This document shows positions 1 to 64,000 of a DNA stretch of 64,000 nt, piece by piece (positions within the stretch are counted from its first letter, which is position 1; every line of letters starts with the position of its first letter). Below the pieces are notes generated by a model. It saw only the letters and a program-made list of their open reading frames with translations, had not been told where the DNA came from and did no database searches. This DNA comes from Fulvivirga lutea. GTDB lineage: Bacteria; Bacteroidota; Bacteroidia; Cytophagales; Cyclobacteriaceae. Made by a program: the position numbers and the translations under genes. The stretch is taken from NCBI RefSeq assembly GCF_017068455.1, contig NZ_CP070608.1:2771488-2835487 (forward strand). Reading direction: 5' to 3'.

Positions 1-149
1 AATCATTACCACACTGGGAGAAATTAAATGCACTTCAGGCCAACGACAGAACTACTTTGGAAACGCTTCAATATATTTATACCCAATTAAAAATGTATGA
101 CAAAGCTGAAAAGGTTTCAAATCAACTCGAAGCTTTGGGCGATGAATAA
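1..149 (+). CDS. TPR-repeat protein, C-terminal fragment
   Basis: The window opens inside a gene. The frame ending with TAA at 147-149 is open from base 3 and gives 48 residues. They contain a helical stretch, LETLQYIYTQLKMYDKAEK, with the small/large residue spacing of a tetratricopeptide repeat (Y..L..Y.KA). The protein is probably a TPR protein of unknown partner. The 5' end lies outside the window, so signal peptide and other domains cannot be judged. A strong terminator follows 22 bases later. Confidence 0.6.
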   Translation, partial: SLPHWEKLNALQANDRTTLETLQYIYTQLKMYDKAEKVSNQLEALGDE

Positions 150-171
150 GCAAGTATTAGAATAATATGAG

Positions 172-203
172 AAGCCATCTGTTATTTACAGATGGCTTTT
201 TTT
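172..203 (+). terminator. Rho-independent terminator after the TPR gene
   Basis: AAGCCATCTG and CAGATGGCTT form a 10-bp perfect stem around a short loop and are followed by a run of Ts. This ends the transcript of the TPR gene. Confidence 0.85.
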
Positions 204-228
204 ATAATAACCCTCAACAATTAATCAT

Positions 229-257
229 AAAAAAAGCCCCTAGATTACTCTAGAGGC
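229..257 (-). terminator. Terminator of the tRNA-Asp transcript
   Basis: Read on the minus strand, GCCTCTAGA and TCTAGGGGC pair across a short loop and are followed by seven Ts. The site lies just after the 3' end of tRNA-Asp. Confidence 0.8.
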
Positions 258-265
258 TACTTAAG

Positions 266-339
266 CGGTCTGGACGGGACTCGAACCCGCGACCTCCTGC
301 GTGACAGGCAGGCATTCTAACCAGCTGAACTACCAGACC
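266..339 (-). tRNA. tRNA-Asp (anticodon GTC)
   Basis: The minus strand gives a full cloverleaf: acceptor GGTCTGG/CCAGACC, TA at positions 8-9, D-arm GTTCAGCTGGTTAGAAT, anticodon arm CCTGCCTGTCACGCAGG with GTC, and T-arm GCGGGTTCGAACCCGT. The discriminator base is G and the CCA end is not encoded. The match to bacterial tRNA-Asp is very close. Its own terminator follows at 229-257. Confidence 0.97.
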
Positions 340-494
340 CTTTCGTTTAAGGTGGTGCAAATGTATATCGGTCATTTATTATTTGCAACACTAAGGTTGA
401 ATTTATTTCATTATTTTTTAAGCCTAGAATTAGAGTAGATTAATCTGTCATAAGTGCGGATTAGTTTTAATTTTGTACCTTTAATAAAACAGAT

Positions 495-1442
495 ATGCTA
501 TTGGATTTTGAAAAGCCTATTGCAGATTTAGAGGCAAAATTAGAAGACATGAAAAAAATCGCTTCTGAGAGCGATGTTGACGTGGAGGAAGCTGTAAAAT
601 CGCTGGAGTCTAAAATAAAAAGTCTGAAAAAAGATACTTTCAACAACCTTACCAGATGGCAAAGAGTGCAGCTTTCCCGGCACCCTGAAAGGCCATATAC
701 ACTAGACTATATTTATGAGATTTTAGATGACTTTGTTGAGTTACATGGCGATAGAAATGTAGCAGATGACAAAGCCATGGTAGGAGGTTTTGGAACGATT
801 GACAAGCAAACTTATATGGTCATTGGTCAGCAGAAAGGTAGAAATACCAAACAGCGACAAATGAGAAACTTTGGTATGGCCAATCCTGAAGGTTACAGAA
901 AGGCTCTTAGGTTAATGAAGTTAGCTGAGAAGTTTAATAAGCCAATCATCACATTTATTGATACTCCCGGTGCATTCCCAGGTCTTGAAGCTGAGGAGAG
1001 AGGGCAAGGTGAAGCTATTGCTCGAAACCTGAAAGAAATGTTTATGCTCAAGGTGCCTGTTATATGTATAATAATCGGTGAAGGAGCTTCTGGCGGAGCC
1101 TTGGGTATTGCAATTGGTGATAGAGTAGTGATGCTTGAAAATACATGGTACTCTGTAATATCCCCTGAATCATGTTCATCAATATTGTGGAGAAGTTGGG
1201 ATTACAAGGAACAGGCAGCTGAAGCTTTAAAGCTTACAGGTAAAGATATGTTGGACCTCAAATTAATTGACGGTATTATAAAAGAGCCTTTAGGAGGTGC
1301 ACATACAGACCTTAAATGGATGTCTAAAGAAGTTAAGAAGTATATAAAAAGTACTTATGAGGAGTTATCAAAGCAATCCGCAGAGGAACGAATCAGTGCT
1401 CGAATAGACAAATTCTGTTCTATGGGTAAATTCAAGGAATAA
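495..1442 (+). CDS. accA: Acetyl-CoA carboxylase carboxyltransferase subunit alpha
   Basis: AccA works with AccD to transfer the carboxyl group from carboxybiotin to acetyl-CoA, making malonyl-CoA for fatty-acid synthesis in the cytosol. The 315-residue length is normal for the family. The N-terminal helical region (residues 1-55) is followed by the crotonase-like core, which shows the TPGAFPG motif and the [11 protein letters not shown] oxyanion-hole stretch near residues 195-205. It is a monocistron: the tRNA lies upstream and a terminator follows directly. accD and accBC are not in the window. Confidence 0.97.
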
Positions 1443-1464
1443 AAACTAAAGATTCATAAATTAG

Positions 1465-1490
1465 AGCCACGGAATATTCCGTGGCTTTTT
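1465..1490 (+). terminator. Rho-independent terminator after accA
   Basis: AGCCACGG and CCGTGGCT form an 8-bp stem around AATATT and are followed by five Ts. The site lies 12 bases before the start of the next gene, so the next operon probably has its own promoter or some read-through. Confidence 0.85.
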
Positions 1491-1502
1491 AATTATATCA
1501 CT

Positions 1503-2150
1503 ATGAGAAAAATAAGCTGGCTTGATCATTTTGTAAATTTAATTGTAGTTATCACAGGTATTTCAGTTGCCTTTGCTTTAAATAATTGGAATGAGGAGAA
1601 AAAGACCAATGAATTGCATGATACATACATTCAGGCAATGATTGACGATTTAGACTTTGATATTGCTGAATTAGATTCATTGGTGAAGTATGAAAGTGAA
1701 AGCCTTAAAATATTTAGAAGGTTATTAAGTAGAAGTGAACCGCCTTTATCAGATGATTCATTAAACATAGCCTTCGCCAGAATTGCCTCATTAAACTCAT
1801 TTACAAGTAAAAACATTACCTATGAATCAATAAAATCTTCAGGCAAATTTGAACTTCTTGATCTTAAGCTAAGGATAGATATTATTGAATTTTATCATTC
1901 AGGCTATGATCAAATTGATGAAATCGAGTCCTATTATAGGATGAATTTTGACAACCAAATAATACCCATTCTATTAAATGACGCCTATGGAACAGGAACT
2001 GGCCTTAACACTGATGTGATCAAATCTGATAAGTTCAGAACGGTTTTAGGGTTACACTCAAGTTTCCTGGCACAAAAGATTCAAGCCTACCAGAGGGGGC
2101 ATAATTTGGCTTTAAAATTAGAAAGAGAATTAAAAGCTAATCTTAAATGA
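1503..2150 (+). CDS. Membrane-anchored protein, DUF6090-like
   Basis: Unknown function, 215 residues. A single membrane segment (about residues 10-27, FVNLIVVITGISVAFALNN) follows a short N-terminal tail. The rest is soluble, acidic and mainly helical. The N-terminus resembles a family common in Bacteroidota and annotated as DUF6090; this is from memory and unverified. Its stop overlaps the start of the metallo-hydrolase gene (ATGA), so it is the first gene of a four-gene operon ending with hutU. No catalytic motif is visible. Confidence 0.7.
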   Translation: MRKISWLDHFVNLIVVITGISVAFALNNWNEEKKTNELHDTYIQAMIDDLDFDIAELDSLVKYESESLKIFRRLLSRSEPPLSDDSLNIAFARIASLNSFTSKNITYESIKSSGKFELLDLKLRIDIIEFYHSGYDQIDEIESYYRMNFDNQIIPILLNDAYGTGTGLNTDVIKSDKFRTVLGLHSSFLAQKIQAYQRGHNLALKLERELKANLK

Positions 2151-2983
2151 ATCTACACATTATTAATACAGGTTTATTTAAACTAGATGGTGGTGCTATG
2201 TTTGGTGTTGTTCCAAAAACACTGTGGTCGAGAACTAACCCGGCAGATGAAAATAACATGTGCACTTGGGCCATGCGCTGTTTGTTAATTGAAGATGGAG
2301 ATCGCCTTATTTTAATAGATAATGGCATTGGCAATAAACAAAGCGATAAATTTTTTAGTCATTATTACTTACATGGCGATTATAGTTTAAAGAAGTCATT
2401 AAATGAAGCAGGATTTTCCGAAGATGATATAACAGATATGTTCTTAACTCATTTGCATTTCGATCATTGTGGTGGCGGAGTTAAGCAAGATGGTGAGAAA
2501 CTGAAGTTAACCTTTAAAAACGCAAAATACTGGTCGCATAGTGAACATTGGGATTGGGCAACACAGCCTAACGCAAGGGAAAAGGCCTCATTTCTAAAGG
2601 AGAATATTCTACCAATGAAAGAAAGTGGTCATTTGAATTTTTTGAACCATACTAAAGGTGCCTTCGGCCAATTTGATGTAGAAACGTTTGACGGGCATAC
2701 AGACAAGCAGATGATACCAAAAATCAAGCACAAAGACAAAACCATTGTTTTTATGGCTGATCTGTTACCTTCTGTTGGTCATATTCCTTTGCCCTATGTT
2801 ATGGGTTACGACACAAGGCCATTACTCACTTTAGATGAGAAAGAACGGTTTCTGAATGAAGCTGCTGACAATAATTATATCCTTTTCTTAGAGCACGACT
2901 CTGTAAATGAATGCTGCACAGTTAAACACACAGAAAAAGGAGTAAGGTTAGATGAAACATTTAAGTTATCTGAAATTCTTTGA
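2147..2983 (+). CDS. MBL-fold metallo-hydrolase
   Basis: A metallo-beta-lactamase-fold hydrolase of 278 residues with no signal peptide, so cytosolic. The metal-binding signature THLHFDHCGG is at about residues 102-111, a further His lies in TFDGHTD (about residue 182), and the late Asp is in VFMADLLP and His in FLEHDS. The arrangement fits the quorum-quenching lactonase/glyoxalase-II superfamily, but the substrate cannot be told. It overlaps the upstream gene by ATGA and the downstream patatin gene by TGATG, so translation is probably coupled. Confidence 0.88.
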   Translation: MNLHIINTGLFKLDGGAMFGVVPKTLWSRTNPADENNMCTWAMRCLLIEDGDRLILIDNGIGNKQSDKFFSHYYLHGDYSLKKSLNEAGFSEDDITDMFLTHLHFDHCGGGVKQDGEKLKLTFKNAKYWSHSEHWDWATQPNAREKASFLKENILPMKESGHLNFLNHTKGAFGQFDVETFDGHTDKQMIPKIKHKDKTIVFMADLLPSVGHIPLPYVMGYDTRPLLTLDEKERFLNEAADNNYILFLEHDSVNECCTVKHTEKGVRLDETFKLSEIL

Positions 2984-3753
2984 TGACTGAATACAACATT
3001 GGCCTGGTTCTTTCTGGAGGCGGAGCAAGGGGGATAGCCCATTTGGGTGTGTTAAAAGCACTTGAGGAGCATAATATAAAGATTGATGTTATCTCAGGAA
3101 CTAGTGCAGGAGCAATAATTGGAGCCCTTTATGCAGGTGGTTTAAGTATCAATGAGATTTTAAAATTGTTGATAGAACTTAAACCTATGCGATTTATTCA
3201 GCCGGCACTGAATACTAAAGGGTTGCTTAAAATGGAGGTAATTGAAAAGTTTCTCATTAGCTACCTTCCTGAAAATAGCTTTGATACACTAACAATTCCT
3301 CTTTACATAGCCGCTACGAATCTAAAATCAGGTAAAACAGAATATTTTAATCAAGGTCATCTAGTGCCGGCCATTTGTGCTTCTTCATGTATTCCCGTGC
3401 TGTTCAATCCGGTTCAATACAATGATGAATTATATATCGATGGCGGAATCTTAAATAATTTACCTGTTGAGGCAATAAGAGATAAAACAAAAATAGTTAT
3501 TGGTGTTCACTCCAATCCGATTGATAGAAATTTTGAGCTTAAAAATTTCTCAAGTGGACTAGAAAGGGCACTAATGCTAGCAATTACAAGCAATGTCTAT
3601 CAAAGTTCCAAAAATTGCAATTTTCTTATTGAACCTAACGGCTTAGAGCCTTTTAAAGTACTAGACATTAGCAAAGCTGAAGAAATATTCAGCATTGGCT
3701 ACAAAGAAGCTATACGCCAAATTAATGAATCAAAAATGTTAGAAACCATATGA
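2983..3753 (+). CDS. Patatin-like phospholipase family protein
   Basis: A 256-residue patatin domain resembling bacterial RssA. It shows the oxyanion loop SGGGARG (about residues 10-16), the nucleophile elbow GTSAG (about residue 42) and the catalytic Asp in DGG (about residue 156), giving a Ser-Asp dyad. The likely reaction is hydrolysis of acyl esters of membrane lipids. There is no signal peptide, so it is cytosolic or at the inner face of the membrane. The ATG at 2983 overlaps the previous stop by one base; an in-frame TTG just before it is less likely. The stop overlaps hutU by ATGA. Confidence 0.9.
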   Translation: MTEYNIGLVLSGGGARGIAHLGVLKALEEHNIKIDVISGTSAGAIIGALYAGGLSINEILKLLIELKPMRFIQPALNTKGLLKMEVIEKFLISYLPENSFDTLTIPLYIAATNLKSGKTEYFNQGHLVPAICASSCIPVLFNPVQYNDELYIDGGILNNLPVEAIRDKTKIVIGVHSNPIDRNFELKNFSSGLERALMLAITSNVYQSSKNCNFLIEPNGLEPFKVLDISKAEEIFSIGYKEAIRQINESKMLETI

Positions 3754-5738
3754 CATTTAAAGAACAAATATTACAGGGTATTCCACAGCAATTGCCGGAA
3801 CATAAGCCTTTTGATCCAACTATAAATCATGCACCGAAGAGGAAAGAAATCCTCAGTAATGAAGAAAAGATCCTCGCCTTAAGAAATGCGTTAAGATATT
3901 TTGAGCCAAGACACCACGAGGTGCTACTACCTGAATTTAAGAAGGAACTTGAGGAATTTGGGAGAATTTATATGTATCGATTTCGCCCGGATTATGAAAT
4001 GCATGCTCGACCTTTGAGTGATTATCCTTTTAAATCGCAACAAGCTGGGGCAATTATGCTTATGATTCAGAATAACCTCGACCCGGCAGTAGCGCAGCAC
4101 CCTCATGAATTAATAACCTATGGGGGAAATGGTGCTGTGTTTCAGAATTGGGCGCAATATCTGTTAACAATGAAGTATCTCGCCACAATGGAAGATGATC
4201 AAACACTTCATATGTATTCTGGTCATCCTATGGGATTATTTCCTTCATCTAAAGAAGCACCAAGAGTAGTGGTAACTAATGGCATGATGATCCCTAACTA
4301 CTCTTCGCAAGATGATTGGAATAAATTCAATGCACTAGGCGTCACACAATATGGACAAATGACGGCTGGTTCATATATGTACATTGGCCCACAAGGGATA
4401 GTACATGGAACAACCATTACCGTTTTAAATGCTGGTAGAAAAATTTCTAAAGCAGGAGAGGGCTTAGCAGGTAAACTATTTGTTTCTTCAGGTCTCGGTG
4501 GAATGAGTGGTGCGCAACCAAAGGCAGGAAATATTGCTGGTTGTGTTTCAGTAGTTGCCGAAATAAATCCTAAAGCTACAAATACCAGACATAGCCAAGG
4601 TTGGGTTGATGAAGTGATTGCGGATTTGGATCAATTGGTCAATCGCGTTAATAGGGCTAAGGCAAACAAAGAGGTAGTTTCAATCGCATATCAAGGTAAT
4701 ATTGTTGATGTGTGGGAGAAGTTTGAAGCGGAGGGTGTCTATGTTGACCTAGGTTCAGATCAGACCTCTTTGCACAACCCTTGGGCGGGAGGTTACTATC
4801 CAGCTGGTATTTCATTTGAAGAGTCTAACAGAATGATGGCTGAAAATCCTGCTAAATTCAAGGAAGAGGTACAGAAAACGCTGGTTAGGCATTCTGCATC
4901 AATCAATAAGCATACAGCAAGAGGCACTTATTTTTTCGATTATGGTAATGCCTTTTTACTAGAGGCATCAAGAGCGGGAGCTGATGTGATGGCTCAGGAT
5001 GGAATCAACTTCAAATACCCTTCGTATGTTCAAGATATAATGGGGCCAATGTGTTTTGATTATGGTTTTGGTCCATTTAGATGGGTTTGCACATCAGGTA
5101 AGGAAGAAGATCTGATTAAATCGGATGAGATTGCCGCTGATGTACTAAAGAAGCTTAAAGAAAATTCTCCTGCAGAGATTCAACAACAAATGGCTGATAA
5201 TATTCAATGGATTGAAGCTGCTATGGAGAATAAACTGGTTGTAGGGAGTCAGGCTAGAATACTTTATGCCGATGCACAAGGTAGAATAGAAATAGCAAAA
5301 GCCTTCAATAATGCGATCAGCAAAGGGGAATTAGGTACAATTGTTTTAGGTAGGGATCACCACGATGTTTCTGGTACAGATAGTCCATACAGAGAAACGT
5401 CTAATATTTACGATGGCTCCAGGTTTACAGCCGATATGGCCATTCATAATGTCATTGGAGATTCTTTCAGAGGTGCCACATGGGTATCGATACATAATGG
5501 AGGTGGAGTAGGTTGGGGAGAGGTTATCAATGGTGGTTTCGGAATGCTTCTGGATGGTAGTAACGAGGCGGAGAAACGGATTGAAAATATGCTCTTTTAT
5601 GATGTGAATAACGGCATTGCCAGACGAAGCTGGGCGAGGAATGAAGAAGCTGTGTTCGCAATAAAAAGAGCCATGGAAATGAATGACAAATTAATTGTTA
5701 CATTACCCAATAAAGTATCTAAAGATTTACTTAATTAG
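3750..5738 (+). CDS. hutU: Urocanate hydratase
   Basis: Converts urocanate to imidazolone propionate, step two of histidine degradation, with tightly bound NAD+. The 662-residue length fits the long urocanase form rather than the roughly 556-residue proteobacterial one. The glycine-rich NAD site SSGLGGMSGAQPKAG is near residues 247-261. The RDHHDVSGTDSPYRETS region and the C-terminal SIHNGGGVGWGEVINGG block are typical. No other hut gene (hutH, hutI, hutG) is nearby; hutU is instead the last gene of a tightly overlapping operon with patatin and MBL genes. Confidence 0.96.
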   Translation: MTFKEQILQGIPQQLPEHKPFDPTINHAPKRKEILSNEEKILALRNALRYFEPRHHEVLLPEFKKELEEFGRIYMYRFRPDYEMHARPLSDYPFKSQQAGAIMLMIQNNLDPAVAQHPHELITYGGNGAVFQNWAQYLLTMKYLATMEDDQTLHMYSGHPMGLFPSSKEAPRVVVTNGMMIPNYSSQDDWNKFNALGVTQYGQMTAGSYMYIGPQGIVHGTTITVLNAGRKISKAGEGLAGKLFVSSGLGGMSGAQPKAGNIAGCVSVVAEINPKATNTRHSQGWVDEVIADLDQLVNRVNRAKANKEVVSIAYQGNIVDVWEKFEAEGVYVDLGSDQTSLHNPWAGGYYPAGISFEESNRMMAENPAKFKEEVQKTLVRHSASINKHTARGTYFFDYGNAFLLEASRAGADVMAQDGINFKYPSYVQDIMGPMCFDYGFGPFRWVCTSGKEEDLIKSDEIAADVLKKLKENSPAEIQQQMADNIQWIEAAMENKLVVGSQARILYADAQGRIEIAKAFNNAISKGELGTIVLGRDHHDVSGTDSPYRETSNIYDGSRFTADMAIHNVIGDSFRGATWVSIHNGGGVGWGEVINGGFGMLLDGSNEAEKRIENMLFYDVNNGIARRSWARNEEAVFAIKRAMEMNDKLIVTLPNKVSKDLLN

Positions 5739-5758
5739 AGTACAAAAACATTTAAACT

Positions 5759-6226
5759 ATGAAAAAGACATTTTTACTCGCATTATTTTTAACAATTGCT
5801 ATTTCATCTATGTCTCAAAGAAGAATAGGTGGAAACTTGGTCTATGGTACTGAAATTGAAGAAATAGGAATTGGTGCTGTAGGGGAATTTTTCTTTAATG
5901 ATAACTTGGCTATTGCTCCTAGCTTCAACTATTATTTTGCTGAAGATCCGGTTAGCTTTTGGGAGTTAAACGCTAACATTAATTATTATTTTTCAGAGTC
6001 AGGTGCTGTTAGTGCTTATGCACTGGGTGGCTTGAACTTGGCCAGAGTGTCAGTAGATTTAGGACCTTTTGGTGAAAGTTCTGATACAGAATTGGGGTTA
6101 AATCTTGGTGCTGGTGCGAACTTTGATGTGGGAGACTCCATCATTCCTTTTGCAGAATTGAGATTTGTTCTAAGTGATTTTGACCAAGCAGTTTTTGCCT
6201 TTGGTGTAAAATTCCCATTAAACTAA
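5759..6226 (+). CDS. Small outer-membrane beta-barrel protein
   Basis: A 155-residue protein with an N-terminal signal peptide (MKKTFLLALFLTIAISSMSQ) and alternating polar/apolar strands ending in FAFGVKFPLN, as expected of an eight-stranded OmpA/OmpW-like barrel. The aromatic strand ends (ALGGLNLARV, LGAGANFDVG) fit the Bacteroidota outer-membrane beta-barrel group. It lies 20 bases after hutU and may be read through from it. Specific role unknown. Confidence 0.8.
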   Translation: MKKTFLLALFLTIAISSMSQRRIGGNLVYGTEIEEIGIGAVGEFFFNDNLAIAPSFNYYFAEDPVSFWELNANINYYFSESGAVSAYALGGLNLARVSVDLGPFGESSDTELGLNLGAGANFDVGDSIIPFAELRFVLSDFDQAVFAFGVKFPLN

Positions 6227-6289
6227 CACCTGTTAGTTTTAAGGTATGATATTTTTTATATATTTGACATACACTAAATTGAAATAAAC

Positions 6290-6853
6290 ATGAAAAAAAT
6301 TACTATTCTGTCATTATTTATTTTTGGAGCGATTTTTTCAACTAATGCTCAGGTGACTGTTGGAGCAAAAGCTGGTTTGAATTTTGCTAATGTAGATACT
6401 GAAGGTTCAACAGATGCTAGAACTTCACTACACTTAGGCGGTTTTGGCGTGATTATGTTTTCAGATAACTTAGGGTTTCAACCTGAACTTTTGTATAGTG
6501 CACAGGGTTTCGAACGTGATTTTGGTGCGGGAACTTTTGAGGCAAATATCAATTATTTAAATCTTCCTTTACTTGTGCGTTATAATATTAATGAAATGAT
6601 CAGCTTACACGCTGGCCCTCAATTGGGTTTCTTGCTATCAGCAGAAGATGAAGATGGAAATGACTTTAAAGATGATGTCAAAGGAACAGATTTAACTTTC
6701 GCAATTGGTGGACAAGTTGATCTTCCAGTTGGACTTGTTGCAGGTGCAAGATATGGTTTGGGTCTTTCAGATATTAATGATAATGATTTAGGTTCTGAAA
6801 CTAAAAACAGAGTATTTCAACTTTACGTAGGTTGGAAACTGTTTGGCAATTAA
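6290..6853 (+). CDS. Porin-family outer-membrane beta-barrel protein (PorT-like)
   Basis: A 187-residue protein with a signal peptide ending near NAQ and a barrel of the OMP_b-brl_2/PorT type. Landmarks are the opening VGAKAGLNFANV strand, the central FQPELLYSAQGF strand, LHAGPQLGFLL and the terminal FQLYVGWKLFGN. It is clearly paralogous to the gene at 6960 (shared GLNFANVD, QPELLYS, GPQFGFL and KLFGN blocks), suggesting tandem duplication. Function unknown; it is probably a structural or small-solute membrane protein. Confidence 0.85.
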   Translation: MKKITILSLFIFGAIFSTNAQVTVGAKAGLNFANVDTEGSTDARTSLHLGGFGVIMFSDNLGFQPELLYSAQGFERDFGAGTFEANINYLNLPLLVRYNINEMISLHAGPQLGFLLSAEDEDGNDFKDDVKGTDLTFAIGGQVDLPVGLVAGARYGLGLSDINDNDLGSETKNRVFQLYVGWKLFGN

Positions 6854-6879
6854 TCCCTACAACTAATTGAATTTAACAA

Positions 6880-6905
6880 AGACCGGTTGCAAAACCGGTC
6901 TTTTT
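6880..6905 (+). terminator. Rho-independent terminator
   Basis: AGACCGGTT and AACCGGTCT form a 9-bp perfect stem with a four-base loop and a T run. It separates the two PorT-like paralogues, so they are transcribed independently. Confidence 0.9.
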
Positions 6906-6959
6906 ATGTTAATATCGACCTAGTTTAGAGTAATTTTTTAACAACTTAAATTTTTTAAA

Positions 6960-7502
6960 ATGAAAAAGGTATTACTTGTATTTTGTCTTATAGCTATTTC
7001 TACTTTAGGCTATTCTCAAATTTCCGGTGGAATAAAGGGAGGAGTGAATTTTGCAAACGTTGATGCTGACGGTGACCCAGATGGAAAAACTGGATATCAT
7101 GTAGGTGCATTTTTAACAGTTGGTGCTGCTGGCATATTTATTCAGCCAGAATTATTGTATTCTTTTAAAGGGGCTGAAGATTTTGACCTTACCTACATTG
7201 AAGTTCCAATTCTATTAAAAAAGAATTTTGCTAAAGTTTTAAATGTTCACCTTGGTCCGCAATTTGGTTTCTTAACTAAAGCTGAAGCAGACTTTGGAGG
7301 AGGTAGCCAGGACATAAAGGATGAACTTAAAGGAATGGACTTAAGTGCTGTAGTAGGAGCCGGTTTAAACCTTCCGGGAGGCCTATCTGCTGGTTTGCGT
7401 TATGTACTTGGTTTAAGTGATATTGCAGATAATGACGCGCTACCAGAAACTAAAAACAGAACGTTTCAGATTTATGTAGGCTACAAGTTGTTTGGCAACT
7501 AA
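6960..7502 (+). CDS. Porin-family outer-membrane beta-barrel protein (PorT-like)
   Basis: A 180-residue protein with a signal peptide (to about residue 20, GYSQ) and the same barrel plan as its upstream neighbour: a GIKGGVNFANV first strand, IFIQPELLYSF, VHLGPQFGFL and FQIYVGYKLFGN at the end. It is slightly shorter because one extracellular loop is reduced. It is followed by a terminator shared with the convergent tyrS. Specific function unknown. Confidence 0.85.
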   Translation: MKKVLLVFCLIAISTLGYSQISGGIKGGVNFANVDADGDPDGKTGYHVGAFLTVGAAGIFIQPELLYSFKGAEDFDLTYIEVPILLKKNFAKVLNVHLGPQFGFLTKAEADFGGGSQDIKDELKGMDLSAVVGAGLNLPGGLSAGLRYVLGLSDIADNDALPETKNRTFQIYVGYKLFGN

Positions 7503-7523
7503 TTGATGAAATTATATAACAAT

Positions 7524-7550
7524 AAAAAGGCCTCATTTGAGGCCTTTTTT
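7524..7550. terminator. Bidirectional terminator between a barrel gene and tyrS
   Basis: AAAAAGGCCTC ATTT GAGGCCTTTTTT is a symmetric hairpin with A and T tracts on both sides. It can end transcription of the plus-strand barrel gene and of tyrS, whose stop codon lies inside the T tract. Confidence 0.9.
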
Positions 7551-8838
7551 AGTTTATATGGATGATGTAATAATTCTTTTTACCTTTTTGTGCTAAAAGG
7601 TATTTACCTTGTAATAATTCAAAATCGACAGCATCGTTCGGTGTGGCAATTTTTGTTTTATTAATGCTTACACCACCACCTTGTATCATTTTTCTTGCCT
7701 CGCCTTTCGATTTAAAAATGATTCCACCTGTGCTTTCTGATAGGAGTGTGGTTACATCACCACTATTATCCAGATCAGCCTTAGAGATATTAGCTTGAGG
7801 AACACCTTTGAAAACAGATAAAAACGTTTTTTCATCTAAGTTTACCAAATCTTCAGTAGTGGATTTTCCAAATAGTATTTGAGATGCCTTCACTGCAGAT
7901 TCATACTCTTTTTCAGAATGCACACGAATTGTAATATCCTTCGCCAATGCTTCTTGCAGCCTTCTTAAATGTGGTGCTTCTGCATGTTCCTTTTCTAACG
8001 TTTCAATTTCTTCTTTACTCAATAAAGTAAATATTCGTATGTAATTGGCTGCATCTACATCTGAAGCATTGAGCCAGTATTGGTAAAATTCATACGGAGA
8101 AGTTCTATCAGGATCTAACCAAACATTACCACCTTCAGTTTTACCGAATTTGGTCCCATCGGCCTTTTTAATTAAAGGAGTAGTAACTGCAAATGCTTCA
8201 CCGCTATCTTTTCTTCTAATTAGTTCGGTACCCGTAACAATATTACCCCACTGATCAGACCCACCTAATTGTAGTTTACAGTTTTTATTTTTATATAACC
8301 AGTAAAAGTCATAACCCTGTACTAACTGATAAGAAAATTCGGTAAACGACATTCCATTTTCACCTTCCAGTCGTTTCTTTACGGAGTCTTTTGACATCAT
8401 GTAATTGACAGTAATATGCTTACCAACATCTCTGATGAAATCCAGAAAACTAAATTCCTTAAACCAATCGTAATTGTTCACTAGTTCTGCCGAATTTGTA
8501 TCAGAATTAAAGTCAAGAAATTTCGATAGCTGATGCTTAATACTTTCAAGATTATGCTCTAAAGTTTCCTGAGAAAGTAAATTACGCTCTTGCGATTTTC
8601 CTGATGGGTCGCCCACCATTCCAGTTGCCCCACCTATTAGTGCAAATGGTTTATGACCAGAATTTTGAAAATGAACTAGTGTCATTATTTGCACCAAATG
8701 ACCAATGTGAAGTGAATCTGCTGTTGGGTCAAAGCCAATATACCCACTAGTCATTTCTTTATTTAATTGCTCCTCCGTACCTGGCATGATATCGTGTACC
8801 ATACCTCTCCACTTAAGTTCTTCAATAAAATTGGTCAT
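7549..8838 (-). CDS. tyrS: Tyrosyl-tRNA synthetase
   Basis: Class I aminoacyl-tRNA synthetase that charges tRNA-Tyr. The length of 429 residues is normal. HIGH occurs as DSLHIGHL at about residues 41-48, the tyrosine-binding region as QGYDFYWLY, the KMSKS equivalent as KFGKTEGG at about residue 231, and a C-terminal S4 RNA-binding domain is marked by [11 protein letters not shown]. It is transcribed alone and divergently from the MazG-like gene. Confidence 0.97.
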
Positions 8839-8938
8839 AGTGTAAAATTAAGCTGCAAATATAGAAAACTCGCATAAACCAATGGCATTTGCCAGAGATA
8901 TCAGATATTCGCAAATAACTAAAAGTAATCCAATCAAT

Positions 8939-9406
8939 ATGCAACAGCCAGACTCTTTAAATCAAGTAGCTCAATTTCACAAAACATTTAATCATCCAAT
9001 ATTGGAATCGCCTCAAATACCTGATAAGAAGCGATGCGATTTAAGAGTAGAGTTAATATCTGAGGAGTTAAAAGAGTTAGCCGAAGCGATTAAAGATAAC
9101 GACATAGTAGAAATTGCTGATGCGTTATGCGATATTCAATATGTGTTGTCTGGTGCAGTATTAGAATTCGGTTTGGCAAATAAGTTTAAAGAGCTTTTTG
9201 ACGAAGTGCAGAGATCTAATATGAGCAAAGCCTGCGATACTGAAGAAGAAGCACAGGCTACTGTAAAGTTTTATGCAGATGAGAAGGATACTGAATGTTA
9301 TTATGAACAAAAAGATGGTAAATACTTAGTGTTCAGAAAATCCGACAATAAAACAATTAAATCAATCAACTATTCCCCGGCAGACCTAAAAAGTATTTTA
9401 GGCTAG
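8939..9406 (+). CDS. MazG-like nucleoside triphosphate pyrophosphohydrolase
   Basis: All-alpha NTP pyrophosphatase/HisE-MazG-type protein, about 155 residues. The metal-binding EEL.EL pattern is seen in ISEELKELAEAI and EIADALCDIQYV (EXXE12-28EXXD-type). The C-terminal 50 residues form a small extra segment. The likely role is hydrolysis of non-canonical or surplus NTPs. An in-frame ATG at 8882 would add 19 residues, but it lies only 43 bases from the divergent tyrS start and that extension does not look conserved, so 8939 is preferred. The 3' end overlaps psd by four bases, tail to tail. Confidence 0.8.
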   Translation: MQQPDSLNQVAQFHKTFNHPILESPQIPDKKRCDLRVELISEELKELAEAIKDNDIVEIADALCDIQYVLSGAVLEFGLANKFKELFDEVQRSNMSKACDTEEEAQATVKFYADEKDTECYYEQKDGKYLVFRKSDNKTIKSINYSPADLKSILG

Positions 9407-10188
9407 TATTTCTGGGCAACCACAACTTGCGAGTTATTAGGCGTATCCGTTGGTTGAGGTGATGCCATGCACAGGGTAGAGCCCAATAAAAACTTGCCCA
9501 CCTCGTCACCTATGGTAATGCTATTTCCTTTTCTAACCACTTGAGGAAGCTCAATAGTACCAACAGCCGGACCACCAACAATGGACAAATACCAATATCT
9601 GCCAGATATATCTTCAATGGTAACGTTTACTCGTTCATTTCGCATAGCGGGCAAAGATGGATCATGTTTATAAACCCAAGGTCGAAGGATCACTAGATCG
9701 CCTGGTATGTGCTCAATGTATTTAACTGTGCCAGATACAGGAGCATGTATTCGATGGTAGTTATTATTATGTAAGAATACATTTGTAAAATAATGCGTAT
9801 TTGGAATGTTACAACCTTGCTTACCGAATATGGCCTTTATATTCTTTTTGTCACCTTTCACATTAATTGCGGGAAGTTCACCTACTTTCCCTTTATCACA
9901 TAAAAGGCCTTCGCACGGCCATATATATTCAGAGGATATTTTCGGTCTTGTTTTATACACTCTGGTAAAAAAGTCCTGAAAGCTAGAGTAGTTAACACTG
10001 CCGGTTTCAGACCTGAACTGATTTAAATACACTTCATCCAGTCTATTTAGTCTGCAGTAGGGTTTAATAATATACTTTGTAAAGCTCTTGTTATAAACTT
10101 GCGAGTAATATTTAGATACTTTTCTTTGTATGTTACTCGGTAATGAACCCCAAACCGAAAGCGATAAAAAGCGATAGACTGATGTCAT
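9403..10188 (-). CDS. psd: Phosphatidylserine decarboxylase proenzyme
   Basis: Makes phosphatidylethanolamine from phosphatidylserine at the inner membrane. The 261-residue sequence has the conserved NNNYHRIHAP block (about residues 135-144), GGPAVGTIELPQ, and near the C-terminus LLGSTLCMAS, whose LGST is the self-cleavage site that produces the pyruvoyl prosthetic group. The alpha chain after cleavage is short, as usual. There is no clear membrane segment. It stands alone; pssA is not visible nearby. Confidence 0.88.
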   Translation of the reverse strand: MTSVYRFLSLSVWGSLPSNIQRKVSKYYSQVYNKSFTKYIIKPYCRLNRLDEVYLNQFRSETGSVNYSSFQDFFTRVYKTRPKISSEYIWPCEGLLCDKGKVGELPAINVKGDKKNIKAIFGKQGCNIPNTHYFTNVFLHNNNYHRIHAPVSGTVKYIEHIPGDLVILRPWVYKHDPSLPAMRNERVNVTIEDISGRYWYLSIVGGPAVGTIELPQVVRKGNSITIGDEVGKFLLGSTLCMASPQPTDTPNNSQVVVAQKY

Positions 10189-10307
10189 GAATTAATAATG
10201 TTGTTCGCTACAGTATAACGCAAAGCAGGACTCATGGATTTCTGAATACAGTTATTTTAGATTAAAGACGACTTAATTTAGATTAACGGAGTAGTTATTA
10301 AGACCTA

Positions 10308-10532
10308 CTACACATAAAACTCCAACTGGAATACGGGTGAGTTCTTTTCCTGGATAGGTTTTAGCGCAAGGATTTCGAGCGTGTTGAACGCTTCGATAAA
10401 TTCTGTTCTGGTAATTCTGACTTTGGATTTACCCGGAATGATTTTGTGATACTGCATCCTGCCTGAAGGGTTAGCAGTAGCGCTATAGATGAAACTATAG
10501 CGCATTTTAATAGGTGAGGGGACATATCTCAT
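10308..10532 (-). CDS. Small hypothetical protein
   Basis: A 74-residue basic protein with no recognisable domain, signal peptide or membrane helix. It reads as a compact beta-rich fold (SFIYSATANPSG, FQLEFYV). It starts 24 bases after the 81-residue gene on the same strand, so the two are probably co-transcribed. Reality is supported by the clean pairing with its neighbour and the absence of a competing frame; the function is unknown. Confidence 0.5.
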   Translation of the reverse strand: MRYVPSPIKMRYSFIYSATANPSGRMQYHKIIPGKSKVRITRTEFIEAFNTLEILALKPIQEKNSPVFQLEFYV

Positions 10533-10556
10533 TTATCTGGTTGTCCGAACCATTTT

Positions 10557-10802
10557 TTAGTAAGCATTCTTAAACTCAGCGAATACCATTTTATTCTGAA
10601 TCTGGTTGTACTGAGTGAGTAGGGTATAGGCCTTAGAAGGCACATAGTTAAACCTGCTTTTAAATTCTTCCACTTTAGCGCTTAACTCCTGCACGTAGAA
10701 CCTGATCTGATCGAGGTTTTTGCAACGCTTAGGGTTCTCAAAGTTTCTTGCTGTAAAAAGTTGAAACTCTCTGTCGATTCTTTTTTTCTCAAACTCGCTC
10801 AT
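10557..10802 (-). CDS. Small hypothetical protein, helical
   Basis: An 81-residue, highly charged and probably all-helical protein (MSEFEKKRIDREFQLF..., LSAKVEEFKSRF). There is no membrane segment and no known motif. It heads a two-gene unit with the 74-residue gene. Upstream lies an unusually AT-rich 300-base spacer that could hold its promoter. The pair may be accessory DNA between core genes; no function is proposed. Confidence 0.5.
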   Translation of the reverse strand: MSEFEKKRIDREFQLFTARNFENPKRCKNLDQIRFYVQELSAKVEEFKSRFNYVPSKAYTLLTQYNQIQNKMVFAEFKNAY

Positions 10803-11107
10803 AATGTTGTGTGTTATTGCACTATTAAAAAATGAATAATGATGTAATTATATGTATATATAATAATAAATGCAAATATAATAGTGTAAAAATGCACAAA
10901 TATTTTAAAATTAATTAGCTCAACTATTAGATAATGTATAAATGTATAACTATCTATTAATCAACTAGATATAATTAATTAAGTTATATGCAGGTTGTTA
11001 GGGTGATGAGAATCTAATTTGTGTAGCCGTGAATATTCACCTGAAATGGGGTATTGCCTGCTGTTATTATTCTTTATATTAGAGCATATTATATCAAAAT
11101 CTAAAAT
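10803..11107. other. AT-rich intergenic spacer between divergent genes
   Basis: About 305 bases without a convincing gene. The first 200 bases are very rich in A and T, with stretches such as TATGTATATATAATAATAAAT. They lie between the divergent pair at 10802 (minus) and 11108 (plus), so both promoters should be here. A 12-base perfect palindrome lies at 11029-11040. Nothing else is recognised. Confidence 0.6.
11029..11040. promoter_or_regulatory. 12-base perfect palindrome, possible operator
   Basis: GTGAATATTCAC is a perfect inverted repeat 67 bases before the start codon of the membrane zinc-ribbon gene. It could bind a dimeric repressor. There is no independent support. Confidence 0.3.
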
Positions 11108-12004
11108 ATGGAGACTACCGCCCCAAACGAATTCTTAAGTCTTTGGATTAACATTATGATGATAGGTTCAATTGCTTTTTTTGCAATTGCAGTAATCATC
11201 TATTTAATCCATCAAATTAAAGTTTCAAGTATAAGCGACTACAAAGCCAAATATGATTACTTGAGCACCAAAGAAATAAAGTACTTCAAGGCATCAATAA
11301 TTTGTATTGCGATAGGTATTGGAATGATTATCAATACTTATGGCAAAGATGTTAGAACTTTTGACCTCGTATGGTTCTTTGTTTTAATATTCATTTCTAT
11401 AGCTGGAGCTACACTCATTGGTTACGTGGGAGCACTCATTTTACAATATTATTACCCAACTCGTCTCCATAGCAAACTTAAAAAGTGGCGTTATATGCCA
11501 AGAGTTAATCCTAAAACAGGAAATAAAATGAGACTTCTTAGTGAAGATGAAGAAGATGTTCACTTAGATGAAGGTATGCAGGCAGAAGAAGAAGTATTTA
11601 GTGTGGATTACGATGTATGGTTGGATGAGGCAACCGGAGATACAAAGATTGAAAAATATCAAGGCCACTTAGAAGCCGTTCAATGTGGTAATTGTGGTTT
11701 TTATACTATGAAGGTTGAAAGAGAGGAGATAGTACAGCAACCAACAGCTGAACAAGAGGGAGAATTAATTAAACATTATAAATGTCAATTTTGTAGTTCA
11801 GTTAGGGCAACATCATTTAATATAGCTAAGGAGGAAGATTACTCTCATTTTAAGCCAGATCAAATGCATTTTAAAAAGAATGTATCAGTTGATCTTGTAA
11901 AAGTAGAAGTTGTAGCCTTAGGTCAGAAAAAGCACTATGAATTTCAAACTGTTGAGCAGGCTGAAAAATTCCTGTCAGAGTTTGATGTGGACACCATGAA
12001 ATAA
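11108..12004 (+). CDS. Membrane protein with C-terminal zinc ribbon
   Basis: Unknown function, 298 residues. Three hydrophobic segments lie at about residues 12-36, 58-78 and 86-112. The rest is cytosolic: an acidic linker, then a treble Cys pattern CGNCGF...CQFCSS (about residues 198-236) that would bind one zinc, and a 60-residue end. The Cys pairs suggest a rubredoxin-like ribbon, with a possible role in protein or nucleic-acid contact at the membrane. It is a monocistron closed by a terminator. Confidence 0.7.
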   Translation: METTAPNEFLSLWINIMMIGSIAFFAIAVIIYLIHQIKVSSISDYKAKYDYLSTKEIKYFKASIICIAIGIGMIINTYGKDVRTFDLVWFFVLIFISIAGATLIGYVGALILQYYYPTRLHSKLKKWRYMPRVNPKTGNKMRLLSEDEEDVHLDEGMQAEEEVFSVDYDVWLDEATGDTKIEKYQGHLEAVQCGNCGFYTMKVEREEIVQQPTAEQEGELIKHYKCQFCSSVRATSFNIAKEEDYSHFKPDQMHFKKNVSVDLVKVEVVALGQKKHYEFQTVEQAEKFLSEFDVDTMK

Positions 12005-12022
12005 CCGTCCATCAAAATCATT

Positions 12023-12055
12023 AAAATGAGACCTACTTCGGTCTCATTTTTGTTT
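12023..12055 (+). terminator. Rho-independent terminator
   Basis: AAAATGAGACC and GGTCTCATTTT pair around TACTTC and are followed by TGTTT. The site lies between the zinc-ribbon gene and prc. Confidence 0.85.
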
Positions 12056-12133
12056 AAATTTAGTTTCAATGTAAAACAAATTAGAAGTTTTTCGTTTAAG
12101 CTAGTATTACAAAAGAAGATAGAGGAGAACCGC

Positions 12134-14167
12134 ATGAAAAAGTACTTATCAATAATGAGTTTATGCCTAATAACTTTAGTTGCATATTCTCAATCTACAC
12201 AAGAAGAAAATCTTAAACCCAAGATATATTTCGGAGATGAAGCACGGTTAGCAGTGCAAATATTGGATACCTATCATTATCGCAAAATCAGTCTGAACGA
12301 CTCTTTGTCAGCTGTAATTTTAAAGGAATACATCGAGACGTTGGATAACAATAAATCCTATTTTCTTAAGTCTGATATTGCTGAATTTCAGGAATACAGT
12401 ACACAATTAGACGACTTAACTAAAGAGGGTAATGTATTTCCTGCCTACACGATTTACGATCGTTTTAAGCAGCGGTTTGATGAACGAATGGACTATGTAT
12501 ATGGTACATTATTAGATTATGATTTTGATTTTACCATCGATGAGTATTACGATACTGATCGTTCAGAATTGGAATATGCTGAAAACACAGAGGAGTTAAA
12601 TGATCTGTGGAGAAAAATACTCAAGAGCCAGGTGCTGAGCTTAAAGCTTAATGGTAAGGCTGATAGTTCTATTAATAAAACAATTGTCACGAGATACGAT
12701 CGCTTTAAAAAGGCTATTAGTCAGTATAATAGTGAGGACATCTTTGAGCTTTATTTAAATACAATAGCAGAAGCTTATGATCCGCACTCGAATTACTTTT
12801 CGCCAAAAACGTCCGATCGGTTTCAGCAAAATATGAGCCTTTCGTTAGAAGGAATAGGTGCCAGACTTCAAACTGATAATGATTTTACCAAGGTAGTTGA
12901 GATACTGCCAGGAGGGCCGGCCATGAAGAGTGATCTGATTCATCCGGATGATCGAATTATTGGTGTTGCTCAAGGGGAAGATGGTGAAATGGTAGATGTA
13001 ATTGGCTGGCGAATTGATGATGTGGTTCAGCTAATTAAAGGGCCAAAAGGAACTACAGTTAGATTAGAGATTATACCTGCCGAATCTGGTGTTTATGGCG
13101 CATCAAAAACCATTTCTTTGGTTCGAGATAAGATTAAACTCGAAGACATGCAGGCGAAGGCAGAAGTTGTACCCGTAACAAGAAATGGCCGCCAGTATCA
13201 ATTTGGAGTGATAACATTACCAAGCTTCTATATGGATTTTGAAGCATATCAAAAGGGTGATGTAGACTATAATAGCACTACCCGCGATGTTAAACGATTG
13301 ATTGAAGAATTAGAAACCAAGAATATTGATGGTTTAATGATTGATTTGAGAAATAATGGAGGTGGGTCACTTGCCGAAGCTATTGATCTTACTGGTTTGT
13401 TTATTAAGGATGGTCCTGTTGTACAGGTAAAGAATTCATCTAATAAAATAGAATTAGGCGAAGATGTAGATGATAAAGTTATTTATGACGGACCGTTAAC
13501 AGTGATGATTAACAGGTTCAGTGCCAGTGCTTCTGAGATTTTTGCGGGAGCTATTCAGGATTATGGCAGAGGTGTTGTGTTGGGTGAAACTTCCTTTGGT
13601 AAAGGTACCGTTCAAAGCGTTATCGATTTAGGAAGGTATCTAAACGTTCCTGAAGGAGAGAAAGTAGGGCAGTTAAAATTAACCTTACAGAAATTTTACA
13701 GGGTTACAGGTAGCAGTACACAACATAAAGGTGTTGACCCTGATATTAATTTTCCTTCAGCTTTTTCAGCAGAAGAATTTGGGGAGAGTAGCAGACCAAG
13801 TGCATTACCCTGGGATCAGATAAAAGGCACGAAATACAAGCCTACTGATCAGGTAACACAGAAAATGCTTGCTGAGGTAAGCAAGGAATATAGAGATCGC
13901 CTACAGAATGACAGGCACTTGAAAGATTTGATTAGCGAAACGGAAGAGCTTAAGAAAAGCATATCTACTACTCGTATTTCATTAAATCAGGAAGAAAGAC
14001 AAAGAGAAATTGCAGAAGCTGAAAAAAGACGAACTGAGCAAAGTGCTATGGAAGGAGCTAAAATAGGGAAAGAAGGCATTTATGAAGTTAATAATATAGA
14101 TGTGGATGATAAATACCTGAGAGAAGGATTAGTCGTATTAAGCGACATTGTTTCTGCTATCGGATAA
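12134..14167 (+). CDS. prc: Tail-specific (C-terminal processing) protease, S41A
   Basis: Periplasmic serine protease of the Prc/Tsp type, 677 residues, which trims or degrades envelope proteins from the C-terminus. Seen in order: signal peptide (to about residue 20, AYSQ), N-terminal helical domain, PDZ domain (about 230-330, LEGIGARLQ), and the S41 core with RFSASASEIFAGA carrying the nucleophile and SFGKGTVQS carrying the Lys. A charged helical end follows. The ATG at 12134 is preferred over an earlier in-frame codon because it gives a proper signal peptide and has AGAGGAG upstream. Confidence 0.93.
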   Translation: MKKYLSIMSLCLITLVAYSQSTQEENLKPKIYFGDEARLAVQILDTYHYRKISLNDSLSAVILKEYIETLDNNKSYFLKSDIAEFQEYSTQLDDLTKEGNVFPAYTIYDRFKQRFDERMDYVYGTLLDYDFDFTIDEYYDTDRSELEYAENTEELNDLWRKILKSQVLSLKLNGKADSSINKTIVTRYDRFKKAISQYNSEDIFELYLNTIAEAYDPHSNYFSPKTSDRFQQNMSLSLEGIGARLQTDNDFTKVVEILPGGPAMKSDLIHPDDRIIGVAQGEDGEMVDVIGWRIDDVVQLIKGPKGTTVRLEIIPAESGVYGASKTISLVRDKIKLEDMQAKAEVVPVTRNGRQYQFGVITLPSFYMDFEAYQKGDVDYNSTTRDVKRLIEELETKNIDGLMIDLRNNGGGSLAEAIDLTGLFIKDGPVVQVKNSSNKIELGEDVDDKVIYDGPLTVMINRFSASASEIFAGAIQDYGRGVVLGETSFGKGTVQSVIDLGRYLNVPEGEKVGQLKLTLQKFYRVTGSSTQHKGVDPDINFPSAFSAEEFGESSRPSALPWDQIKGTKYKPTDQVTQKMLAEVSKEYRDRLQNDRHLKDLISETEELKKSISTTRISLNQEERQREIAEAEKRRTEQSAMEGAKIGKEGIYEVNNIDVDDKYLREGLVVLSDIVSAIG

Positions 14168-14187
14168 CCTTTAGTAAAATAACAGAG

Positions 14188-14227
14188 AGCCTCACTTTAA
14201 CGTTGTTGTTAAAATGAGGCTTTTTTT
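14188..14227 (+). terminator. Terminator after prc, overlapping the next start codon
   Basis: GCCTCA(T/C)TTTAAC and GTTAAAATGAGGC pair over about 12 bases around GTTGTT and are followed by seven Ts. The ATG of the OmpA-domain gene lies within the 3' arm. Confidence 0.75.
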
Positions 14228-14621
14228 ATTCATAAATTTTGCGTTTTGTATAGCTCTAGCAGCTCAAGGTCAGGATAGTCTCATTAGAAAAAGCATCTAC
14301 TTTGGTGGCGGTAGTTATTATATAGATGAATATCAAGGAGACGAAATTATCGATTTTTTAAATTCCATCGATGACCTTACCAAATATGAAATTGTTCTGT
14401 TTAGCCATACTGATAACATAGGAGGCAAGCAATATAATGAGTGGTTGTCTCATATGCGCAGCGAGGCTGTCAAGTATGAATTAATTCAGTTTGGAATTAG
14501 AGAAGAGGAAATAGACATACGGGCCTTTGGTCAGGATAACCCACTTTATTCCAATAAGTCATCTGATGGGCGAGTGATGAACAGGAGGGTAGATATTATC
14601 CTCGTGCCCATCACTTCTTAA
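14214..14621 (+). CDS. Small OmpA-domain protein
   Basis: A 135-residue protein made of a signal peptide (about 20 residues, ending AAQGQ) and one OmpA C-like domain. The peptidoglycan-contact pattern is visible as FSHTDNIGGKQYNEWLSHMRS and VMNRRVDIILVP, with the family's conserved Asp and Arg (D in HTDN, R in NRRVD). It probably sits in the periplasm bound to the cell wall. It is unusual in having no barrel or lipobox, and its start codon falls inside the prc terminator hairpin. Confidence 0.8.
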   Translation: MRLFLFINFAFCIALAAQGQDSLIRKSIYFGGGSYYIDEYQGDEIIDFLNSIDDLTKYEIVLFSHTDNIGGKQYNEWLSHMRSEAVKYELIQFGIREEEIDIRAFGQDNPLYSNKSSDGRVMNRRVDIILVPITS

Positions 14622-15041
14622 TTACTTAGTTGTATTTTTTGAGTAATCGCCAAAGCCTTCATCCACAGGCTCCCATAACTCAATTTTATTGCCTTCAGGA
14701 TCCATTATATGAACAAACTTACCATAATCATACGAAGCTATTTCATCAACCACATTTACACCTTCATTTTTTAATTGTTTAACAAGTGCCTCTATATTTT
14801 CTACCCTGTAGTTAATCATAAAAGGCTGATTTGATGGCTCCATATACTTAGTGTCTATGCTAAATGCACTCCATTGTAAATAGCCTTTTTTCTCGGGGTT
14901 GTTAGCATGCCTGAACTCAAACATAGAACCATATTCGTCTGTCACTAATCCAAGATGTTCCTTATACCAGTTGGTTAGTTTCTTTGGTTCATTGGATTTG
15001 AAAAATATACCGCCAATACCAGTTACTCTTCCTTTAGCCAT
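14622..15041 (-). CDS. VOC-family (glyoxalase-like) protein
   Basis: A 139-residue protein with the paired beta-alpha-beta-beta-beta modules of the vicinal oxygen chelate superfamily. The first module carries GGIFFKSNEPKKLTNWY and the second YDYGKFVHIMDPEGNKIELWEP, whose H and E are the usual metal ligands. It is likely a lyase, dioxygenase or resistance-type protein; the substrate is unknown. Its start overlaps the DUF4199 gene by 8 bases. Confidence 0.85.
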   Translation of the reverse strand: MAKGRVTGIGGIFFKSNEPKKLTNWYKEHLGLVTDEYGSMFEFRHANNPEKKGYLQWSAFSIDTKYMEPSNQPFMINYRVENIEALVKQLKNEGVNVVDEIASYDYGKFVHIMDPEGNKIELWEPVDEGFGDYSKNTTK

Positions 15042-15558
15042 TTTTAGATGTTTTGAGTTGAAAATATAATGCCGATAAGGTGCTGATTATTAGACCAATA
15101 ACAAAAACTGTCAAAAACATAATAATGAATTGTGAACTTACACTATCCCACAAAGCCATTTCCTCCATAAATTGCGATTTCGCCACTTCAAACTCATCCG
15201 CAGGCAAGGTAGATTTCAATTTTTCAATCTGGTAATCACCATACTCCTTAAGAAAGTTGGGGTTAATCCATTTATAGTATACCACACTGTAAGCACCAAA
15301 AGCCATGGAAGGGAATAGAGAAATAGCCGCACCTATTCCTAAATATTTGAGAAATGAACCCTTACTATATAGTAAGACATACTCCCTAATACCAAAAAAC
15401 ACGAATAGTAGACATGCCACGATGGATATGTACCCAATGATTTCATCCCTATCAAAATTTGAAGAATTGGGCAGGCCATAAACAAGATAGGTAATCAACT
15501 GAATACCCATTATTATGGCTACAGAAATTAGTCCGTTTTTAAATACAATGTTTTTCAT
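15034..15558 (-). CDS. DUF4199 membrane protein
   Basis: A protein of about 174 residues with four hydrophobic helices: near the N-terminus (GLISVAIIMGIQLITYLVYG), two in the middle, and one at the C-terminus (FIIMFLTVFVIGLIISTLSAL). This arrangement and its neighbours fit DUF4199, a Bacteroidota family of unknown function. The start at 15558 is preferred because the 16 residues before it are basic and do not fit the membrane N-terminus. It overlaps the VOC gene, with the LuxR gene upstream. Confidence 0.8.
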   Translation of the reverse strand: MKNIVFKNGLISVAIIMGIQLITYLVYGLPNSSNFDRDEIIGYISIVACLLFVFFGIREYVLLYSKGSFLKYLGIGAAISLFPSMAFGAYSVVYYKWINPNFLKEYGDYQIEKLKSTLPADEFEVAKSQFMEEMALWDSVSSQFIIMFLTVFVIGLIISTLSALYFQLKTSKNG

Positions 15559-15646
15559 AGTTCGTTTTTTTAATGACGAAAGTGCCATTCTTAGTGAAAA
15601 TGGCACTCATACTTTTGGGTGATTTTTAATATTTGGTACTAAAGTA

Positions 15647-16063
15647 TTAGAGCAAACCATACTCTTTGGCCTGTTTAATAGCTTCAGTCCTTCGTTTTAC
15701 ATTGAGCTTAGAAAATATGTTAGACACATGCGTTTTGATAGTATTTTCCGAGACAAATAATAAGTCAGCTATCTCGCTGTTACTTCTTCCCTCAGCAATT
15801 TTTACCAATACCTCAAACTCACGTTTACTCATCTGCAGCAAAGCCAGTTTTTCATCATCGGGTTTTAATTCACTTTTGAGTAACAATGATTTACTGATTA
15901 GTTGATTTCTTAACAAGAACCCGAAAACCACAAGAGCAATAGCAGAAATGGCAATGAGAAACTCACGGTAATGGTTGGCAGTATATACCGAGTAATTGCT
16001 TAGCTCTATCAATACCATTAACAAGATCGCTAACAGTCCAAATTTGATGATAAGTCCTTTCAA
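15647..16063 (-). CDS. Membrane-tethered LuxR-type transcription regulator
   Basis: A 138-residue protein with two hydrophobic helices at the N-terminus (about residues 5-25 and 34-53), a short linker, and a complete LuxR/GerE helix-turn-helix (MSKREFEVLVKIAEG, SNSEIADLLFVSENTIKTH). There is no receiver domain, so the membrane part may be the sensor or serve only as an anchor. It probably regulates the DUF4199-VOC genes just downstream on the same strand. The DNA-binding domain would lie in the cytosol. Confidence 0.85.
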   Translation of the reverse strand: MKGLIIKFGLLAILLMVLIELSNYSVYTANHYREFLIAISAIALVVFGFLLRNQLISKSLLLKSELKPDDEKLALLQMSKREFEVLVKIAEGRSNSEIADLLFVSENTIKTHVSNIFSKLNVKRRTEAIKQAKEYGLL

Positions 16064-16177
16064 ATCTCTCGATTTTTAGTAGATGTACTTATTTTTAGCT
16101 CAATATAATAAAATGGGTGCAAATAGTTTCCTGAAATTATTAACACTAACTTTGCGGCTCATTAATATTAAGATAGA

Positions 16178-17863
16178 TTGACAAGTTTTTCAGAAATGGG
16201 ACTTTCAGCACCTTTGCTTAAAGTTCTTCCCGAGTTGAATATCGACCAACCGACAGAAATTCAACAAAAGGCAATTCCAATTTTACTAAAAGAAAAAGAA
16301 AGAGATTTTTTAGGTCTGGCTCAGACAGGAACAGGTAAAACAGCCGCTTTTGGTTTACCATTGCTTGATGCAGTGGATCCAGATTTAAAGAGAACACAGG
16401 CGCTTGTATTGGCACCAACACGTGAGTTGGGTCAGCAAATTGCGCAGCAGTTCCAGGCATTTTCCAAGTATATGAAAGGTCTGCGTGTTCAAGTGGTTTA
16501 TGGTGGTGCATCTATAGTGCCCCAAATGAAGGCACTAAAAAATACTCCACATATAATTATAGCTACACCAGGTAGGCTCTTAGACTTAATTAACAGAAAA
16601 TCGATTGACCTTTCTGGCATAAAGCATGTGGTTTTTGACGAAGCTGATGAGATGCTGAATATGGGCTTTAGAGAAGATATAGATCATATTTTGTCTTATA
16701 CCGAAGGCCAGAAATCAACATGGCTATTTTCAGCTACTATGGCACCGGAAATTAAATCCATTGTAAAGAAATACATGGATAACCCAAGTGAGGTGAAAAT
16801 TGATGCGGCAAATGTAGTTAACCAGAATATTGATCATAAATACTTTATTGCTAAAGCCAAGGATAAGGTAGAGATTATGAAACGCATTATTGAGCTTGAG
16901 CCTGATATGCGTGGGATCGTTTTCTGTAGAACCAAGCGCGAAACACAACAACTGGCAGAAGAATTACAGAAAAAAGGATTACCTGTAGATGCTATCCATG
17001 GTGATTTATCACAGAATCAGCGTGATCAGGTGATGAAGCGATTTAAAAACCATTCCTTAGAGTTTTTGATTGCTACTGACGTAGCTGCCAGAGGAATTGA
17101 TGTAAATGATTTAACGCATGTGATACATTACTCTATGCCGGATGATCTGGAGTATTATACCCATAGAAGTGGAAGAACAGGTAGGGCAGGTAAAAAGGGT
17201 ATATCGCTGGCATTAATTACAAGTGCAGAGCAGCGTAAAGTTAGCTTTATACAAAAGAAATTGAATCTGAATTTTAGCCAGTATGTACTGCCTAAAGCTG
17301 AACATGTAGAAAACAAACGTTTAATGACATGGGCAGATACAATTATTTCTACCGAGGCCGATCACGACATGATTGCCGAGCATGTGAATGATGTTAGGGA
17401 GAAGTTCAATGGGCTTACTAAGGAGGATTTAATCGACAAGCTAATTACCTGGGAATTAAATGAACTAGGGCTGAATAAAAAGTCTGCTTTTGACGAAAAT
17501 CAAACACTGGAAGATACTCCAACGCACTCAAGGCATAGCGCTACACATGATAAATACTTTATCAATGTAGGGTTAATTGATGGGGTGAATGAGAAAGAAT
17601 TAGTTGATTTTGTTTCTGAAACCGTAGGCATAAGCAAATCGGCACTAGGTAAAATCAACATTGATGATAAAAAGTCTTATTTCGAGATTGAGAAAGAATC
17701 GTCTCACTTGGTAGGACCTGCATTTAGTGATTTATATGTGGATAATAGAAAGCTTAGGGTAAATAAGGAAGTTGGACAAAAATCTCAAGGAAGAGGCGGT
17801 AGAAAAGATAGAAGCAAACGAAGGATTTCCAAACACGGCAAACCATCAAAGAGGAGGAGATAA
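16178..17863 (+). CDS. DEAD-box RNA helicase
   Basis: ATP-dependent RNA helicase of 561 residues, DeaD/CsdA-like. Motifs: Q motif TEIQQKAIP, I AQTGTGKTAA, Ia PTRELGQQ, II DEAD, III SAT, IV-VI including ATDVAARGID and HRSGRTGRAG. A DbpA-like RNA-binding domain follows (about residues 455-525), then a basic R/G/K-rich tail. The best start is a TTG at 16178, giving the family's usual MTSFSEMGL opening; ATG at 16196 would remove six residues. It lies just upstream of a cold-shock gene, consistent with a role in cold RNA metabolism. Confidence 0.93.
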   Translation: MTSFSEMGLSAPLLKVLPELNIDQPTEIQQKAIPILLKEKERDFLGLAQTGTGKTAAFGLPLLDAVDPDLKRTQALVLAPTRELGQQIAQQFQAFSKYMKGLRVQVVYGGASIVPQMKALKNTPHIIIATPGRLLDLINRKSIDLSGIKHVVFDEADEMLNMGFREDIDHILSYTEGQKSTWLFSATMAPEIKSIVKKYMDNPSEVKIDAANVVNQNIDHKYFIAKAKDKVEIMKRIIELEPDMRGIVFCRTKRETQQLAEELQKKGLPVDAIHGDLSQNQRDQVMKRFKNHSLEFLIATDVAARGIDVNDLTHVIHYSMPDDLEYYTHRSGRTGRAGKKGISLALITSAEQRKVSFIQKKLNLNFSQYVLPKAEHVENKRLMTWADTIISTEADHDMIAEHVNDVREKFNGLTKEDLIDKLITWELNELGLNKKSAFDENQTLEDTPTHSRHSATHDKYFINVGLIDGVNEKELVDFVSETVGISKSALGKINIDDKKSYFEIEKESSHLVGPAFSDLYVDNRKLRVNKEVGQKSQGRGGRKDRSKRRISKHGKPSKRRR

Positions 17864-17986
17864 TACCCTTGTGTTACTAAATTATGAAGTGGTTATGGAG
17901 GTAGTTAATTAAAAAATAAAATTAGCCCCATGCGATAAATGAATATATTTTATCTAGCTTAGTGGCTTTAATTACAATTATTTATA

Positions 17987-18178
17987 ATGAAAGAAGGAAC
18001 AGTAAAATTCTTTAATGATTCAAAAGGTTACGGATTTGTTAAAGATTCAGAAGACAATCAAGAGTATTTCGTACACGTATCAGGTCTAGTAGACGAAGTT
18101 CGTGAAAACGATACAGTAACATTTGATCTTCAAGAAGGTAGAAAAGGTTTGAATGCAGTTAACGTTAAGTTAGCTTAA
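17987..18178 (+). CDS. Cold-shock domain protein (CspA family)
   Basis: A 63-residue single cold-shock domain with both RNA-binding motifs: KGYGFVK (RNP1) and YFVHVS (RNP2). It acts as an RNA chaperone that prevents secondary structure in mRNA. The 120-base leader after the helicase gene has no clear hairpin. A strong terminator follows immediately. Confidence 0.95.
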   Translation: MKEGTVKFFNDSKGYGFVKDSEDNQEYFVHVSGLVDEVRENDTVTFDLQEGRKGLNAVNVKLA

Positions 18179-18199
18179 TTTATATCTGATTACAAATGC

Positions 18200-18232
18200 A
18201 AAACCCCTGGCGATTTCGCCAGGGGTTTTTTG
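18200..18232 (+). terminator. Rho-independent terminator after csp
   Basis: AAACCCCTGGCG ATTT CGCCAGGGGTTTTTT: a GC-rich perfect stem with a T tract. Confidence 0.92.
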
Positions 18233-18257
18233 TTGTTAAATAGTTATTTTCGTTCGA

Positions 18258-18968
18258 ATGAAAGAGAGGCTAAGTAATATAGTATTAGAGCATAATACCT
18301 TTTGGGGTAAGGTTTTTGATCTATCAATACAATTTTTGATATTCATTTCATTATTATCATTCTCTTTCGAAACCTTACCGAATTACCCACCAAAGTTCTA
18401 TTCCATTCTTAATACTATTGAGGTTTTTACTGTCATATTATTTACGATAGAGTACTTTCTGAGAATATGGCTAGAACCTAATAAACTTCGTTTTATTTTA
18501 AGCTTTTATGGTTTAATTGACTTGTTGGCAATATTGCCGTTTTATATATCTACAGGGCTAGATTTAAGATCCATTCGTGCTTTAAGGTTATTAAGACTTT
18601 TCAAGTTTTTCAGGTATAGCAAGACAATCCAAAGAATGCATATTGCCTTGAAAATTGCAAAGCAAGAACTGACGCTTTTCTTTACATTGACGTGTATTTT
18701 ACTTTATTTGGCTGCGGTTGGTATCTATTATTTTGAAAATGCTACACAGCCTTTAAAATTCAGCTCTATTTTAGATTCATTGTGGTGGGGTGTAGCTACA
18801 TTAACCACTGTGGGTTATGGCGATGCTTACCCAATTACTGCTGGTGGAAAAATATTCACCTTCTTTATATTAATGTTAGGGTTGGGAATTGTGGCAATTC
18901 CTGCTGGCATTATCGCTTCGGCAGTTACAAAAGCCAGAGAGTTGGTAAAAGAGGAAGATTCCGATTGA
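18258..18968 (+). CDS. Voltage-gated-type potassium channel
   Basis: A 236-residue ion transporter with six membrane segments. The S4-like helix carries spaced arginines (LRSIRALRLLRLFKFFRY, about residues 108-125). The pore has the potassium selectivity filter TTVGYGD (about 181-187), and a last helix (GLGIVAIPAGIIASAV) follows. It would form a tetrameric K+ channel in the inner membrane. A second channel of the same type lies at 47578. The C-terminal tail is short and has no regulatory domain. Confidence 0.92.
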   Translation: MKERLSNIVLEHNTFWGKVFDLSIQFLIFISLLSFSFETLPNYPPKFYSILNTIEVFTVILFTIEYFLRIWLEPNKLRFILSFYGLIDLLAILPFYISTGLDLRSIRALRLLRLFKFFRYSKTIQRMHIALKIAKQELTLFFTLTCILLYLAAVGIYYFENATQPLKFSSILDSLWWGVATLTTVGYGDAYPITAGGKIFTFFILMLGLGIVAIPAGIIASAVTKARELVKEEDSD

Positions 18969-19053
18969 AGACTTGAATGACGACTTTTAAGTATCCAATT
19001 CGTCATGTTCCACTATATCTGTGACCTTCAACATACATATCACAGGTTTAAAG

Positions 19054-19090
19054 ATTATCAAAAAGGGCCTTTTGGTACAAATTTGATAAT
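19054..19090. repeat. Nested inverted repeat downstream of the channel gene
   Basis: ATTATCAAA at 19054-19062 pairs with TTTGATAAT at 19082-19090, and the interior holds the near-palindrome AAAAGGGCCTTTT. It could fold into a 37-base hairpin. No T tract follows, so it is not a classical terminator. Confidence 0.4.
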
Positions 19091-19132
19091 ATTATTGGCT
19101 CTTGTTCTAGTATCAGACGATCTAGATAATAA

Positions 19133-19163
19133 CAAAAAAGGCCTGATCCTTATATGATCAGGC
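19133..19163 (-). terminator. Terminator of the 89-residue gene
   Basis: On the minus strand GCCTGATC and GATCAGGC pair across seven bases and are followed by six Ts. The stop codon at 19158 lies within the hairpin. Confidence 0.85.
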
Positions 19164-19427
19164 TACTTCTTGTTTCGCTATTTTCTCGATATTTATTTGA
19201 GAATGTATTAGTAGATTATCTTCAGCGATGAGCTTTAATATTTGCTCTCTTGTATTTTCCAATTCAGCGATTCTAGCCACAGAAGCTTTATTTTCAGTAC
19301 CAAAGCGAATTTTATCGCTAAATATACGGTTCTGGTGAAATTGAATTTTACCATCAATCAGGTAAAGTAATATTTCTTTAGCTTCTTCCGGTTCAAATAC
19401 ACCTTTAATTAAATCAAACTGATCCAT
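19158..19427 (-). CDS. Small hypothetical protein, Bacteroidota type
   Basis: An 89-residue, soluble, acidic and mostly helical protein. A possible helical hairpin is formed by PEEAKEILLYLIDGKIQFHQ and a second amphipathic helix RIAELENTREQILKLIAED. No catalytic motif. It has its own terminator and an AT-rich leader, so it is a real gene. Similar short proteins are, as I recall, common in Bacteroidota; the function is unknown. Confidence 0.7.
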   Translation of the reverse strand: MDQFDLIKGVFEPEEAKEILLYLIDGKIQFHQNRIFSDKIRFGTENKASVARIAELENTREQILKLIAEDNLLIHSQINIEKIAKQEVA

Positions 19428-19523
19428 AATTTTTTGTTTTTAATTATGTCCCAAAGATCAGCAGATTATTTTATATATTTTTATTAATGTTTTTTATACA
19501 AAACATTAATAAAGGTTTATGTT

Positions 19524-20159
19524 TTAAATTCCAGAGAATCGATAAATAGGCTCTAATTGATTGATATTCGTATATTTTATATCCAAATCAATAATCTTAC
19601 CATCACTCAATGAATAAACCCAACCATGAATCTCCAATTCACGGGTTTTCCATGCTTTTTGAACAAATGAAGTTTTGGCCAGATTGTGAACTTGTGTCGT
19701 AACATTCAGTTCAACCATACGCTTCATTCTTTCTTCATCATTTGCTAAGCTATTCAGTTCCTCTTGGTGATCTTGAAAAATATCTTTGACATAGGCTAGC
19801 CAGCGGCCTACTAATCCAACATATTGGTTGTCCATTGCTGCCATTACACCCCCGCAACCATAATGCCCACAGACAATAACATGCTTCACATGCAAATATT
19901 CAATAGCGTATTGTAGGACACTCAACATGTTCGTATCTGAATGAATTACCTGATTCGCAATATTTCTATGAACGAAAATTTCTCCTGGCCCAGTTCCGGT
20001 AATTTCACTTTCCGGAACTCTACTGTCTGAACATCCTATCCACAGAAATTCTGGTTTTTGACCCTTAGCTAATTCGGTAAAATAAGTTGGGTCAAGCTTT
20101 AACTTTTGTTTTATCCACTCCTCATTGCCTTTAAATAGTTTATCGTAAGATGCTTTCAT
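19524..20159 (-). CDS. Beta-class carbonic anhydrase
   Basis: Interconverts CO2 and bicarbonate in the cytosol, supplying bicarbonate for reactions such as that of acetyl-CoA carboxylase. The 211-residue length is standard. The zinc ligands are visible: Cys in CSDSRVP (about residue 43, with the Asp-Arg dyad) and His/Cys in HYGCGGV (about residues 98-101). No signal peptide. It lies alone; the 280 bases between it and the ABC-F gene show nothing recognisable. Confidence 0.95.
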   Translation of the reverse strand: MKASYDKLFKGNEEWIKQKLKLDPTYFTELAKGQKPEFLWIGCSDSRVPESEITGTGPGEIFVHRNIANQVIHSDTNMLSVLQYAIEYLHVKHVIVCGHYGCGGVMAAMDNQYVGLVGRWLAYVKDIFQDHQEELNSLANDEERMKRMVELNVTTQVHNLAKTSFVQKAWKTRELEIHGWVYSLSDGKIIDLDIKYTNINQLEPIYRFSGI

Positions 20160-20439
20160 TTTATTATATACTTAGATGATTAGTATATTGAATTAACACG
20201 TTTCAATATGAATGTGCAACATATTATCATAATATTCTCTGAATAAACTATTCGTTGTAAGTCCTAAATGAATTGTTGAATTAAATAGAATATTCATTCA
20301 TCCTGATAGAGATGATCAAATAGAGCCAATTTAGTTGCAATAGTACCTATTCCTGAAAGTATTTTGCCTCAACTGTTACAACGGCAGATGAAAATGTAAA
20401 ACAAGATTCTGTCGATGGGAAGGAATGATAGGTAATTAA

Positions 20440-22086
<1,647 letters not shown>

Positions 22087-22136
22087 CTATAATTCCTTGC
22101 CATTTGTAAACAAACTGTAGATTTGGAAGATTGAAT

Positions 22137-23345
22137 ATGGAAGTAGCAATTATTGGAGGTGGAGCAGCGGGCTTTTTTGCCGCTTTATCAGTGAAACAGC
22201 ATTACTCTGATGCCAACGTGACCATATTCGAGAAATCATCTAAGCTACTTGCTAAGGTAAAAGTTTCAGGTGGCGGCAGATGCAATGTTACGCATGACTG
22301 TAGACAAATCAGTCAGCTGGCCAAGCACTACCCAAGAGGTGAAAAATTTCTGAAAAAGGCCTTTTCTCAATTTGCTGTTAATGATACCATTGATTGGTTT
22401 GAAAACAGAGGTGTACGACTAAAGACTGAAGGTGATGGTAGGATGTTTCCTGTTACGGATGATTCTCAGACCATTATAGATTGCTTATTAAATGAGGCCA
22501 GAAGACTTCGAGTATCAATTATTAAGAACCGACCAATTCTAAAACTTGTGCCCAATAATTCGAGCATTGAGTTAGTCTTTGAGGATGAAGAATTAAGTTT
22601 TAATAAGGTAATTATTTGCTCTGGTGGATCTCCGAAACTATCGGGTATGGATTGGTTAGTTGAGATGGGCATTGAGGTAGAAACTCCAGTACCTTCGCTA
22701 TTTACTTTCAACATGCCTAATGAAGCTATCAAGTCTTTAATGGGATTGGCAGTGCCTAAAGTCTCTGTAAAGGTTCAGGGAACGAAGTTGAAACAGGAGG
22801 GCCCCTTGCTAATCACACATTGGGGAATGAGTGGGCCAGCAATTCTAAAAACATCAGCATGGGGGGCAAGAATATTAGCTGATCTTAACTATGATTTTAA
22901 AATTCAGGTAAACTGGCTCAATGAAAATTCTGAGGCTGAGTTAAGGAGTCAAGTTGATGCTATAAAAAATGACTCGCCTAAGAAAAAGATGTTGAATAGA
23001 GCCATTGAAGGTATACCTTCTCGTTTATGGGAGTTTTTATTAAAAAAAATAGACTTAAGAGAAGACATTACATGGGGTGAATTAGGCAGTAAAGGACTCA
23101 ATAGGTTAATAAATATATTGTTGAATGATGTGTACGAGGTGAAAGGGAAAACAACATTTAAGGAGGAGTTTGTGACCTGCGGGGGTGTTGCTCTTTCCGG
23201 AATCGATGTTAAAACCATGCAAAGTAAGGAGGTTCCTAATCTCTATTTTGCCGGTGAAGTGATGAATATTGATGGAGTTACCGGTGGTTTTAACTTTCAG
23301 GCAGCCTGGACCACCGGTTTTATAGCTGGTAAACTTACCAATTAG
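22137..23345 (+). CDS. HI0933/YhiN-family flavoprotein (NAD(P)/FAD-dependent)
   Basis: A 402-residue oxidoreductase-like flavoprotein of unknown substrate. An N-terminal FAD-binding Rossmann motif (IIGGGAAGFFAALSV) and the family block VKVSGGGRCNVTHD are present, as is the late GEVMNIDGVTGGFNFQAAW. The ATG at 22137 is preferred over an in-frame TTG six bases earlier. Its 3' end overlaps the last gene of the glucan operon by four bases, tail to tail, so it belongs to the flank and not to the locus. Confidence 0.92.
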   Translation: MEVAIIGGGAAGFFAALSVKQHYSDANVTIFEKSSKLLAKVKVSGGGRCNVTHDCRQISQLAKHYPRGEKFLKKAFSQFAVNDTIDWFENRGVRLKTEGDGRMFPVTDDSQTIIDCLLNEARRLRVSIIKNRPILKLVPNNSSIELVFEDEELSFNKVIICSGGSPKLSGMDWLVEMGIEVETPVPSLFTFNMPNEAIKSLMGLAVPKVSVKVQGTKLKQEGPLLITHWGMSGPAILKTSAWGARILADLNYDFKIQVNWLNENSEAELRSQVDAIKNDSPKKKMLNRAIEGIPSRLWEFLLKKIDLREDITWGELGSKGLNRLINILLNDVYEVKGKTTFKEEFVTCGGVALSGIDVKTMQSKEVPNLYFAGEVMNIDGVTGGFNFQAAWTTGFIAGKLTN

Positions 23346-24226
23346 TATTTCAATTCCTCATCTTTCGTCCAGATACCCCAATAAGCACCCACATCACCCT
23401 CTGAGCCTACCTTCCATGATTCATCAAATGAAGAAAAATAGAACATCTCAATTTTATCTTCTTTAGACCATTTCTGGGCATTAATAAAATACTTCATAAA
23501 GTTTTCTGCAGATGGAACGGCTCCATGAAGACTGCTTCCCTGACTTGGCCAACCCGTTTCTGTAATAATCACTTTTTTACCATTACCGGCTCTAAGTGCC
23601 TTATTATACATATCCTTCATATAGAGCAAAGAATAATCGCAATGGCAGCCTTCCCAGTACGGATAGCAATTGGCCAGTATTACATCGCAAGCTTCGGTGA
23701 TTTTTGGTCTGTGTTCGAATTCATAATAAGCATCTACATAGCCTACTGGTGTTCCGGGAATAGCTTCTTTTACCTGATAGATGAAGTCCAAAAGCTCTTG
23801 TTCAGAAAGATCCTCACGATACATCACCTCATTACCCACAGCGGCAATATCTACATAACCATCTTTGGTTGCTTTAATCAGGCCTTCAATTTCTCTTTTG
23901 TTGATTTCAGGATCATTGCCCAACCATGCACCCACTAGTGTTTTTAGACCATATTCCTTAGCTATTCGTGGTATGTGCTCGTTACCTTCGGTGCATGAAA
24001 ATGATCGTATCCATTTAGTGAATGGCTTTAAAATTTTGATTCTTCTGTGAATCTGTTCTTCGCTGAGCTGATCACCGGGTTTTTGTCCTTCTACATATGG
24101 ACTTATGCAAATGCCATGCATTCCATTTGCCAAGTGCTTTCTATATATTTTTAGTATATCATCATCTGATAAACTGTCAAAGTTTATTCCGGTGAGTGCA
24201 CTTAAACGTTCTTCTTTAAATGACAT
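23342..24226 (-). CDS. Cytosolic GH17 glycoside hydrolase
   Basis: A 294-residue GH17 (beta-1,3-glucan-active) domain and nothing else. The acid/base is E133 in AAVGNEV and the nucleophile is E223 in ITETGWPS. There is no signal peptide, so it should act in the cytosol on imported beta-1,3-gluco-oligosaccharides, either cutting them or transferring glucosyl units. It is the last gene of the ten-gene operon, 11 bases after the MFS-GH17 fusion. It shares more than half of its residues with that fusion's GH17 part, so the two arose by duplication. Exact linkage preference is not readable. Confidence 0.9.
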   Translation of the reverse strand: MSFKEERLSALTGINFDSLSDDDILKIYRKHLANGMHGICISPYVEGQKPGDQLSEEQIHRRIKILKPFTKWIRSFSCTEGNEHIPRIAKEYGLKTLVGAWLGNDPEINKREIEGLIKATKDGYVDIAAVGNEVMYREDLSEQELLDFIYQVKEAIPGTPVGYVDAYYEFEHRPKITEACDVILANCYPYWEGCHCDYSLLYMKDMYNKALRAGNGKKVIITETGWPSQGSSLHGAVPSAENFMKYFINAQKWSKEDKIEMFYFSSFDESWKVGSEGDVGAYWGIWTKDEELKY

Positions 24227-24237
24227 ATTCTTTAATA

Positions 24238-26592
24238 TTATGATAGAACTTTTTTACCGTATTTTAATTGTTCGTTTTTATCCCAAATACCCCAGCTTTG
24301 CCCCACATTACCTTCCTGACGAATTTTCCACGATTCATCAAACGATGAGAAGTAAAACAAACCAATATTATGTTTTTGGCTCCAATTATTAATGTCTATA
24401 AAGTACTTCATAGCATTTTCTGGCGATGGGTTGGCTTTGCTATTCGTTGTTCCTCTACTAGGCCAGCCTGTTTCTGCTATCATGATAGGTTTACCTTGAG
24501 CCGTATCCTTAATTAGACCATACATTTTTTGTAAATATGCAGACGATTCTTCAATGGAACATCCTTCCCAGAAAGGGTAGCAGTTCGCTAAAATGACATC
24601 ACTGGTTTCTACCAATTCAGGATTTACCAAAAACTGGTAATATGTATCAACACAACCTATGGTAATGTTAGGGATGGCGTCTTTTACTCTTTTGATGTAC
24701 TGCAGCAGTTCTTCTTTCGAAACATCTTTTCTCAAAAGTACTTCATTACCTACAGCCGCAATATCAACACAACCTGCTTTAGCGAGTTTAATTAAGTTTT
24801 CAATCTCTAATTCATTTTTGGCTTTGTCTTTACCTATCCACGCACCTACAAGTGTTTTTAGTCCATTATCTTTAGCCACTTGAGGTATCAATTCATTTCC
24901 ATCGGTACAAGAGAATGAACGCACCCATTTAGTATGAGGCTTTATTACAGCCATTCTTTTGCGTATTTGATCTTCTGAAAGTACATCACCAATATTTTGG
25001 TGTTCCAGGTAGGGGCTAAAACAGATGCCATGCATGCCGGCCTGTAATGATGCTGCAAACAATGAATGAATTTGTTCTTCAGGTAATTTCTCAAAATTGG
25101 TAAGAACCGAAGTGTCAATGGCAATATCTTTTTTGAGTAGAGTTCTTAATTTATCCAGTTGCTGGAATGAAGAACTAGACGAAGGCTGCTCATTTCGTCT
25201 ATCTAATTCTGCACGTATTTCATTGGCGCGATCTTCAGTTACATCATAATCGCGCATAACATACATGGCGATAAGTGTCCCCAAAATAGGTACTCCTGAA
25301 TAAAATGCCCGTAGGCCAATCAACGTTTCTTCCGTTTGCACATTGGCTGCGGCATCAAAGCCTACTACGCTAAGTATAAGTCCGCTTAAACCTCCGGCAA
25401 TGGCAAAACCAAATTTCACCATCCACCAATAGATTGCACCAAACACGCCTTCACGTCTTTTGCCAGTATTTAATTCATCTAGATCAATCACATCTGATGT
25501 CATAGACATCATTAAAGTGAATAAGCTACCGATACCAAAAGAAAAGAATGGTAAGGCAAATATGAACATGTAAGGCTTACCTGGAATAAATAAAAACCAT
25601 AATAAAATATAGCCGACTATTGATATACCCTGAGACCATATAAAGGCATTTTTCTTGCCCATAATTTTGGACATACGTGCTACAATAGGAATTACCAGAA
25701 AGGTTGTTACCAAAGCACCTAAACTTCCGAAGAGGGTGGGCCAAATGCCTGCTGCTGGCGCGTCACCATTGAATAAATAATAAACAACAATGAAAAACGA
25801 AAAGGCAGCAATGGTATTAAAGGCGTTAAATATGAAGAACGTAGCAATACATAATTTTCTAAATGGAGGCGAAGCAAAAGCCTCTTTAAATCCTTTAAGT
25901 ATTTCCTTAAGGCTCCTGCCAACTGTTCTTAAATTGAGTGGTGCATAGTTCTGATCTAACGTTGATTCGCTTTTAATAAAAATGGCAGGTACAAGCGCAA
26001 ATAAAGTACATACAATACCAACCCAGATGGCTAGTTGCCTCGTTGCCACCTCTGCTGTTGGAAACCAGTCAGGGTCGTACATAACCACCCAAAACCAAGG
26101 TGCAATAACCCATGCCCACTGACCAATCCATTGGGCTACGGCCATAATGTTGGTGCGCTCATGAAAGTCATTACTCATTTCATAGCCCATAGCCACATAG
26201 GGAACACTAAATATTGTAAGCCCTAAATAAAATACGAATGACCATAGTAAGAAGTAAGTGAAGTTGTAATTAATGCCATCTTCACGATACAGTTGCCACA
26301 TGACTATAAATGCCAAGCCCATAAGAATGGCCCCGAAAAATACATATTGCCTTCTACGGCCCCATTTAGATCTTGTATTATCGGATATGAATCCCATAAT
26401 TGGGTCAGTAATTGAATCAAATACACGAGGGAAAAAATAGATTACTCCCCACATCCAGCCTGGAAAACCAAGGTCTTGAACGAGAACTACCATAAATATG
26501 CCCAGTACAGCTGGAAACATTTGATTGGCTAACATTCCAACCCCAAATGCAACTTTTTGCCCAAAAGGCACTTTATTTTGGTATATAGCCAT
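24238..26592 (-). CDS. GPH-type sugar transporter fused to a GH17 domain
   Basis: 784 residues. The first 470 or so are a complete 12-helix MFS transporter of the glycoside-pentoside-hexuronide type (FDSITDPIMGFISDNTRS near the N-terminus, then RRRQYVFF). A linker rich in Ser and charged residues follows. Residues from about 495 form a GH17 domain with both catalytic glutamates (AAVGNEV, IAETGWPS). With 12 helices the C-terminus is cytosolic, so the enzyme would meet the sugar as it leaves the carrier. The frame is open throughout with no internal stop. The inner-membrane import role and beta-1,3-glucan substrate are inferred from its neighbours. Confidence 0.9.
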   Translation of the reverse strand: MAIYQNKVPFGQKVAFGVGMLANQMFPAVLGIFMVVLVQDLGFPGWMWGVIYFFPRVFDSITDPIMGFISDNTRSKWGRRRQYVFFGAILMGLAFIVMWQLYREDGINYNFTYFLLWSFVFYLGLTIFSVPYVAMGYEMSNDFHERTNIMAVAQWIGQWAWVIAPWFWVVMYDPDWFPTAEVATRQLAIWVGIVCTLFALVPAIFIKSESTLDQNYAPLNLRTVGRSLKEILKGFKEAFASPPFRKLCIATFFIFNAFNTIAAFSFFIVVYYLFNGDAPAAGIWPTLFGSLGALVTTFLVIPIVARMSKIMGKKNAFIWSQGISIVGYILLWFLFIPGKPYMFIFALPFFSFGIGSLFTLMMSMTSDVIDLDELNTGKRREGVFGAIYWWMVKFGFAIAGGLSGLILSVVGFDAAANVQTEETLIGLRAFYSGVPILGTLIAMYVMRDYDVTEDRANEIRAELDRRNEQPSSSSSFQQLDKLRTLLKKDIAIDTSVLTNFEKLPEEQIHSLFAASLQAGMHGICFSPYLEHQNIGDVLSEDQIRKRMAVIKPHTKWVRSFSCTDGNELIPQVAKDNGLKTLVGAWIGKDKAKNELEIENLIKLAKAGCVDIAAVGNEVLLRKDVSKEELLQYIKRVKDAIPNITIGCVDTYYQFLVNPELVETSDVILANCYPFWEGCSIEESSAYLQKMYGLIKDTAQGKPIMIAETGWPSRGTTNSKANPSPENAMKYFIDINNWSQKHNIGLFYFSSFDESWKIRQEGNVGQSWGIWDKNEQLKYGKKVLS

Positions 26593-26595
26593 GGT

Positions 26596-28101
26596 TTATT
26601 CGATTTTGGGTGAAATTATAATGGTTTGTAATGCCTTAGCACTAATGGTTAAGTCTCTTTCAAGACCTTTCAATTTAATTTTCATATTTCTTGGTTGGTT
26701 TTCCTGATTCAACACCACTAAAGCTATTGTGCCATCGGGGTTATGCACTGCTGTGGCCAGCAATTCATCAGTTGAGAGGTTCAAGCCAATACGTACTGCA
26801 TCTGGTCTGATAAACCGGCTAAAATGTGACATGGTGTAATAGAGTGGGGTATAATATACCTCATCATTTTCCGGATCTGCTAGAACAGGGGCTACACACC
26901 AGTTTTTAAACCAATTTGGGCCTCCTTGCTTGTTCAACACCATATTCCAATCTACCCAACCATCTACCCAATTATTAAGGCAGCCAATAATGTCTCTAGC
27001 GTACCTATAAACAGGCACATATTTAGGGTGCATCTTTTTTTCTGACTCAGGTGCCCAATCCCAACCCCAATCTGTGGCTTCTTTCGACCAGTACCATGCA
27101 TCATCTTTCCACTTAGGAACTTCCGCATCAACACAGGCTTCGGTTTGTATTAAATGTTTATTTGGAGCTTTTTGATGTGCATATTGCAACTCATCCGGAA
27201 ACACTTCAAATGTGCTGGCGTACCAATGTATAGCTGTACCATCAAAGTAATTTGATTTAATGGAGTCACTGTACATAGCATCAACCCATTCTTTCAAGTG
27301 CTCACGATTCTGGTCGTAGCCGAGTATCTTTATGTTTGATTGACTATTTTGTTCAAGTGTTGGGCCTAAATGGTTTTGAACAAAGTCAGTCATCTCATGA
27401 GGTGTAAAGTGCATACTCTCCCAATTGTTTCCATTTCCTAAAGGCTCGTTTTCTACGGTTATCCCCCAGATATTGATGCCCTCATTAGCATACGCTGAAA
27501 TGTATTTAGAAAAGAAGAGTGCCCAGGTGTCGTTATATTTGGGTAATAACTTACCACCAACCCAGCTGTTATTATCCTTCATCCAAGGTGGGGCTGTCCA
27601 TGGCGAAGAAATTATTTTAAAACCCTCTTTCGATTTCTTCTGTGCTGCTTTTATTATGGGTATTATGTCATCTTTATCCTGTGCAATTGAAAAACTATCT
27701 AATTCCATATCGTCAGCGATAGGAGCATAGGAGTAATTAGACAATGAAAAATCACACGAATTGATATGCGTTCTGGTCAAAGAATATTTTGCTCCTGATT
27801 CACCAAAATATGCCTCGAGCACTTCGTTGCGCTTTTCTTCGCTGAGTTTATTGAGTAGATATGCCGTTGCTTCAGTAAATGAACCCCCAAATCCGGTTAT
27901 TTTCTGAAATTGGGCTTCTGGGTTCAGAACAATTTCAACGGTACTTTCAGCCTTTTCAAATTCGCTAAGTAAGGTTAATTTATTTCCAGAAGCACTCGTT
28001 TCAAAAACGTCAATATTCATAGGTTCTTTTTCATCATTATTACATGATATGAATGTTGTTAAAAAACAGATAATCAATATGTTATGTATTTCATATCTCA
28101 T
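26596..28101 (-). CDS. GH30 beta-glycosidase, lipoprotein
   Basis: 501 residues. A lipoprotein signal (FLTTFISC) precedes a GH30 (beta/alpha)8 barrel and a beta-sandwich end. The acid/base E219 is in VENEPLG and the nucleophile E321 in QTEAC; the GFGGSFTEA block starts the barrel. GH30 members include beta-1,6-glucanases and beta-glucosidases, so removal of the beta-1,6 branches of laminarin is the natural guess. It is anchored in the outer or inner membrane facing the periplasm or surface. It lies three bases from its neighbours on each side. Confidence 0.9.
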   Translation of the reverse strand: MRYEIHNILIICFLTTFISCNNDEKEPMNIDVFETSASGNKLTLLSEFEKAESTVEIVLNPEAQFQKITGFGGSFTEATAYLLNKLSEEKRNEVLEAYFGESGAKYSLTRTHINSCDFSLSNYSYAPIADDMELDSFSIAQDKDDIIPIIKAAQKKSKEGFKIISSPWTAPPWMKDNNSWVGGKLLPKYNDTWALFFSKYISAYANEGINIWGITVENEPLGNGNNWESMHFTPHEMTDFVQNHLGPTLEQNSQSNIKILGYDQNREHLKEWVDAMYSDSIKSNYFDGTAIHWYASTFEVFPDELQYAHQKAPNKHLIQTEACVDAEVPKWKDDAWYWSKEATDWGWDWAPESEKKMHPKYVPVYRYARDIIGCLNNWVDGWVDWNMVLNKQGGPNWFKNWCVAPVLADPENDEVYYTPLYYTMSHFSRFIRPDAVRIGLNLSTDELLATAVHNPDGTIALVVLNQENQPRNMKIKLKGLERDLTISAKALQTIIISPKIE

Positions 28102-28104
28102 TGG

Positions 28105-29394
28105 TTAATGACTCATTTCTACATTTTTTAATGGTGGAGTGTGAACATGATTCATCAGTGAATCGATATTACCACCATACGTTTTTTTAATTTTCTTACC
28201 GTCTCTGGTAAGACCGTTGAATATCCCCGAATCTACGTGCGGCCATAGAGCATATTTAGCATGCCCCGATTTAGTAAAGAGTCCAAAATGGTTTTCAGAA
28301 CCTTTAGGATTGTGTGCATCTTTCCATGGCTCATTAAATGCCTCGAAGTAAAAACAAGAAATTCCAGCTTTATTTGTCCACTCGCGTATTTGATTATAAT
28401 ACAGTCCTTGTTTGTATTCGTCAGTGGCCATTGAACCTTTTGAACCATAATGCCCATTTGAGACGGTAGCCCAACCGGTTTCTCCAATATGTACCGGTTT
28501 ATCGACTCCTATACTCTTCATGTAGGATACTACTGAGTCGTATTGATTTTGGGCAAATTGTAGCGATCTTTTCATGGCTGCATTAATTTTCTCTACTTCA
28601 CCCAAAGACTGCTCTTCTTCAGGCACTCGCCAGAATTCAGGATTGTAATGCGTGTTATGATAAGGGTAGGTGTGCATGGAAATGTAATCCACTTCTTGTA
28701 TCAGTGAATTCAAATCTGCTGTATGATATATAGGATCACCACCGCCCCAGGATGAAAAATCATCCGAACTTGTAATCCACAAATCTTCTGGTAGCTGTCC
28801 AGTACTTTTCAGGTTTTGAACGTGCCTAACCCATTTTAAAATAACGCCAGGCTGTACGTAATAGCTTTCTGCCCATTTAACCATAGCCTCGTTGCCTATG
28901 GCCAACACCTTTACTATATCTGGGTAAGTATTTACTAATTTTACTGCGCGTTCAATTTCACCTTCGTTTTGCTCACTTTCAATGTTATGATCTGGTGGTA
29001 ACTCTGTCCATGCATTTTTACAATCGATCCAAGCACCGAGCATCACATACATTTCAAATCCTTCCTGCTCTTGTTTAAGCTCAGTAATAGCTTTCAGTAC
29101 ATTGCCTGCATGTGGTAATTGAACATTATAAGTCCTAAGAATTTTAATGCCCATGGCTGAGAGAATCTTTAAATCATCCTTTAGCTGTTGAACCGTTGGC
29201 TGATCTTCTCTGGTTTTTGTTCTATAACCTCCGTACGATATGGCCAGATAATCTGGTTTGCCTAATATATCTTTTGCTGTCACTGGTTTGTTTTCTGTTT
29301 CTTTATTATTTGACTGATCCTTTTTTGTATTTGTGCATGACAACATACATGCTACCAAAGTAGTAATGAATATTATCTTAACTGCGCAATTCAT
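28105..29394 (-). CDS. GH17-like glycosidase, lipoprotein
   Basis: About 429 residues from ATG 29394, which gives a clear lipoprotein signal (IIFITTLVACMLSC). An earlier ATG at 29433 would add 13 charged residues and overlap the GH3 gene by 14 bases. The fold is GH17: acid/base in LAIGNEAM and nucleophile in HIGETGWATV. It is longer than, and distant from, the two cytosolic GH17 copies, with several insertions around KNAWTELPPDHN. It probably acts in the periplasm or at the cell surface on beta-1,3-glucan oligomers. Confidence 0.85.
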   Translation of the reverse strand: MNCAVKIIFITTLVACMLSCTNTKKDQSNNKETENKPVTAKDILGKPDYLAISYGGYRTKTREDQPTVQQLKDDLKILSAMGIKILRTYNVQLPHAGNVLKAITELKQEQEGFEMYVMLGAWIDCKNAWTELPPDHNIESEQNEGEIERAVKLVNTYPDIVKVLAIGNEAMVKWAESYYVQPGVILKWVRHVQNLKSTGQLPEDLWITSSDDFSSWGGGDPIYHTADLNSLIQEVDYISMHTYPYHNTHYNPEFWRVPEEEQSLGEVEKINAAMKRSLQFAQNQYDSVVSYMKSIGVDKPVHIGETGWATVSNGHYGSKGSMATDEYKQGLYYNQIREWTNKAGISCFYFEAFNEPWKDAHNPKGSENHFGLFTKSGHAKYALWPHVDSGIFNGLTRDGKKIKKTYGGNIDSLMNHVHTPPLKNVEMSH

Positions 29395-29419
29395 AACTCT
29401 TGTATTAATAATGGTTTCA

Positions 29420-31222
29420 TCATAATGCTTCATTATAGTTTAATCCGTAACCAAATGAGTACAATGGTTCAATGCTTTTATCCCAAAAATTAGGACCATA
29501 CTTACCGTTAAAATCATCGATAGATTTGGGCCAGGAGTGGGGTAACTTTCCTTTGAAGTCATGTTTTCCAAATAAAACTTCTGCAATACCATCACCTTCA
29601 GAACCTGGTAGCCAAGCGGCTACAAATGCATTAGACTTTTCTATTTCATCAGTAACAATCAATGGTCTTCCAGAGATTAATACCACTACCACAGGAATTC
29701 CTTTGTTATGATAGGTATCAATATAGCTTTTGTGTTGTTCTGTTAAGGTGAGTTGAAACATATCCATTTCACCGCCAACATCTCCAAAGAATTCCGCATA
29801 AGGTTTCTCACCCACTACAATTACAGCCACATCTCCATCGTACTTGCCCAATCCTTGCTTATCATAAATAATATTGTCAGAAGCCATTTCTTTAAACCCA
29901 TCTAATATAGTAGTAGCTCCCTTATAACTTTCTTCAGTTCCTTGCCAATGAATTGTCCAACCACCAGATTGAAGGCCTGAATTATCGGCAAATTCTCCCA
30001 CTACAATAATCTTCTGTTCTGGTTTAAGAGGAAGTATATTGTTATGATTCTTTAGAAGGACCAACGATTCTCGTACAGCTTGCTTGGCAACTTCACGATG
30101 TTTTTCAGAGCCTATCGACCCTATTAATTGCGAGCTGGGATATGGGTCTTTGAATAAGCCCATCTTAAACTTCATCTTTAGGATTCTTCTTACGGCATCA
30201 TTTATTCTTGATTCAGCAACTAAACTATCTTGTACTGCCTTTTTTAAGCCTTGCTGAAAGTCATCCAAGTCACCATCAACGGCCATAACCATGTCTATTC
30301 CTGCATTTATTATGTTATGCTCACCAAAGCGCGAGTAGCCTTTCCAGTCGGTAACAACGATACCTTCAAAGCCCATAGAATTCTTTAGCGTATCTGTTAT
30401 TAGAGTCTTGTGGGCATGCATAGATATGTTTTGAATAGTATTGAATGAAGTCATCACAGCACCTACACCAGCTTCAATTGCTGCCCGGTAGGGAGGAAGC
30501 AATCGTTCCATTACTTCTTTTAAATCTAATGTGGTTTCAGCGCCTTCAATACCATAATCTGTAGCGCCATCTCCAATAAAATGCTTTGCCGTTGCCATTA
30601 CGGATGTAGGTTCTGTTAAGCTGCCCTGGTGGCCTTCAACGGAAGCTCTGGCCATCTGTGTTGTTACCTCTGTGCTTTCAGAAAACGCTTCATACACACG
30701 ACCCCATTTCTCATTATAAGGTATTGCAATACATGGTGAGAACACCCAGTGGAAACCAGTGGCCCTCGATTCTATGGCAGTAATTTCTGCTGCTTTCTTC
30801 ACTAAATCAATATTTCCAGATGCACCAAATCCAATGTTGTGAGGAAAAATTGTGGCTCCCTCAAACGTATTTTGGCCATGAACGGCATCAACACCAAAAA
30901 AAAGAGGGATTGCATGAGTTTGTGATAAAGCCTTTTTTTGAAATTCTTCAAATTTATTTTGCCACTCTAAGGCTGTCTCACCAGGTAGGGGACCTTCGGT
31001 ATGAATAATAGCACCTAAATGTTTATTCGCAATATTTTCATCAAAATGACGCACCATTGTCATCTGGCCTATCTTTTCTTCTAAAGACATCTTTGCGATT
31101 AGAGAATCGGCCTTTTGTTCTATGATTTCGTCTTCTGAGATACCTTGGGTCATATTATTACAAGCATTATAAACAGCTATGAGCATAAATATTATGAGTC
31201 CGTAGCTGTTGAGATACTTCAT
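29420..31222 (-). CDS. GH3 beta-glucosidase
   Basis: A 600-residue exo-acting GH3 enzyme. An N-terminal hydrophobic segment ends in VYNAC, a weak lipobox. The TIM-barrel domain includes KHFIGDG and the nucleophile Asp in VVTDWKGY (about residue 295). The second domain contains ESLVLLKNHNNILPL and the GDVGGEMD loop. It is expected to release glucose from the non-reducing end of beta-glucan oligosaccharides in the periplasm. It lacks the FnIII domain of longer GH3 enzymes. Its ATG overlaps the stop of the phosphorylase gene (TAATG). Confidence 0.92.
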   Translation of the reverse strand: MKYLNSYGLIIFMLIAVYNACNNMTQGISEDEIIEQKADSLIAKMSLEEKIGQMTMVRHFDENIANKHLGAIIHTEGPLPGETALEWQNKFEEFQKKALSQTHAIPLFFGVDAVHGQNTFEGATIFPHNIGFGASGNIDLVKKAAEITAIESRATGFHWVFSPCIAIPYNEKWGRVYEAFSESTEVTTQMARASVEGHQGSLTEPTSVMATAKHFIGDGATDYGIEGAETTLDLKEVMERLLPPYRAAIEAGVGAVMTSFNTIQNISMHAHKTLITDTLKNSMGFEGIVVTDWKGYSRFGEHNIINAGIDMVMAVDGDLDDFQQGLKKAVQDSLVAESRINDAVRRILKMKFKMGLFKDPYPSSQLIGSIGSEKHREVAKQAVRESLVLLKNHNNILPLKPEQKIIVVGEFADNSGLQSGGWTIHWQGTEESYKGATTILDGFKEMASDNIIYDKQGLGKYDGDVAVIVVGEKPYAEFFGDVGGEMDMFQLTLTEQHKSYIDTYHNKGIPVVVVLISGRPLIVTDEIEKSNAFVAAWLPGSEGDGIAEVLFGKHDFKGKLPHSWPKSIDDFNGKYGPNFWDKSIEPLYSFGYGLNYNEAL

Positions 31223-34200
31223 TACTTTAATATTGATTCTTCAATTGCTACTTCGACTTTATTGATTGTGCCACTTCTCTTAAAAATTTCATGACTCATT
31301 GCCTTATCCAGTGTCAACCCATTAATTGTTGCGGGGCCATTATCAGCATATATTTTAATTTGATTGGCATCACTAATTTTGTAGACGATTGGAATTTGAC
31401 AATAGGTAAAAGCAAGTGCATTTTTTGGAATAGGAATAGCGTTGAGATTTGAATTCAAATCATAATACTCAAACATTTTCTCTTGCGTGAGAAACTCATT
31501 TTTCCTAAGCATAACAGGTTCAAAACTTATTTTCCCCTGGCTAATTTTTATTCCTAATTCCCCAAATCTGCTTAGGATGTCTTCTTTTACTTGCCCAGTC
31601 ATACCTGGTTGCTGCGCACCTTTTCCCATCGGGGTGTGCGAATAAGGGTCAGTAGGAAATGCGCCATACAATTCAGGAGATTTATGCACTCCAATACCTT
31701 CATTAATTTCATAATAGTGTTCCAGCAACCTACCTATCGTTTCGGCAGTTTCTTCCAATTCTATTGCCTCCAAACAACATTCTTGAGTAGCCAATGAAAG
31801 TTTGGAAACCATATGCCAATAAATGGAGCCTAGCCCTTCATAGCCAAAAAATGTACCTGAACGGCCTGTAAATTCTTTATGATTAAATACTTCTTCAAAC
31901 ACCTCTAAAACGAACTCACCATCTTTTTTTACAAGATTTGCAAAATCCGTCTCCTGCATTTGTTCTAAGGCAGTCTTTAAATCATTCGCATTTTTGAAAT
32001 TGCCATTAAAATGGAACTGCCCTTTAACATCTTGCTCTATAATTCGAGTGTTTCCTTCTGAAATGAGTTTATTTAGTAACTCAGATTTTTCAACCGCAGC
32101 TTGTGGAATATTATTTTTTTCTAAAAATCCAGGTAGATTTTTGTTAGGATATAACAAATAGCTGTACTGGTCTGGTCTAAATAACGCACTTGACTTCAGC
32201 GCATCGAGCACTTCTAATGCCTGATTTGGATTAAGATATTTACTACTAAGCACTGCCACTTGGCCTTCCAGCATTTCATCTAAATATTCTATGGAAATAC
32301 CATTGGCCTTGACAGACATGATATTGTAGGCGTGATACATGTTATCATCTCTTTTGTTGGCTTTTATAGTATGTTCTAAGTATTTAAGAGCCGTAGAAAC
32401 AAAGGTTTTTAATTCTTCTACTGTTAATTCAGATTTGGATCCTGAAAAAGAGCTATTGTAGATATTACCTCTGAAATCACTTGCTGCACGTCCTAAACTA
32501 TCAGTAACTTTCTTACGGTTTACATCGTCAAAATTTCCTTTTAATAACTTCTCATGGTCCATAAGGCCTTGCTGTATACCTTTGAAACATGTAACTAATT
32601 CGCTGGAAATTTTTACTGAATTAGATTCACTAGGCAACAGGTTGTTTAAAAATTTTAAAAAGCGATACAAGTAATAGAGCGTTACCATTGACACCCCATT
32701 TCCAACTAGTGCATTGTTTGCATCATTCCATTCCGGGCGCTGAGTGTTCATCCAAATACCGCCTTCAGGAATAAAATTGGATATTTTCGCTAGAACCGAT
32801 GCCAGAAGTTTTTCAATCAGATTTACTTTATGTATTGCTCCGGATTGATTGAGTAATAATGAACTATCTGCACCAATTTTATCATGACGCTTTTCAATTT
32901 CATGATCCGCTTGTTCATCAAAATCAATCGTGTCTTTAGGGTTGGCTAGTATCTGGTCATAGCTTTTTATTCTATAGGGAACATTAGCGTAAACGAATAT
33001 TTCATCATTGAAATATTTATTGAGATTACCTGGATAGTGATTTTCGCTAATCTCAAGAAACTTTAATAAGTATATGATTTGATGATCGCCCCAATAGCCG
33101 ATATATGACCATGGATCATCCGGCTCAATTTTCTCCCAGTCAATACCATCCTTCGTGATTCTGTAGGGATTGTACCCGTCAAACGTTGAGGCATTCAGGA
33201 ATCTGAAGATCATACCATCAATGAACTCCGGATAGGAGTGAGCAAGAGCTTCCCAATTCTGAAATATGTCACGCCAATTGCCTTCATAATCCAAAATTTT
33301 AGAACCGTCTTCATTGTGAGTGTTGATTGAGAATTGGTTCCAAGGACGGCTCGGGTCACCATGCCTACGACTAAACTTTAATGGCAAATACTCCAAACTC
33401 AGTCGCTTTAAATCAGAATCATCCGTTTGCTTTTCAAGCTTTTTAATAAAATCCAGAGAGATAGTCTCTTCAAGTGACTCAAGGTACTTTTGATTGTTTT
33501 TAAATACCTCTTTGTTAGCCTTTTTGATATACTGGCAAAAGTCATCTTTGTCAATTCTGTAGTCATCGTCAAAAATACCACCACGCATAATATTAAAGAG
33601 TGTATTGGAGAAATGCCGCGCATCTCTTAATCCATCTTTTGTAATTTGTAGTGCGTCTGATGATGCGTTTAATTGAATTAGTTTATTTGTGCCAGCCTCA
33701 ATATCTTTTTCTAATTCCGTTAAAAGTTGTTGGCTATTTTTTAATTGTTCGTTTAACGCTACTATAGCACTGATTGTGTTATTAACATTGGCAACTATTA
33801 GCCAGTTTTTATCAGCATTAGGCTGTAGTTCAATAGAAGCTGAAATTAAGTATGCACCTTTTTCAGCTTTTACATCCGTTTCCTCAATAAGGTCTGAGCC
33901 TTTTCTGAAGTTATTGAGTTGTTTGGAAGATAAGAGATGCGTACAATTTTCGAGACCCACCGACCAAGCAATGTTCGCTTTCAATGCTTCACTTGGTTCA
34001 GCTCTATCTACTATAATGGCACTCAACGCAAATATTCCAATTCCTGACTCAGTGTTTAATTCGCTACGTTTATAAGCATCTACCAGGTTACTACGAACAT
34101 CCTGAATGGCACTACCTACACCAAAAGGAATAATGTTTTGTATTCCATCGATAACTTCTACCTGAACCTTTGAATTACTATTATTCTGAAGCCTGCTTTT

Positions 34201-34632
34201 CCTAACAAAACCAAATTTTTTACTCGTGTTCCATTCGTATTGAAACGTTAGCCCCAGGGTTTGATTAACTTCTTCGAAGAGTATTTTATTTCCATAGGCG
34301 CTTTTATACAGATTTCTTGTCAGTTTGTATTGTGCATAAAATCTGACAGAGAATGGTTCCCATACTTTTAAACCAGATTCTGTATTTATTCTAATAATTG
34401 TTTTACTACCTGTATTTTCAGCTGATTCGATGATTTTATCATCGGTGTAGTAGGGGAAAAGGGCGTATTCAGAATTTTTTCTGCCTGCAGTTAATCCACC
34501 ATTGCTACCAATAAACATCCAGTGGTTGGAGTCACTAACGATGCTCATAAAAAATGGTCTAAGCTGATCTACATCAGATATCTTAAAAAATGTTTCCTTG
34601 TTTATTAAAACTTGTGTGATTTGTTGATCCAA
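31222..34632 (-). CDS. Large GH94-clan glycoside phosphorylase, probable GH149 beta-1,3-glucan phosphorylase
   Basis: 1136 residues, no signal peptide, hence cytosolic. The N-terminal part (HWMFIGSNGGLTAGR, YALFPYY) is the beta-sandwich of GH94-like phosphorylases. The helical barrel carries PEWNDANNALVG, in which D637 lies where the GH94 catalytic Asp lies. A further indicator is SHTPMGKGAQQPGMTG near the end. Length, cytosolic location and GH17/GH3/GH16 neighbours fit GH149, which phosphorolyses beta-1,3-glucan oligomers to glucose-1-phosphate; GH161 is the main alternative. The family call is from memory. It is coupled to GH3 by a one-base overlap. Confidence 0.78.
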   Translation of the reverse strand: MDQQITQVLINKETFFKISDVDQLRPFFMSIVSDSNHWMFIGSNGGLTAGRKNSEYALFPYYTDDKIIESAENTGSKTIIRINTESGLKVWEPFSVRFYAQYKLTRNLYKSAYGNKILFEEVNQTLGLTFQYEWNTSKKFGFVRKSRLQNNSNSKVQVEVIDGIQNIIPFGVGSAIQDVRSNLVDAYKRSELNTESGIGIFALSAIIVDRAEPSEALKANIAWSVGLENCTHLLSSKQLNNFRKGSDLIEETDVKAEKGAYLISASIELQPNADKNWLIVANVNNTISAIVALNEQLKNSQQLLTELEKDIEAGTNKLIQLNASSDALQITKDGLRDARHFSNTLFNIMRGGIFDDDYRIDKDDFCQYIKKANKEVFKNNQKYLESLEETISLDFIKKLEKQTDDSDLKRLSLEYLPLKFSRRHGDPSRPWNQFSINTHNEDGSKILDYEGNWRDIFQNWEALAHSYPEFIDGMIFRFLNASTFDGYNPYRITKDGIDWEKIEPDDPWSYIGYWGDHQIIYLLKFLEISENHYPGNLNKYFNDEIFVYANVPYRIKSYDQILANPKDTIDFDEQADHEIEKRHDKIGADSSLLLNQSGAIHKVNLIEKLLASVLAKISNFIPEGGIWMNTQRPEWNDANNALVGNGVSMVTLYYLYRFLKFLNNLLPSESNSVKISSELVTCFKGIQQGLMDHEKLLKGNFDDVNRKKVTDSLGRAASDFRGNIYNSSFSGSKSELTVEELKTFVSTALKYLEHTIKANKRDDNMYHAYNIMSVKANGISIEYLDEMLEGQVAVLSSKYLNPNQALEVLDALKSSALFRPDQYSYLLYPNKNLPGFLEKNNIPQAAVEKSELLNKLISEGNTRIIEQDVKGQFHFNGNFKNANDLKTALEQMQETDFANLVKKDGEFVLEVFEEVFNHKEFTGRSGTFFGYEGLGSIYWHMVSKLSLATQECCLEAIELEETAETIGRLLEHYYEINEGIGVHKSPELYGAFPTDPYSHTPMGKGAQQPGMTGQVKEDILSRFGELGIKISQGKISFEPVMLRKNEFLTQEKMFEYYDLNSNLNAIPIPKNALAFTYCQIPIVYKISDANQIKIYADNGPATINGLTLDKAMSHEIFKRSGTINKVEVAIEESILK

Positions 34633-34714
34633 AGAAATTGATAGTTTAAATAGTGTTACATGAAATTTATAAATAGGCCGAACTGTAATTGTTCGACCTT
34701 ATTATCAATACTTA

Positions 34715-36994
34715 TTATGGGTTAAGAACGATGGACACATTATCGATATTTGCAGTTACTCCACAGCCGGCCGGCCCGCATACACCTTGAATAAGCAGTG
34801 ATAAACCACCATTGGTATTTGAACCACCAGGTATTGTGTATGTTTGAGTATAGGTAGTCCAATCTGCAGATAAGGTTGGGTTTTGGCCCATTGCGCCAAA
34901 ATCCACAGTTATAGGGTCTCCAGCTTCGCCTTCGCCAAGTTCTACAAAGAGTAGTACACCAAATACACCGCCATCACCTTGTAATGTCCCTTTATGATCA
35001 AAACTAATTTGAACAACATCACCAGCTTGAACAGTTCCTATCCCGAACCTTTCTTTTTTAATACCGGGATTACCACCAGGTCCAACGACTTCAATTTTAG
35101 CAGAATTAGAACCGCCATTATTTTCAGTATTATCGATACTTACTGTTCCACCATTGTTAAAAAATAGCCAATCGCCAGGTGCATCTGCTATACCATTTTC
35201 AGGATCTTCAAAACCAGGGTTGACAATTAAATTGCCGTCAACAGGATCACCGCCACCACCTCCGCCTCCGGAGCCGCCACCCGTACTAGCACTTAACGAA
35301 ACTTTATCAATTACTACAACACCAACATCAGCACCCATATCAAATAAAAGTCTATTACTTTCATCACCACCGAAAGGTGTTCCAGTATCATCTGCGTTCG
35401 TTGTAAGTTCAACCGAATACATAGTTGGTGTATCATTTATTTCTAACCAGGTAGTATCAGCTTCAAAATCACCAAAATTTTGTCCCAAACCAACAACAAT
35501 AGTTCTGTTTCTATCAGAAGAAGCTTCAAATGATAAAGTGTAAGTTTGTCCCATTACCAAGTTTACCTCTTGACTTAGGTTTACATCAAAAGGTGCTCCA
35601 GCAACGGTAGGATTTGCGAAAGTATAGTATTCAGTTCCATCATCAGTCCTTACATCTAACGCATTTCCAAACCATCCGGTACCATCACCAGTTTGAAAAT
35701 CTCCGTTTACAAGACCAACAACTACCTCTCTTGTTACAGGATCAGCGGCATTACCAGCAGCATCGCTCACATTATAGGTGAGGGTATAGGTTCCTGCAGT
35801 ATTTGCATCGACATTTCCTGAAACTACAATGTCTCCTGTAATATCACCATCAATATTATCAGCTGCGGTAGCTCCTGGGTCGTTGAATGTATCACCTGTA
35901 ATAAATTTAAATGGATTGTCACCACTTAAAGTAATAACTGGCTTTACAAGATCTGCATCTGAAACAATCACTGTTCTAATTACCTCATCAGCTGCATTTC
36001 CTGCTGCATCTGTTACGTTATATGTAACTTCATAACTCCCTTCAGTATTGATATCTAGAGCTGAATTATCTATTATAATGTTCCCTGAAATGTCACCATC
36101 AATATTATCTATCGCAATTGCTCCTAGTTCTACATATTCTTCACCTGTAACAACAGCAACTGTGGCATCACCATTTAGAGTAATAACAGGAGGCGTAGTA
36201 TCTACAGTGGCACTTTGAATTACATCATCAAAATAAAATGTACCTGCAGTAGTGCCTGGGCCATCTGCAAATAGAGTAAAAATTGAGTAGCTATCAGAAG
36301 CACTAAAATCAAACGTTATGACTTCCCAGCCTGTTCCTCCATGACTTTCAGTAGCCTCTACCTCGTCTACATCGTCACCTTCTAATTTGGCTAGGACATC
36401 AATTGGAGTATCCGACCAGAAACTCATGGTAACTGAACGTTCAGTTTCTAAGTTCAGGTTATTTCCTAGATCAAATGATACACCTTCAAACTCGGCACCA
36501 CTATTTATTATGGCACCTACATTCGTGCTCTTGTTATTTGATCCTGATTCATCTGGGTTTGCCACAACTTCAAAAGAGGCGCCACTGAATACATATGCTT
36601 CATAATTTACACTTGTGTCATCAAAAGTAATGGGAAGGCTAACAACCTTTTTTACAACAACAGAAATGGTATCTGAAAAAGTGTTTGAAGCCCCTGCTGA
36701 ATTCAGGGCAGTTAAATTTACAATATATGTGCCATTTCCATACGTTTTGGTAGGCTCTTCATCTGTTGAGGTAGTTTCATCACCAAAATCCCATAGATAC
36801 GAATCGGCATTTTCCGAAGTATTTTCGAAGGTTACTGTTCCTGAATTTTCGTTTAGTTCAAAATTGAATCCTGCAATTACCTGAGGTAAATTCTCATCTT
36901 CGTCACCACAACCTGCGAAGAGAATAATAATGGCAAATGCTGGAATTGTTAATAAATAATTTAGAATATTTCTCATGATTGGAAGCTTTTTCAT
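34715..36994 (-). CDS. Surface lipoprotein with PKD, Ig-like and carbohydrate-binding domains
   Basis: 759 residues, lipoprotein signal ending FAGC. Domains in order: PKD (about 35-115, with LWDFGDETTS), a carbohydrate-binding-like jelly roll (about 120-265), two DUF5011-type Ig repeats (about 268-425, each beginning PVITL.GD), another jelly roll (about 430-570), a Gly/Ser linker, and a final CBM-like domain beginning NLIVNPGFEDP. No catalytic residues are apparent. It probably holds glucan at the cell surface, taking the place of SusE/F or SusD-type binding proteins, which are missing here. Confidence 0.85.
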   Translation of the reverse strand: MKKLPIMRNILNYLLTIPAFAIIILFAGCGDEDENLPQVIAGFNFELNENSGTVTFENTSENADSYLWDFGDETTSTDEEPTKTYGNGTYIVNLTALNSAGASNTFSDTISVVVKKVVSLPITFDDTSVNYEAYVFSGASFEVVANPDESGSNNKSTNVGAIINSGAEFEGVSFDLGNNLNLETERSVTMSFWSDTPIDVLAKLEGDDVDEVEATESHGGTGWEVITFDFSASDSYSIFTLFADGPGTTAGTFYFDDVIQSATVDTTPPVITLNGDATVAVVTGEEYVELGAIAIDNIDGDISGNIIIDNSALDINTEGSYEVTYNVTDAAGNAADEVIRTVIVSDADLVKPVITLSGDNPFKFITGDTFNDPGATAADNIDGDITGDIVVSGNVDANTAGTYTLTYNVSDAAGNAADPVTREVVVGLVNGDFQTGDGTGWFGNALDVRTDDGTEYYTFANPTVAGAPFDVNLSQEVNLVMGQTYTLSFEASSDRNRTIVVGLGQNFGDFEADTTWLEINDTPTMYSVELTTNADDTGTPFGGDESNRLLFDMGADVGVVVIDKVSLSASTGGGSGGGGGGGDPVDGNLIVNPGFEDPENGIADAPGDWLFFNNGGTVSIDNTENNGGSNSAKIEVVGPGGNPGIKKERFGIGTVQAGDVVQISFDHKGTLQGDGGVFGVLLFVELGEGEAGDPITVDFGAMGQNPTLSADWTTYTQTYTIPGGSNTNGGLSLLIQGVCGPAGCGVTANIDNVSIVLNP

Positions 36995-37002
36995 TTAAAT
37001 CA

Positions 37003-37806
37003 TTATCTATAGACCCTAACATAGTCTACCTCCAAAGTCTGAGGAAAGACTGTATTATCGCTTGGAGAACCAACAAAAGTTCCACCAACAGCCAGGTTAA
37101 TTAGTAAATAGAATGGTTTATTAAATACCCATTCTCCTGTCACATCACCGGGAGTAATTTGGTTGTACAATACATCGTCTACATAAAAATTAATGTAATT
37201 AGGACCCCATTCAATACCAAAAACATGAAATTTGGTGTCAAACCGATCGTTAGTTAAGGTATAACTTTTGGTTATCGCCTCACCAGCGGAGTATCCAGGT
37301 CCATGTACAGACCCTAAAACAGTGGAAGGATCCTGCCCACGAAACTCCATTATGTCAATTTCACCAGCGCCAGGCCATGGATTTATAACTATATCAGCAC
37401 CTAGCATCCAGAAAGCAGGCCAAATGCCTTGTCCCCAAGGCAGCTTCATTCTTGCTTCAAAACGGCCATATTGCTGTTCAAATAAGTCTTTGGTGAGTAT
37501 TCTTGAAGAAGTGAAACCAGATCCTTCGAAATTTTCTTTAATGGCCGTTATTTTTAATACACCATCTTCAACTCTAACATTCTCAGATCTGTTTGTATAA
37601 TATTGAAGCTCTTGATTACCCCATCCATTATCACCCGTTCCAATATCAAAATTCCATAATTCTGGGTTTGGAGCTCCGTTCGTATCAAATTCCTCTGCTA
37701 ATACAAGTGTGTTTAGGGTAACTACCTCTTGTTCATCACCTTCACAACCAACCATGCATCCTAATAGGAGAATGGGTAAGAAATATTTTAAACTTAATTT
37801 ATTCAT
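37003..37806 (-). CDS. GH16 laminarinase (endo-beta-1,3-glucanase), lipoprotein
   Basis: A jelly-roll GH16 enzyme of about 267 residues with the full signature GEIDIMEFRG; the two glutamates are nucleophile and acid/base. A lipoprotein signal precedes it (LLLGCMVGC). ATG 37806 is preferred to an in-frame ATG at 37830 because it starts the signal peptide cleanly. It cuts beta-1,3 (and mixed-linkage) glucan internally, probably at the outer surface. The single-domain architecture without a CBM is compensated by the two binding lipoproteins beside it. Confidence 0.93.
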   Translation of the reverse strand: MNKLSLKYFLPILLLGCMVGCEGDEQEVVTLNTLVLAEEFDTNGAPNPELWNFDIGTGDNGWGNQELQYYTNRSENVRVEDGVLKITAIKENFEGSGFTSSRILTKDLFEQQYGRFEARMKLPWGQGIWPAFWMLGADIVINPWPGAGEIDIMEFRGQDPSTVLGSVHGPGYSAGEAITKSYTLTNDRFDTKFHVFGIEWGPNYINFYVDDVLYNQITPGDVTGEWVFNKPFYLLINLAVGGTFVGSPSDNTVFPQTLEVDYVRVYR

Positions 37807-37833
37807 CATGTCAATTTTCAAATTCATCATGTA

Positions 37834-39300
37834 TTAATCTTTGTAGAAATAAATATTATCAACGAAAATATCAGTTATTCCACCTTGCACGAAAACTACT
37901 CTTGCCACATTGCTTAGGTTAGGAGACCCTGCACCTCCACCGCCTGTTCCCTGTGTGAATGCATTCAATGGTATATCAATACCTATCCAAGCGCCTTCTT
38001 CTAGTTCACTTCCAAGTACATTAAAACCACCGGCAGTATCGTCTGATACACCTAAGCCAGTATCTGTATTATCTGGTCCAAAATCGATGATTTCTACCAC
38101 TAATACAGCTGAGGGGTCAAATTCTTGTGTTACCTGAATATCAAGGTGTAGAAAAGACATACCCGATACATCTACGGTACCATCCCAACCGAGACCAACA
38201 AAATCAATATTACTGTAAGCCAAGGCAGGATTACCTGCAATGTCTATTACAGCAATATCAATAGGGCCACCGGCACCTGGACCATTAAAAACTGCTGGTT
38301 GAAAACCACTCACACTTGCATATGCATCGCTGTATATTGAAACAACATTTTCTGGATCACGAGCAGGTGGTGTATCTGGTACAGGAATATTTCCTACTAC
38401 ATTTAGTGCAATAGACCCGAAGGCTTCAATACCGTTAATTTCTGCAGTGATAACAGCATTACCTCTTTTTAGATTTGTAACCTGTCCTAGTTGATTAACT
38501 CTTGCCACTTCTGGATCACTTGAGTGAAAATCAAAATAACGCGGAGCTACACTAACAGTTAAATCCTGACCAGTTCCCAAATTAAATGTTTCAGCGAAGG
38601 GGCCAAGTTCTAGTGTTACGCCAATAAAAGTTTCTGTTTCTATATCTTGACCTTCCAAAATGGATGGGCGTGGTTGTGCAATTGTACCTAGTTTTTCGAA
38701 TCTTAATTCGTCAATCCAAAAAGTCCAGCCAACTTCGTTACCGTTAGGTACTCCGTCAGGGTCTATGCCACCGGCCGAAAATTCAAATACATTTCTTTCT
38801 TCAATGAGAAAGGAGGGGTCAGGTATAGGTATGATATATTGCTGCCAGTCGGTAGAAAGACGAACGTTTGATGCTGCAACTCTATATTCTAGACCAAATC
38901 CAACTTCACCCAAAACTCCTGCTTGTGATCCTTTAGCCCAAAAGGTTAGGGCATCAAATTCGGTAAGGTTTCTACCTGCACCATCAATAACGAAGCTCGC
39001 ACCTGCGAAATTTCCACTTGGATCAGTGGCATTAGGAACATCGATTCTAATGGAAGCTTGACCCTGATAGGCTTCAGTTTCATCTACGGAAAAAACATCT
39101 GGCTTGGCTCCATCTCCAACAAAAGGGAAATAGAAATTTGAACCAAGGCCAACAAACGTGTCTGTGAAAATATCTCCTGTTTTGGCAAACGTAGCAAACC
39201 GCACATCTTCTGACGGTTCTCTCTCACAACCAGTAATTGTTAAAGCAAATAATGCCAGAAACAGAATTTTAGAAGTTGTTATCAATTTTATATTTTTCAT
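37834..39300 (-). CDS. Lipoprotein with CBM-like jelly rolls and an Ig (BIG_2) domain
   Basis: 488 residues, lipoprotein signal ending ALTITGC. An N-terminal jelly roll (about 40-205) resembles carbohydrate-binding modules of the CBM11/CBM4 kind. A bacterial Ig-like repeat follows (about 225-305, EVARVNQLGQVTNLKRG). A second jelly roll ends DIFVDNIYFYKD. No enzyme motif. It is a likely surface glycan-binding protein, just downstream of the barrel fusion and three bases before GH16. Confidence 0.8.
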   Translation of the reverse strand: MKNIKLITTSKILFLALFALTITGCEREPSEDVRFATFAKTGDIFTDTFVGLGSNFYFPFVGDGAKPDVFSVDETEAYQGQASIRIDVPNATDPSGNFAGASFVIDGAGRNLTEFDALTFWAKGSQAGVLGEVGFGLEYRVAASNVRLSTDWQQYIIPIPDPSFLIEERNVFEFSAGGIDPDGVPNGNEVGWTFWIDELRFEKLGTIAQPRPSILEGQDIETETFIGVTLELGPFAETFNLGTGQDLTVSVAPRYFDFHSSDPEVARVNQLGQVTNLKRGNAVITAEINGIEAFGSIALNVVGNIPVPDTPPARDPENVVSIYSDAYASVSGFQPAVFNGPGAGGPIDIAVIDIAGNPALAYSNIDFVGLGWDGTVDVSGMSFLHLDIQVTQEFDPSAVLVVEIIDFGPDNTDTGLGVSDDTAGGFNVLGSELEEGAWIGIDIPLNAFTQGTGGGGAGSPNLSNVARVVFVQGGITDIFVDNIYFYKD

Positions 39301-39310
39301 TTCTCTGATA

Positions 39311-42300
39311 TTATTGTCCGATGTTTATGTGAACATATGTTCTGAATTCCCACTCGTTGCCATCTGGAAAACCCACTGGACTTATAATAGGGGATGTGGC
39401 AAATTCATCAGCTGCTAGCGGAGCATATCTTGGGGAATACTGATTCAATGATCTCCAAGTAAAGCGCGCACCAATAGTTGTATTTGGTAAAATAAACCAA
39501 TCTTGTTTGCCTGCAGAGGTTGAGATGTCAGCCATCAACTGTAATGGGAAGGTTAAGTTAAAATCTCTGTGGTAGTCAAAAGGACCCCAGTCGTTCACTT
39601 TAACATGCGACATCAATTTCATTTTCTTGTATATCACTCTTACTTCACCACCATATCTCTCTATACTTCTTGGATCCGGGCCATTTGCCTGTCCGTTTCC
39701 ACCGTAGAGATTACCTATTATCCCCAGTTCAGGATTTAGTTTGGATACGATGCGTGCATGTACTTCCCATAAGTCAAGTGCAGGTGGTGCGCCATCAGCC
39801 GCACTCGGTGTTCGGCCAGTTCCCGGAAAAATAACAGCAGCATCTTGTGAAGTTGGCAAGTGTCTATACACAAAACCGAAACTTGCTGCTAATTTGGCAT
39901 CTTCTGCTCTATCATTGTCCCATTCATACATCCAGGAGCCTGGAGTAGGGTCATAAGTGAAAAGAATTTCACCTGCTACTGTTTCTCTGTTTGCTCTTAC
40001 TACAAATGGATCGTCCAGTATATTTCTTAATCTTCCGGGTCCTCCTGTATCTCCAGGCATTGGATCTACAAGTGGCTTTTGATATAAGAAATTAGGTGCT
40101 ATTTGCCATTTTCCAATACCGTAAGTAAAACCAGTTAAAACATTGGTTTGATTACCACTTCCACTGTCTTTTAACCTCCAGCCAGTAAAGGTTTGTGTGT
40201 AATCTCCTCCACCATTGGCTACTAACCCCATGGCAGCTGTGGATGCATACCAGTTTATTCTTCCACCTTGATATGTCAACTTTACTTTTCCACCCCAAGT
40301 GTCGTCAGCACTTACTTCATCAACGAATACCTGGTAATTTCCTTCTTCACCTCTGGCAAATTGAAATTCCCGACCAACAAGTGGTTGCCCACCCCAGATT
40401 CCACCAACTTCCACTTTCAATTTATCGAATTCAGTTTCGGCATGTAAGGTTACTCTTCTTGTCTTTGGTTGTGGAACAGCAATAGATGTTACTGCTGCTC
40501 CAGGGTTTTCAATATCCTCATGGAAGATACCAGTCACTTTAAATCTATCAATATGTTTGGTGTATTTTACGAGTAGTGCCGGGTTAGCTCCCCACCAGAG
40601 TTCCCTACCATACGCCAGTTTGAGGCCTTTAAACATTTTTTTACCTTCTACTTCCACGCCTTGTGGTGCCAGGCCACCGTAGATATCAAGGTTAGGTCCG
40701 TAGTTAGCTTCTGGATATAATCCGAAAAAGTCACCTTCATACCCCCAATGGTAATGGCCTGTTCTGTAGAATCCCTCCAGATTAAAATATTCATGATTCC
40801 AGCTATATTCTGCTTGATAAACGGATAGTCGGTTTAATTGAGTGGGCACTGGATCATTTCCATTTTGGGTGTTAACGAAGTCTGTACGGCCACGCGCTTC
40901 ATAGAATAACTCGTTAATAGGATTTTCAGCAACATTACCCACAACGTTAAAGGTTACTTCTGCTCTAATATTTGATGCAGGGTTTGCTTCGAAACCGATA
41001 AAATAGGATTCCATATGATCGAACCCTAATTCACTAGGAAAGACTGGGTTTGTTGGATCGGGTTCGTCAGGGGTAGTTATTAATTTACCACCAGTATTGA
41101 ATGTGCTAAATTCTGCTCTAAGTGTGCTTAGTTTTATTTTTCCACCCTGATCGGCTTTTAAGGCAGCTTTATCACCTCTTGCTTGAGATACGGCATTCGT
41201 TAATTGTATTCCCAGGAAATGACTTTCTACACTTTCCCCTGTAAGTCCGGGGTAGTAGGGATCAAATGAATGTACTTCTTTCAAAGCATAGTAAGCTGCA
41301 CGTGGGTACAGTGTATATAAACCTCGAGCATCTGTTTGGCCCTTTGCACAGATACCAAACCACTCTTCATTCATATTATTTGCTCCTTGCTTAAAATCGC
41401 TTGTGTAGCCACCGTTTGCCCAAGAAGCTTCGGTATTATGTATATCCAATTCTTTCGTTTGGCCTCTTTTCCACCATCCATCACTAAATTGAAAGGTAAA
41501 ACCACCTATAGAGTTGCCACTTTTTCCTAGGCCCGCAGCATTCGCGTAAATATCATTCCAGTTATTAACCATGTAAAAGGCCTGAGATTTTTGATCCTCT
41601 CGATTTTCTATTGCGTTATATGCATCGGCACCGAATTCAGCAAATAGTATTGGTTTACCTAACTCATTTTTAACTCGTTCAAAAGCATCTCCGAATGAAG
41701 CTCCTCGGTACATATTGGTACCATATATATCTATGTCTGGACACTCTTCTTTTACTAAATCCAGATATAATAAATCACCATTACAAATGGCGACCGGGTG
41801 AGAGGGGTCTAATGATTTCATTTCTAGAACTGCTTCATTAAATAATTTGTACATTGCCCGAGCTCTCTTACGTATAGTCGAACTTTCACTATCAATAGGA
41901 ATATCTTCGGTTTCTGCTCCGCCCCAAGAAAGGCCATAGTTATTTTCGTTACCTAACATATATAAAAGAAGACCCGGAGTGTCTTTATATTCGTTAGTTA
42001 AATCTCTTACAGTATTTAGAAGTAAATCTCGTACTCTTTCATCTGCATATTCTGTGTTTGCCAGCCAAGTACCATTAATGGTTAAGCCGTATCGTCCGAA
42101 TGAATCATTAATCATGGTGTAGATACCATAGTTTTCATAGATATACTTCACCCATTTTGGTTGTATACCAACGTATACTCTAATGGCATTCACTCCCATG
42201 TTCTTTAATAGAGACATCTCTGCATCTAAAGCTGCCTGAATAACATCATCAGGTTGTTTCCATAGACTATATGAATAGTTTGTTCCTATAGGCACATAGT

Positions 42301-42448
42301 CCCAGTTCATACCATTAATCATGAAGTCTTTTCCATTAACTTTTAGCTTAAATCCCTCACTGCTTTTTACTACAGTTACTTCATCAGCCTGAGCATTTGC
42401 AGTGGTAAGGGATAAAAGAAAAAAAATGACTAAGTAGAATTTTTTCAT
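39311..42448 (-). CDS. Clan GH-A glycosidase fused to a probable outer-membrane beta-barrel
   Basis: 1045 residues, with a Sec signal ending ANAQ. Residues 25-400 form a TIM-barrel glycosidase of GH2/GH5 type: acid/base E168 in LGNENNYG, nucleophile E271 in LFAEFGAD. From about residue 465 the sequence changes to long alternating strands rich in aromatic residues (LKLAYGRELWWGA, EFRTYVHINIGQ at the end), which looks like a large outer-membrane barrel of a dozen or more strands. It is the first gene of the operon. It may cut glucan at the surface and pass products through its own pore; the barrel is my inference. Confidence 0.75.
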   Translation of the reverse strand: MKKFYLVIFFLLSLTTANAQADEVTVVKSSEGFKLKVNGKDFMINGMNWDYVPIGTNYSYSLWKQPDDVIQAALDAEMSLLKNMGVNAIRVYVGIQPKWVKYIYENYGIYTMINDSFGRYGLTINGTWLANTEYADERVRDLLLNTVRDLTNEYKDTPGLLLYMLGNENNYGLSWGGAETEDIPIDSESSTIRKRARAMYKLFNEAVLEMKSLDPSHPVAICNGDLLYLDLVKEECPDIDIYGTNMYRGASFGDAFERVKNELGKPILFAEFGADAYNAIENREDQKSQAFYMVNNWNDIYANAAGLGKSGNSIGGFTFQFSDGWWKRGQTKELDIHNTEASWANGGYTSDFKQGANNMNEEWFGICAKGQTDARGLYTLYPRAAYYALKEVHSFDPYYPGLTGESVESHFLGIQLTNAVSQARGDKAALKADQGGKIKLSTLRAEFSTFNTGGKLITTPDEPDPTNPVFPSELGFDHMESYFIGFEANPASNIRAEVTFNVVGNVAENPINELFYEARGRTDFVNTQNGNDPVPTQLNRLSVYQAEYSWNHEYFNLEGFYRTGHYHWGYEGDFFGLYPEANYGPNLDIYGGLAPQGVEVEGKKMFKGLKLAYGRELWWGANPALLVKYTKHIDRFKVTGIFHEDIENPGAAVTSIAVPQPKTRRVTLHAETEFDKLKVEVGGIWGGQPLVGREFQFARGEEGNYQVFVDEVSADDTWGGKVKLTYQGGRINWYASTAAMGLVANGGGDYTQTFTGWRLKDSGSGNQTNVLTGFTYGIGKWQIAPNFLYQKPLVDPMPGDTGGPGRLRNILDDPFVVRANRETVAGEILFTYDPTPGSWMYEWDNDRAEDAKLAASFGFVYRHLPTSQDAAVIFPGTGRTPSAADGAPPALDLWEVHARIVSKLNPELGIIGNLYGGNGQANGPDPRSIERYGGEVRVIYKKMKLMSHVKVNDWGPFDYHRDFNLTFPLQLMADISTSAGKQDWFILPNTTIGARFTWRSLNQYSPRYAPLAADEFATSPIISPVGFPDGNEWEFRTYVHINIGQ

Positions 42449-42506
42449 TTTAAATTATTTGGTTCACTTCTTACCTGTTTTCGTATGCAATCGATTTATT
42501 TTTACT

Positions 42507-42520
42507 TGCAAACGTTTACT
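42507..42520. promoter_or_regulatory. Possible LacI-type operator upstream of the glucan operon
   Basis: TGCAAACGTTTACT is a near-palindrome centred on CG (AAACGTTT is perfect), as in LacI/GalR-family operators. It lies about 60 bases before the barrel-fusion start and 186 bases before the divergent regulator start. No LacI-family gene is in the window. Confidence 0.3.
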
Positions 42521-42705
42521 GTGATTTTAGATAAACACCTTCTTGAGTTGTTTGTTTTAAGCACAGAACACCCAAACTACTTTTATTCTTACGCTATTTC
42601 CTAAAAAAATACTACATCAATTATTTACACTTACTACTACAAAATTGTTTCTACACTGCGTCAGTGATTAAAATTTGAATATATTTACTCTACAACGCCC
42701 TGAAC

Positions 42706-45540
42706 ATGAACACTTATAAGTTAATTACTTCTTACACTTCATTTATTCTTGTACTTGTATCGTTAATTACTTCTGCACAAAAAAATAGTGGTGTATATCC
42801 CATTAAAAATTTTGGTCCCCAAGAATATCAGGCGGGAATTCAAAATATTGATTTTGCTCAAAATAGAAATATGAATTTGTTTGTAGCCAATAATTTGGGA
42901 GTGCTCTCTTACAATGGCAGCAAATGGGAAACACATGCTTACAGAAATGGAAAGAAGCAACGTTCATTAGAATTTGACCCTGAGACTAATAGACTATATG
43001 TTGGTTCACAAGGTGATTTCGGATTTTTTGAGAAAAATTGGCAGTATACATCCCTTTTAAAATTAATTCCTGATGGTGCACCAGATTTCGATGAAGTTTG
43101 GGACGTGTTCATCTTTGATTCCAGGGTATATTTCTGCACTTTCCAATCAATTTTCGTATTTGACGGTGAATCTATCAGTGTTATTACTAACGATTCTGGT
43201 TTCAATAGATCATTCAAAACCCAAAACAGATTATTTACACAGGATCAAAATGGAAAATTATACGAGGTTGTTGGTTTAGAGTTGGTTCCAAGTATTAAAC
43301 AAGGCCAAGAGAATTTAATTGTCTCTGGAATTATTTCTATTGATCAAGGTCATTTAATATTCTATAATTCCGGTAAAGTAGAACTATCAAATTCAGTTGA
43401 GGTAAGTACAGTTTATCCAGAACTTATTGAAACACTATCGGGTAATTATATTAATCATGTTACGCAACTATCAGATTCACGGCTATCAATTGCAACACAA
43501 AGAGCTGGGATATTTTTGTTTGATATTCAAAATAGAGTCATTGAAAATATCAACACTTCTAATGGATTACAATCTAATGCCTGCCTAAGGTCGTTTCAAG
43601 ATTATTCAGGCAATTTGTGGGTTGGCATGCAAAATGGCTTGGCCTTGTTGGATATTAATTCACCAATTAGGCTTATTGGGAATGAGATTAATATACAGGG
43701 AAGTGGTTATGAAGCCTATCAAAGACCCGAAGGTACATACTATACTACTTCTAATGGAATCTACTTTCTAGCAAATGAGGCACTAGAATGTAAGTTTCTA
43801 TCTGGCACTGAAGGCCCTGCATATGGCATAGAGATGATAAATGATGCGATTTATGCCGGTCATCATACAGGCCTATTCCGTCTTAAAAATGGCGAAGCTA
43901 TACGCGTAGCCAGCACCGATGGACTTTGGGAAGTTAAACGTTTAAGGTCTAACCCAAACTATGCGCTTGCAGGCACTTATTCGGGGTTGTACCTATTTGA
44001 AATTGATAAAGATGGAACGTTGAAAGCAAAGCAGAAACTTCAGGGATTCCAGGAATCCAGTAGGTTTTTTGAAGAAGATAAAAATGGTGCAATATGGGTT
44101 GGGCAGTTTTATAAAGGACTTTATAAACTCGAGTTAAGCAATGATCTTGAAATTAACTCAGTGAAGAGGATTACCAGTGATCAAGTATCGATTGAAGAAC
44201 ATATAGTATTAAGCGAAATTAACGATGAACTTTATTTAGCAGCCAAAACAGGTGTTTATCAAATTGACCAGGATGATAATGTAATTTCAAAAAGTGAAAA
44301 ATTCAATACTGAGTTAGATGGCCAATGGGTGTATCTTTTAACTCAGGATAAAAATAAAAATGTGTATGTTTTTTCAGAAAATAAGGTAGGATTTTATAAA
44401 CCGGTTAGTCTGAGTAATTATCAGTTTGTCCCTTCATCGCTTTATCAATTAAGACATTCGTTTAATAATGATTTACTGAATGTATCAGTGAACGTAGAAA
44501 ATGGAGTTTATTTTAATGCGAATGAAGGGTTTATTCATTATAGTCCACTTGTTGAAAACCAAATAGTCTTAGATAAAAAGCCTGTTGTGAGTAGTATTTT
44601 CAGCGTAGATGAAGACACATTATTATTCGCTCGGCTGCCTTTCGAAGATATAATACTTACAAATAGCTCCATTTCATTTAAAGAGGTTAAAGACCTGCAA
44701 TTCACCGTTGAATCATTCAAATTCAAAAATGTTGACAACCAGCAATTTAGATATTTATTAGAGGGCTTTGACAAAGAGTATTCAGACTGGACCGTTTCCC
44801 CAGTTAAAGAATACACGAACCTACCAGCCGGCAAGTATAAATTCTATGTACAGACTCTGGATTATCTAGGTGAACGTTCAACGAGCGAACCATTAACAAT
44901 AACCGTGAAACCGCCATTCCTTAAAACGAAATGGATGAAAATGATTTACGGTTTAATAGCCATTACATTGATTGTACTGCTTTATCGCTTTCAGCGCTAT
45001 AGATATAAAGGCAAAGAACGTAAATTAAAAAGAGACAAACAGGCAGAATTAGAGCAGAAACAGAGAGAACTACAGAGCCTGAAAGAAGAGAAAATACAAA
45101 GTGAACTAAGACATGTTAACAACCTTTTGGCAGCTTCTACAATGAATTTGGTAGTTAAAAATGAATTCATGGAGAATATCAAAGAAGAGTTAAATGAAGT
45201 AAGGCAAAAAGGAACAGCGCCAGAAACTAGTAAATCACTTGAAAGAATAATTAAAGAGATTGATACCACTTTAAAACTCCAAGAGGATTGGAAACAATTC
45301 GAGTACCATTTTGATAAAGTACATGGAGACTTTCTAACCAGGTTAACTACAGAGTTTATAGATCTAACTCCAGGCGAACAAAAGCTTTCAGCATTTCTCA
45401 GGCTTAAAATGGATACCAAGGAAATAGCCAATTTAATGGGTGTTTCTCTGAGAGGCGTTGAAGTAGCGCGCTACAGGTTAAGAAAAAAACTAGGATTAGA
45501 TAAACATCAAAATCTTTCGAAGTTCATTTTGGAGTACTAG
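42706..45540 (+). CDS. Propeller/Y_Y_Y-domain LuxR regulator of glucan use
   Basis: 944 residues. A signal peptide is followed by about 600 residues of beta-propeller repeats with two-component-regulator features (NLWVGMQNGL, AIWVGQFYKGLYKL), and a Y_Y_Y domain (about 660-745). Then come one membrane helix (MKMIYGLIAITLIVLLYRF), a coiled coil rich in Lys/Glu/Gln, and a C-terminal LuxR-type HTH (LTPGEQKLSAFLRLKMDTKEIANLMGV). It lacks the histidine kinase of hybrid two-component systems, so a sugar sensed in the periplasm would act directly on DNA binding. It is divergent from the glucan operon and three bases before the sugar porter. Confidence 0.9.
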   Translation: MNTYKLITSYTSFILVLVSLITSAQKNSGVYPIKNFGPQEYQAGIQNIDFAQNRNMNLFVANNLGVLSYNGSKWETHAYRNGKKQRSLEFDPETNRLYVGSQGDFGFFEKNWQYTSLLKLIPDGAPDFDEVWDVFIFDSRVYFCTFQSIFVFDGESISVITNDSGFNRSFKTQNRLFTQDQNGKLYEVVGLELVPSIKQGQENLIVSGIISIDQGHLIFYNSGKVELSNSVEVSTVYPELIETLSGNYINHVTQLSDSRLSIATQRAGIFLFDIQNRVIENINTSNGLQSNACLRSFQDYSGNLWVGMQNGLALLDINSPIRLIGNEINIQGSGYEAYQRPEGTYYTTSNGIYFLANEALECKFLSGTEGPAYGIEMINDAIYAGHHTGLFRLKNGEAIRVASTDGLWEVKRLRSNPNYALAGTYSGLYLFEIDKDGTLKAKQKLQGFQESSRFFEEDKNGAIWVGQFYKGLYKLELSNDLEINSVKRITSDQVSIEEHIVLSEINDELYLAAKTGVYQIDQDDNVISKSEKFNTELDGQWVYLLTQDKNKNVYVFSENKVGFYKPVSLSNYQFVPSSLYQLRHSFNNDLLNVSVNVENGVYFNANEGFIHYSPLVENQIVLDKKPVVSSIFSVDEDTLLFARLPFEDIILTNSSISFKEVKDLQFTVESFKFKNVDNQQFRYLLEGFDKEYSDWTVSPVKEYTNLPAGKYKFYVQTLDYLGERSTSEPLTITVKPPFLKTKWMKMIYGLIAITLIVLLYRFQRYRYKGKERKLKRDKQAELEQKQRELQSLKEEKIQSELRHVNNLLAASTMNLVVKNEFMENIKEELNEVRQKGTAPETSKSLERIIKEIDTTLKLQEDWKQFEYHFDKVHGDFLTRLTTEFIDLTPGEQKLSAFLRLKMDTKEIANLMGVSLRGVEVARYRLRKKLGLDKHQNLSKFILEY

Positions 45541-45543
45541 CCA

Positions 45544-46949
45544 ATGTCAAAAAATGGACTATTAATACTGATAACATCTGTTGCTGCCCTTGGTGGGTTG
45601 CTATTTGGTTATGATACCGGTGTTATTAACGGAACCCAATTCTATTTCAGCAAATATTTTGAGCTGGAAGGAGCCATGAAAGGTTGGGTTGTAAGTAGTG
45701 TTTTAATAGGCTGCTTTGTTGGGGCTATCTGTGCAGGATTTATGACTAAGAAATACGGCAGAAAGAATAGTCTTATTATCTCAGCTATTTTATTTACTAT
45801 ATCGGCCTGGGGTTCTGGATTACCTTCAATGCTTCCTGAATCTATTTCATTGATGGTAATATTTAGAATTATTGGTGGTTTGGGTATTGGTTTAGCATCT
45901 ATGGCTGCACCCACATACATTGCTGAAATTGCTCCTGCAGAAAGGAGAGGTGTTTAGTATCATTTTACCAGTTGGCTATTGTAACTGGCTTTTTTGTAGT
46001 GTTTTTAGCCACCTATTTTATTGGCGAAAGCTTCGATTTTGAAGGGAATGTAAACGAAGGCTGGCGCTGGATGTTCTGGTCTGAGTTAATTCCTTGCTTC
46101 CTTTTTCTTATTCTCACGCTATTTATACCCAAAAGTCCGAGATGGTTGGTTATGTGTGGTAAAGAAAACGAGGCACTAACTGTTTTACTAAAACTACATG
46201 AGCATGATTCGGCACAAAAAGAAATTGATGAAATCAAGAAATCAATAGAAAAGGAAGTTCGTACAGAACAGAAGTCCATTTCCGTATGGCAAAGTGCAGT
46301 TTTGCCAATTGTTCTTATTGGCTCGTTTCTTTCGATAATGCAGCAGTTCACAGGTATTAATGCAGTGCTGTACTACGGTGGAGATATTTTTGAAAAAGCC
46401 CTTGGCTATGGTAAGGATGACATTCTTTCACAACAGATATTACTAGGAGCAGTAAACTTCGCTTTCACGTTTATTGCCATGTTTACCGTAGATAAATGGG
46501 GTAGAAAGCCACTGATTCTTTTTGGCAGCTATGGGATGTTATTGGGTTTTATTTTGCTTGGTGGGTCACTTTATTTTGATCAGGTAGGTATTATTTCATT
46601 GGTAGGAGTATTAATGTTCATCGGTTCTTTCGCTTTTAGCATGGGTCCTGTTACCTGGGTATTGTTATCAGAAATGTTCCCCAATAAAGTACGAAGTGTG
46701 GCCATGTCTATCGCTGTGGCTGTTCAGTGGGCAGGTAATGCATTAGTTACATTTATATTCCCGGTTATGGCAGAAAGTGATGCCAATGTAAATGGACCCT
46801 GGAATAAGTCGTTACCTTATGTTGTGTTCTCAATATGCATTATTGTGCTAATCATATTCACCAAGAAATACATCATGGAAACGAAAGGTAAAACACTCGA
46901 AGAATTAGAAGGTGTTTGGGCTGAAAAATATGGTGAAATAAAATCCTGA
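45544..46949 (+). pseudogene. Sugar:H+ symporter (MFS sugar porter) broken by a one-base deletion
   Basis: A full-length sugar porter of about 468 residues in two frames. The first frame (45544-45957) has GGLLFGYDTGVI and ends PAERRGV followed by TAG. The second, open from about 45958 to 46949, continues with SFYQLAIVTG and keeps PKSPRWL, QQFTGINAVLYY and PVTWVLLSEMFP. Adding one T in the TTT run at 45953-45955 restores RGVLVSFYQLAIV. It is either a real frameshift or an assembly error in a homopolymer. The rest of the gene shows no decay. Intact, it would import glucose or a similar monosaccharide released by the locus. Confidence 0.85.
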
Positions 46950-46987
46950 CAGGATATAAGTAAACTCAGATTGATGAGAGAAATAGC

Positions 46988-47566
46988 TTAATAAGGCGTT
47001 CCTTTTTCTCTTTGTGCCTTTAGTGCCTCCATGTACCATTCCAATTCATCTAAAAACTTGTTGGTAGCTTTAATGTAATACTCTTCAAGTGGTTTGCCTT
47101 CCTCATCAAAAATTTTTTGAACTTTAGGATAGCCCACAATACTTGAAATACTGGGTGTGCCTAGTTCTCCAAGGATAGCCCTAAGGTGTACGGCAGCCCG
47201 CATACCACCATATTGTCCGGCAGAATAAGCTGCAATTGCACTGGGCTTAAAGAAATACTCTTTCTGGAAATGGTCTAGCATATTCTTAAGGGCAGGGGGA
47301 ATGCTATGATTGTATTCACCAGTTACAATAATAAAACCATCTGAATCATTAAGGGCATCAGCAATATGTTGCATGGATGCAGGTGCGCTGCCAGCCTCAT
47401 ACTCTTTATACATCTTATTCAAAAGAGGAAGTTCTATTTCCATTGGATCTAAAATATGCGTAAGGTGGCCTCTTTCTTGTAACAAATTATCAATGAATTT
47501 GACCGCTCTTATTCCTAATCTTTTCTCTCTGACTGAACCGTATAAAATGCTTACTTTAAACTTCAT
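46988..47566 (-). CDS. NADPH-dependent FMN reductase family protein
   Basis: A 192-residue flavodoxin-like fold. The FMN-binding LYGSVREKRLG loop is at the N-terminus, GEYNHSIPPALKNMLDH at about residues 83-99 and YSAGQYGGMRAA follow. It probably reduces quinones, azo compounds or flavins with NADPH. It lies 11 bases after the potassium-channel gene on the same strand, so the two are likely co-transcribed, and tail to tail with the sugar porter. Confidence 0.9.
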   Translation of the reverse strand: MKFKVSILYGSVREKRLGIRAVKFIDNLLQERGHLTHILDPMEIELPLLNKMYKEYEAGSAPASMQHIADALNDSDGFIIVTGEYNHSIPPALKNMLDHFQKEYFFKPSAIAAYSAGQYGGMRAAVHLRAILGELGTPSISSIVGYPKVQKIFDEEGKPLEEYYIKATNKFLDELEWYMEALKAQREKGTPY

Positions 47567-47577
47567 AAGTTATTGAT

Positions 47578-48387
47578 TTATAGTTGATTACCACAGTTAA
47601 AGCAAAATTTAGCTTCAGGCCTTTTTTGCTTTGTTCCGCATTCGTCACAATAGGGTGTTGTGCTGTCTCTTATTTTTTTACTTTGACTACTTATTTCTGC
47701 TGATACAATACCTGTTGGTACAGCTATTATTCCATAGCCTAGTATCATGATGGCCGTGGCAACTATTTGCCCCAAAGTAGTACCGGGTGCAATGTCTCCA
47801 TATCCTACTGTAGTTAATGTTACCACAGCCCAGTAAATACTTCTCGGTATGCTGGTGAAGCCATTTTCACCGCCTTCTATAAGATACATAATTGTACCCA
47901 GAATTACAGTTAATGAAAAAACGGCTCCAATAAATACGATGATTTTTGCCCTGCTGGCATTCAATGCCTTCATTAAGGATGAAGCTTCTCCAAGGTATCT
48001 TACCATTTTAAGTACCCTGAATACCCTAAGCAACCTAATGCTTCTAATAATTAGCAGTGAATGTGCTCCTGCCGCAAATAATCCTATAAATGTTGGTAGA
48101 ATGGAAAGCAGGTCTATGACTCCAAAAAAGCTGAATATGTATTTCTTAGGCTTTGCAGATACGTAAATTCTCGCCAAATACTCTAAGGTGAAAAGTACGG
48201 TAAATATCCATTCTATTAAGTATAGCTCATAACCATAATCATCTTTGATGTGGTTTACACTCTCTAGCATCACCGCCAATACACTCAACAGAATTGCAAT
48301 AAGAAGTATTACATCGAACAACTTGCCCAGAAAAGTATCGGCCTCGAATATGATAATGTATAACCGCTTTTTAAATGATTGAGTCAT
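47578..48387 (-). CDS. Voltage-gated-type potassium channel with C-terminal zinc ribbon
   Basis: 269 residues with six membrane segments, an S4-like arginine ladder (LLIIRSIRLLRVFRVLKMVRY), and the potassium filter TTVGYGD (about residues 192-198). After the last helix (GYGIIAVPTGIVSAEI) comes a cytosolic tail with a four-Cys ribbon CDECGTKQK...CFNCGNQL, which should bind zinc. The second channel in this window (18258) lacks this tail. The ribbon could serve assembly or redox/metal sensing; that is inference. Shares a transcript with the FMN reductase gene. Confidence 0.9.
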   Translation of the reverse strand: MTQSFKKRLYIIIFEADTFLGKLFDVILLIAILLSVLAVMLESVNHIKDDYGYELYLIEWIFTVLFTLEYLARIYVSAKPKKYIFSFFGVIDLLSILPTFIGLFAAGAHSLLIIRSIRLLRVFRVLKMVRYLGEASSLMKALNASRAKIIVFIGAVFSLTVILGTIMYLIEGGENGFTSIPRSIYWAVVTLTTVGYGDIAPGTTLGQIVATAIMILGYGIIAVPTGIVSAEISSQSKKIRDSTTPYCDECGTKQKRPEAKFCFNCGNQL

Positions 48388-48506
48388 AGCCTTTAAGATA
48401 CAAAATGGAATTTACTATCAGACCTTCTTCTCTGGCCTAAAATATAGTTTCATACTCCGCATACAACCAGTCTTAATTATCACTAACTTATGTAAAATAT
48501 ACCACT

Positions 48507-49361
48507 ATGTGCAGATTATTAGCCTATCTGGGTCAGCCTATTGCCATGGATAAATTCCTCTATGAGCCTGAGAATTCCATGATTAAACAAAGTATTAACG
48601 CCAAGGAATTAGAAGAACCATTGAATGGCGATGGATTCGGAGTTGGTTGGTACACGCCTACCGTTTCGGAAGAACCAGCCGTATTTGTTTCAGTTTATCC
48701 TGCATGGAACAATAGAAATTTAAGGTATCTGGCCCCAAAAATCGTTTCTGGTAGTCTAATCGCCCATGTTCGAGCCGCTAGCGTTGGTGATGTATCGGAG
48801 TCAAATTGTCATCCGTTTCATTTTAAAAACATGTTAATGGCACATAATGGAGGGGTAGAACAGTTTGAAAAGATAAAAAGACCTTTGAAATCCATGTTAT
48901 CAGATGAGCAGTACCTGTGGGTTAAAGGCCAGACCGATTCGGAGCATTTGTTTGCGCTCTTTTTAGATGCCTTAAAAAAGAAAGGAGAAACATTTACGGC
49001 TGACGATGTAGCGGACTGTTTTCAGGAGATGATAAACCATTTAAATCTTCTAATGACAACTTATGGCATTGAAGAAGATGCTTATTTGAATATGGTTTTT
49101 GTAGATGGTGAGCGAATGGTTGGTTTAAGGTATGTAACCAACGCTGCAGTTGAGCCACTGTCTCTGTATTATTCTGAAGGTAGTAAATACGTTTGTGAAG
49201 ATGGAATGTGCCGAATGGTTCCGGCAGAAGGTAAAGACAAATCAGTGATGATTGTTTCTGAAAAGCTAACCAGCATTGCCGAAGATTGGCGGCCAATACC
49301 TAAAAACCATATGATCTTAGTTTATAAAGACTTATCTGTGGGTTTTAGAAGAGTTTCATAG
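48507..49361 (+). CDS. Class II glutamine amidotransferase (EgtC-like)
   Basis: 284 residues beginning MCRLLAYLG, so that Cys2 becomes the N-terminal nucleophile after Met removal. The Ntn-hydrolase motifs HVRAAS and MAHNGGVEQF are present. EgtC-like enzymes remove gamma-glutamyl groups in ergothioneine synthesis, but egtB and egtD are not nearby, so the substrate remains open. A TTATGTAA octamer (48488-48495) lies 11 bases before the start, closer than at the stress genes downstream. Confidence 0.88.
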   Translation: MCRLLAYLGQPIAMDKFLYEPENSMIKQSINAKELEEPLNGDGFGVGWYTPTVSEEPAVFVSVYPAWNNRNLRYLAPKIVSGSLIAHVRAASVGDVSESNCHPFHFKNMLMAHNGGVEQFEKIKRPLKSMLSDEQYLWVKGQTDSEHLFALFLDALKKKGETFTADDVADCFQEMINHLNLLMTTYGIEEDAYLNMVFVDGERMVGLRYVTNAAVEPLSLYYSEGSKYVCEDGMCRMVPAEGKDKSVMIVSEKLTSIAEDWRPIPKNHMILVYKDLSVGFRRVS

Positions 49362-49519
49362 TAATACCTGTCTCAATCAACAATAATTCGTTTTTACTTT
49401 TTCATTAAGTCAAAGACTTGAATGCCAACCTATTAAGTATACGATACGATTGCACAAACTGAATTAATTTAAGAACCCGATAATTAATGCCAACTTAGTG
49501 ATACATTAAAAACCGACCC

Positions 49520-50086
49520 ATGAGTACGAAACTATATATAAAATACATGGTGAGTTTGAGGTGCAAGATGATGGTTAAGGAAGAACTACGCAAGCTTGGG
49601 CTACATTATGTGAATGTCGATTTAGGAGTGATTGAGGTATTGGAGAATATCAGCGATGCGCAAAGAAGCCAATTGCGTGATAATTTGCTAAGATCAGGGT
49701 TAGAGCTGTTGGATGATGGTAAAAGCATCTTGATCGAAAAGATAAAGAATTTAATTACCGAAATGATCCACTATTCTGAGGAGCTGCCCAAAGTAAACTA
49801 TTCTGACCATATAAGTGAAAAACTAAATTATGACTACACATACCTGGCCAATACTTTTTCTGAGGTTAAAGGAATAACCATTCAGCAATACATTATCATT
49901 AACAAGATAGAGCGAGTGAAAGAATTGCTCATTTATGATGAGCTTACACTTACAGAAATAGCCTATAAGATGCATTACAGTAGTGTGGCTCACTTGTCAC
50001 ATCAGTTTAAGAAGATAACAGGGCTAACACCTACCTTTTACAAGCAACTTAAAGATAAACGTAAGCGAAACCTGGAAGATCTTTAA
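49520..50086 (+). CDS. AraC-family transcription regulator
   Basis: 188 residues. Residues 1-75 form a small alpha/beta N-terminal domain with a conserved-looking RCKMMVKEELRKLGL stretch. Residues 80-180 are a complete AraC double helix-turn-helix (LANTFSEVKGITIQQYII, LTEIAYKMHYSSVAHLSHQFKK). It stands at the head of the stress island and is the only DNA-binding regulator between 47 and 60 kb, so it is a candidate controller of the neighbouring csbD-like and membrane genes. The N-terminal domain could bind a ligand or metal. Confidence 0.88.
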   Translation: MSTKLYIKYMVSLRCKMMVKEELRKLGLHYVNVDLGVIEVLENISDAQRSQLRDNLLRSGLELLDDGKSILIEKIKNLITEMIHYSEELPKVNYSDHISEKLNYDYTYLANTFSEVKGITIQQYIIINKIERVKELLIYDELTLTEIAYKMHYSSVAHLSHQFKKITGLTPTFYKQLKDKRKRNLEDL

Positions 50087-50118
50087 TAGGCAATTCATGT
50101 ACATGTTTAGATAGAAAC

Positions 50119-50210
50119 GTGTGATTTATACAACAAAACAGAAGTCTTATGTAACTATTGATGAATGCGAAAAGGCCACCTTTGGGTTGTTGAGGAAATT
50201 CTTTCTCAAC
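50119..50210 (+). promoter_or_regulatory. Promoter/leader block of the first csbD-like gene
   Basis: Three blocks recur with the same spacing before the second csbD-like gene: GTGTGA at 50119, TTATGTAA at 50147, and CACCTTTG at 50177. The last matches the Bacteroidota -7 element (TAnnTTTG) except for its first base. A 9-bp hairpin (GTTGAGGAA/TTTCTCAAC) at 50189-50210 follows in the leader. Confidence 0.5.
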
Positions 50211-50224
50211 TTAAATTAAAGATC

Positions 50225-50455
50225 ATGGAAAATTCTAAAGATCAAAAAGTGACAGAACCTTTCAAAATTACTGGAGATTGGAAAGGTCAATCAACTCAAC
50301 TTAAAAACAAGTATCCACAACTTACAGATGAGGATTTGAAATTCGAATCAGGTAAAGAAAACGAGCTTGTAAAAAGAGTTGAAACCAGATTGAATAAGAA
50401 CAGGGAAGAGGTTGTAAATATTATTAAAAAGGCCGAACCTGCAAAAGCAATATAA
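50225..50455 (+). CDS. CsbD-family stress protein
   Basis: A 76-residue soluble, charged protein. The CsbD-like core reads TGDWKGQSTQLKNKYPQLT, then DEDLKFESGKENELVKRV. CsbD proteins are general-stress proteins of unknown biochemical role. The ATG at 50225 is preferred to an upstream ATG at 50165 (20 extra residues), because it fits the family start and the leader hairpin lies before it. It is one of three copies in 6 kb (others at 51397 and 55977). Confidence 0.88.
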   Translation: MENSKDQKVTEPFKITGDWKGQSTQLKNKYPQLTDEDLKFESGKENELVKRVETRLNKNREEVVNIIKKAEPAKAI

Positions 50456-50476
50456 GCTCTTAGTTGAAGAGGTTAG

Positions 50477-50500
50477 AAAGGGGAGCGATCCCCTTTTTTT
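50477..50500 (+). terminator. Rho-independent terminator after the first csbD-like gene
   Basis: AAGGGG AGCGAT CCCCTT followed by a T run. Confidence 0.85.
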
Positions 50501-50788
50501 GTTTAATAAAACACTTAAAAGTTAAACACTTGCCGGAGGTAAACACTATAAAAAAGTCTCATGTCATCATAATCCTTGTAATTATTGCCTTTATCGTTGG
50601 CATAGTTAGTTTACAAAGCTGAAAAACAGAATACTTTCGGTTAAATATTTAACAGTTTGTAATTAAAATCAAAAGTGGGATTTATGTAAAATTTACGATG
50701 GGTTATGTAAAAAGGTAGTGCCTCTTTCTTCTCATTTTAGAGTTGCTTACAATAAGCAAAAGTACATCAAATATTAACTAGTATAATT
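50501..50788 (+). other. Spacer with TTATGTAA sites and a doubtful tiny membrane ORF
   Basis: About 290 bases before the SHOCT gene. An open frame from TTG 50530 to TGA 50622 would encode 30 residues with a hydrophobic helix (VIIILVIIAFIVGIVSL). It has no ATG, and the only Shine-Dalgarno-like GGAGGT lies inside it, so it may be noise. Two TTATGTAA sites (50682-50689 and 50703-50710) precede the SHOCT gene. Confidence 0.35.
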
Positions 50789-50992
50789 ATGTATGAAGGA
50801 TATCATTTTATAGGCATGCACTTGGCATGGTGGGTTTTTTGGGCTACTTTAATTTTTTGGGTTTTTGTTACGCCTTATCCAATTCCTGGGCTTCGTTCAA
50901 AAGCGAAAACACCTCTCGAATTACTTAAAAAGAAGTACGCCTCAGGTAAAATCAATAAAGAAGAGTATTTAGAAAAAATGCATCTGCTGTAG
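50789..50992 (+). CDS. Small membrane protein with SHOCT domain
   Basis: 67 residues. One membrane helix (about 9-29, MHLAWWVFWATLIFWVFVT) is followed by a linker and a C-terminal SHOCT motif (PLELLKKKYASGKINKEEYLEKM), a short oligomerisation-type domain. The N-terminus faces outward or inward without clear bias. It is part of the cluster of tiny stress genes and is preceded at about 79-107 bases by TTATGTAA sites. Confidence 0.85.
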   Translation: MYEGYHFIGMHLAWWVFWATLIFWVFVTPYPIPGLRSKAKTPLELLKKKYASGKINKEEYLEKMHLL

Positions 50993-51058
50993 TTGAGGTG
51001 CCGTAAATCACTTATTGCTATCAGTATGCCATATTCAATTTTAATAATTAAAAAGTAA

Positions 51059-51256
51059 ATGGAATCGATTAAAGATTGGGAGAATAATGTTAATAAGATC
51101 ACATCCAGGATTTATAACGAATTTCCGGAACTTTCGAAATATATTACTGAAATACCGTTTCAAGAAACCGTAAGTGAGGAATCTAACATAGAGGCGATTA
51201 AAAGCTACTATTTTTCTTTAGAAGAATTGGTTTCCAAGTATGCCAAAATGCATTAA
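51059..51256 (+). CDS. Small hypothetical protein
   Basis: 65 residues, acidic, soluble and helical (MESIKDWENNVNKITSRIY). There is no recognisable domain. It lies 66 bases after the SHOCT gene on the same strand with no terminator between, so it is probably co-transcribed. The function is unknown. Confidence 0.6.
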   Translation: MESIKDWENNVNKITSRIYNEFPELSKYITEIPFQETVSEESNIEAIKSYYFSLEELVSKYAKMH

Positions 51257-51276
51257 ATCTCATCAACACTAACAAT

Positions 51277-51381
51277 GTGTGAAGTATGTAATCTACTTAC
51301 AGACTTATGTAATGCATTCACTCCCTATTAAGGCCACCTTTGTTGTGTGAAAAATCACATAACCGATCGTGGATTACGATC
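51277..51381 (+). promoter_or_regulatory. Promoter/leader block of the second csbD-like gene
   Basis: GTGTGA at 51277, TTATGTAA at 51305 and CACCTTTG at 51335, with exactly the spacings (28 and 30 bases, start to start) seen before the first csbD-like gene, plus a shared AAGGC before CACCTTTG. A hairpin GATCGT/ACGATC at 51365-51381 lies 15 bases before the ATG. Confidence 0.5.
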
Positions 51382-51396
51382 ATTAAAACCAACGTT

Positions 51397-51588
51397 ATGA
51401 ATAAGTTAGAAATTAAAGGCAACTGGAACGAGATGAAAGGCATGCTTAAGAAAAAATATGCCAATTTAACTGACAATGACCTCGTATATGCAGAAGGAAA
51501 AGAAGATGAATTAGTTGGCAAACTTCAAAAGAAGTTAGGTAAATCAAAAGATGATGTCAATAAAATCATAAGCGATCTTAATTCTTAA
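51397..51588 (+). CDS. CsbD-family stress protein
   Basis: A 63-residue canonical CsbD domain: GNWNEMKGMLKKKYANLTD and DLVYAEGKEDELVGKLQKKLG. Soluble and highly charged. An in-frame upstream codon at 51340 is dismissed because the leader hairpin and family start support ATG 51397. It is the most typical of the three CsbD copies in this window. Confidence 0.92.
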   Translation: MNKLEIKGNWNEMKGMLKKKYANLTDNDLVYAEGKEDELVGKLQKKLGKSKDDVNKIISDLNS

Positions 51589-51693
51589 TAATCACTTTTA
51601 TTTAGGTGCTCTTTCATAGTGGTATCATACGAAAAGTATACAAAGAAGTAGGTTTTTAAAGCACCTGCCGAACACAATAAACAATTAGAAATA

Positions 51694-52356
51694 ATGAAAA
51701 TAATATATACATTAATGGCCTTGGTATGCGTTTCAGCTACCGTTGGTTATGCCCAGGATAATTCTACGGGCAACGATAATAAAGTAGATAACAGTTCCGA
51801 ACCAAGAGCCTATGTAGGTGTAAAAATAGGTACGAACTATTCTAATGTGTATGATTCCGATGGTGAGTCATTTAAAGCCGATCCAAAATTTGGTTTAGCT
51901 GTAGGGGCATTTATTACCATACCTATAGGAGAATTCCTAGGTGTGCAGCCAGAAATACTTTTTTCACAAAAAGGCTATAAGGCTGAAGGTGAATTGCTAG
52001 GTAGTTCTTACACAATTACACGAACAAGTAATTATTTAGACATACCATTGTTAGTTGCTGTTAAGCCTGTTAAATTCTTAACTATACTGGCCGGCCCACA
52101 ATATTCTTATTTGTTGAGTCAAAAAAACAAATTTGAAAATGGCCAAACCACTATTGAGCAAGAAGATGAATTTGATAATGAGGATTTACGAAAAAACACC
52201 TTATGTTTCACAGGCGGAGTTGATATAAACCTCGATAAACTAGTAGTAAGTGGAAGACTTGGCTGGGATTTATTTAAAAATAATGGCGATGGATCTACAA
52301 CAACACCACAATACAAAAATGCGTGGTATCAATTAACACTTGGTTATCGTCTTTAG
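51694..52356 (+). CDS. Porin-family outer-membrane beta-barrel protein
   Basis: 220 residues, with a signal peptide ending GYAQ, then a low-complexity Asn/Asp/Ser stretch and a PorT-type barrel (YVGVKIGTNYSNVYD, LGVQPEILFSQKGY, ILAGPQYSYLL, final WYQLTLGYRL). It shares the plan of the paralogues at 6290 and 6960. It lies within the stress island and may be regulated with it. A terminator follows. Confidence 0.85.
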   Translation: MKIIYTLMALVCVSATVGYAQDNSTGNDNKVDNSSEPRAYVGVKIGTNYSNVYDSDGESFKADPKFGLAVGAFITIPIGEFLGVQPEILFSQKGYKAEGELLGSSYTITRTSNYLDIPLLVAVKPVKFLTILAGPQYSYLLSQKNKFENGQTTIEQEDEFDNEDLRKNTLCFTGGVDINLDKLVVSGRLGWDLFKNNGDGSTTTPQYKNAWYQLTLGYRL

Positions 52357-52372
52357 ACTGATATAAATTAAG

Positions 52373-52408
52373 AATCCTGAGTGATACAATCACTCAGGAT
52401 TTTTTTTG
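52373..52408 (+). terminator. Rho-independent terminator
   Basis: AATCCTGAGTGAT ACA ATCACTCAGGATT followed by eight Ts: a very stable perfect stem. Confidence 0.93.
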
Positions 52409-52608
52409 CTTAAGAATATTTAAGGTACAGCTTCCTGAGCTCAACCATCAAAAATATTATTACACGGTAATTCTATAATGCCGACATAATAACACTATTC
52501 CTATTCCGCCAATACCTATGATTTATGTAACCATTTGCGTTTACATTGTAACGTATTGCAGTTGATATAAACCCACCTTTACATACATAGAAATATAAAT
52601 AAATAAGC

Positions 52609-53052
52609 ATGAAAAATTTAAGATTAATGTCATATGGACTCTTTTTAGTAGGTATAACAACCATTGCTAGCTGCGATAGCAGTTCGTCTGGTAAGTTAAA
52701 AGAAGCTAAAGTAGAGTTGAATGATGCAAAAGATAACCTGGCCAAAGCTGAAAAGGATTATGCCGCTGAATTAGAAGACTACAGAAAAAACGCAAATGCT
52801 ACTATAACCAGTAATGAAAGAAGCATAAAAGAATTTAAAGCGAGAATACCCAACGGCAAAATAAATGTAAAAGCCGAATATCAAGAGAAAATCAAAGAGC
52901 TGGAGGAGAAAAATACGGCAATGAAACAAAAACTAAATGATTATACCGTAGAAGGTAAAGACCAATGGGAAGTTTTCAAGGCTGAGTTCAGCAATGATAT
53001 GGATGCATTAGGTAAAGCAATAAAAAATCTTACTGTAAACAATGTTAAATAA
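52609..53052 (+). CDS. Coiled-coil lipoprotein, sll1863-like stress protein
   Basis: 147 residues. A lipoprotein signal ends in TIASC. Almost the whole mature part is predicted coiled coil with Lys/Glu/Ala heptads (LKEAKVELNDAKDNLAKAEKD). It resembles Bacteroidota proteins labelled sll1863-family stress response (from memory). It is probably periplasmic and membrane-anchored. A TTATGTAA octamer lies at 52523-52530, 78 bases before the start codon, matching the distance in the csbD-like genes. Confidence 0.75.
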   Translation: MKNLRLMSYGLFLVGITTIASCDSSSSGKLKEAKVELNDAKDNLAKAEKDYAAELEDYRKNANATITSNERSIKEFKARIPNGKINVKAEYQEKIKELEEKNTAMKQKLNDYTVEGKDQWEVFKAEFSNDMDALGKAIKNLTVNNVK

Positions 53053-53123
53053 GAAAAAATCTGACTAGCTGCATTAATAATATTCAGCTAGCAGATTAAT
53101 TCAATACACAAAAACCAACTGCA

Positions 53124-53432
53124 ATGAAAAGAATTATAATTAAATCGATGGTGGTTTTATTGGTAGTGTGTGGTACAAACACCTTTGCCAATACAACAGA
53201 CAAAACAAATGAAAAAGTAACAGAAGAGGTATCTGAAAAGACATCGGTCCTGATTCACCGAATAGAGGAAATCAAAAGCATGGATAAATCAACCATGACA
53301 CGCGCTGAGAAAAAGACTGTTAAGAATGAGCTTAAGGCAATTAAGAGAGAACTTAAGCAGCAGGATAATGGCGTATATATTTCCGTAGGCGGTGTAATCA
53401 TAATTGTATTGCTCCTAATACTGCTTTTATAA
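53124..53432 (+). CDS. Small secreted or membrane protein with C-terminal helix
   Basis: 102 residues. A signal peptide (to about 24, TFAN) is followed by a charged helical region (TDKTNEKVTEEVSEK, IKSMDKSTMTRAEKKTVKNE) and a strongly hydrophobic C-terminal helix (GGVIIIVLLLILLL). It would be anchored by its C-terminus with the helix bundle in the periplasm. Unknown function. Followed 26 bases later by the lmo0937-like gene. Confidence 0.75.
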   Translation: MKRIIIKSMVVLLVVCGTNTFANTTDKTNEKVTEEVSEKTSVLIHRIEEIKSMDKSTMTRAEKKTVKNELKAIKRELKQQDNGVYISVGGVIIIVLLLILLL

Positions 53433-53458
53433 TCAACATACACTTTAAAAAAACTAAC

Positions 53459-53614
53459 ATGGGAAATTTACTTTACATCGTTGCTGTAGTACTTGTTATA
53501 CTTTGGGCCATAGGCTTTCTTGGATATAACGCAGGAGGCATTGTGCATATACTTTTAGTCATTGCATTAATATCTGTCCTATTCAGGGTAATTAAGGGTG
53601 GTCGATCTTTTTAA
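53459..53614 (+). CDS. lmo0937-family small membrane protein
   Basis: A short ORF of 51 residues, starting at ATG 53459: MGNLLYIVAVVLVILWAIGF followed by GYNAGGIVHILLVIALISVLFRVIKG. This two-helix hairpin with a central Gly-rich turn (GYNAGGIVH) is the hallmark of the lmo0937/DUF5670 group, which is frequently found beside csbD genes. The role is unknown; it probably acts in membrane stress. Its stop lies 4 bases before the next start codon. Confidence 0.88.
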   Translation: MGNLLYIVAVVLVILWAIGFLGYNAGGIVHILLVIALISVLFRVIKGGRSF

Positions 53615-53618
53615 TGAC

Positions 53619-53816
53619 ATGGAACAAGAGCAATATAAGTTTGCCGAGGGCGACATAGTATATGAGGTAACCAGTCCTCATCTGCTTATGTTAATCACCA
53701 GCCAAAAAGGCATCATTTATTATTGTCAGCAAATTGATGGCATGAAGAAAAAGCCATCGGCATATATGGAACGAGATTTAAAGGCGTTTCACAAAGCAGA
53801 AGATTCAAAAAATTAA
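53619..53816 (+). CDS. Small conserved-pair protein (paralogue of 55783)
   Basis: 65 residues. KFAEGDIVYEVTSPHLLMLITS and YYCQQIDGMKKKPSAYMERDL suggest a small beta-barrel of the SH3/YodC kind. It is paralogous to the gene at 55783 (KFVAGDIVFAKEAPQLKLVV, YYCKRVEDPEKKDLVYFEREL). ATG 53619 is preferred over an earlier in-frame GTG because it starts right after the lmo0937-like stop. Function unknown; cytosolic. Confidence 0.75.
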   Translation: MEQEQYKFAEGDIVYEVTSPHLLMLITSQKGIIYYCQQIDGMKKKPSAYMERDLKAFHKAEDSKN

Positions 53817-53870
53817 AATAAGAATTGTCAATCAATTTAAAGCCTACCAAATTATTTTAAACCAAGTTTT

Positions 53871-55082
53871 ATGGCCGACATGAATGAATTAAGCTTATCT
53901 ATTCTGTCGGCTGTTCAGGTTGATCCTATTTTATCTAAGCTAGTTTTTCTTTCGGTAGGTATTATCCTCATCAGCTTTTTGTTTAAGTGGTTAAAGCAAC
54001 CATATATTGTCGCCTACATTCTAGTAGGCATTTTTATTGGTCCTTATGGCTTTCAATTAGTCACGGATGAATCGCTAATATCAAGTATGGGCTCATTTGG
54101 CCTTATTTTATTGCTTTTCTTCATTGGTATGGAGATTTCAATAAATAAATTAATCGCCAATTGGCGAATTCCTGTATTAGGTACGCTCATCCAGGTTATT
54201 TTTAGTATTGGAGCTGTTTGGCTAGTATCGAATTTATTTACATGGCAATTCAATCAAATACTCGTTTTAGGTTTTGTTATTAGCCTGAGTAGTTCGGCAA
54301 TTGTTCTTGGTTACTTACAAGATAGGGGCTTAATTGATTCTAAATTAGGACAAAACATTATTGGTATTTTATTAGTCCAAGATGTTCTGGTAGTACCTAT
54401 GCTCGTAACACTTAATTACCTATCAGGTGAGGTACTTTCCGTTATGGAAGTTGGAAAGCAAATTTTAGGGGCCTTGCTCATTTTAGGTATAACTATATGG
54501 GTTCTAAAGAAGGATATAATCAAATTACCTTTTGGTAAACACATTAGAAAAGATCATGAAATTCAGGTATTTATAGCCTTTGCCTTCTGCTTTGGCTTCT
54601 CATTGCTTACTTCATTTTTTGGTCTTTCATCAGCTCTGGGTGCTTTTGTTGCTGGTATAATTGTTTCGAAAGCCAAAGAAACTTCCTGGGTACATAAAAG
54701 CCTTCATGCTTTTAGAATTGTATTTGTGGCGCTATTCTTTGTGTCGGTAGGTATGTTAATTAATATGGACTTCCTCATCGATAATATAAAGTTTGTGGCC
54801 ATATTGGTATTTCTGGCGTTTTTTACCAACAATCTGATTAATGCACTCATTGTGAGGTTTCTAGGCGAGAGCTGGAAAGACAGTTTATACACAGGAGCCA
54901 TATTAGCACAAATTGGTGAGTTTAGCTTTATACTTGGCGCTACAGCCTATTTTATAGGTTTAATTTCAGAAAACACCTATCAATTGGTTATATCTACCAT
55001 TTCAGTTACCCTCATATTAAGTCCATTGTGGATCATAATGATGCGCAACATCATTGGGTCCGTAAAAAATCCAAACCTATGA
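53871..55082 (+). CDS. Cation:proton antiporter (CPA2 / KefB-like)
   Basis: 403 residues with about 12 membrane helices. The CPA2 features are visible: the N-terminal QPYIVAYILVGIFIGP, the long SLSSSAIVLGYLQDRG and the inner LLFFIGMEISINKL. It ends after the membrane domain, so it lacks the RCK/TrkA domain of full KefB. It would exchange K+ or Na+ for protons in pH or salt stress. It fits the neighbouring stress genes; ion specificity is not readable. Confidence 0.9.
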   Translation: MADMNELSLSILSAVQVDPILSKLVFLSVGIILISFLFKWLKQPYIVAYILVGIFIGPYGFQLVTDESLISSMGSFGLILLLFFIGMEISINKLIANWRIPVLGTLIQVIFSIGAVWLVSNLFTWQFNQILVLGFVISLSSSAIVLGYLQDRGLIDSKLGQNIIGILLVQDVLVVPMLVTLNYLSGEVLSVMEVGKQILGALLILGITIWVLKKDIIKLPFGKHIRKDHEIQVFIAFAFCFGFSLLTSFFGLSSALGAFVAGIIVSKAKETSWVHKSLHAFRIVFVALFFVSVGMLINMDFLIDNIKFVAILVFLAFFTNNLINALIVRFLGESWKDSLYTGAILAQIGEFSFILGATAYFIGLISENTYQLVISTISVTLILSPLWIIMMRNIIGSVKNPNL

Positions 55083-55177
55083 TTTATGTAACACTCAAAT
55101 AGAAGTGTGTAACACAACTACCTGTAGTAACGACTAGTTTTAGACTACTAAAGTTATAACACTAAACTGCATAACTC

Positions 55178-55294
55178 ATGTCTAAGGAAAAAGATGGCAA
55201 AGCCAAGTCAGGTAAAACTCCACCTACAAAAACACTAAAGGAGAAGAGGGCTGTTAAAGAAGCCAAGCGAAGAGATAAGAAAAATAATGACTGA
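55178..55294 (+). CDS. Very small basic protein
   Basis: 38 residues with a Lys/Arg-rich composition (KEKDGKAKSGKTPPTKTLKE, AVKEAKRRDKKNND). No hydrophobic stretch. It may bind nucleic acid or be disordered. It overlaps the cupin gene by 8 bases. A TTATGTAA octamer at 55084-55091 lies 86 bases before the ATG, within the end of the antiporter transcript. I could assign no family. Confidence 0.55.
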   Translation: MSKEKDGKAKSGKTPPTKTLKEKRAVKEAKRRDKKNND

Positions 55295-55655
55295 TAAGAT
55301 TAATAAAGGAAGTAGTGAAGAGTACGAAAAAGGTAAAACATTCATAATCGTTGAGATTATTGAATACATTCCAAACTCTGTAGTAATTAAAACAATAATC
55401 AAGAAAACAACAGGTAATGTAACGGTATCTTCCTTCGATTCAGGGGAGGCACTTACAGAGAAAACCTCACCATTCGATACATTTATACAGGTAATTGATG
55501 GAAAAGCGGAGATAGTCATTGACGGACATAAACATCAATTGAATACAGGCGAATCAATTATTATACCTGCACATTCTCCAAATATTGTAAAGGCTAACGT
55601 TCGGTTTAAAATGATTTCTACTATTATTAAAAGCGGTTACGAAGAAATGAGTTAG
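55287..55655 (+). CDS. Cupin-domain protein
   Basis: 122 residues of a small single cupin. VIDGKAEIVIDGHKHQLNTGESIIIPAHSPNIVKA is the beta-strand core with the G(X)5HXH-like and PXG-like motifs; the metal site is incomplete (one His in GHKH, one in PAHSP). Cytosolic. Likely a small-molecule-binding or isomerase-like protein; the ligand is unknown. It overlaps the basic peptide gene, so translation is likely coupled. Confidence 0.85.
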   Translation: MTDKINKGSSEEYEKGKTFIIVEIIEYIPNSVVIKTIIKKTTGNVTVSSFDSGEALTEKTSPFDTFIQVIDGKAEIVIDGHKHQLNTGESIIIPAHSPNIVKANVRFKMISTIIKSGYEEMS

Positions 55656-55782
55656 CCCAAGAAAACTAAATCTGAATGAGTGTAGTGTGAAGTATTTAAT
55701 AGATGGTTTACCTACAATCTTTAGAAAATGGTAGGGGTAAGTGATGAAAAGCTTACCCTTAATACATGAAAATAAAAACAAC

Positions 55783-55977
55783 ATGGGACAAGAATTTTTA
55801 GAAAATAAATTTGTTGCGGGCGATATCGTTTTCGCCAAAGAGGCACCACAGCTTAAGCTGGTTGTTAGGCGATATATCGATCGGGTTTATTATTGTAAAA
55901 GGGTAGAAGACCCTGAAAAGAAGGATTTGGTATACTTCGAGCGTGAATTAGTGGATAACGGAATAAAAAAGATGTGA
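55783..55977 (+). CDS. Small conserved-pair protein (paralogue of 53619)
   Basis: 64 residues. Same core as the gene at 53619: FVAGDIVFAKEAPQLKLVV, then YYCKRVEDPEKKDLVYFEREL. ATG 55783 is preferred over in-frame starts at 55741/55744, because the extra residues do not match the paralogue. It overlaps the third csbD-like gene by one base (TGATG). A GTGTGAAGTAT-TAAT element at 55685-55700 resembles the one before the second csbD-like gene. Confidence 0.75.
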   Translation: MGQEFLENKFVAGDIVFAKEAPQLKLVVRRYIDRVYYCKRVEDPEKKDLVYFERELVDNGIKKM

Positions 55978-56147
55978 TGGATATATTAAGAAGTTGGAGA
56001 GAACAAAAAGCGATGCTTAAAATGCGATTTCCTACACTCAGTGATACCGATTTTGATTTTAAAGAAGGTGAAAAGGAAGGTATGTTAAATAACCTTTCCT
56101 CCAAGCTCAATAAAACAAGAAATGAACTTTGCCTGATATTCGCTTAG
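55977..56147 (+). CDS. Third CsbD-like protein (short)
   Basis: A 56-residue ORF. SWREQKAMLKMRFPTLSDTD and FDFKEGEKEGMLNNLSSKLN line up with the CsbD core of the gene at 51397 (NWNEMKGMLKKKYANLTDND, VYAEGKEDELVGKLQKKLG). The C-terminus ends in a different, more hydrophobic tail (LCLIFA). Translation is probably coupled to 55783 by the TGATG overlap. The alignment is convincing by eye. Confidence 0.75.
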   Translation: MDILRSWREQKAMLKMRFPTLSDTDFDFKEGEKEGMLNNLSSKLNKTRNELCLIFA

Positions 56148-56206
56148 CTACAAACCTATTAGCCACTAGGAGATCTTAAATATATGGCTACATAAATACA
56201 ACTAGC

Positions 56207-57286
56207 ATGCAAAACTTAACATTTACTAAACACAAAGGCGCTGAATTTGCTCAGACCTTACGGGCCAGGATAGATACCTACTTTAGAATTCATAATAAAA
56301 GCAAAAAAGCAAATACCAATATGGTATTTAAAACTGTATTTATGCTATCTGTCTTTTTTATTCCGATAATAATACTCTGTACAGGTATGGTTACCAGTAT
56401 TTTATGGCTCTTCATTTTATATATTACCAGTGGCCTTGGCATGGCCGGTGTAGGCATGGGTGTGATGCACGATGCCATCCATGGAGCTTATTCTAATAAT
56501 AGTAGGATAAATAAATTTGTTGGTTACACGATGAATCTTATAGGCGCAAACGCAAGCGTTTGGAAAGTACAGCACAATGTATTGCACCACACCTATACAA
56601 ATATTGATCAGGCCGATGATGACATTAATACACCATTCTTCTTACGTTTTTCACCGTATGCCAAACGATATTGGATTCATAAATTCCAATATCTATATGT
56701 TTGGCTTTTTTATGGCCTGTCAACCATATCCTGGATTACAATGAAAGACTTTGTGAGAGCTTCTCGTTACAATAAAATGGGCTTTTTTAATAAGAAGAAT
56801 GAATTTAAAAAGCAGTTAATAAGCATTTTTTCGTGGAAGGTACTTTATTACTCCTATGCGCTAATCATACCGCTTATTGTTATACCGTTACCATTTTGGG
56901 TGATAATCTTAGCTTTTTTAAGTATGCATTTTGTAACTGGTCTTAGCATTAGCCTTATTTTTCAAACGGCTCACGTAATGCCAAACACTGAGTTTCAGCA
57001 AGCAGATGAAGAGGGTGTTATAGATAATAGTTGGGCCGTACATCAGTTAGTTACAACAAGCAATTACGCGCCTAGCAGTACGTTTTTTTCCTGGTTAATT
57101 GGTGGATTAAATTTTCAAGTAGAACATCATTTATTTCCAACAATATGTCATGTTCATTATAAAAGCCTTTCAAAAATCGTAGCTAAAACGGCTAAAGAGT
57201 ATGATTTACCCTATCTAGTAAAAAACACTTTTGCAGCAGCACTATGGAGTCATGTAAAAATGCTTCGAAAGTTGGGTAAGGCGTAA
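56207..57286 (+). CDS. Fatty-acid desaturase (acyl-CoA / lipid desaturase)
   Basis: 359-residue integral membrane desaturase. The three histidine boxes are HDAIH (about residues 88-92), HNVLHH (about 124-129) and QVEHH (about 304-308), giving the di-iron site. Four hydrophobic segments are grouped in two pairs. The QVEHH box with Gln is typical of front-end/linoleoyl-type desaturases, though bacterial relatives with other positions exist. It would increase membrane unsaturation in the cold, fitting the ice-binding and cold-shock genes nearby. Confidence 0.93.
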   Translation: MQNLTFTKHKGAEFAQTLRARIDTYFRIHNKSKKANTNMVFKTVFMLSVFFIPIIILCTGMVTSILWLFILYITSGLGMAGVGMGVMHDAIHGAYSNNSRINKFVGYTMNLIGANASVWKVQHNVLHHTYTNIDQADDDINTPFFLRFSPYAKRYWIHKFQYLYVWLFYGLSTISWITMKDFVRASRYNKMGFFNKKNEFKKQLISIFSWKVLYYSYALIIPLIVIPLPFWVIILAFLSMHFVTGLSISLIFQTAHVMPNTEFQQADEEGVIDNSWAVHQLVTTSNYAPSSTFFSWLIGGLNFQVEHHLFPTICHVHYKSLSKIVAKTAKEYDLPYLVKNTFAAALWSHVKMLRKLGKA

Positions 57287-57355
57287 TTCATATCAAATGA
57301 CTGGCAGGTTTGATTTCCTTAAGTTACCTTGCTCTTGCTCAATCATCTTACTTCT

Positions 57356-58027
57356 ATGAAAAACTATTCTATACTTGGTTTTGAAGAACCAGTAAGCTCC
57401 TGGACACATCTGTTAGGAGCATTTGTGGTTTTACTACTTACTATAAAGTTGTTTATGAAGGGGGGTGCAGGAAGAAGATATCCGGCTGCAATTATTATTT
57501 ATTCAATTTCATGTGTATTCTTACTGTCTATGAGCGGTGTTTATCACCTATTACCTCGCGATACAAGTGCCAGATACGTTTTACGAGTACTTGATCATGC
57601 AGGCATATTTTTACTCATAGCAGGTACATTAATTGCCGTGCACGAAATTCTTTTTTCAGGATTGATGAAATGGGGTGTTATTATCCTGGCTTCTGTAATA
57701 GCGTCCGTTGGAATAACCTTAGGGTCTATTTATTTCAACGATATTCCTGCCTATTTAACGCATTCTGTTTATTTGGCTTTCGGTTGGTTAGGACTGGCGT
57801 CAATCATTGGTATTTACAGGTTGAGAAAAGATGTTTCAATAAAATACTTAGTGTATGGTGGCTTGGCATATACCTTTGGAGCTATTATTGATCTTTTCGA
57901 ATATCCGGTACTAGTAGAAGGTTATATTGGTACACATGAGATATTCCATTTTGCAGTTTTAATGGGTGTATTCTTTCATTGGCTTTTTCTTTTGCGTGCA
58001 ACCAAGGCCGCAGATCAGAGTAAATGA
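57356..58027 (+). CDS. Hemolysin III / YqfA-type membrane protein
   Basis: A 223-residue seven-helix membrane protein of the PAQR/hemolysin-III group. It carries EPVSSWTHLLGAF (first conserved block), SGVYHLLP in the third helix, DHAGIFLLIAGT, and HEIFHFAVL near the C-terminus; the last shows the conserved histidines. ATG 57356 is preferred over a TTG 27 bases earlier. Its role is possibly in lipid homeostasis. It is 69 bases downstream of the desaturase, perhaps in one transcript. Confidence 0.9.
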   Translation: MKNYSILGFEEPVSSWTHLLGAFVVLLLTIKLFMKGGAGRRYPAAIIIYSISCVFLLSMSGVYHLLPRDTSARYVLRVLDHAGIFLLIAGTLIAVHEILFSGLMKWGVIILASVIASVGITLGSIYFNDIPAYLTHSVYLAFGWLGLASIIGIYRLRKDVSIKYLVYGGLAYTFGAIIDLFEYPVLVEGYIGTHEIFHFAVLMGVFFHWLFLLRATKAADQSK

Positions 58028-58142
58028 GAAAAAGGCTTAAGTTCTTCTCAGCCTAATATTAGCCTTTCATAGTAAGTCTGGTTAATGCCCTTTTCATCAT
58101 TTAATAAGGTGATTCGAGAAATTACACACCCATTTTACCTAA

Positions 58143-58367
58143 CTATTTTGTCACTTTCTCTTCTGTTTTCTTACTATCCTTCACTGAATTAGAGTCATTT
58201 ATAGATAAAAGGTCTTTCACCTTTCCTTCAAAATGCGTGAATCGAGTGTTAATAGTTTTCAATAATTTATTTCTCAATTCCGACCCCTTACTTGAAGTTG
58301 ATAATAAACCTACCGTTAAACCGCTTGCAAAACCTGCAATGGCACTTACTATTATTCCTTTTTTCAT
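58143..58367 (-). CDS. YtxH-domain protein
   Basis: 74 residues, with a short N-terminal membrane helix (about 5-24, IIVSAIAGFASGLTVGLLS) followed by the YtxH stretch SSKGSELRNKL and a lysine-rich tail. YtxH-like proteins are small envelope or stress proteins of unknown role. It lies just downstream of the ice-binding gene but with a terminator between, so it is a separate unit. Confidence 0.88.
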   Translation of the reverse strand: MKKGIIVSAIAGFASGLTVGLLSTSSKGSELRNKLLKTINTRFTHFEGKVKDLLSINDSNSVKDSKKTEEKVTK

Positions 58368-58398
58368 GATTTTATATGTTTAATTTATTCGTTGAATG

Positions 58399-58430
58399 AA
58401 AAAGCCTCCTGATTATATCAGAAGGCTCTC
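58399..58430 (-). terminator. Terminator of the ice-binding gene
   Basis: On the minus strand AGCCTTCTGAT and ATCAGGAGGCT pair with one mismatch and are followed by five Ts. Confidence 0.82.
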
Positions 58431-58442
58431 ATTGTTGATTAT

Positions 58443-59831
58443 TTATTGTGATATAGTTACCGTATTAGCATCTAATATTACTGCTGTTTGAGCAAGAGCA
58501 CGTCCGTTTAACGAGGCACCTGTTTGCATGGTAATACCTGTCATACTAAGTATGTTACCTTCAAAATGAGAAGTAGCACCCATCACCACTTCACCGGCAA
58601 CTTGCCAAAAGATGTTCTTGGCTTGTGCACCACCTGTTAAAGTGATTTTCACATCAGTGCTAACCGTTAAATTCTCTGCTATTTGAAATATCCAAACATC
58701 ATCGGCACTACCAGATATTGTAACATCTGATGGTATCGTTACTGTATTGGTCCATTTATAAAGACCAGCTTCTAAGGTCATGCCACCAATATTTCCGGTT
58801 CCTAATTCTGAGAAATCGGGCGTTGGACGTCCTGCTGCATCGTTGTAAGCAGTGATCATATTTTCAACGGCAGTAGTTAAATTGGTACTTGTAGGAGATG
58901 CCATATCTGCAGCATATACTTTACCTGTAACCTGTGCTGATGTTGCGTAACCCGTAGCATCAGTTAACGATAAGCCAGTAATAAAAGAGGTAGCCGCTGG
59001 GCTTAAACCTAAATCTCCGGTTATGGCCGAGGTAGGAGCATTATTTATTGCCGTTTTAGCTAAAATAACATAATCGCCTGATTTTCTAAGGTTTACGACT
59101 GCTTGTCCTGCTTCAGAACCTGTAGTAAATGTCCATGCTTTGGTATTTGCAAGGGCGTTTCCAGCCAAATCTTTAACGCCTGTAGTCACTGTGGCTGTAT
59201 AACTTAAACTAGCATCTAAAATGCTGTTAGGAATAAAACGTACTGTTTTATTGCCATACTCAATTGAGCCTGTTACTGGGTTTGCGCCCTGTACTAGAAT
59301 AAAAGAGGTAGCAGTAAATGATGCCGCACTCATACTCTCACTAAATGTGACAGAAATCACTTTATTTCTGGCAACATTAGTGGCATTATCCTCTGGATTG
59401 GTAGATAGAATTGTTGGTTTAGTAATGTCAACAATTACACCTGTTGTAAAACTCAAGTTAAATACACCAGCTAAGGAATTGCCACCCAGGTCTTTAACAT
59501 CCGTTGTCAAACTAACATTAAATACCGAACCTGATTTCAGATTGCTAATAGGCGTAAAAGTAGCTGTCTTGTTATCATAAGTTACCGTTCCAACAATATC
59601 ATTTGAGCCTTCTTCTAATGTAAAAGATGTTCTATTGATGGTTGTTGGGTCCATATCCTTGTTAAATGTGATTTGTATAGACGTATTAGTCGCTACTTCT
59701 AATTCATCTAATGCCGGATTGGAGGATACCACAGCCGGAATTAAAACAGAAGGATCATCATCTTTATCGCAACCTAATACTAGCAAAAGTGGCAGCATGG
59801 CCACAATTTGAATTCGTTTCAAAAATTTCAT
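58443..59831 (-). CDS. Ice-binding (DUF3494) lipoprotein with two Ig-like domains
   Basis: 462 residues with a lipoprotein signal (LLLVLGC). Two bacterial Ig-like (Big_5) domains at about 32-135 and 137-245, each opening with a P..LSTNP/P..VSSNP motif, carry the effector. The last 220 residues are a DUF3494 ice-binding domain (AVNLRKSGDYVILAKTAINN, ITGDLGLSPAA, TLEAGLYKW, WQVAGEVVMG, HFEGNILS, NGRALAQTAVILD). It would be surface-anchored and bind ice crystals or act as an adhesin. Terminated at 58399. Confidence 0.92.
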   Translation of the reverse strand: MKFLKRIQIVAMLPLLLVLGCDKDDDPSVLIPAVVSSNPALDELEVATNTSIQITFNKDMDPTTINRTSFTLEEGSNDIVGTVTYDNKTATFTPISNLKSGSVFNVSLTTDVKDLGGNSLAGVFNLSFTTGVIVDITKPTILSTNPEDNATNVARNKVISVTFSESMSAASFTATSFILVQGANPVTGSIEYGNKTVRFIPNSILDASLSYTATVTTGVKDLAGNALANTKAWTFTTGSEAGQAVVNLRKSGDYVILAKTAINNAPTSAITGDLGLSPAATSFITGLSLTDATGYATSAQVTGKVYAADMASPTSTNLTTAVENMITAYNDAAGRPTPDFSELGTGNIGGMTLEAGLYKWTNTVTIPSDVTISGSADDVWIFQIAENLTVSTDVKITLTGGAQAKNIFWQVAGEVVMGATSHFEGNILSMTGITMQTGASLNGRALAQTAVILDANTVTISQ

Positions 59832-60111
59832 TTCATTATTATTTATGTGAATTGATTATAGTACAATGTTCCGCTTATTGACTGCCGAATGTGCTACATA
59901 CAAAAAGGCAAGAGTTACATATATCACATGTATTTCTTGCCTTTAGGAATTTATGAACACTATCCTCTGAATTAGAGATTTTGAATGGTGAAGTGTTTGT
60001 CGTGCAAATTCAAAAAATTTAAACTACAAAACCTGTTGCGCACTAATTGTTTCACCAAAAAGTGATTCATAAATATCTTTGCTCTAGGAACTATGAAACC
60101 AATTTGTCCTT
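59832..60111. other. 280-base intergenic region with a long hairpin
   Basis: Between two minus-strand genes. It holds the promoter region of the ice-binding gene and the long hairpin at 59904-59944. No further gene is recognised. Confidence 0.6.
59904..59944 (-). terminator. Long hairpin, probable terminator
   Basis: AAAGGCAAGA pairs with TCTTGCCTTT at the base, and TACAT with ATGTA in the loop region. The minus strand reads into five Ts. It is 168 bases after the stop of the barrel gene at 60112 and 73 bases before the ice-binding gene start. Confidence 0.6.
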
Positions 60112-60672
60112 TTATTGAATCTGAATACCAATGGTGGATATGCCACTAGATAAATCGATATAGGCTCCAATTTTCTCATTAAAATGGTAGCTGGCACCAA
60201 CGTGTATATCCAGAAATACATTATTGTTTCTGTGGTAATAGTTTTTATCACCTAAATACCCTGACTCCCAACTTGAGTTTACAATGGCAAATCCCAACGA
60301 TGCACCTGCATAAAAATCCCAATCAGATGTCAGGTTTATTAGGTCGTCAAAATAGTAAAAGCCTTTAACGCCTACCGGAATTACTACTTCTCGATAATTG
60401 TAATATTTGCCCGGGTTGTTGTTATTGCCCCAATAATATTCATCTCTAAATGTATAAATACTTGCAAATGGCGCAAGGGTAAAGTTCTTAGCTACATCAA
60501 ATTCATAATTAATATTGAATACAGGTATTGATCTGCCAGCATATTTATAATACCCTGAGTGCCCTGCCACGCCCAAACCAAGGTTGAGAGTTCCGCCATA
60601 TTTTTCTTGGGAATAGCCATTAAAATGAAGGACCATTAACAGCATGCCTGTAAGTAAGCTTATTTTTTTCAT
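60112..60672 (-). CDS. Small outer-membrane beta-barrel protein
   Basis: 186 residues, signal peptide ending NGYSQ. Strands alternate with many Tyr and Gly (GGTLNLGLGVAGH, IPVFNINYEFDV, VIPVGVKGFYYFDD, FYAGASLGFAIV). It belongs to the OmpA/OprF-like barrel class and ends with ISTIGIQIQ, lacking a C-terminal Phe. Function unknown. It is read on the minus strand with no close partner. Confidence 0.78.
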   Translation of the reverse strand: MKKISLLTGMLLMVLHFNGYSQEKYGGTLNLGLGVAGHSGYYKYAGRSIPVFNINYEFDVAKNFTLAPFASIYTFRDEYYWGNNNNPGKYYNYREVVIPVGVKGFYYFDDLINLTSDWDFYAGASLGFAIVNSSWESGYLGDKNYYHRNNNVFLDIHVGASYHFNEKIGAYIDLSSGISTIGIQIQ

Positions 60673-60844
60673 TGTGTGTAAGTTTAGTTCAGACTCTATT
60701 AAATGAATCTTTTAGGTTGTAAAGGTGATTCCTTCTGCTACCTAAACCATTACACTTCTATTTAATTAGATTACATATATCCTTGGTATGGTTCATTAAA
60801 AAAAACTATTCTCAGCTCATAATTTTTGGTTTACTTTGTTCTTT

Positions 60845-63637
60845 ATGTTCAAAGCTTCGAAATCATTTTATCTGTCATTTTTGCTTCAATTCATATTGGT
60901 AAGCTTTACTTACAGCCAAACCAGTATTGACACATATTTATCCAAATTCGAAGCGAAAAGAGTAGCTGCAAGCACCAGAACTTCTTCAGAATATGTACTC
61001 ATCAAACTGTCAGAATCCTTAGAACAATATTCATTGAACCAGTCTGGTATAACAGTTTATCGAATACTTGATAGCAGGCACATCATAGGAAAAATTAATA
61101 ATGCTATTGAAATTGAGATTGAGGCTGTTTATCGCATTAATAATCAATGGAAATTGACCGATGAAATAGTATTCGATAATCAGTTTGATGATGATTTAGT
61201 ATTTAAAGCAACTGACAGTTATTCATGCAGTAACTGTAAGAAAATAGCTCCAAATCTCTATTCCGTTAAGTATGATAAAGACCTACTGGAGGAACTTCTT
61301 TCAGATAACGAAATTATTTATGTGGGTTCTGAAAGTCTAGTGCCAACGGTTGAATCACGGGTATTGGATATGAATTTAAATCCCAATAAAATAAATGTTA
61401 TTCATAACCTTCGGCCTGATTTAAATGGAGAGGGGATAGTGGTCTCCATTCAGGAACAGTTGTTTGATAAAGTGGACATAGATCTGTTAGGAAGATCCAT
61501 CAACTCAAGTTTGGAGTCTAACGTAGTGGATAATCATGCCACTGAAATGTCTACGATTATTGCTGGTGCGGGTAACTCTTTTATTACAGGAAGGGGAGTA
61601 GCCGATGCAGCGCAAATAACGTCTTCAGATTTCACTTCTATTGTCCCGGATGATGCCTCAGATTTCATTAATCTCAATGCTTTTATTCAAAATCATTCTT
61701 ACGGAACAGAAATCGAAAACTTTTATGGGGCATTAGCCGAAGCATACGATCAGAGCTCCATCGATAATACGCAATTATTACATGTATTTTCATCAGGTAA
61801 TTTGGGAGAATCAACCCCTGAGTCAGGTACGTATGCTGGATTGGAGGGAACCGCCAACCTTACAGGTAATTTCAAGCAATCCAAAAATTCCCTGGTGGTA
61901 GGTTCTGTAGATACAGTAAATAATCAACCAGTATTCGTTTCTGTTGGGCCTGCTTACGATGGACGAATAAAGCCTGAGTTAGTGGCCTACAGTGCCGTGG
62001 GAGCATCTAATTCAGCAGCATTAGTGAGTGGCGTTGCAGCATTGCTCCAACAAGAGTATAAGGCTATTAATAATGAATATCCCGAGTCGGCATTATTGAA
62101 AGCTGCTTTAATCAATGGTGCTGATGATGTAGGAGCCAAAGGCATTGATTTCCAGACAGGATACGGATCACTGAATGCAAAAAAGAGCTTGCAAATCATT
62201 ACTAATTCACAATTTTTCAGCGGATCCCTGACTAATGGCGAAGAATCTATTGTTAACCTAACAGTGCCTCCAAATGCAGTAAATCTCAAAGTTACGTTGT
62301 GTTGGACTGATGTCCCGGGACTGCCAAATTCATCTAAGTCGTTAATTAATGATCTGGATATTAAACTGGAGAAAGATGACATTACTACCTTACCGTGGGT
62401 ATTAAATGAGACTCCATCAGGAATTAGCAATGAACCCACAAGAGATGCTGATCATTTGAATAATGTTGAGCTAATAAGTATTGAAGTGCCTGAAGGTGGT
62501 GATTATAATGTGGTTGTTCAGGGTTTTGATATTGCCGGCAGTCCTCAGCCATTTTATGTTACTTATTCTTATGACATACTAGATTCATTTGAATGGACTT
62601 TCCCAACCTCTACAGACAATATGCCTTACAATGGCGAAACCGCAAGCTACTTTAGGTGGGAAACTACATTAATTGGCTCAGGCAGATTGGAATACAGTAT
62701 AGATGATGGTAATGAGTGGTTATTGATCGATGACAATGTGAATTTGGAAAAGGGCTATTACAGGTGGCAGCCGCCTTCAATGACTGCACACGGTAGAGCC
62801 AGAATAATTGTAAATGGAGATATACATGAGACTGATTTATTTGCTATTTCAAGGCCATTGAATGTGCGTGTATTATTTAATTGTGCAGATTCTTTACTCG
62901 TGAGCTGGCCAAAAATTGAGGGTGTCGTTGATTATCAGTTGAGCACCATTACCAACAGCAACTATCTAGAAAATTTCTCCATTACCTCTGACACCTCCAT
63001 GATTATTAATAGAAATCAGCTTAGTACAAATTTTTTAACCGTTAAACCAAGGTTCGCTAATCCTCCTGAATTAATTGGTTCACCCACTTTTGATGTTGAC
63101 CTATTAGGAACTAATTGTTTTATATCATCATTTTCAGCCAATGTGGTGGAGAATCAAATTCAGCTTGATTTATCATTAGATCTTACATATGGAGCTAAGG
63201 AAGTAATGTTTGAAACGTTGGAATCAGAACAAGTTTTTAATCTTGGTACCATGCCTGTTGTTAATCTTGTCACTACCGGAATCGATACTGACCCTTCCAA
63301 TGGATTGAACAGGTATCGAGCTACCTTACTATTTGACAATGGAGAGCAATTGGTAAGTGATACGATTGGAGTGTACTATTTAGAAGAATCGAAAGTACTT
63401 GTATTTCCAAATCCATTAAGTTCTGAAGACTTTTTAAGTGTATTAACTAAAGATTTCGATGGATCTTCCATTACATTTCAATTAATAAATAGGGAAGGGC
63501 AGTTGATATTTGAAGACGTATTATTTTCAACTAGTAATTCCATTGCACTACCTGACGTTACCTCAGGCCTTTACTTCTACAGAATAATAACCAATGAGGG
63601 AACAATAACAGAAAGGTTGTTCATCCTAAGGGAATAG
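60845..63637 (+). CDS. Secreted subtilase-like (S8) protein with type IX sorting domain
   Basis: 930 residues. Signal peptide to about residue 25 (TYSQ). A subtilase domain (about 195-460) has the catalytic His in DNHATEMSTIIAG, the oxyanion Asn in VFSSGN and the Ser in GASNSAALVSG. At the usual Asp position the sequence is VVSIQEQLFD, that is Glu. Further beta-sandwich domains follow, then a type IX secretion C-terminal domain (VLVFPNPLSSEDF...SGLYFYRI). It is secreted and attached to the surface. The TTG at 60836 is an in-frame alternative start. Confidence 0.88.
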   Translation: MFKASKSFYLSFLLQFILVSFTYSQTSIDTYLSKFEAKRVAASTRTSSEYVLIKLSESLEQYSLNQSGITVYRILDSRHIIGKINNAIEIEIEAVYRINNQWKLTDEIVFDNQFDDDLVFKATDSYSCSNCKKIAPNLYSVKYDKDLLEELLSDNEIIYVGSESLVPTVESRVLDMNLNPNKINVIHNLRPDLNGEGIVVSIQEQLFDKVDIDLLGRSINSSLESNVVDNHATEMSTIIAGAGNSFITGRGVADAAQITSSDFTSIVPDDASDFINLNAFIQNHSYGTEIENFYGALAEAYDQSSIDNTQLLHVFSSGNLGESTPESGTYAGLEGTANLTGNFKQSKNSLVVGSVDTVNNQPVFVSVGPAYDGRIKPELVAYSAVGASNSAALVSGVAALLQQEYKAINNEYPESALLKAALINGADDVGAKGIDFQTGYGSLNAKKSLQIITNSQFFSGSLTNGEESIVNLTVPPNAVNLKVTLCWTDVPGLPNSSKSLINDLDIKLEKDDITTLPWVLNETPSGISNEPTRDADHLNNVELISIEVPEGGDYNVVVQGFDIAGSPQPFYVTYSYDILDSFEWTFPTSTDNMPYNGETASYFRWETTLIGSGRLEYSIDDGNEWLLIDDNVNLEKGYYRWQPPSMTAHGRARIIVNGDIHETDLFAISRPLNVRVLFNCADSLLVSWPKIEGVVDYQLSTITNSNYLENFSITSDTSMIINRNQLSTNFLTVKPRFANPPELIGSPTFDVDLLGTNCFISSFSANVVENQIQLDLSLDLTYGAKEVMFETLESEQVFNLGTMPVVNLVTTGIDTDPSNGLNRYRATLLFDNGEQLVSDTIGVYYLEESKVLVFPNPLSSEDFLSVLTKDFDGSSITFQLINREGQLIFEDVLFSTSNSIALPDVTSGLYFYRIITNEGTITERLFILRE

Positions 63638-63707
63638 TTTGATGATAATTTATTAATCCCAGAAATTGGAACTATTCTCTCTACAATACGTTCTTAGTGT
63701 TAGAAAA

Positions 63708-63827
63708 TAATGACAGTAAGTTGTCATTACCAAGTGTAGCGGTACTAGCCAAAAAACAAAGCGGAGTATCGCATAAAGAGAAATGAATTTCTCAGCTAAG
63801 CAGCCGGTTAAATCCGGTTTTTTTATG
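63708..63827 (+). ncRNA. Possible structured small RNA or untranslated region
   Basis: Three hairpins occur in a gene-free stretch: TAATGACA/TGTCATTA (63708-63729), GAGAAA/TTTCTC around TGAA (63778-63793) and CCGG/CCGG with a T run (63804-63827). This could be a small RNA ending in a terminator, or only the 3' end of the subtilase transcript. No Rfam family was recognised. Confidence 0.3.
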
Positions 63828-63828
63828 T

Positions 63829-64000
63829 CTAATTTTCAGAGCGAAGTACTATATCCTCGATTTGGTTCATCAAAGTTTCTCTGCTCGCTTCAGATAAAAG
63901 GTACTTTCTTTCAAGAAGTCTGATAGACATCTCGTCCATGATAAAATGACCTCTTAGAAAGGCAATCTTGTCATCGAAATTTGTTAATCCTTTAAATTTA
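63829..64000 (-). CDS. Unknown protein, C-terminal fragment
   Basis: Minus-strand reading frame ending in TAG at 63829-63831 and open to the window's edge, 56 whole codons. The end reads EMSIRLLERKYLLSEASRET and QIEDIVLRSEN. The residues are helical and charged. It runs towards the subtilase gene and its 5' end is outside the window. No family can be named from this piece. Confidence 0.6.
   Translation of the reverse strand, partial: KFKGLTNFDDKIAFLRGHFIMDEMSIRLLERKYLLSEASRETLMNQIEDIVLRSEN

Follow-up and report, generated by a model that had tools for sequence, protein, structure and literature searches.

The fusion gene and its operon

The window analysed here, a 64,000-nt stretch of the Fulvivirga lutea genome, contains an open reading frame that begins with ATG and encodes a protein of 1045 residues, referred to below as FUS, and the plus strand across the same interval is dense with stop codons. 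From N- to C-terminus, the protein consists of a signal peptide, a TIM-barrel domain of clan GH-A, a helix, and a predicted outer-membrane beta-barrel (Table 1). The signal peptide and the terminal HINIGQ, which an earlier reading made from the letters alone (the sequence-only reading) had placed in one frame, are both present in this minus-strand translation. Fusion loci were collected as the best 80 matches from a search of genome contigs, and more exist. All 80 carry the whole fusion, at 62–75% identity, so the fusion is not a product of chance, and FUS is real, conserved, and widespread. A lipobox was called by a heuristic in 1 of these 80 family members.

FUS opens a run of genes on one strand that are separated by short gaps or overlap slightly, in the order FUS, CBM488, GH16, PKD/CBM4 lipoprotein, GH149, GH3, GH17, GH30, MFS-GH17, and a second GH17. 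The single Pfam match of CBM488 was a sub-threshold Big_2. The run brings together GH16, GH17, GH30, and GH149/GH3 with a sugar transporter, the combination by which a laminarin locus is recognized, and by gene content the operon is read as a beta-1,3-glucan (laminarin) utilization locus. The earlier proposal that FUS heads a glucan operon is, therefore, borne out by its GH16, GH149, GH3, GH17, GH30, and MFS neighbours. Beside the divergent regulator, a sugar-porter MFS gene (45544–46949, plus strand) is split by a frame change into pieces of 137 and 325 aa, representing either a pseudogene or a sequencing error.

Table 1 Features of the fusion gene and its neighbours, in positions of the window
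Feature	Positions	Strand	Remarks
FUS (fusion gene)	39311..42448	minus	1045 aa, ATG start
FUS signal peptide	42392..42448	minus	residues 1-19, MKKFYLVIFFLLSLTTANA-Q; ANA before Q, type I-like, without lipobox; by sequence reading
FUS TIM-barrel glycosidase domain, clan GH-A	41270..42379	minus	residues 24-393
E168, predicted acid/base	41945..41947	minus	invariant; alignment and AlphaFold model
E271, predicted nucleophile	41636..41638	minus	invariant; alignment and AlphaFold model
Linker helices with conserved ARGDKAAL	41144..41239	minus	residues 404-435; alignment and models
Predicted outer-membrane beta-barrel, ~26 strands	39314..41137	minus	residues 438-1045
Long loop of the barrel	40664..40762	minus	residues 563-595; highly conserved; near-invariant H565-Y566-H567-W568-Y570
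CBM488 (name given here), predicted surface glycan-binding lipoprotein	37834..39300	minus	488 residues; next gene after FUS, gap of 10 bp
GH16 endo-beta-glucanase, predicted surface lipoprotein	37003..37830	minus	
PKD / Ig-like / CBM4_9 lipoprotein, predicted surface-exposed	34715..36994	minus	
GH149 beta-1,3-glucan phosphorylase	31222..34632	minus	no signal peptide seen; NCBIfam equivalog, 1791.6 bits (cut-off 1150)
GH3, beta-glucosidase type	29420..31222	minus	
GH17 (GH17a)	28105..29433	minus	
GH30	26596..28101	minus	beta-1,6-glucosidase type, following the papers on Formosa and Muricauda
MFS_2-GH17 fusion, inner-membrane transporter and glucanase	24238..26592	minus	precedent in PMC6246565
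GH17 (GH17b)	23342..24226	minus	end of run
Divergent regulator, Reg_prop / Y_Y_Y	42706..45540	plus	weak C-terminal LuxR/sigma-type match

A predicted outer-membrane barrel

About 580 aromatic-rich residues at the C-terminus had been proposed to form strands of an outer-membrane-barrel-like domain, and in the AlphaFold models ~608 residues form strands, in a barrel of ~26. Foldseek and VIA-align matched this barrel to PapC, LptD, BtuB, and MOMP, its loops alternate between long and short, and its lumen face is polar and conserved. In the predicted models, the strands are amphipathic and even in number, the outer loops long, the periplasmic turns short, and a strand lies at the C-terminus; together with the signal peptide, these are the features expected of an outer-membrane protein, and on these models the C-terminal domain is almost certainly an outer-membrane beta-barrel. 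A soluble beta-sandwich or an array of CBMs, the outcomes named beforehand as speaking against a membrane barrel, was rejected on the models and the structural matches. The number of strands and the placement of the domains are unsure, given models of moderate confidence (mean pLDDT 74.5 and 76.9; full-length pTM 0.54) and low Foldseek TM-scores for the barrel (0.25–0.36 by query length). Near-invariant positions make up 34% of the long loops versus 28% of the short turns, the turns thus being almost equal, and conservation is higher in the TIM domain than in the barrel (3.50 versus 3.31 bits). The long loop at residues 563–595 is a candidate glucan-binding constriction.

The barrel profile found no sequence match among PDB chains at E ≤ 10, and a comparison of FUS with Pfam at E ≤ 1 produced no Plug, TonB-receptor, or autotransporter match. 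An assignment as a TonB-dependent receptor or SusC was rejected on this result, and the glycosidase occupies the place of the plug. An autotransporter of type V was rejected likewise, as that class has a C-terminal barrel of 12 strands and FUS has ~26. The PapC/FimD ushers, LptD, and MtrB match the entire barrel domain in structure, but have other partners and functions and share no sequence match with the barrel profile.

The glycosidase domain

In clan GH-A, the catalytic domain is a TIM barrel with the acid/base Glu after strand beta4 and the nucleophile Glu at beta7. The two catalytic glutamates that had been picked out from the sequence, E168 (in the context LGNEN) and E271 (FAEFG), are each invariant in a 58-row alignment, and in the AlphaFold model, which has the TIM fold, strand 160–166 precedes E168 and E271 lies within strand 267–272. 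On this model, the domain has the attributes of a clan GH-A retaining glycosidase, its activity being predicted. Of the GH2 domains in Pfam, Glyco_hydro_2_C alone matched FUS (residues 35–279, E 2e-7). Members of GH2 carry jelly-roll and Ig-like domains ahead of the TIM domain; FUS was not placed in GH2, as its TIM fold begins directly behind the signal peptide and the Glyco_hydro_2_C match stands alone. GH158 is among the best solved folds for the domain, but its profile match reaches only E 0.007. BuGH158 (6pal), GH158(Pro) (9p25), and LaGH157 (9g4n), at 16–21% identity, differ from FUS in being stand-alone beta-1,3-glucanases without a membrane barrel.

Orientation of the glycosidase

With strands in even number and both chain ends where the short turns lie, the N-terminal domain of FUS is placed in the periplasm by default, and a like topology argument has been made for the N-terminal domain of the cytochrome-porin Cyc2 (available part of PMC8406198). 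Surface lipoproteins of Bacteroidota are marked by an export signal, acidic residues near the lipidated Cys (PMC5080379, in the portion available), and this signal was scored by script as at least two acidic residues at positions +2 to +7 after the Cys. Among lipoprotein calls, it was present in 61/68 CBM488, 48/55 GH16, and 22/22 PKD-CBM4 proteins, and in 2/34 GH17a, 0/5 GH3, 4/17 GH30, and 1/5 stand-alone FUS-type glycosidases, the last a small sample in which 5 of 11 rows were called lipoproteins. Rows without a lipobox were left out (12 CBM488, 17 GH16, 9 PKD-CBM4, 12 GH17a, 8 GH3, 13 GH30, and 6 stand-alone), following the earlier exclusion of matches below 80 bits, GH16-type proteins above 340 aa, reading frames cut by the end of a locus, and the distant L179. 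The GH30 of the window (CNNDEKEPM) runs counter to the rule, having an acidic stretch after its Cys. Given the barrel topology and the mostly non-surface signals of the stand-alone homologs, the glycosidase domain is likely periplasmic, at the exit of the pore, and the surface hydrolysis that the sequence-only reading had ascribed to FUS is probably wrong.

The opposite arrangement would have the glycosidase passed outward and displayed at the surface, with the barrel serving for export or anchoring only and helix 404–435 spanning the pore, in the autotransporter-type manner of EstA. The order of N-terminal enzyme, helix, and C-terminal barrel is that of an autotransporter, and surface glucanases are common in comparable loci. 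We nevertheless consider surface display unlikely, in view of the strand number and the Pfam result given above, a lumen face that is strongly conserved, unlike that of a mere anchor, the four of five lipoprotein-type stand-alone homologs without a surface-type signal, and the probable surface GH16 and binding lipoproteins already encoded in the locus.

Distribution of fused and stand-alone forms

The sequence-only reading had suggested a search for the fusion across Cytophagales together with its co-occurrence with susCD; the search was run across Bacteroidota, and the co-occurrence is reported in the next section. In an even draw of 395 Bacteroidota genomes that includes Fulvivirga lutea, the barrel was found in 34, fused in 33 to the TIM domain in an open frame of 1028–1084 residues and in one (G270:C53) lying in a broken frame, through decay or a draft error. 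G239 has an extra 99-residue end fragment of the barrel besides its intact fusion, and no separate intact barrel gene was found in any of the 395. The TIM domain occurs in 44 genomes, the 34 with the barrel and 10 without it, the latter as open frames of 354–480 aa, one of them cut by a contig end (G367) and one distant at 38% identity (G113).

A tree was built from 81 fused and 12 stand-alone rows, 2 of the 12 from relatives of the Fulvivirga lutea genome, and the stand-alone forms fall into more than one group on it. The barrel-less L175, with SusCD at its locus, is placed among fused rows, as if the barrel had been lost. A single origin of the fusion was considered and set aside, the fused label needing five changes on the tree, of which the starred branches force only two, and the bootstrap itself not having stabilized. 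The fusion on a contig of a 'Thermoanaerobaculia' MAG (L077) is nested among Saprospiraceae rows, and this contig is likely mis-binned or transferred.

In 79 of the best 80 loci, the first recognized operon gene to follow FUS is CBM488; a stricter spacing test gave 69/79, with GH16 next in 58/60. The order is not universal, as GH16, GH149, GH30, and MFS come before the fusion in G180 (L184). The fusion trio is also present in Persicobacter and in a Bacteroides finegoldii record, where two further genes and bglX come next and the binding protein is only 33% identical. This record (L180, NZ_OY725931.1) has no annotated SusCD and is labelled a plasmid, but looks like a chromosomal piece, because genes for valine-tRNA ligase, rpsA, and glutamine synthetase lie on it.

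SusCD and TonB-dependent receptors

Four Pfam models (PF07980, PF14322, PF12771, and PF00593) searched over the Fulvivirga lutea genome gave no match inside the window, which upholds the absence of SusC/SusD from the operon as noted beforehand, and a susC/susD pair just beyond the operon was looked for and not found. The nearest SusD match is at a distance of ~131 kb, and the nearest TonB-receptor match, which has no SusD match as a neighbour, at ~46 kb. Two PF07980 SusCD pairs occur in the genome, one by alpha-amylase/SusE-like genes (L133) and one by peptidase/asparaginase-like genes (L134), these neighbours being identified by reading their translations and not by a family search. SusD-like_2 matches at G000:C1:91494-92933 and 3860147-3861586 have identical scores, each adjoined by a TonB-receptor match, and are perhaps a recent duplication.

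An iterative profile search of the best 80 loci found a SusC match in 8 and a SusD match in 7 within the sequence stretch examined. Flanks of more than 9 kb on either side are available for 51 of these loci, of which 7 have a SusCD pair within 10 kb and 44 do not. The window locus was not classed as a canonical PUL (susCD with CAZymes), susCD being absent here and from the same 44 relatives. Near stand-alone glycosidases, SusCD was found at 3 of 12 loci (L137, L174, and L175; several contigs are short), counts too few, against the 7 of 51 for fused loci, to associate the stand-alone form with SusCD.

PF07980 SusD occurs somewhere in 28 of the 33 intact-fusion genomes, a SusD match lying within 10 kb of the fusion in at least 4 of the 33 (G090, G139, G261, and G390). 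Two of the five genomes without PF07980 have SusD-like_2. The other three (G088, G103, and G290; 99–100% complete) gave no match to PF07980, PF14322, PF12771, or PF12741, and the fusion is thus retained where no SusD is recognizable. The gene order at the fusion locus of these three is FUS-CBM488-(one or two other genes)-GH16-MFS, to which L183 adds a GH17b match, and no SusCD homolog was found in the 20 kb around the fusion. A putative partner protein of 415–423 aa lies between CBM488 and GH16 in all three (L182 17048–18313, L183 4772–6019, and L186 14759–16030) and matched nothing in the query set. The three genomes contain 37, 34, and 16 Plug domains, respectively, all outside these 20 kb, and glucan could therefore be taken up there by a different TonB-dependent receptor.

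These counts bear on a second alternative, in which the barrel is an anchor without a pore that holds a periplasmic glucanase at the outer membrane, the entry of oligosaccharides being left to a SusCD or other TonB-dependent receptor encoded elsewhere. Such a division of labour would agree with the frequency of PF07980 SusD in fusion genomes, with TonB receptors in all four genomes searched for them, with the seven loci that have SusCD nearby, and with stand-alone homologs that manage without a barrel. A barrel of this size would, however, be a costly anchor where lipidation suffices, as in several of those homologs; the conserved face is the lumen, the fusion is kept in the three SusD-free genomes, and the SusCD upstream of the barrel-less L175 fits a pore that has become dispensable. 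We judge an anchor without a pore to be improbable, and that FUS is an import channel for glucan oligosaccharides to be probable.

A model for glucan import and its relation to known systems

In the proposed mechanism, a surface GH16 would cut laminarin-type beta-1,3-glucan, and FUS would work with two probable surface lipoproteins, the glycan-binding protein and this endo-glucanase. The oligosaccharides would cross the FUS barrel by way of its polar conserved lumen and conserved aromatic loops; a pore open to glucan, the inward direction, and the exact substrate and linkage are all putative. The glycosidase domain, under the pore or partly plugging it on the periplasmic side, would trim the oligosaccharides as they emerge, by which the inward gradient would be kept and the product trapped without a TonB-driven plug, and the channel is perhaps TonB-independent. 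GH3, GH17, and GH30 would then act in the periplasm, with the MFS-GH17 fusion at the inner membrane and GH149 in the cytoplasm carrying out the last steps. To this whole model, a ~26-strand barrel with a glucanase on its periplasmic exit side that imports glucan with surface partners, we assign a probability of roughly 0.57. Export and remodelling of a self-made beta-glucan, edited by the fused enzyme, is very improbable: exporters (usher, LptD, and AlgE) are among the structural matches of the barrel, but no synthase was found among the operon genes searched, GH16, GH149, GH3, GH17, GH30, and the sugar MFS look catabolic, and a Formosa locus with a like gene order is responsive to laminarin.

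Published laminarin PULs (Formosa Hel1_33_131 PUL 2, Muricauda, and variant 1 of North Sea MAGs) resemble the FUS locus in having GH16, GH149, GH17, GH30, MFS, and MFS-GH17. In Formosa Hel1_33_131 PUL 2, the GH16 (m24690) was found only on laminarin, the cascade includes the clustered GH17A (24720), GH30 (24730), and GH17B in an MFS-GH17 protein (24740), and the periplasmic uptake of labelled laminarin was ascribed to the SusCD-like transporters of this organism (PMC6246565). The order in a MAG of this Formosa (L071) is FUS-CBM488-GH16-PKD-GH149-GH17a, and from this order and the gene tags FUS is expected two genes before GH16 in PUL 2. The available text on Muricauda (PMC13188888) describes a like cluster that includes a GH2 beta-glycosidase and mentions no membrane barrel; we take this 'GH2' protein to be of the FUS type. 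A variant 1 laminarin PUL without susCD (PMC10108472) and loci with several CAZymes but without susCD, some in a gammaproteobacterium (PMC10811738), are described in the accessible parts of two further papers. No paper on an enzyme-barrel fusion was found in the open-access PMC literature, by titles and abstract openings; the locus type is in print already as a laminarin PUL, and it is the barrel and its meaning that appear to have been overlooked.

SusC/SusD importers and these PULs serve the same substrate class and combine a surface binding lipoprotein, an endo-glucanase, and a large barrel, as is probable at the FUS locus; the FUS barrel differs in having no Plug or TonB-receptor match, a fused glycosidase, and no SusD. 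The Cyc2 cytochrome-porin is built alike, with a signal peptide, an N-terminal domain predicted to be a periplasmic plug, and a C-terminal porin, but it has 16 strands and a redox domain for electron transfer, as against ~26 strands and glycan hydrolysis, and the domains are unrelated (PMC8406198, available part). In FbGH17B (PMC6246565), a transporter is likewise covalently joined to a glucanase, and a like gene lies in the FUS operon (24238–26592); FbGH17B is a helical MFS of the inner membrane, of which FUS would be the outer-membrane counterpart.

Implications

More than 10% of the carbon dioxide fixed yearly passes into laminarin, according to the available part of PMC11345257. As the fusion heads a laminarin operon and is kept by some species without recognizable SusD, it may be an overlooked second route for this algal sugar. 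SusCD is the usual frame in which the uptake of laminarin by Bacteroidota is interpreted, and we know of no earlier hydrolase-porin fusion for glycan uptake. It is conceivable, as a more tentative proposal, that FUS represents a second, SusCD-independent device for polysaccharide import, in which a glycosidase replaces the plug of a giant pore, hydrolysis at the exit and not TonB energy drives and gates uptake, and the device is paired with MFS-GH17 at the inner membrane. This raises the testable question of whether hydrolysis at a pore exit can stand in place of TonB, and if the proposal is true, each membrane would have a transporter covalently coupled to hydrolysis, FUS in the outer and MFS-GH17 in the inner. 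If FUS does import glucan, laminarin loci reported without susCD (PMC10108472, in the part available) might be explained, and surveys that count SusCD pairs would miss one route, filed as 'GH2'.
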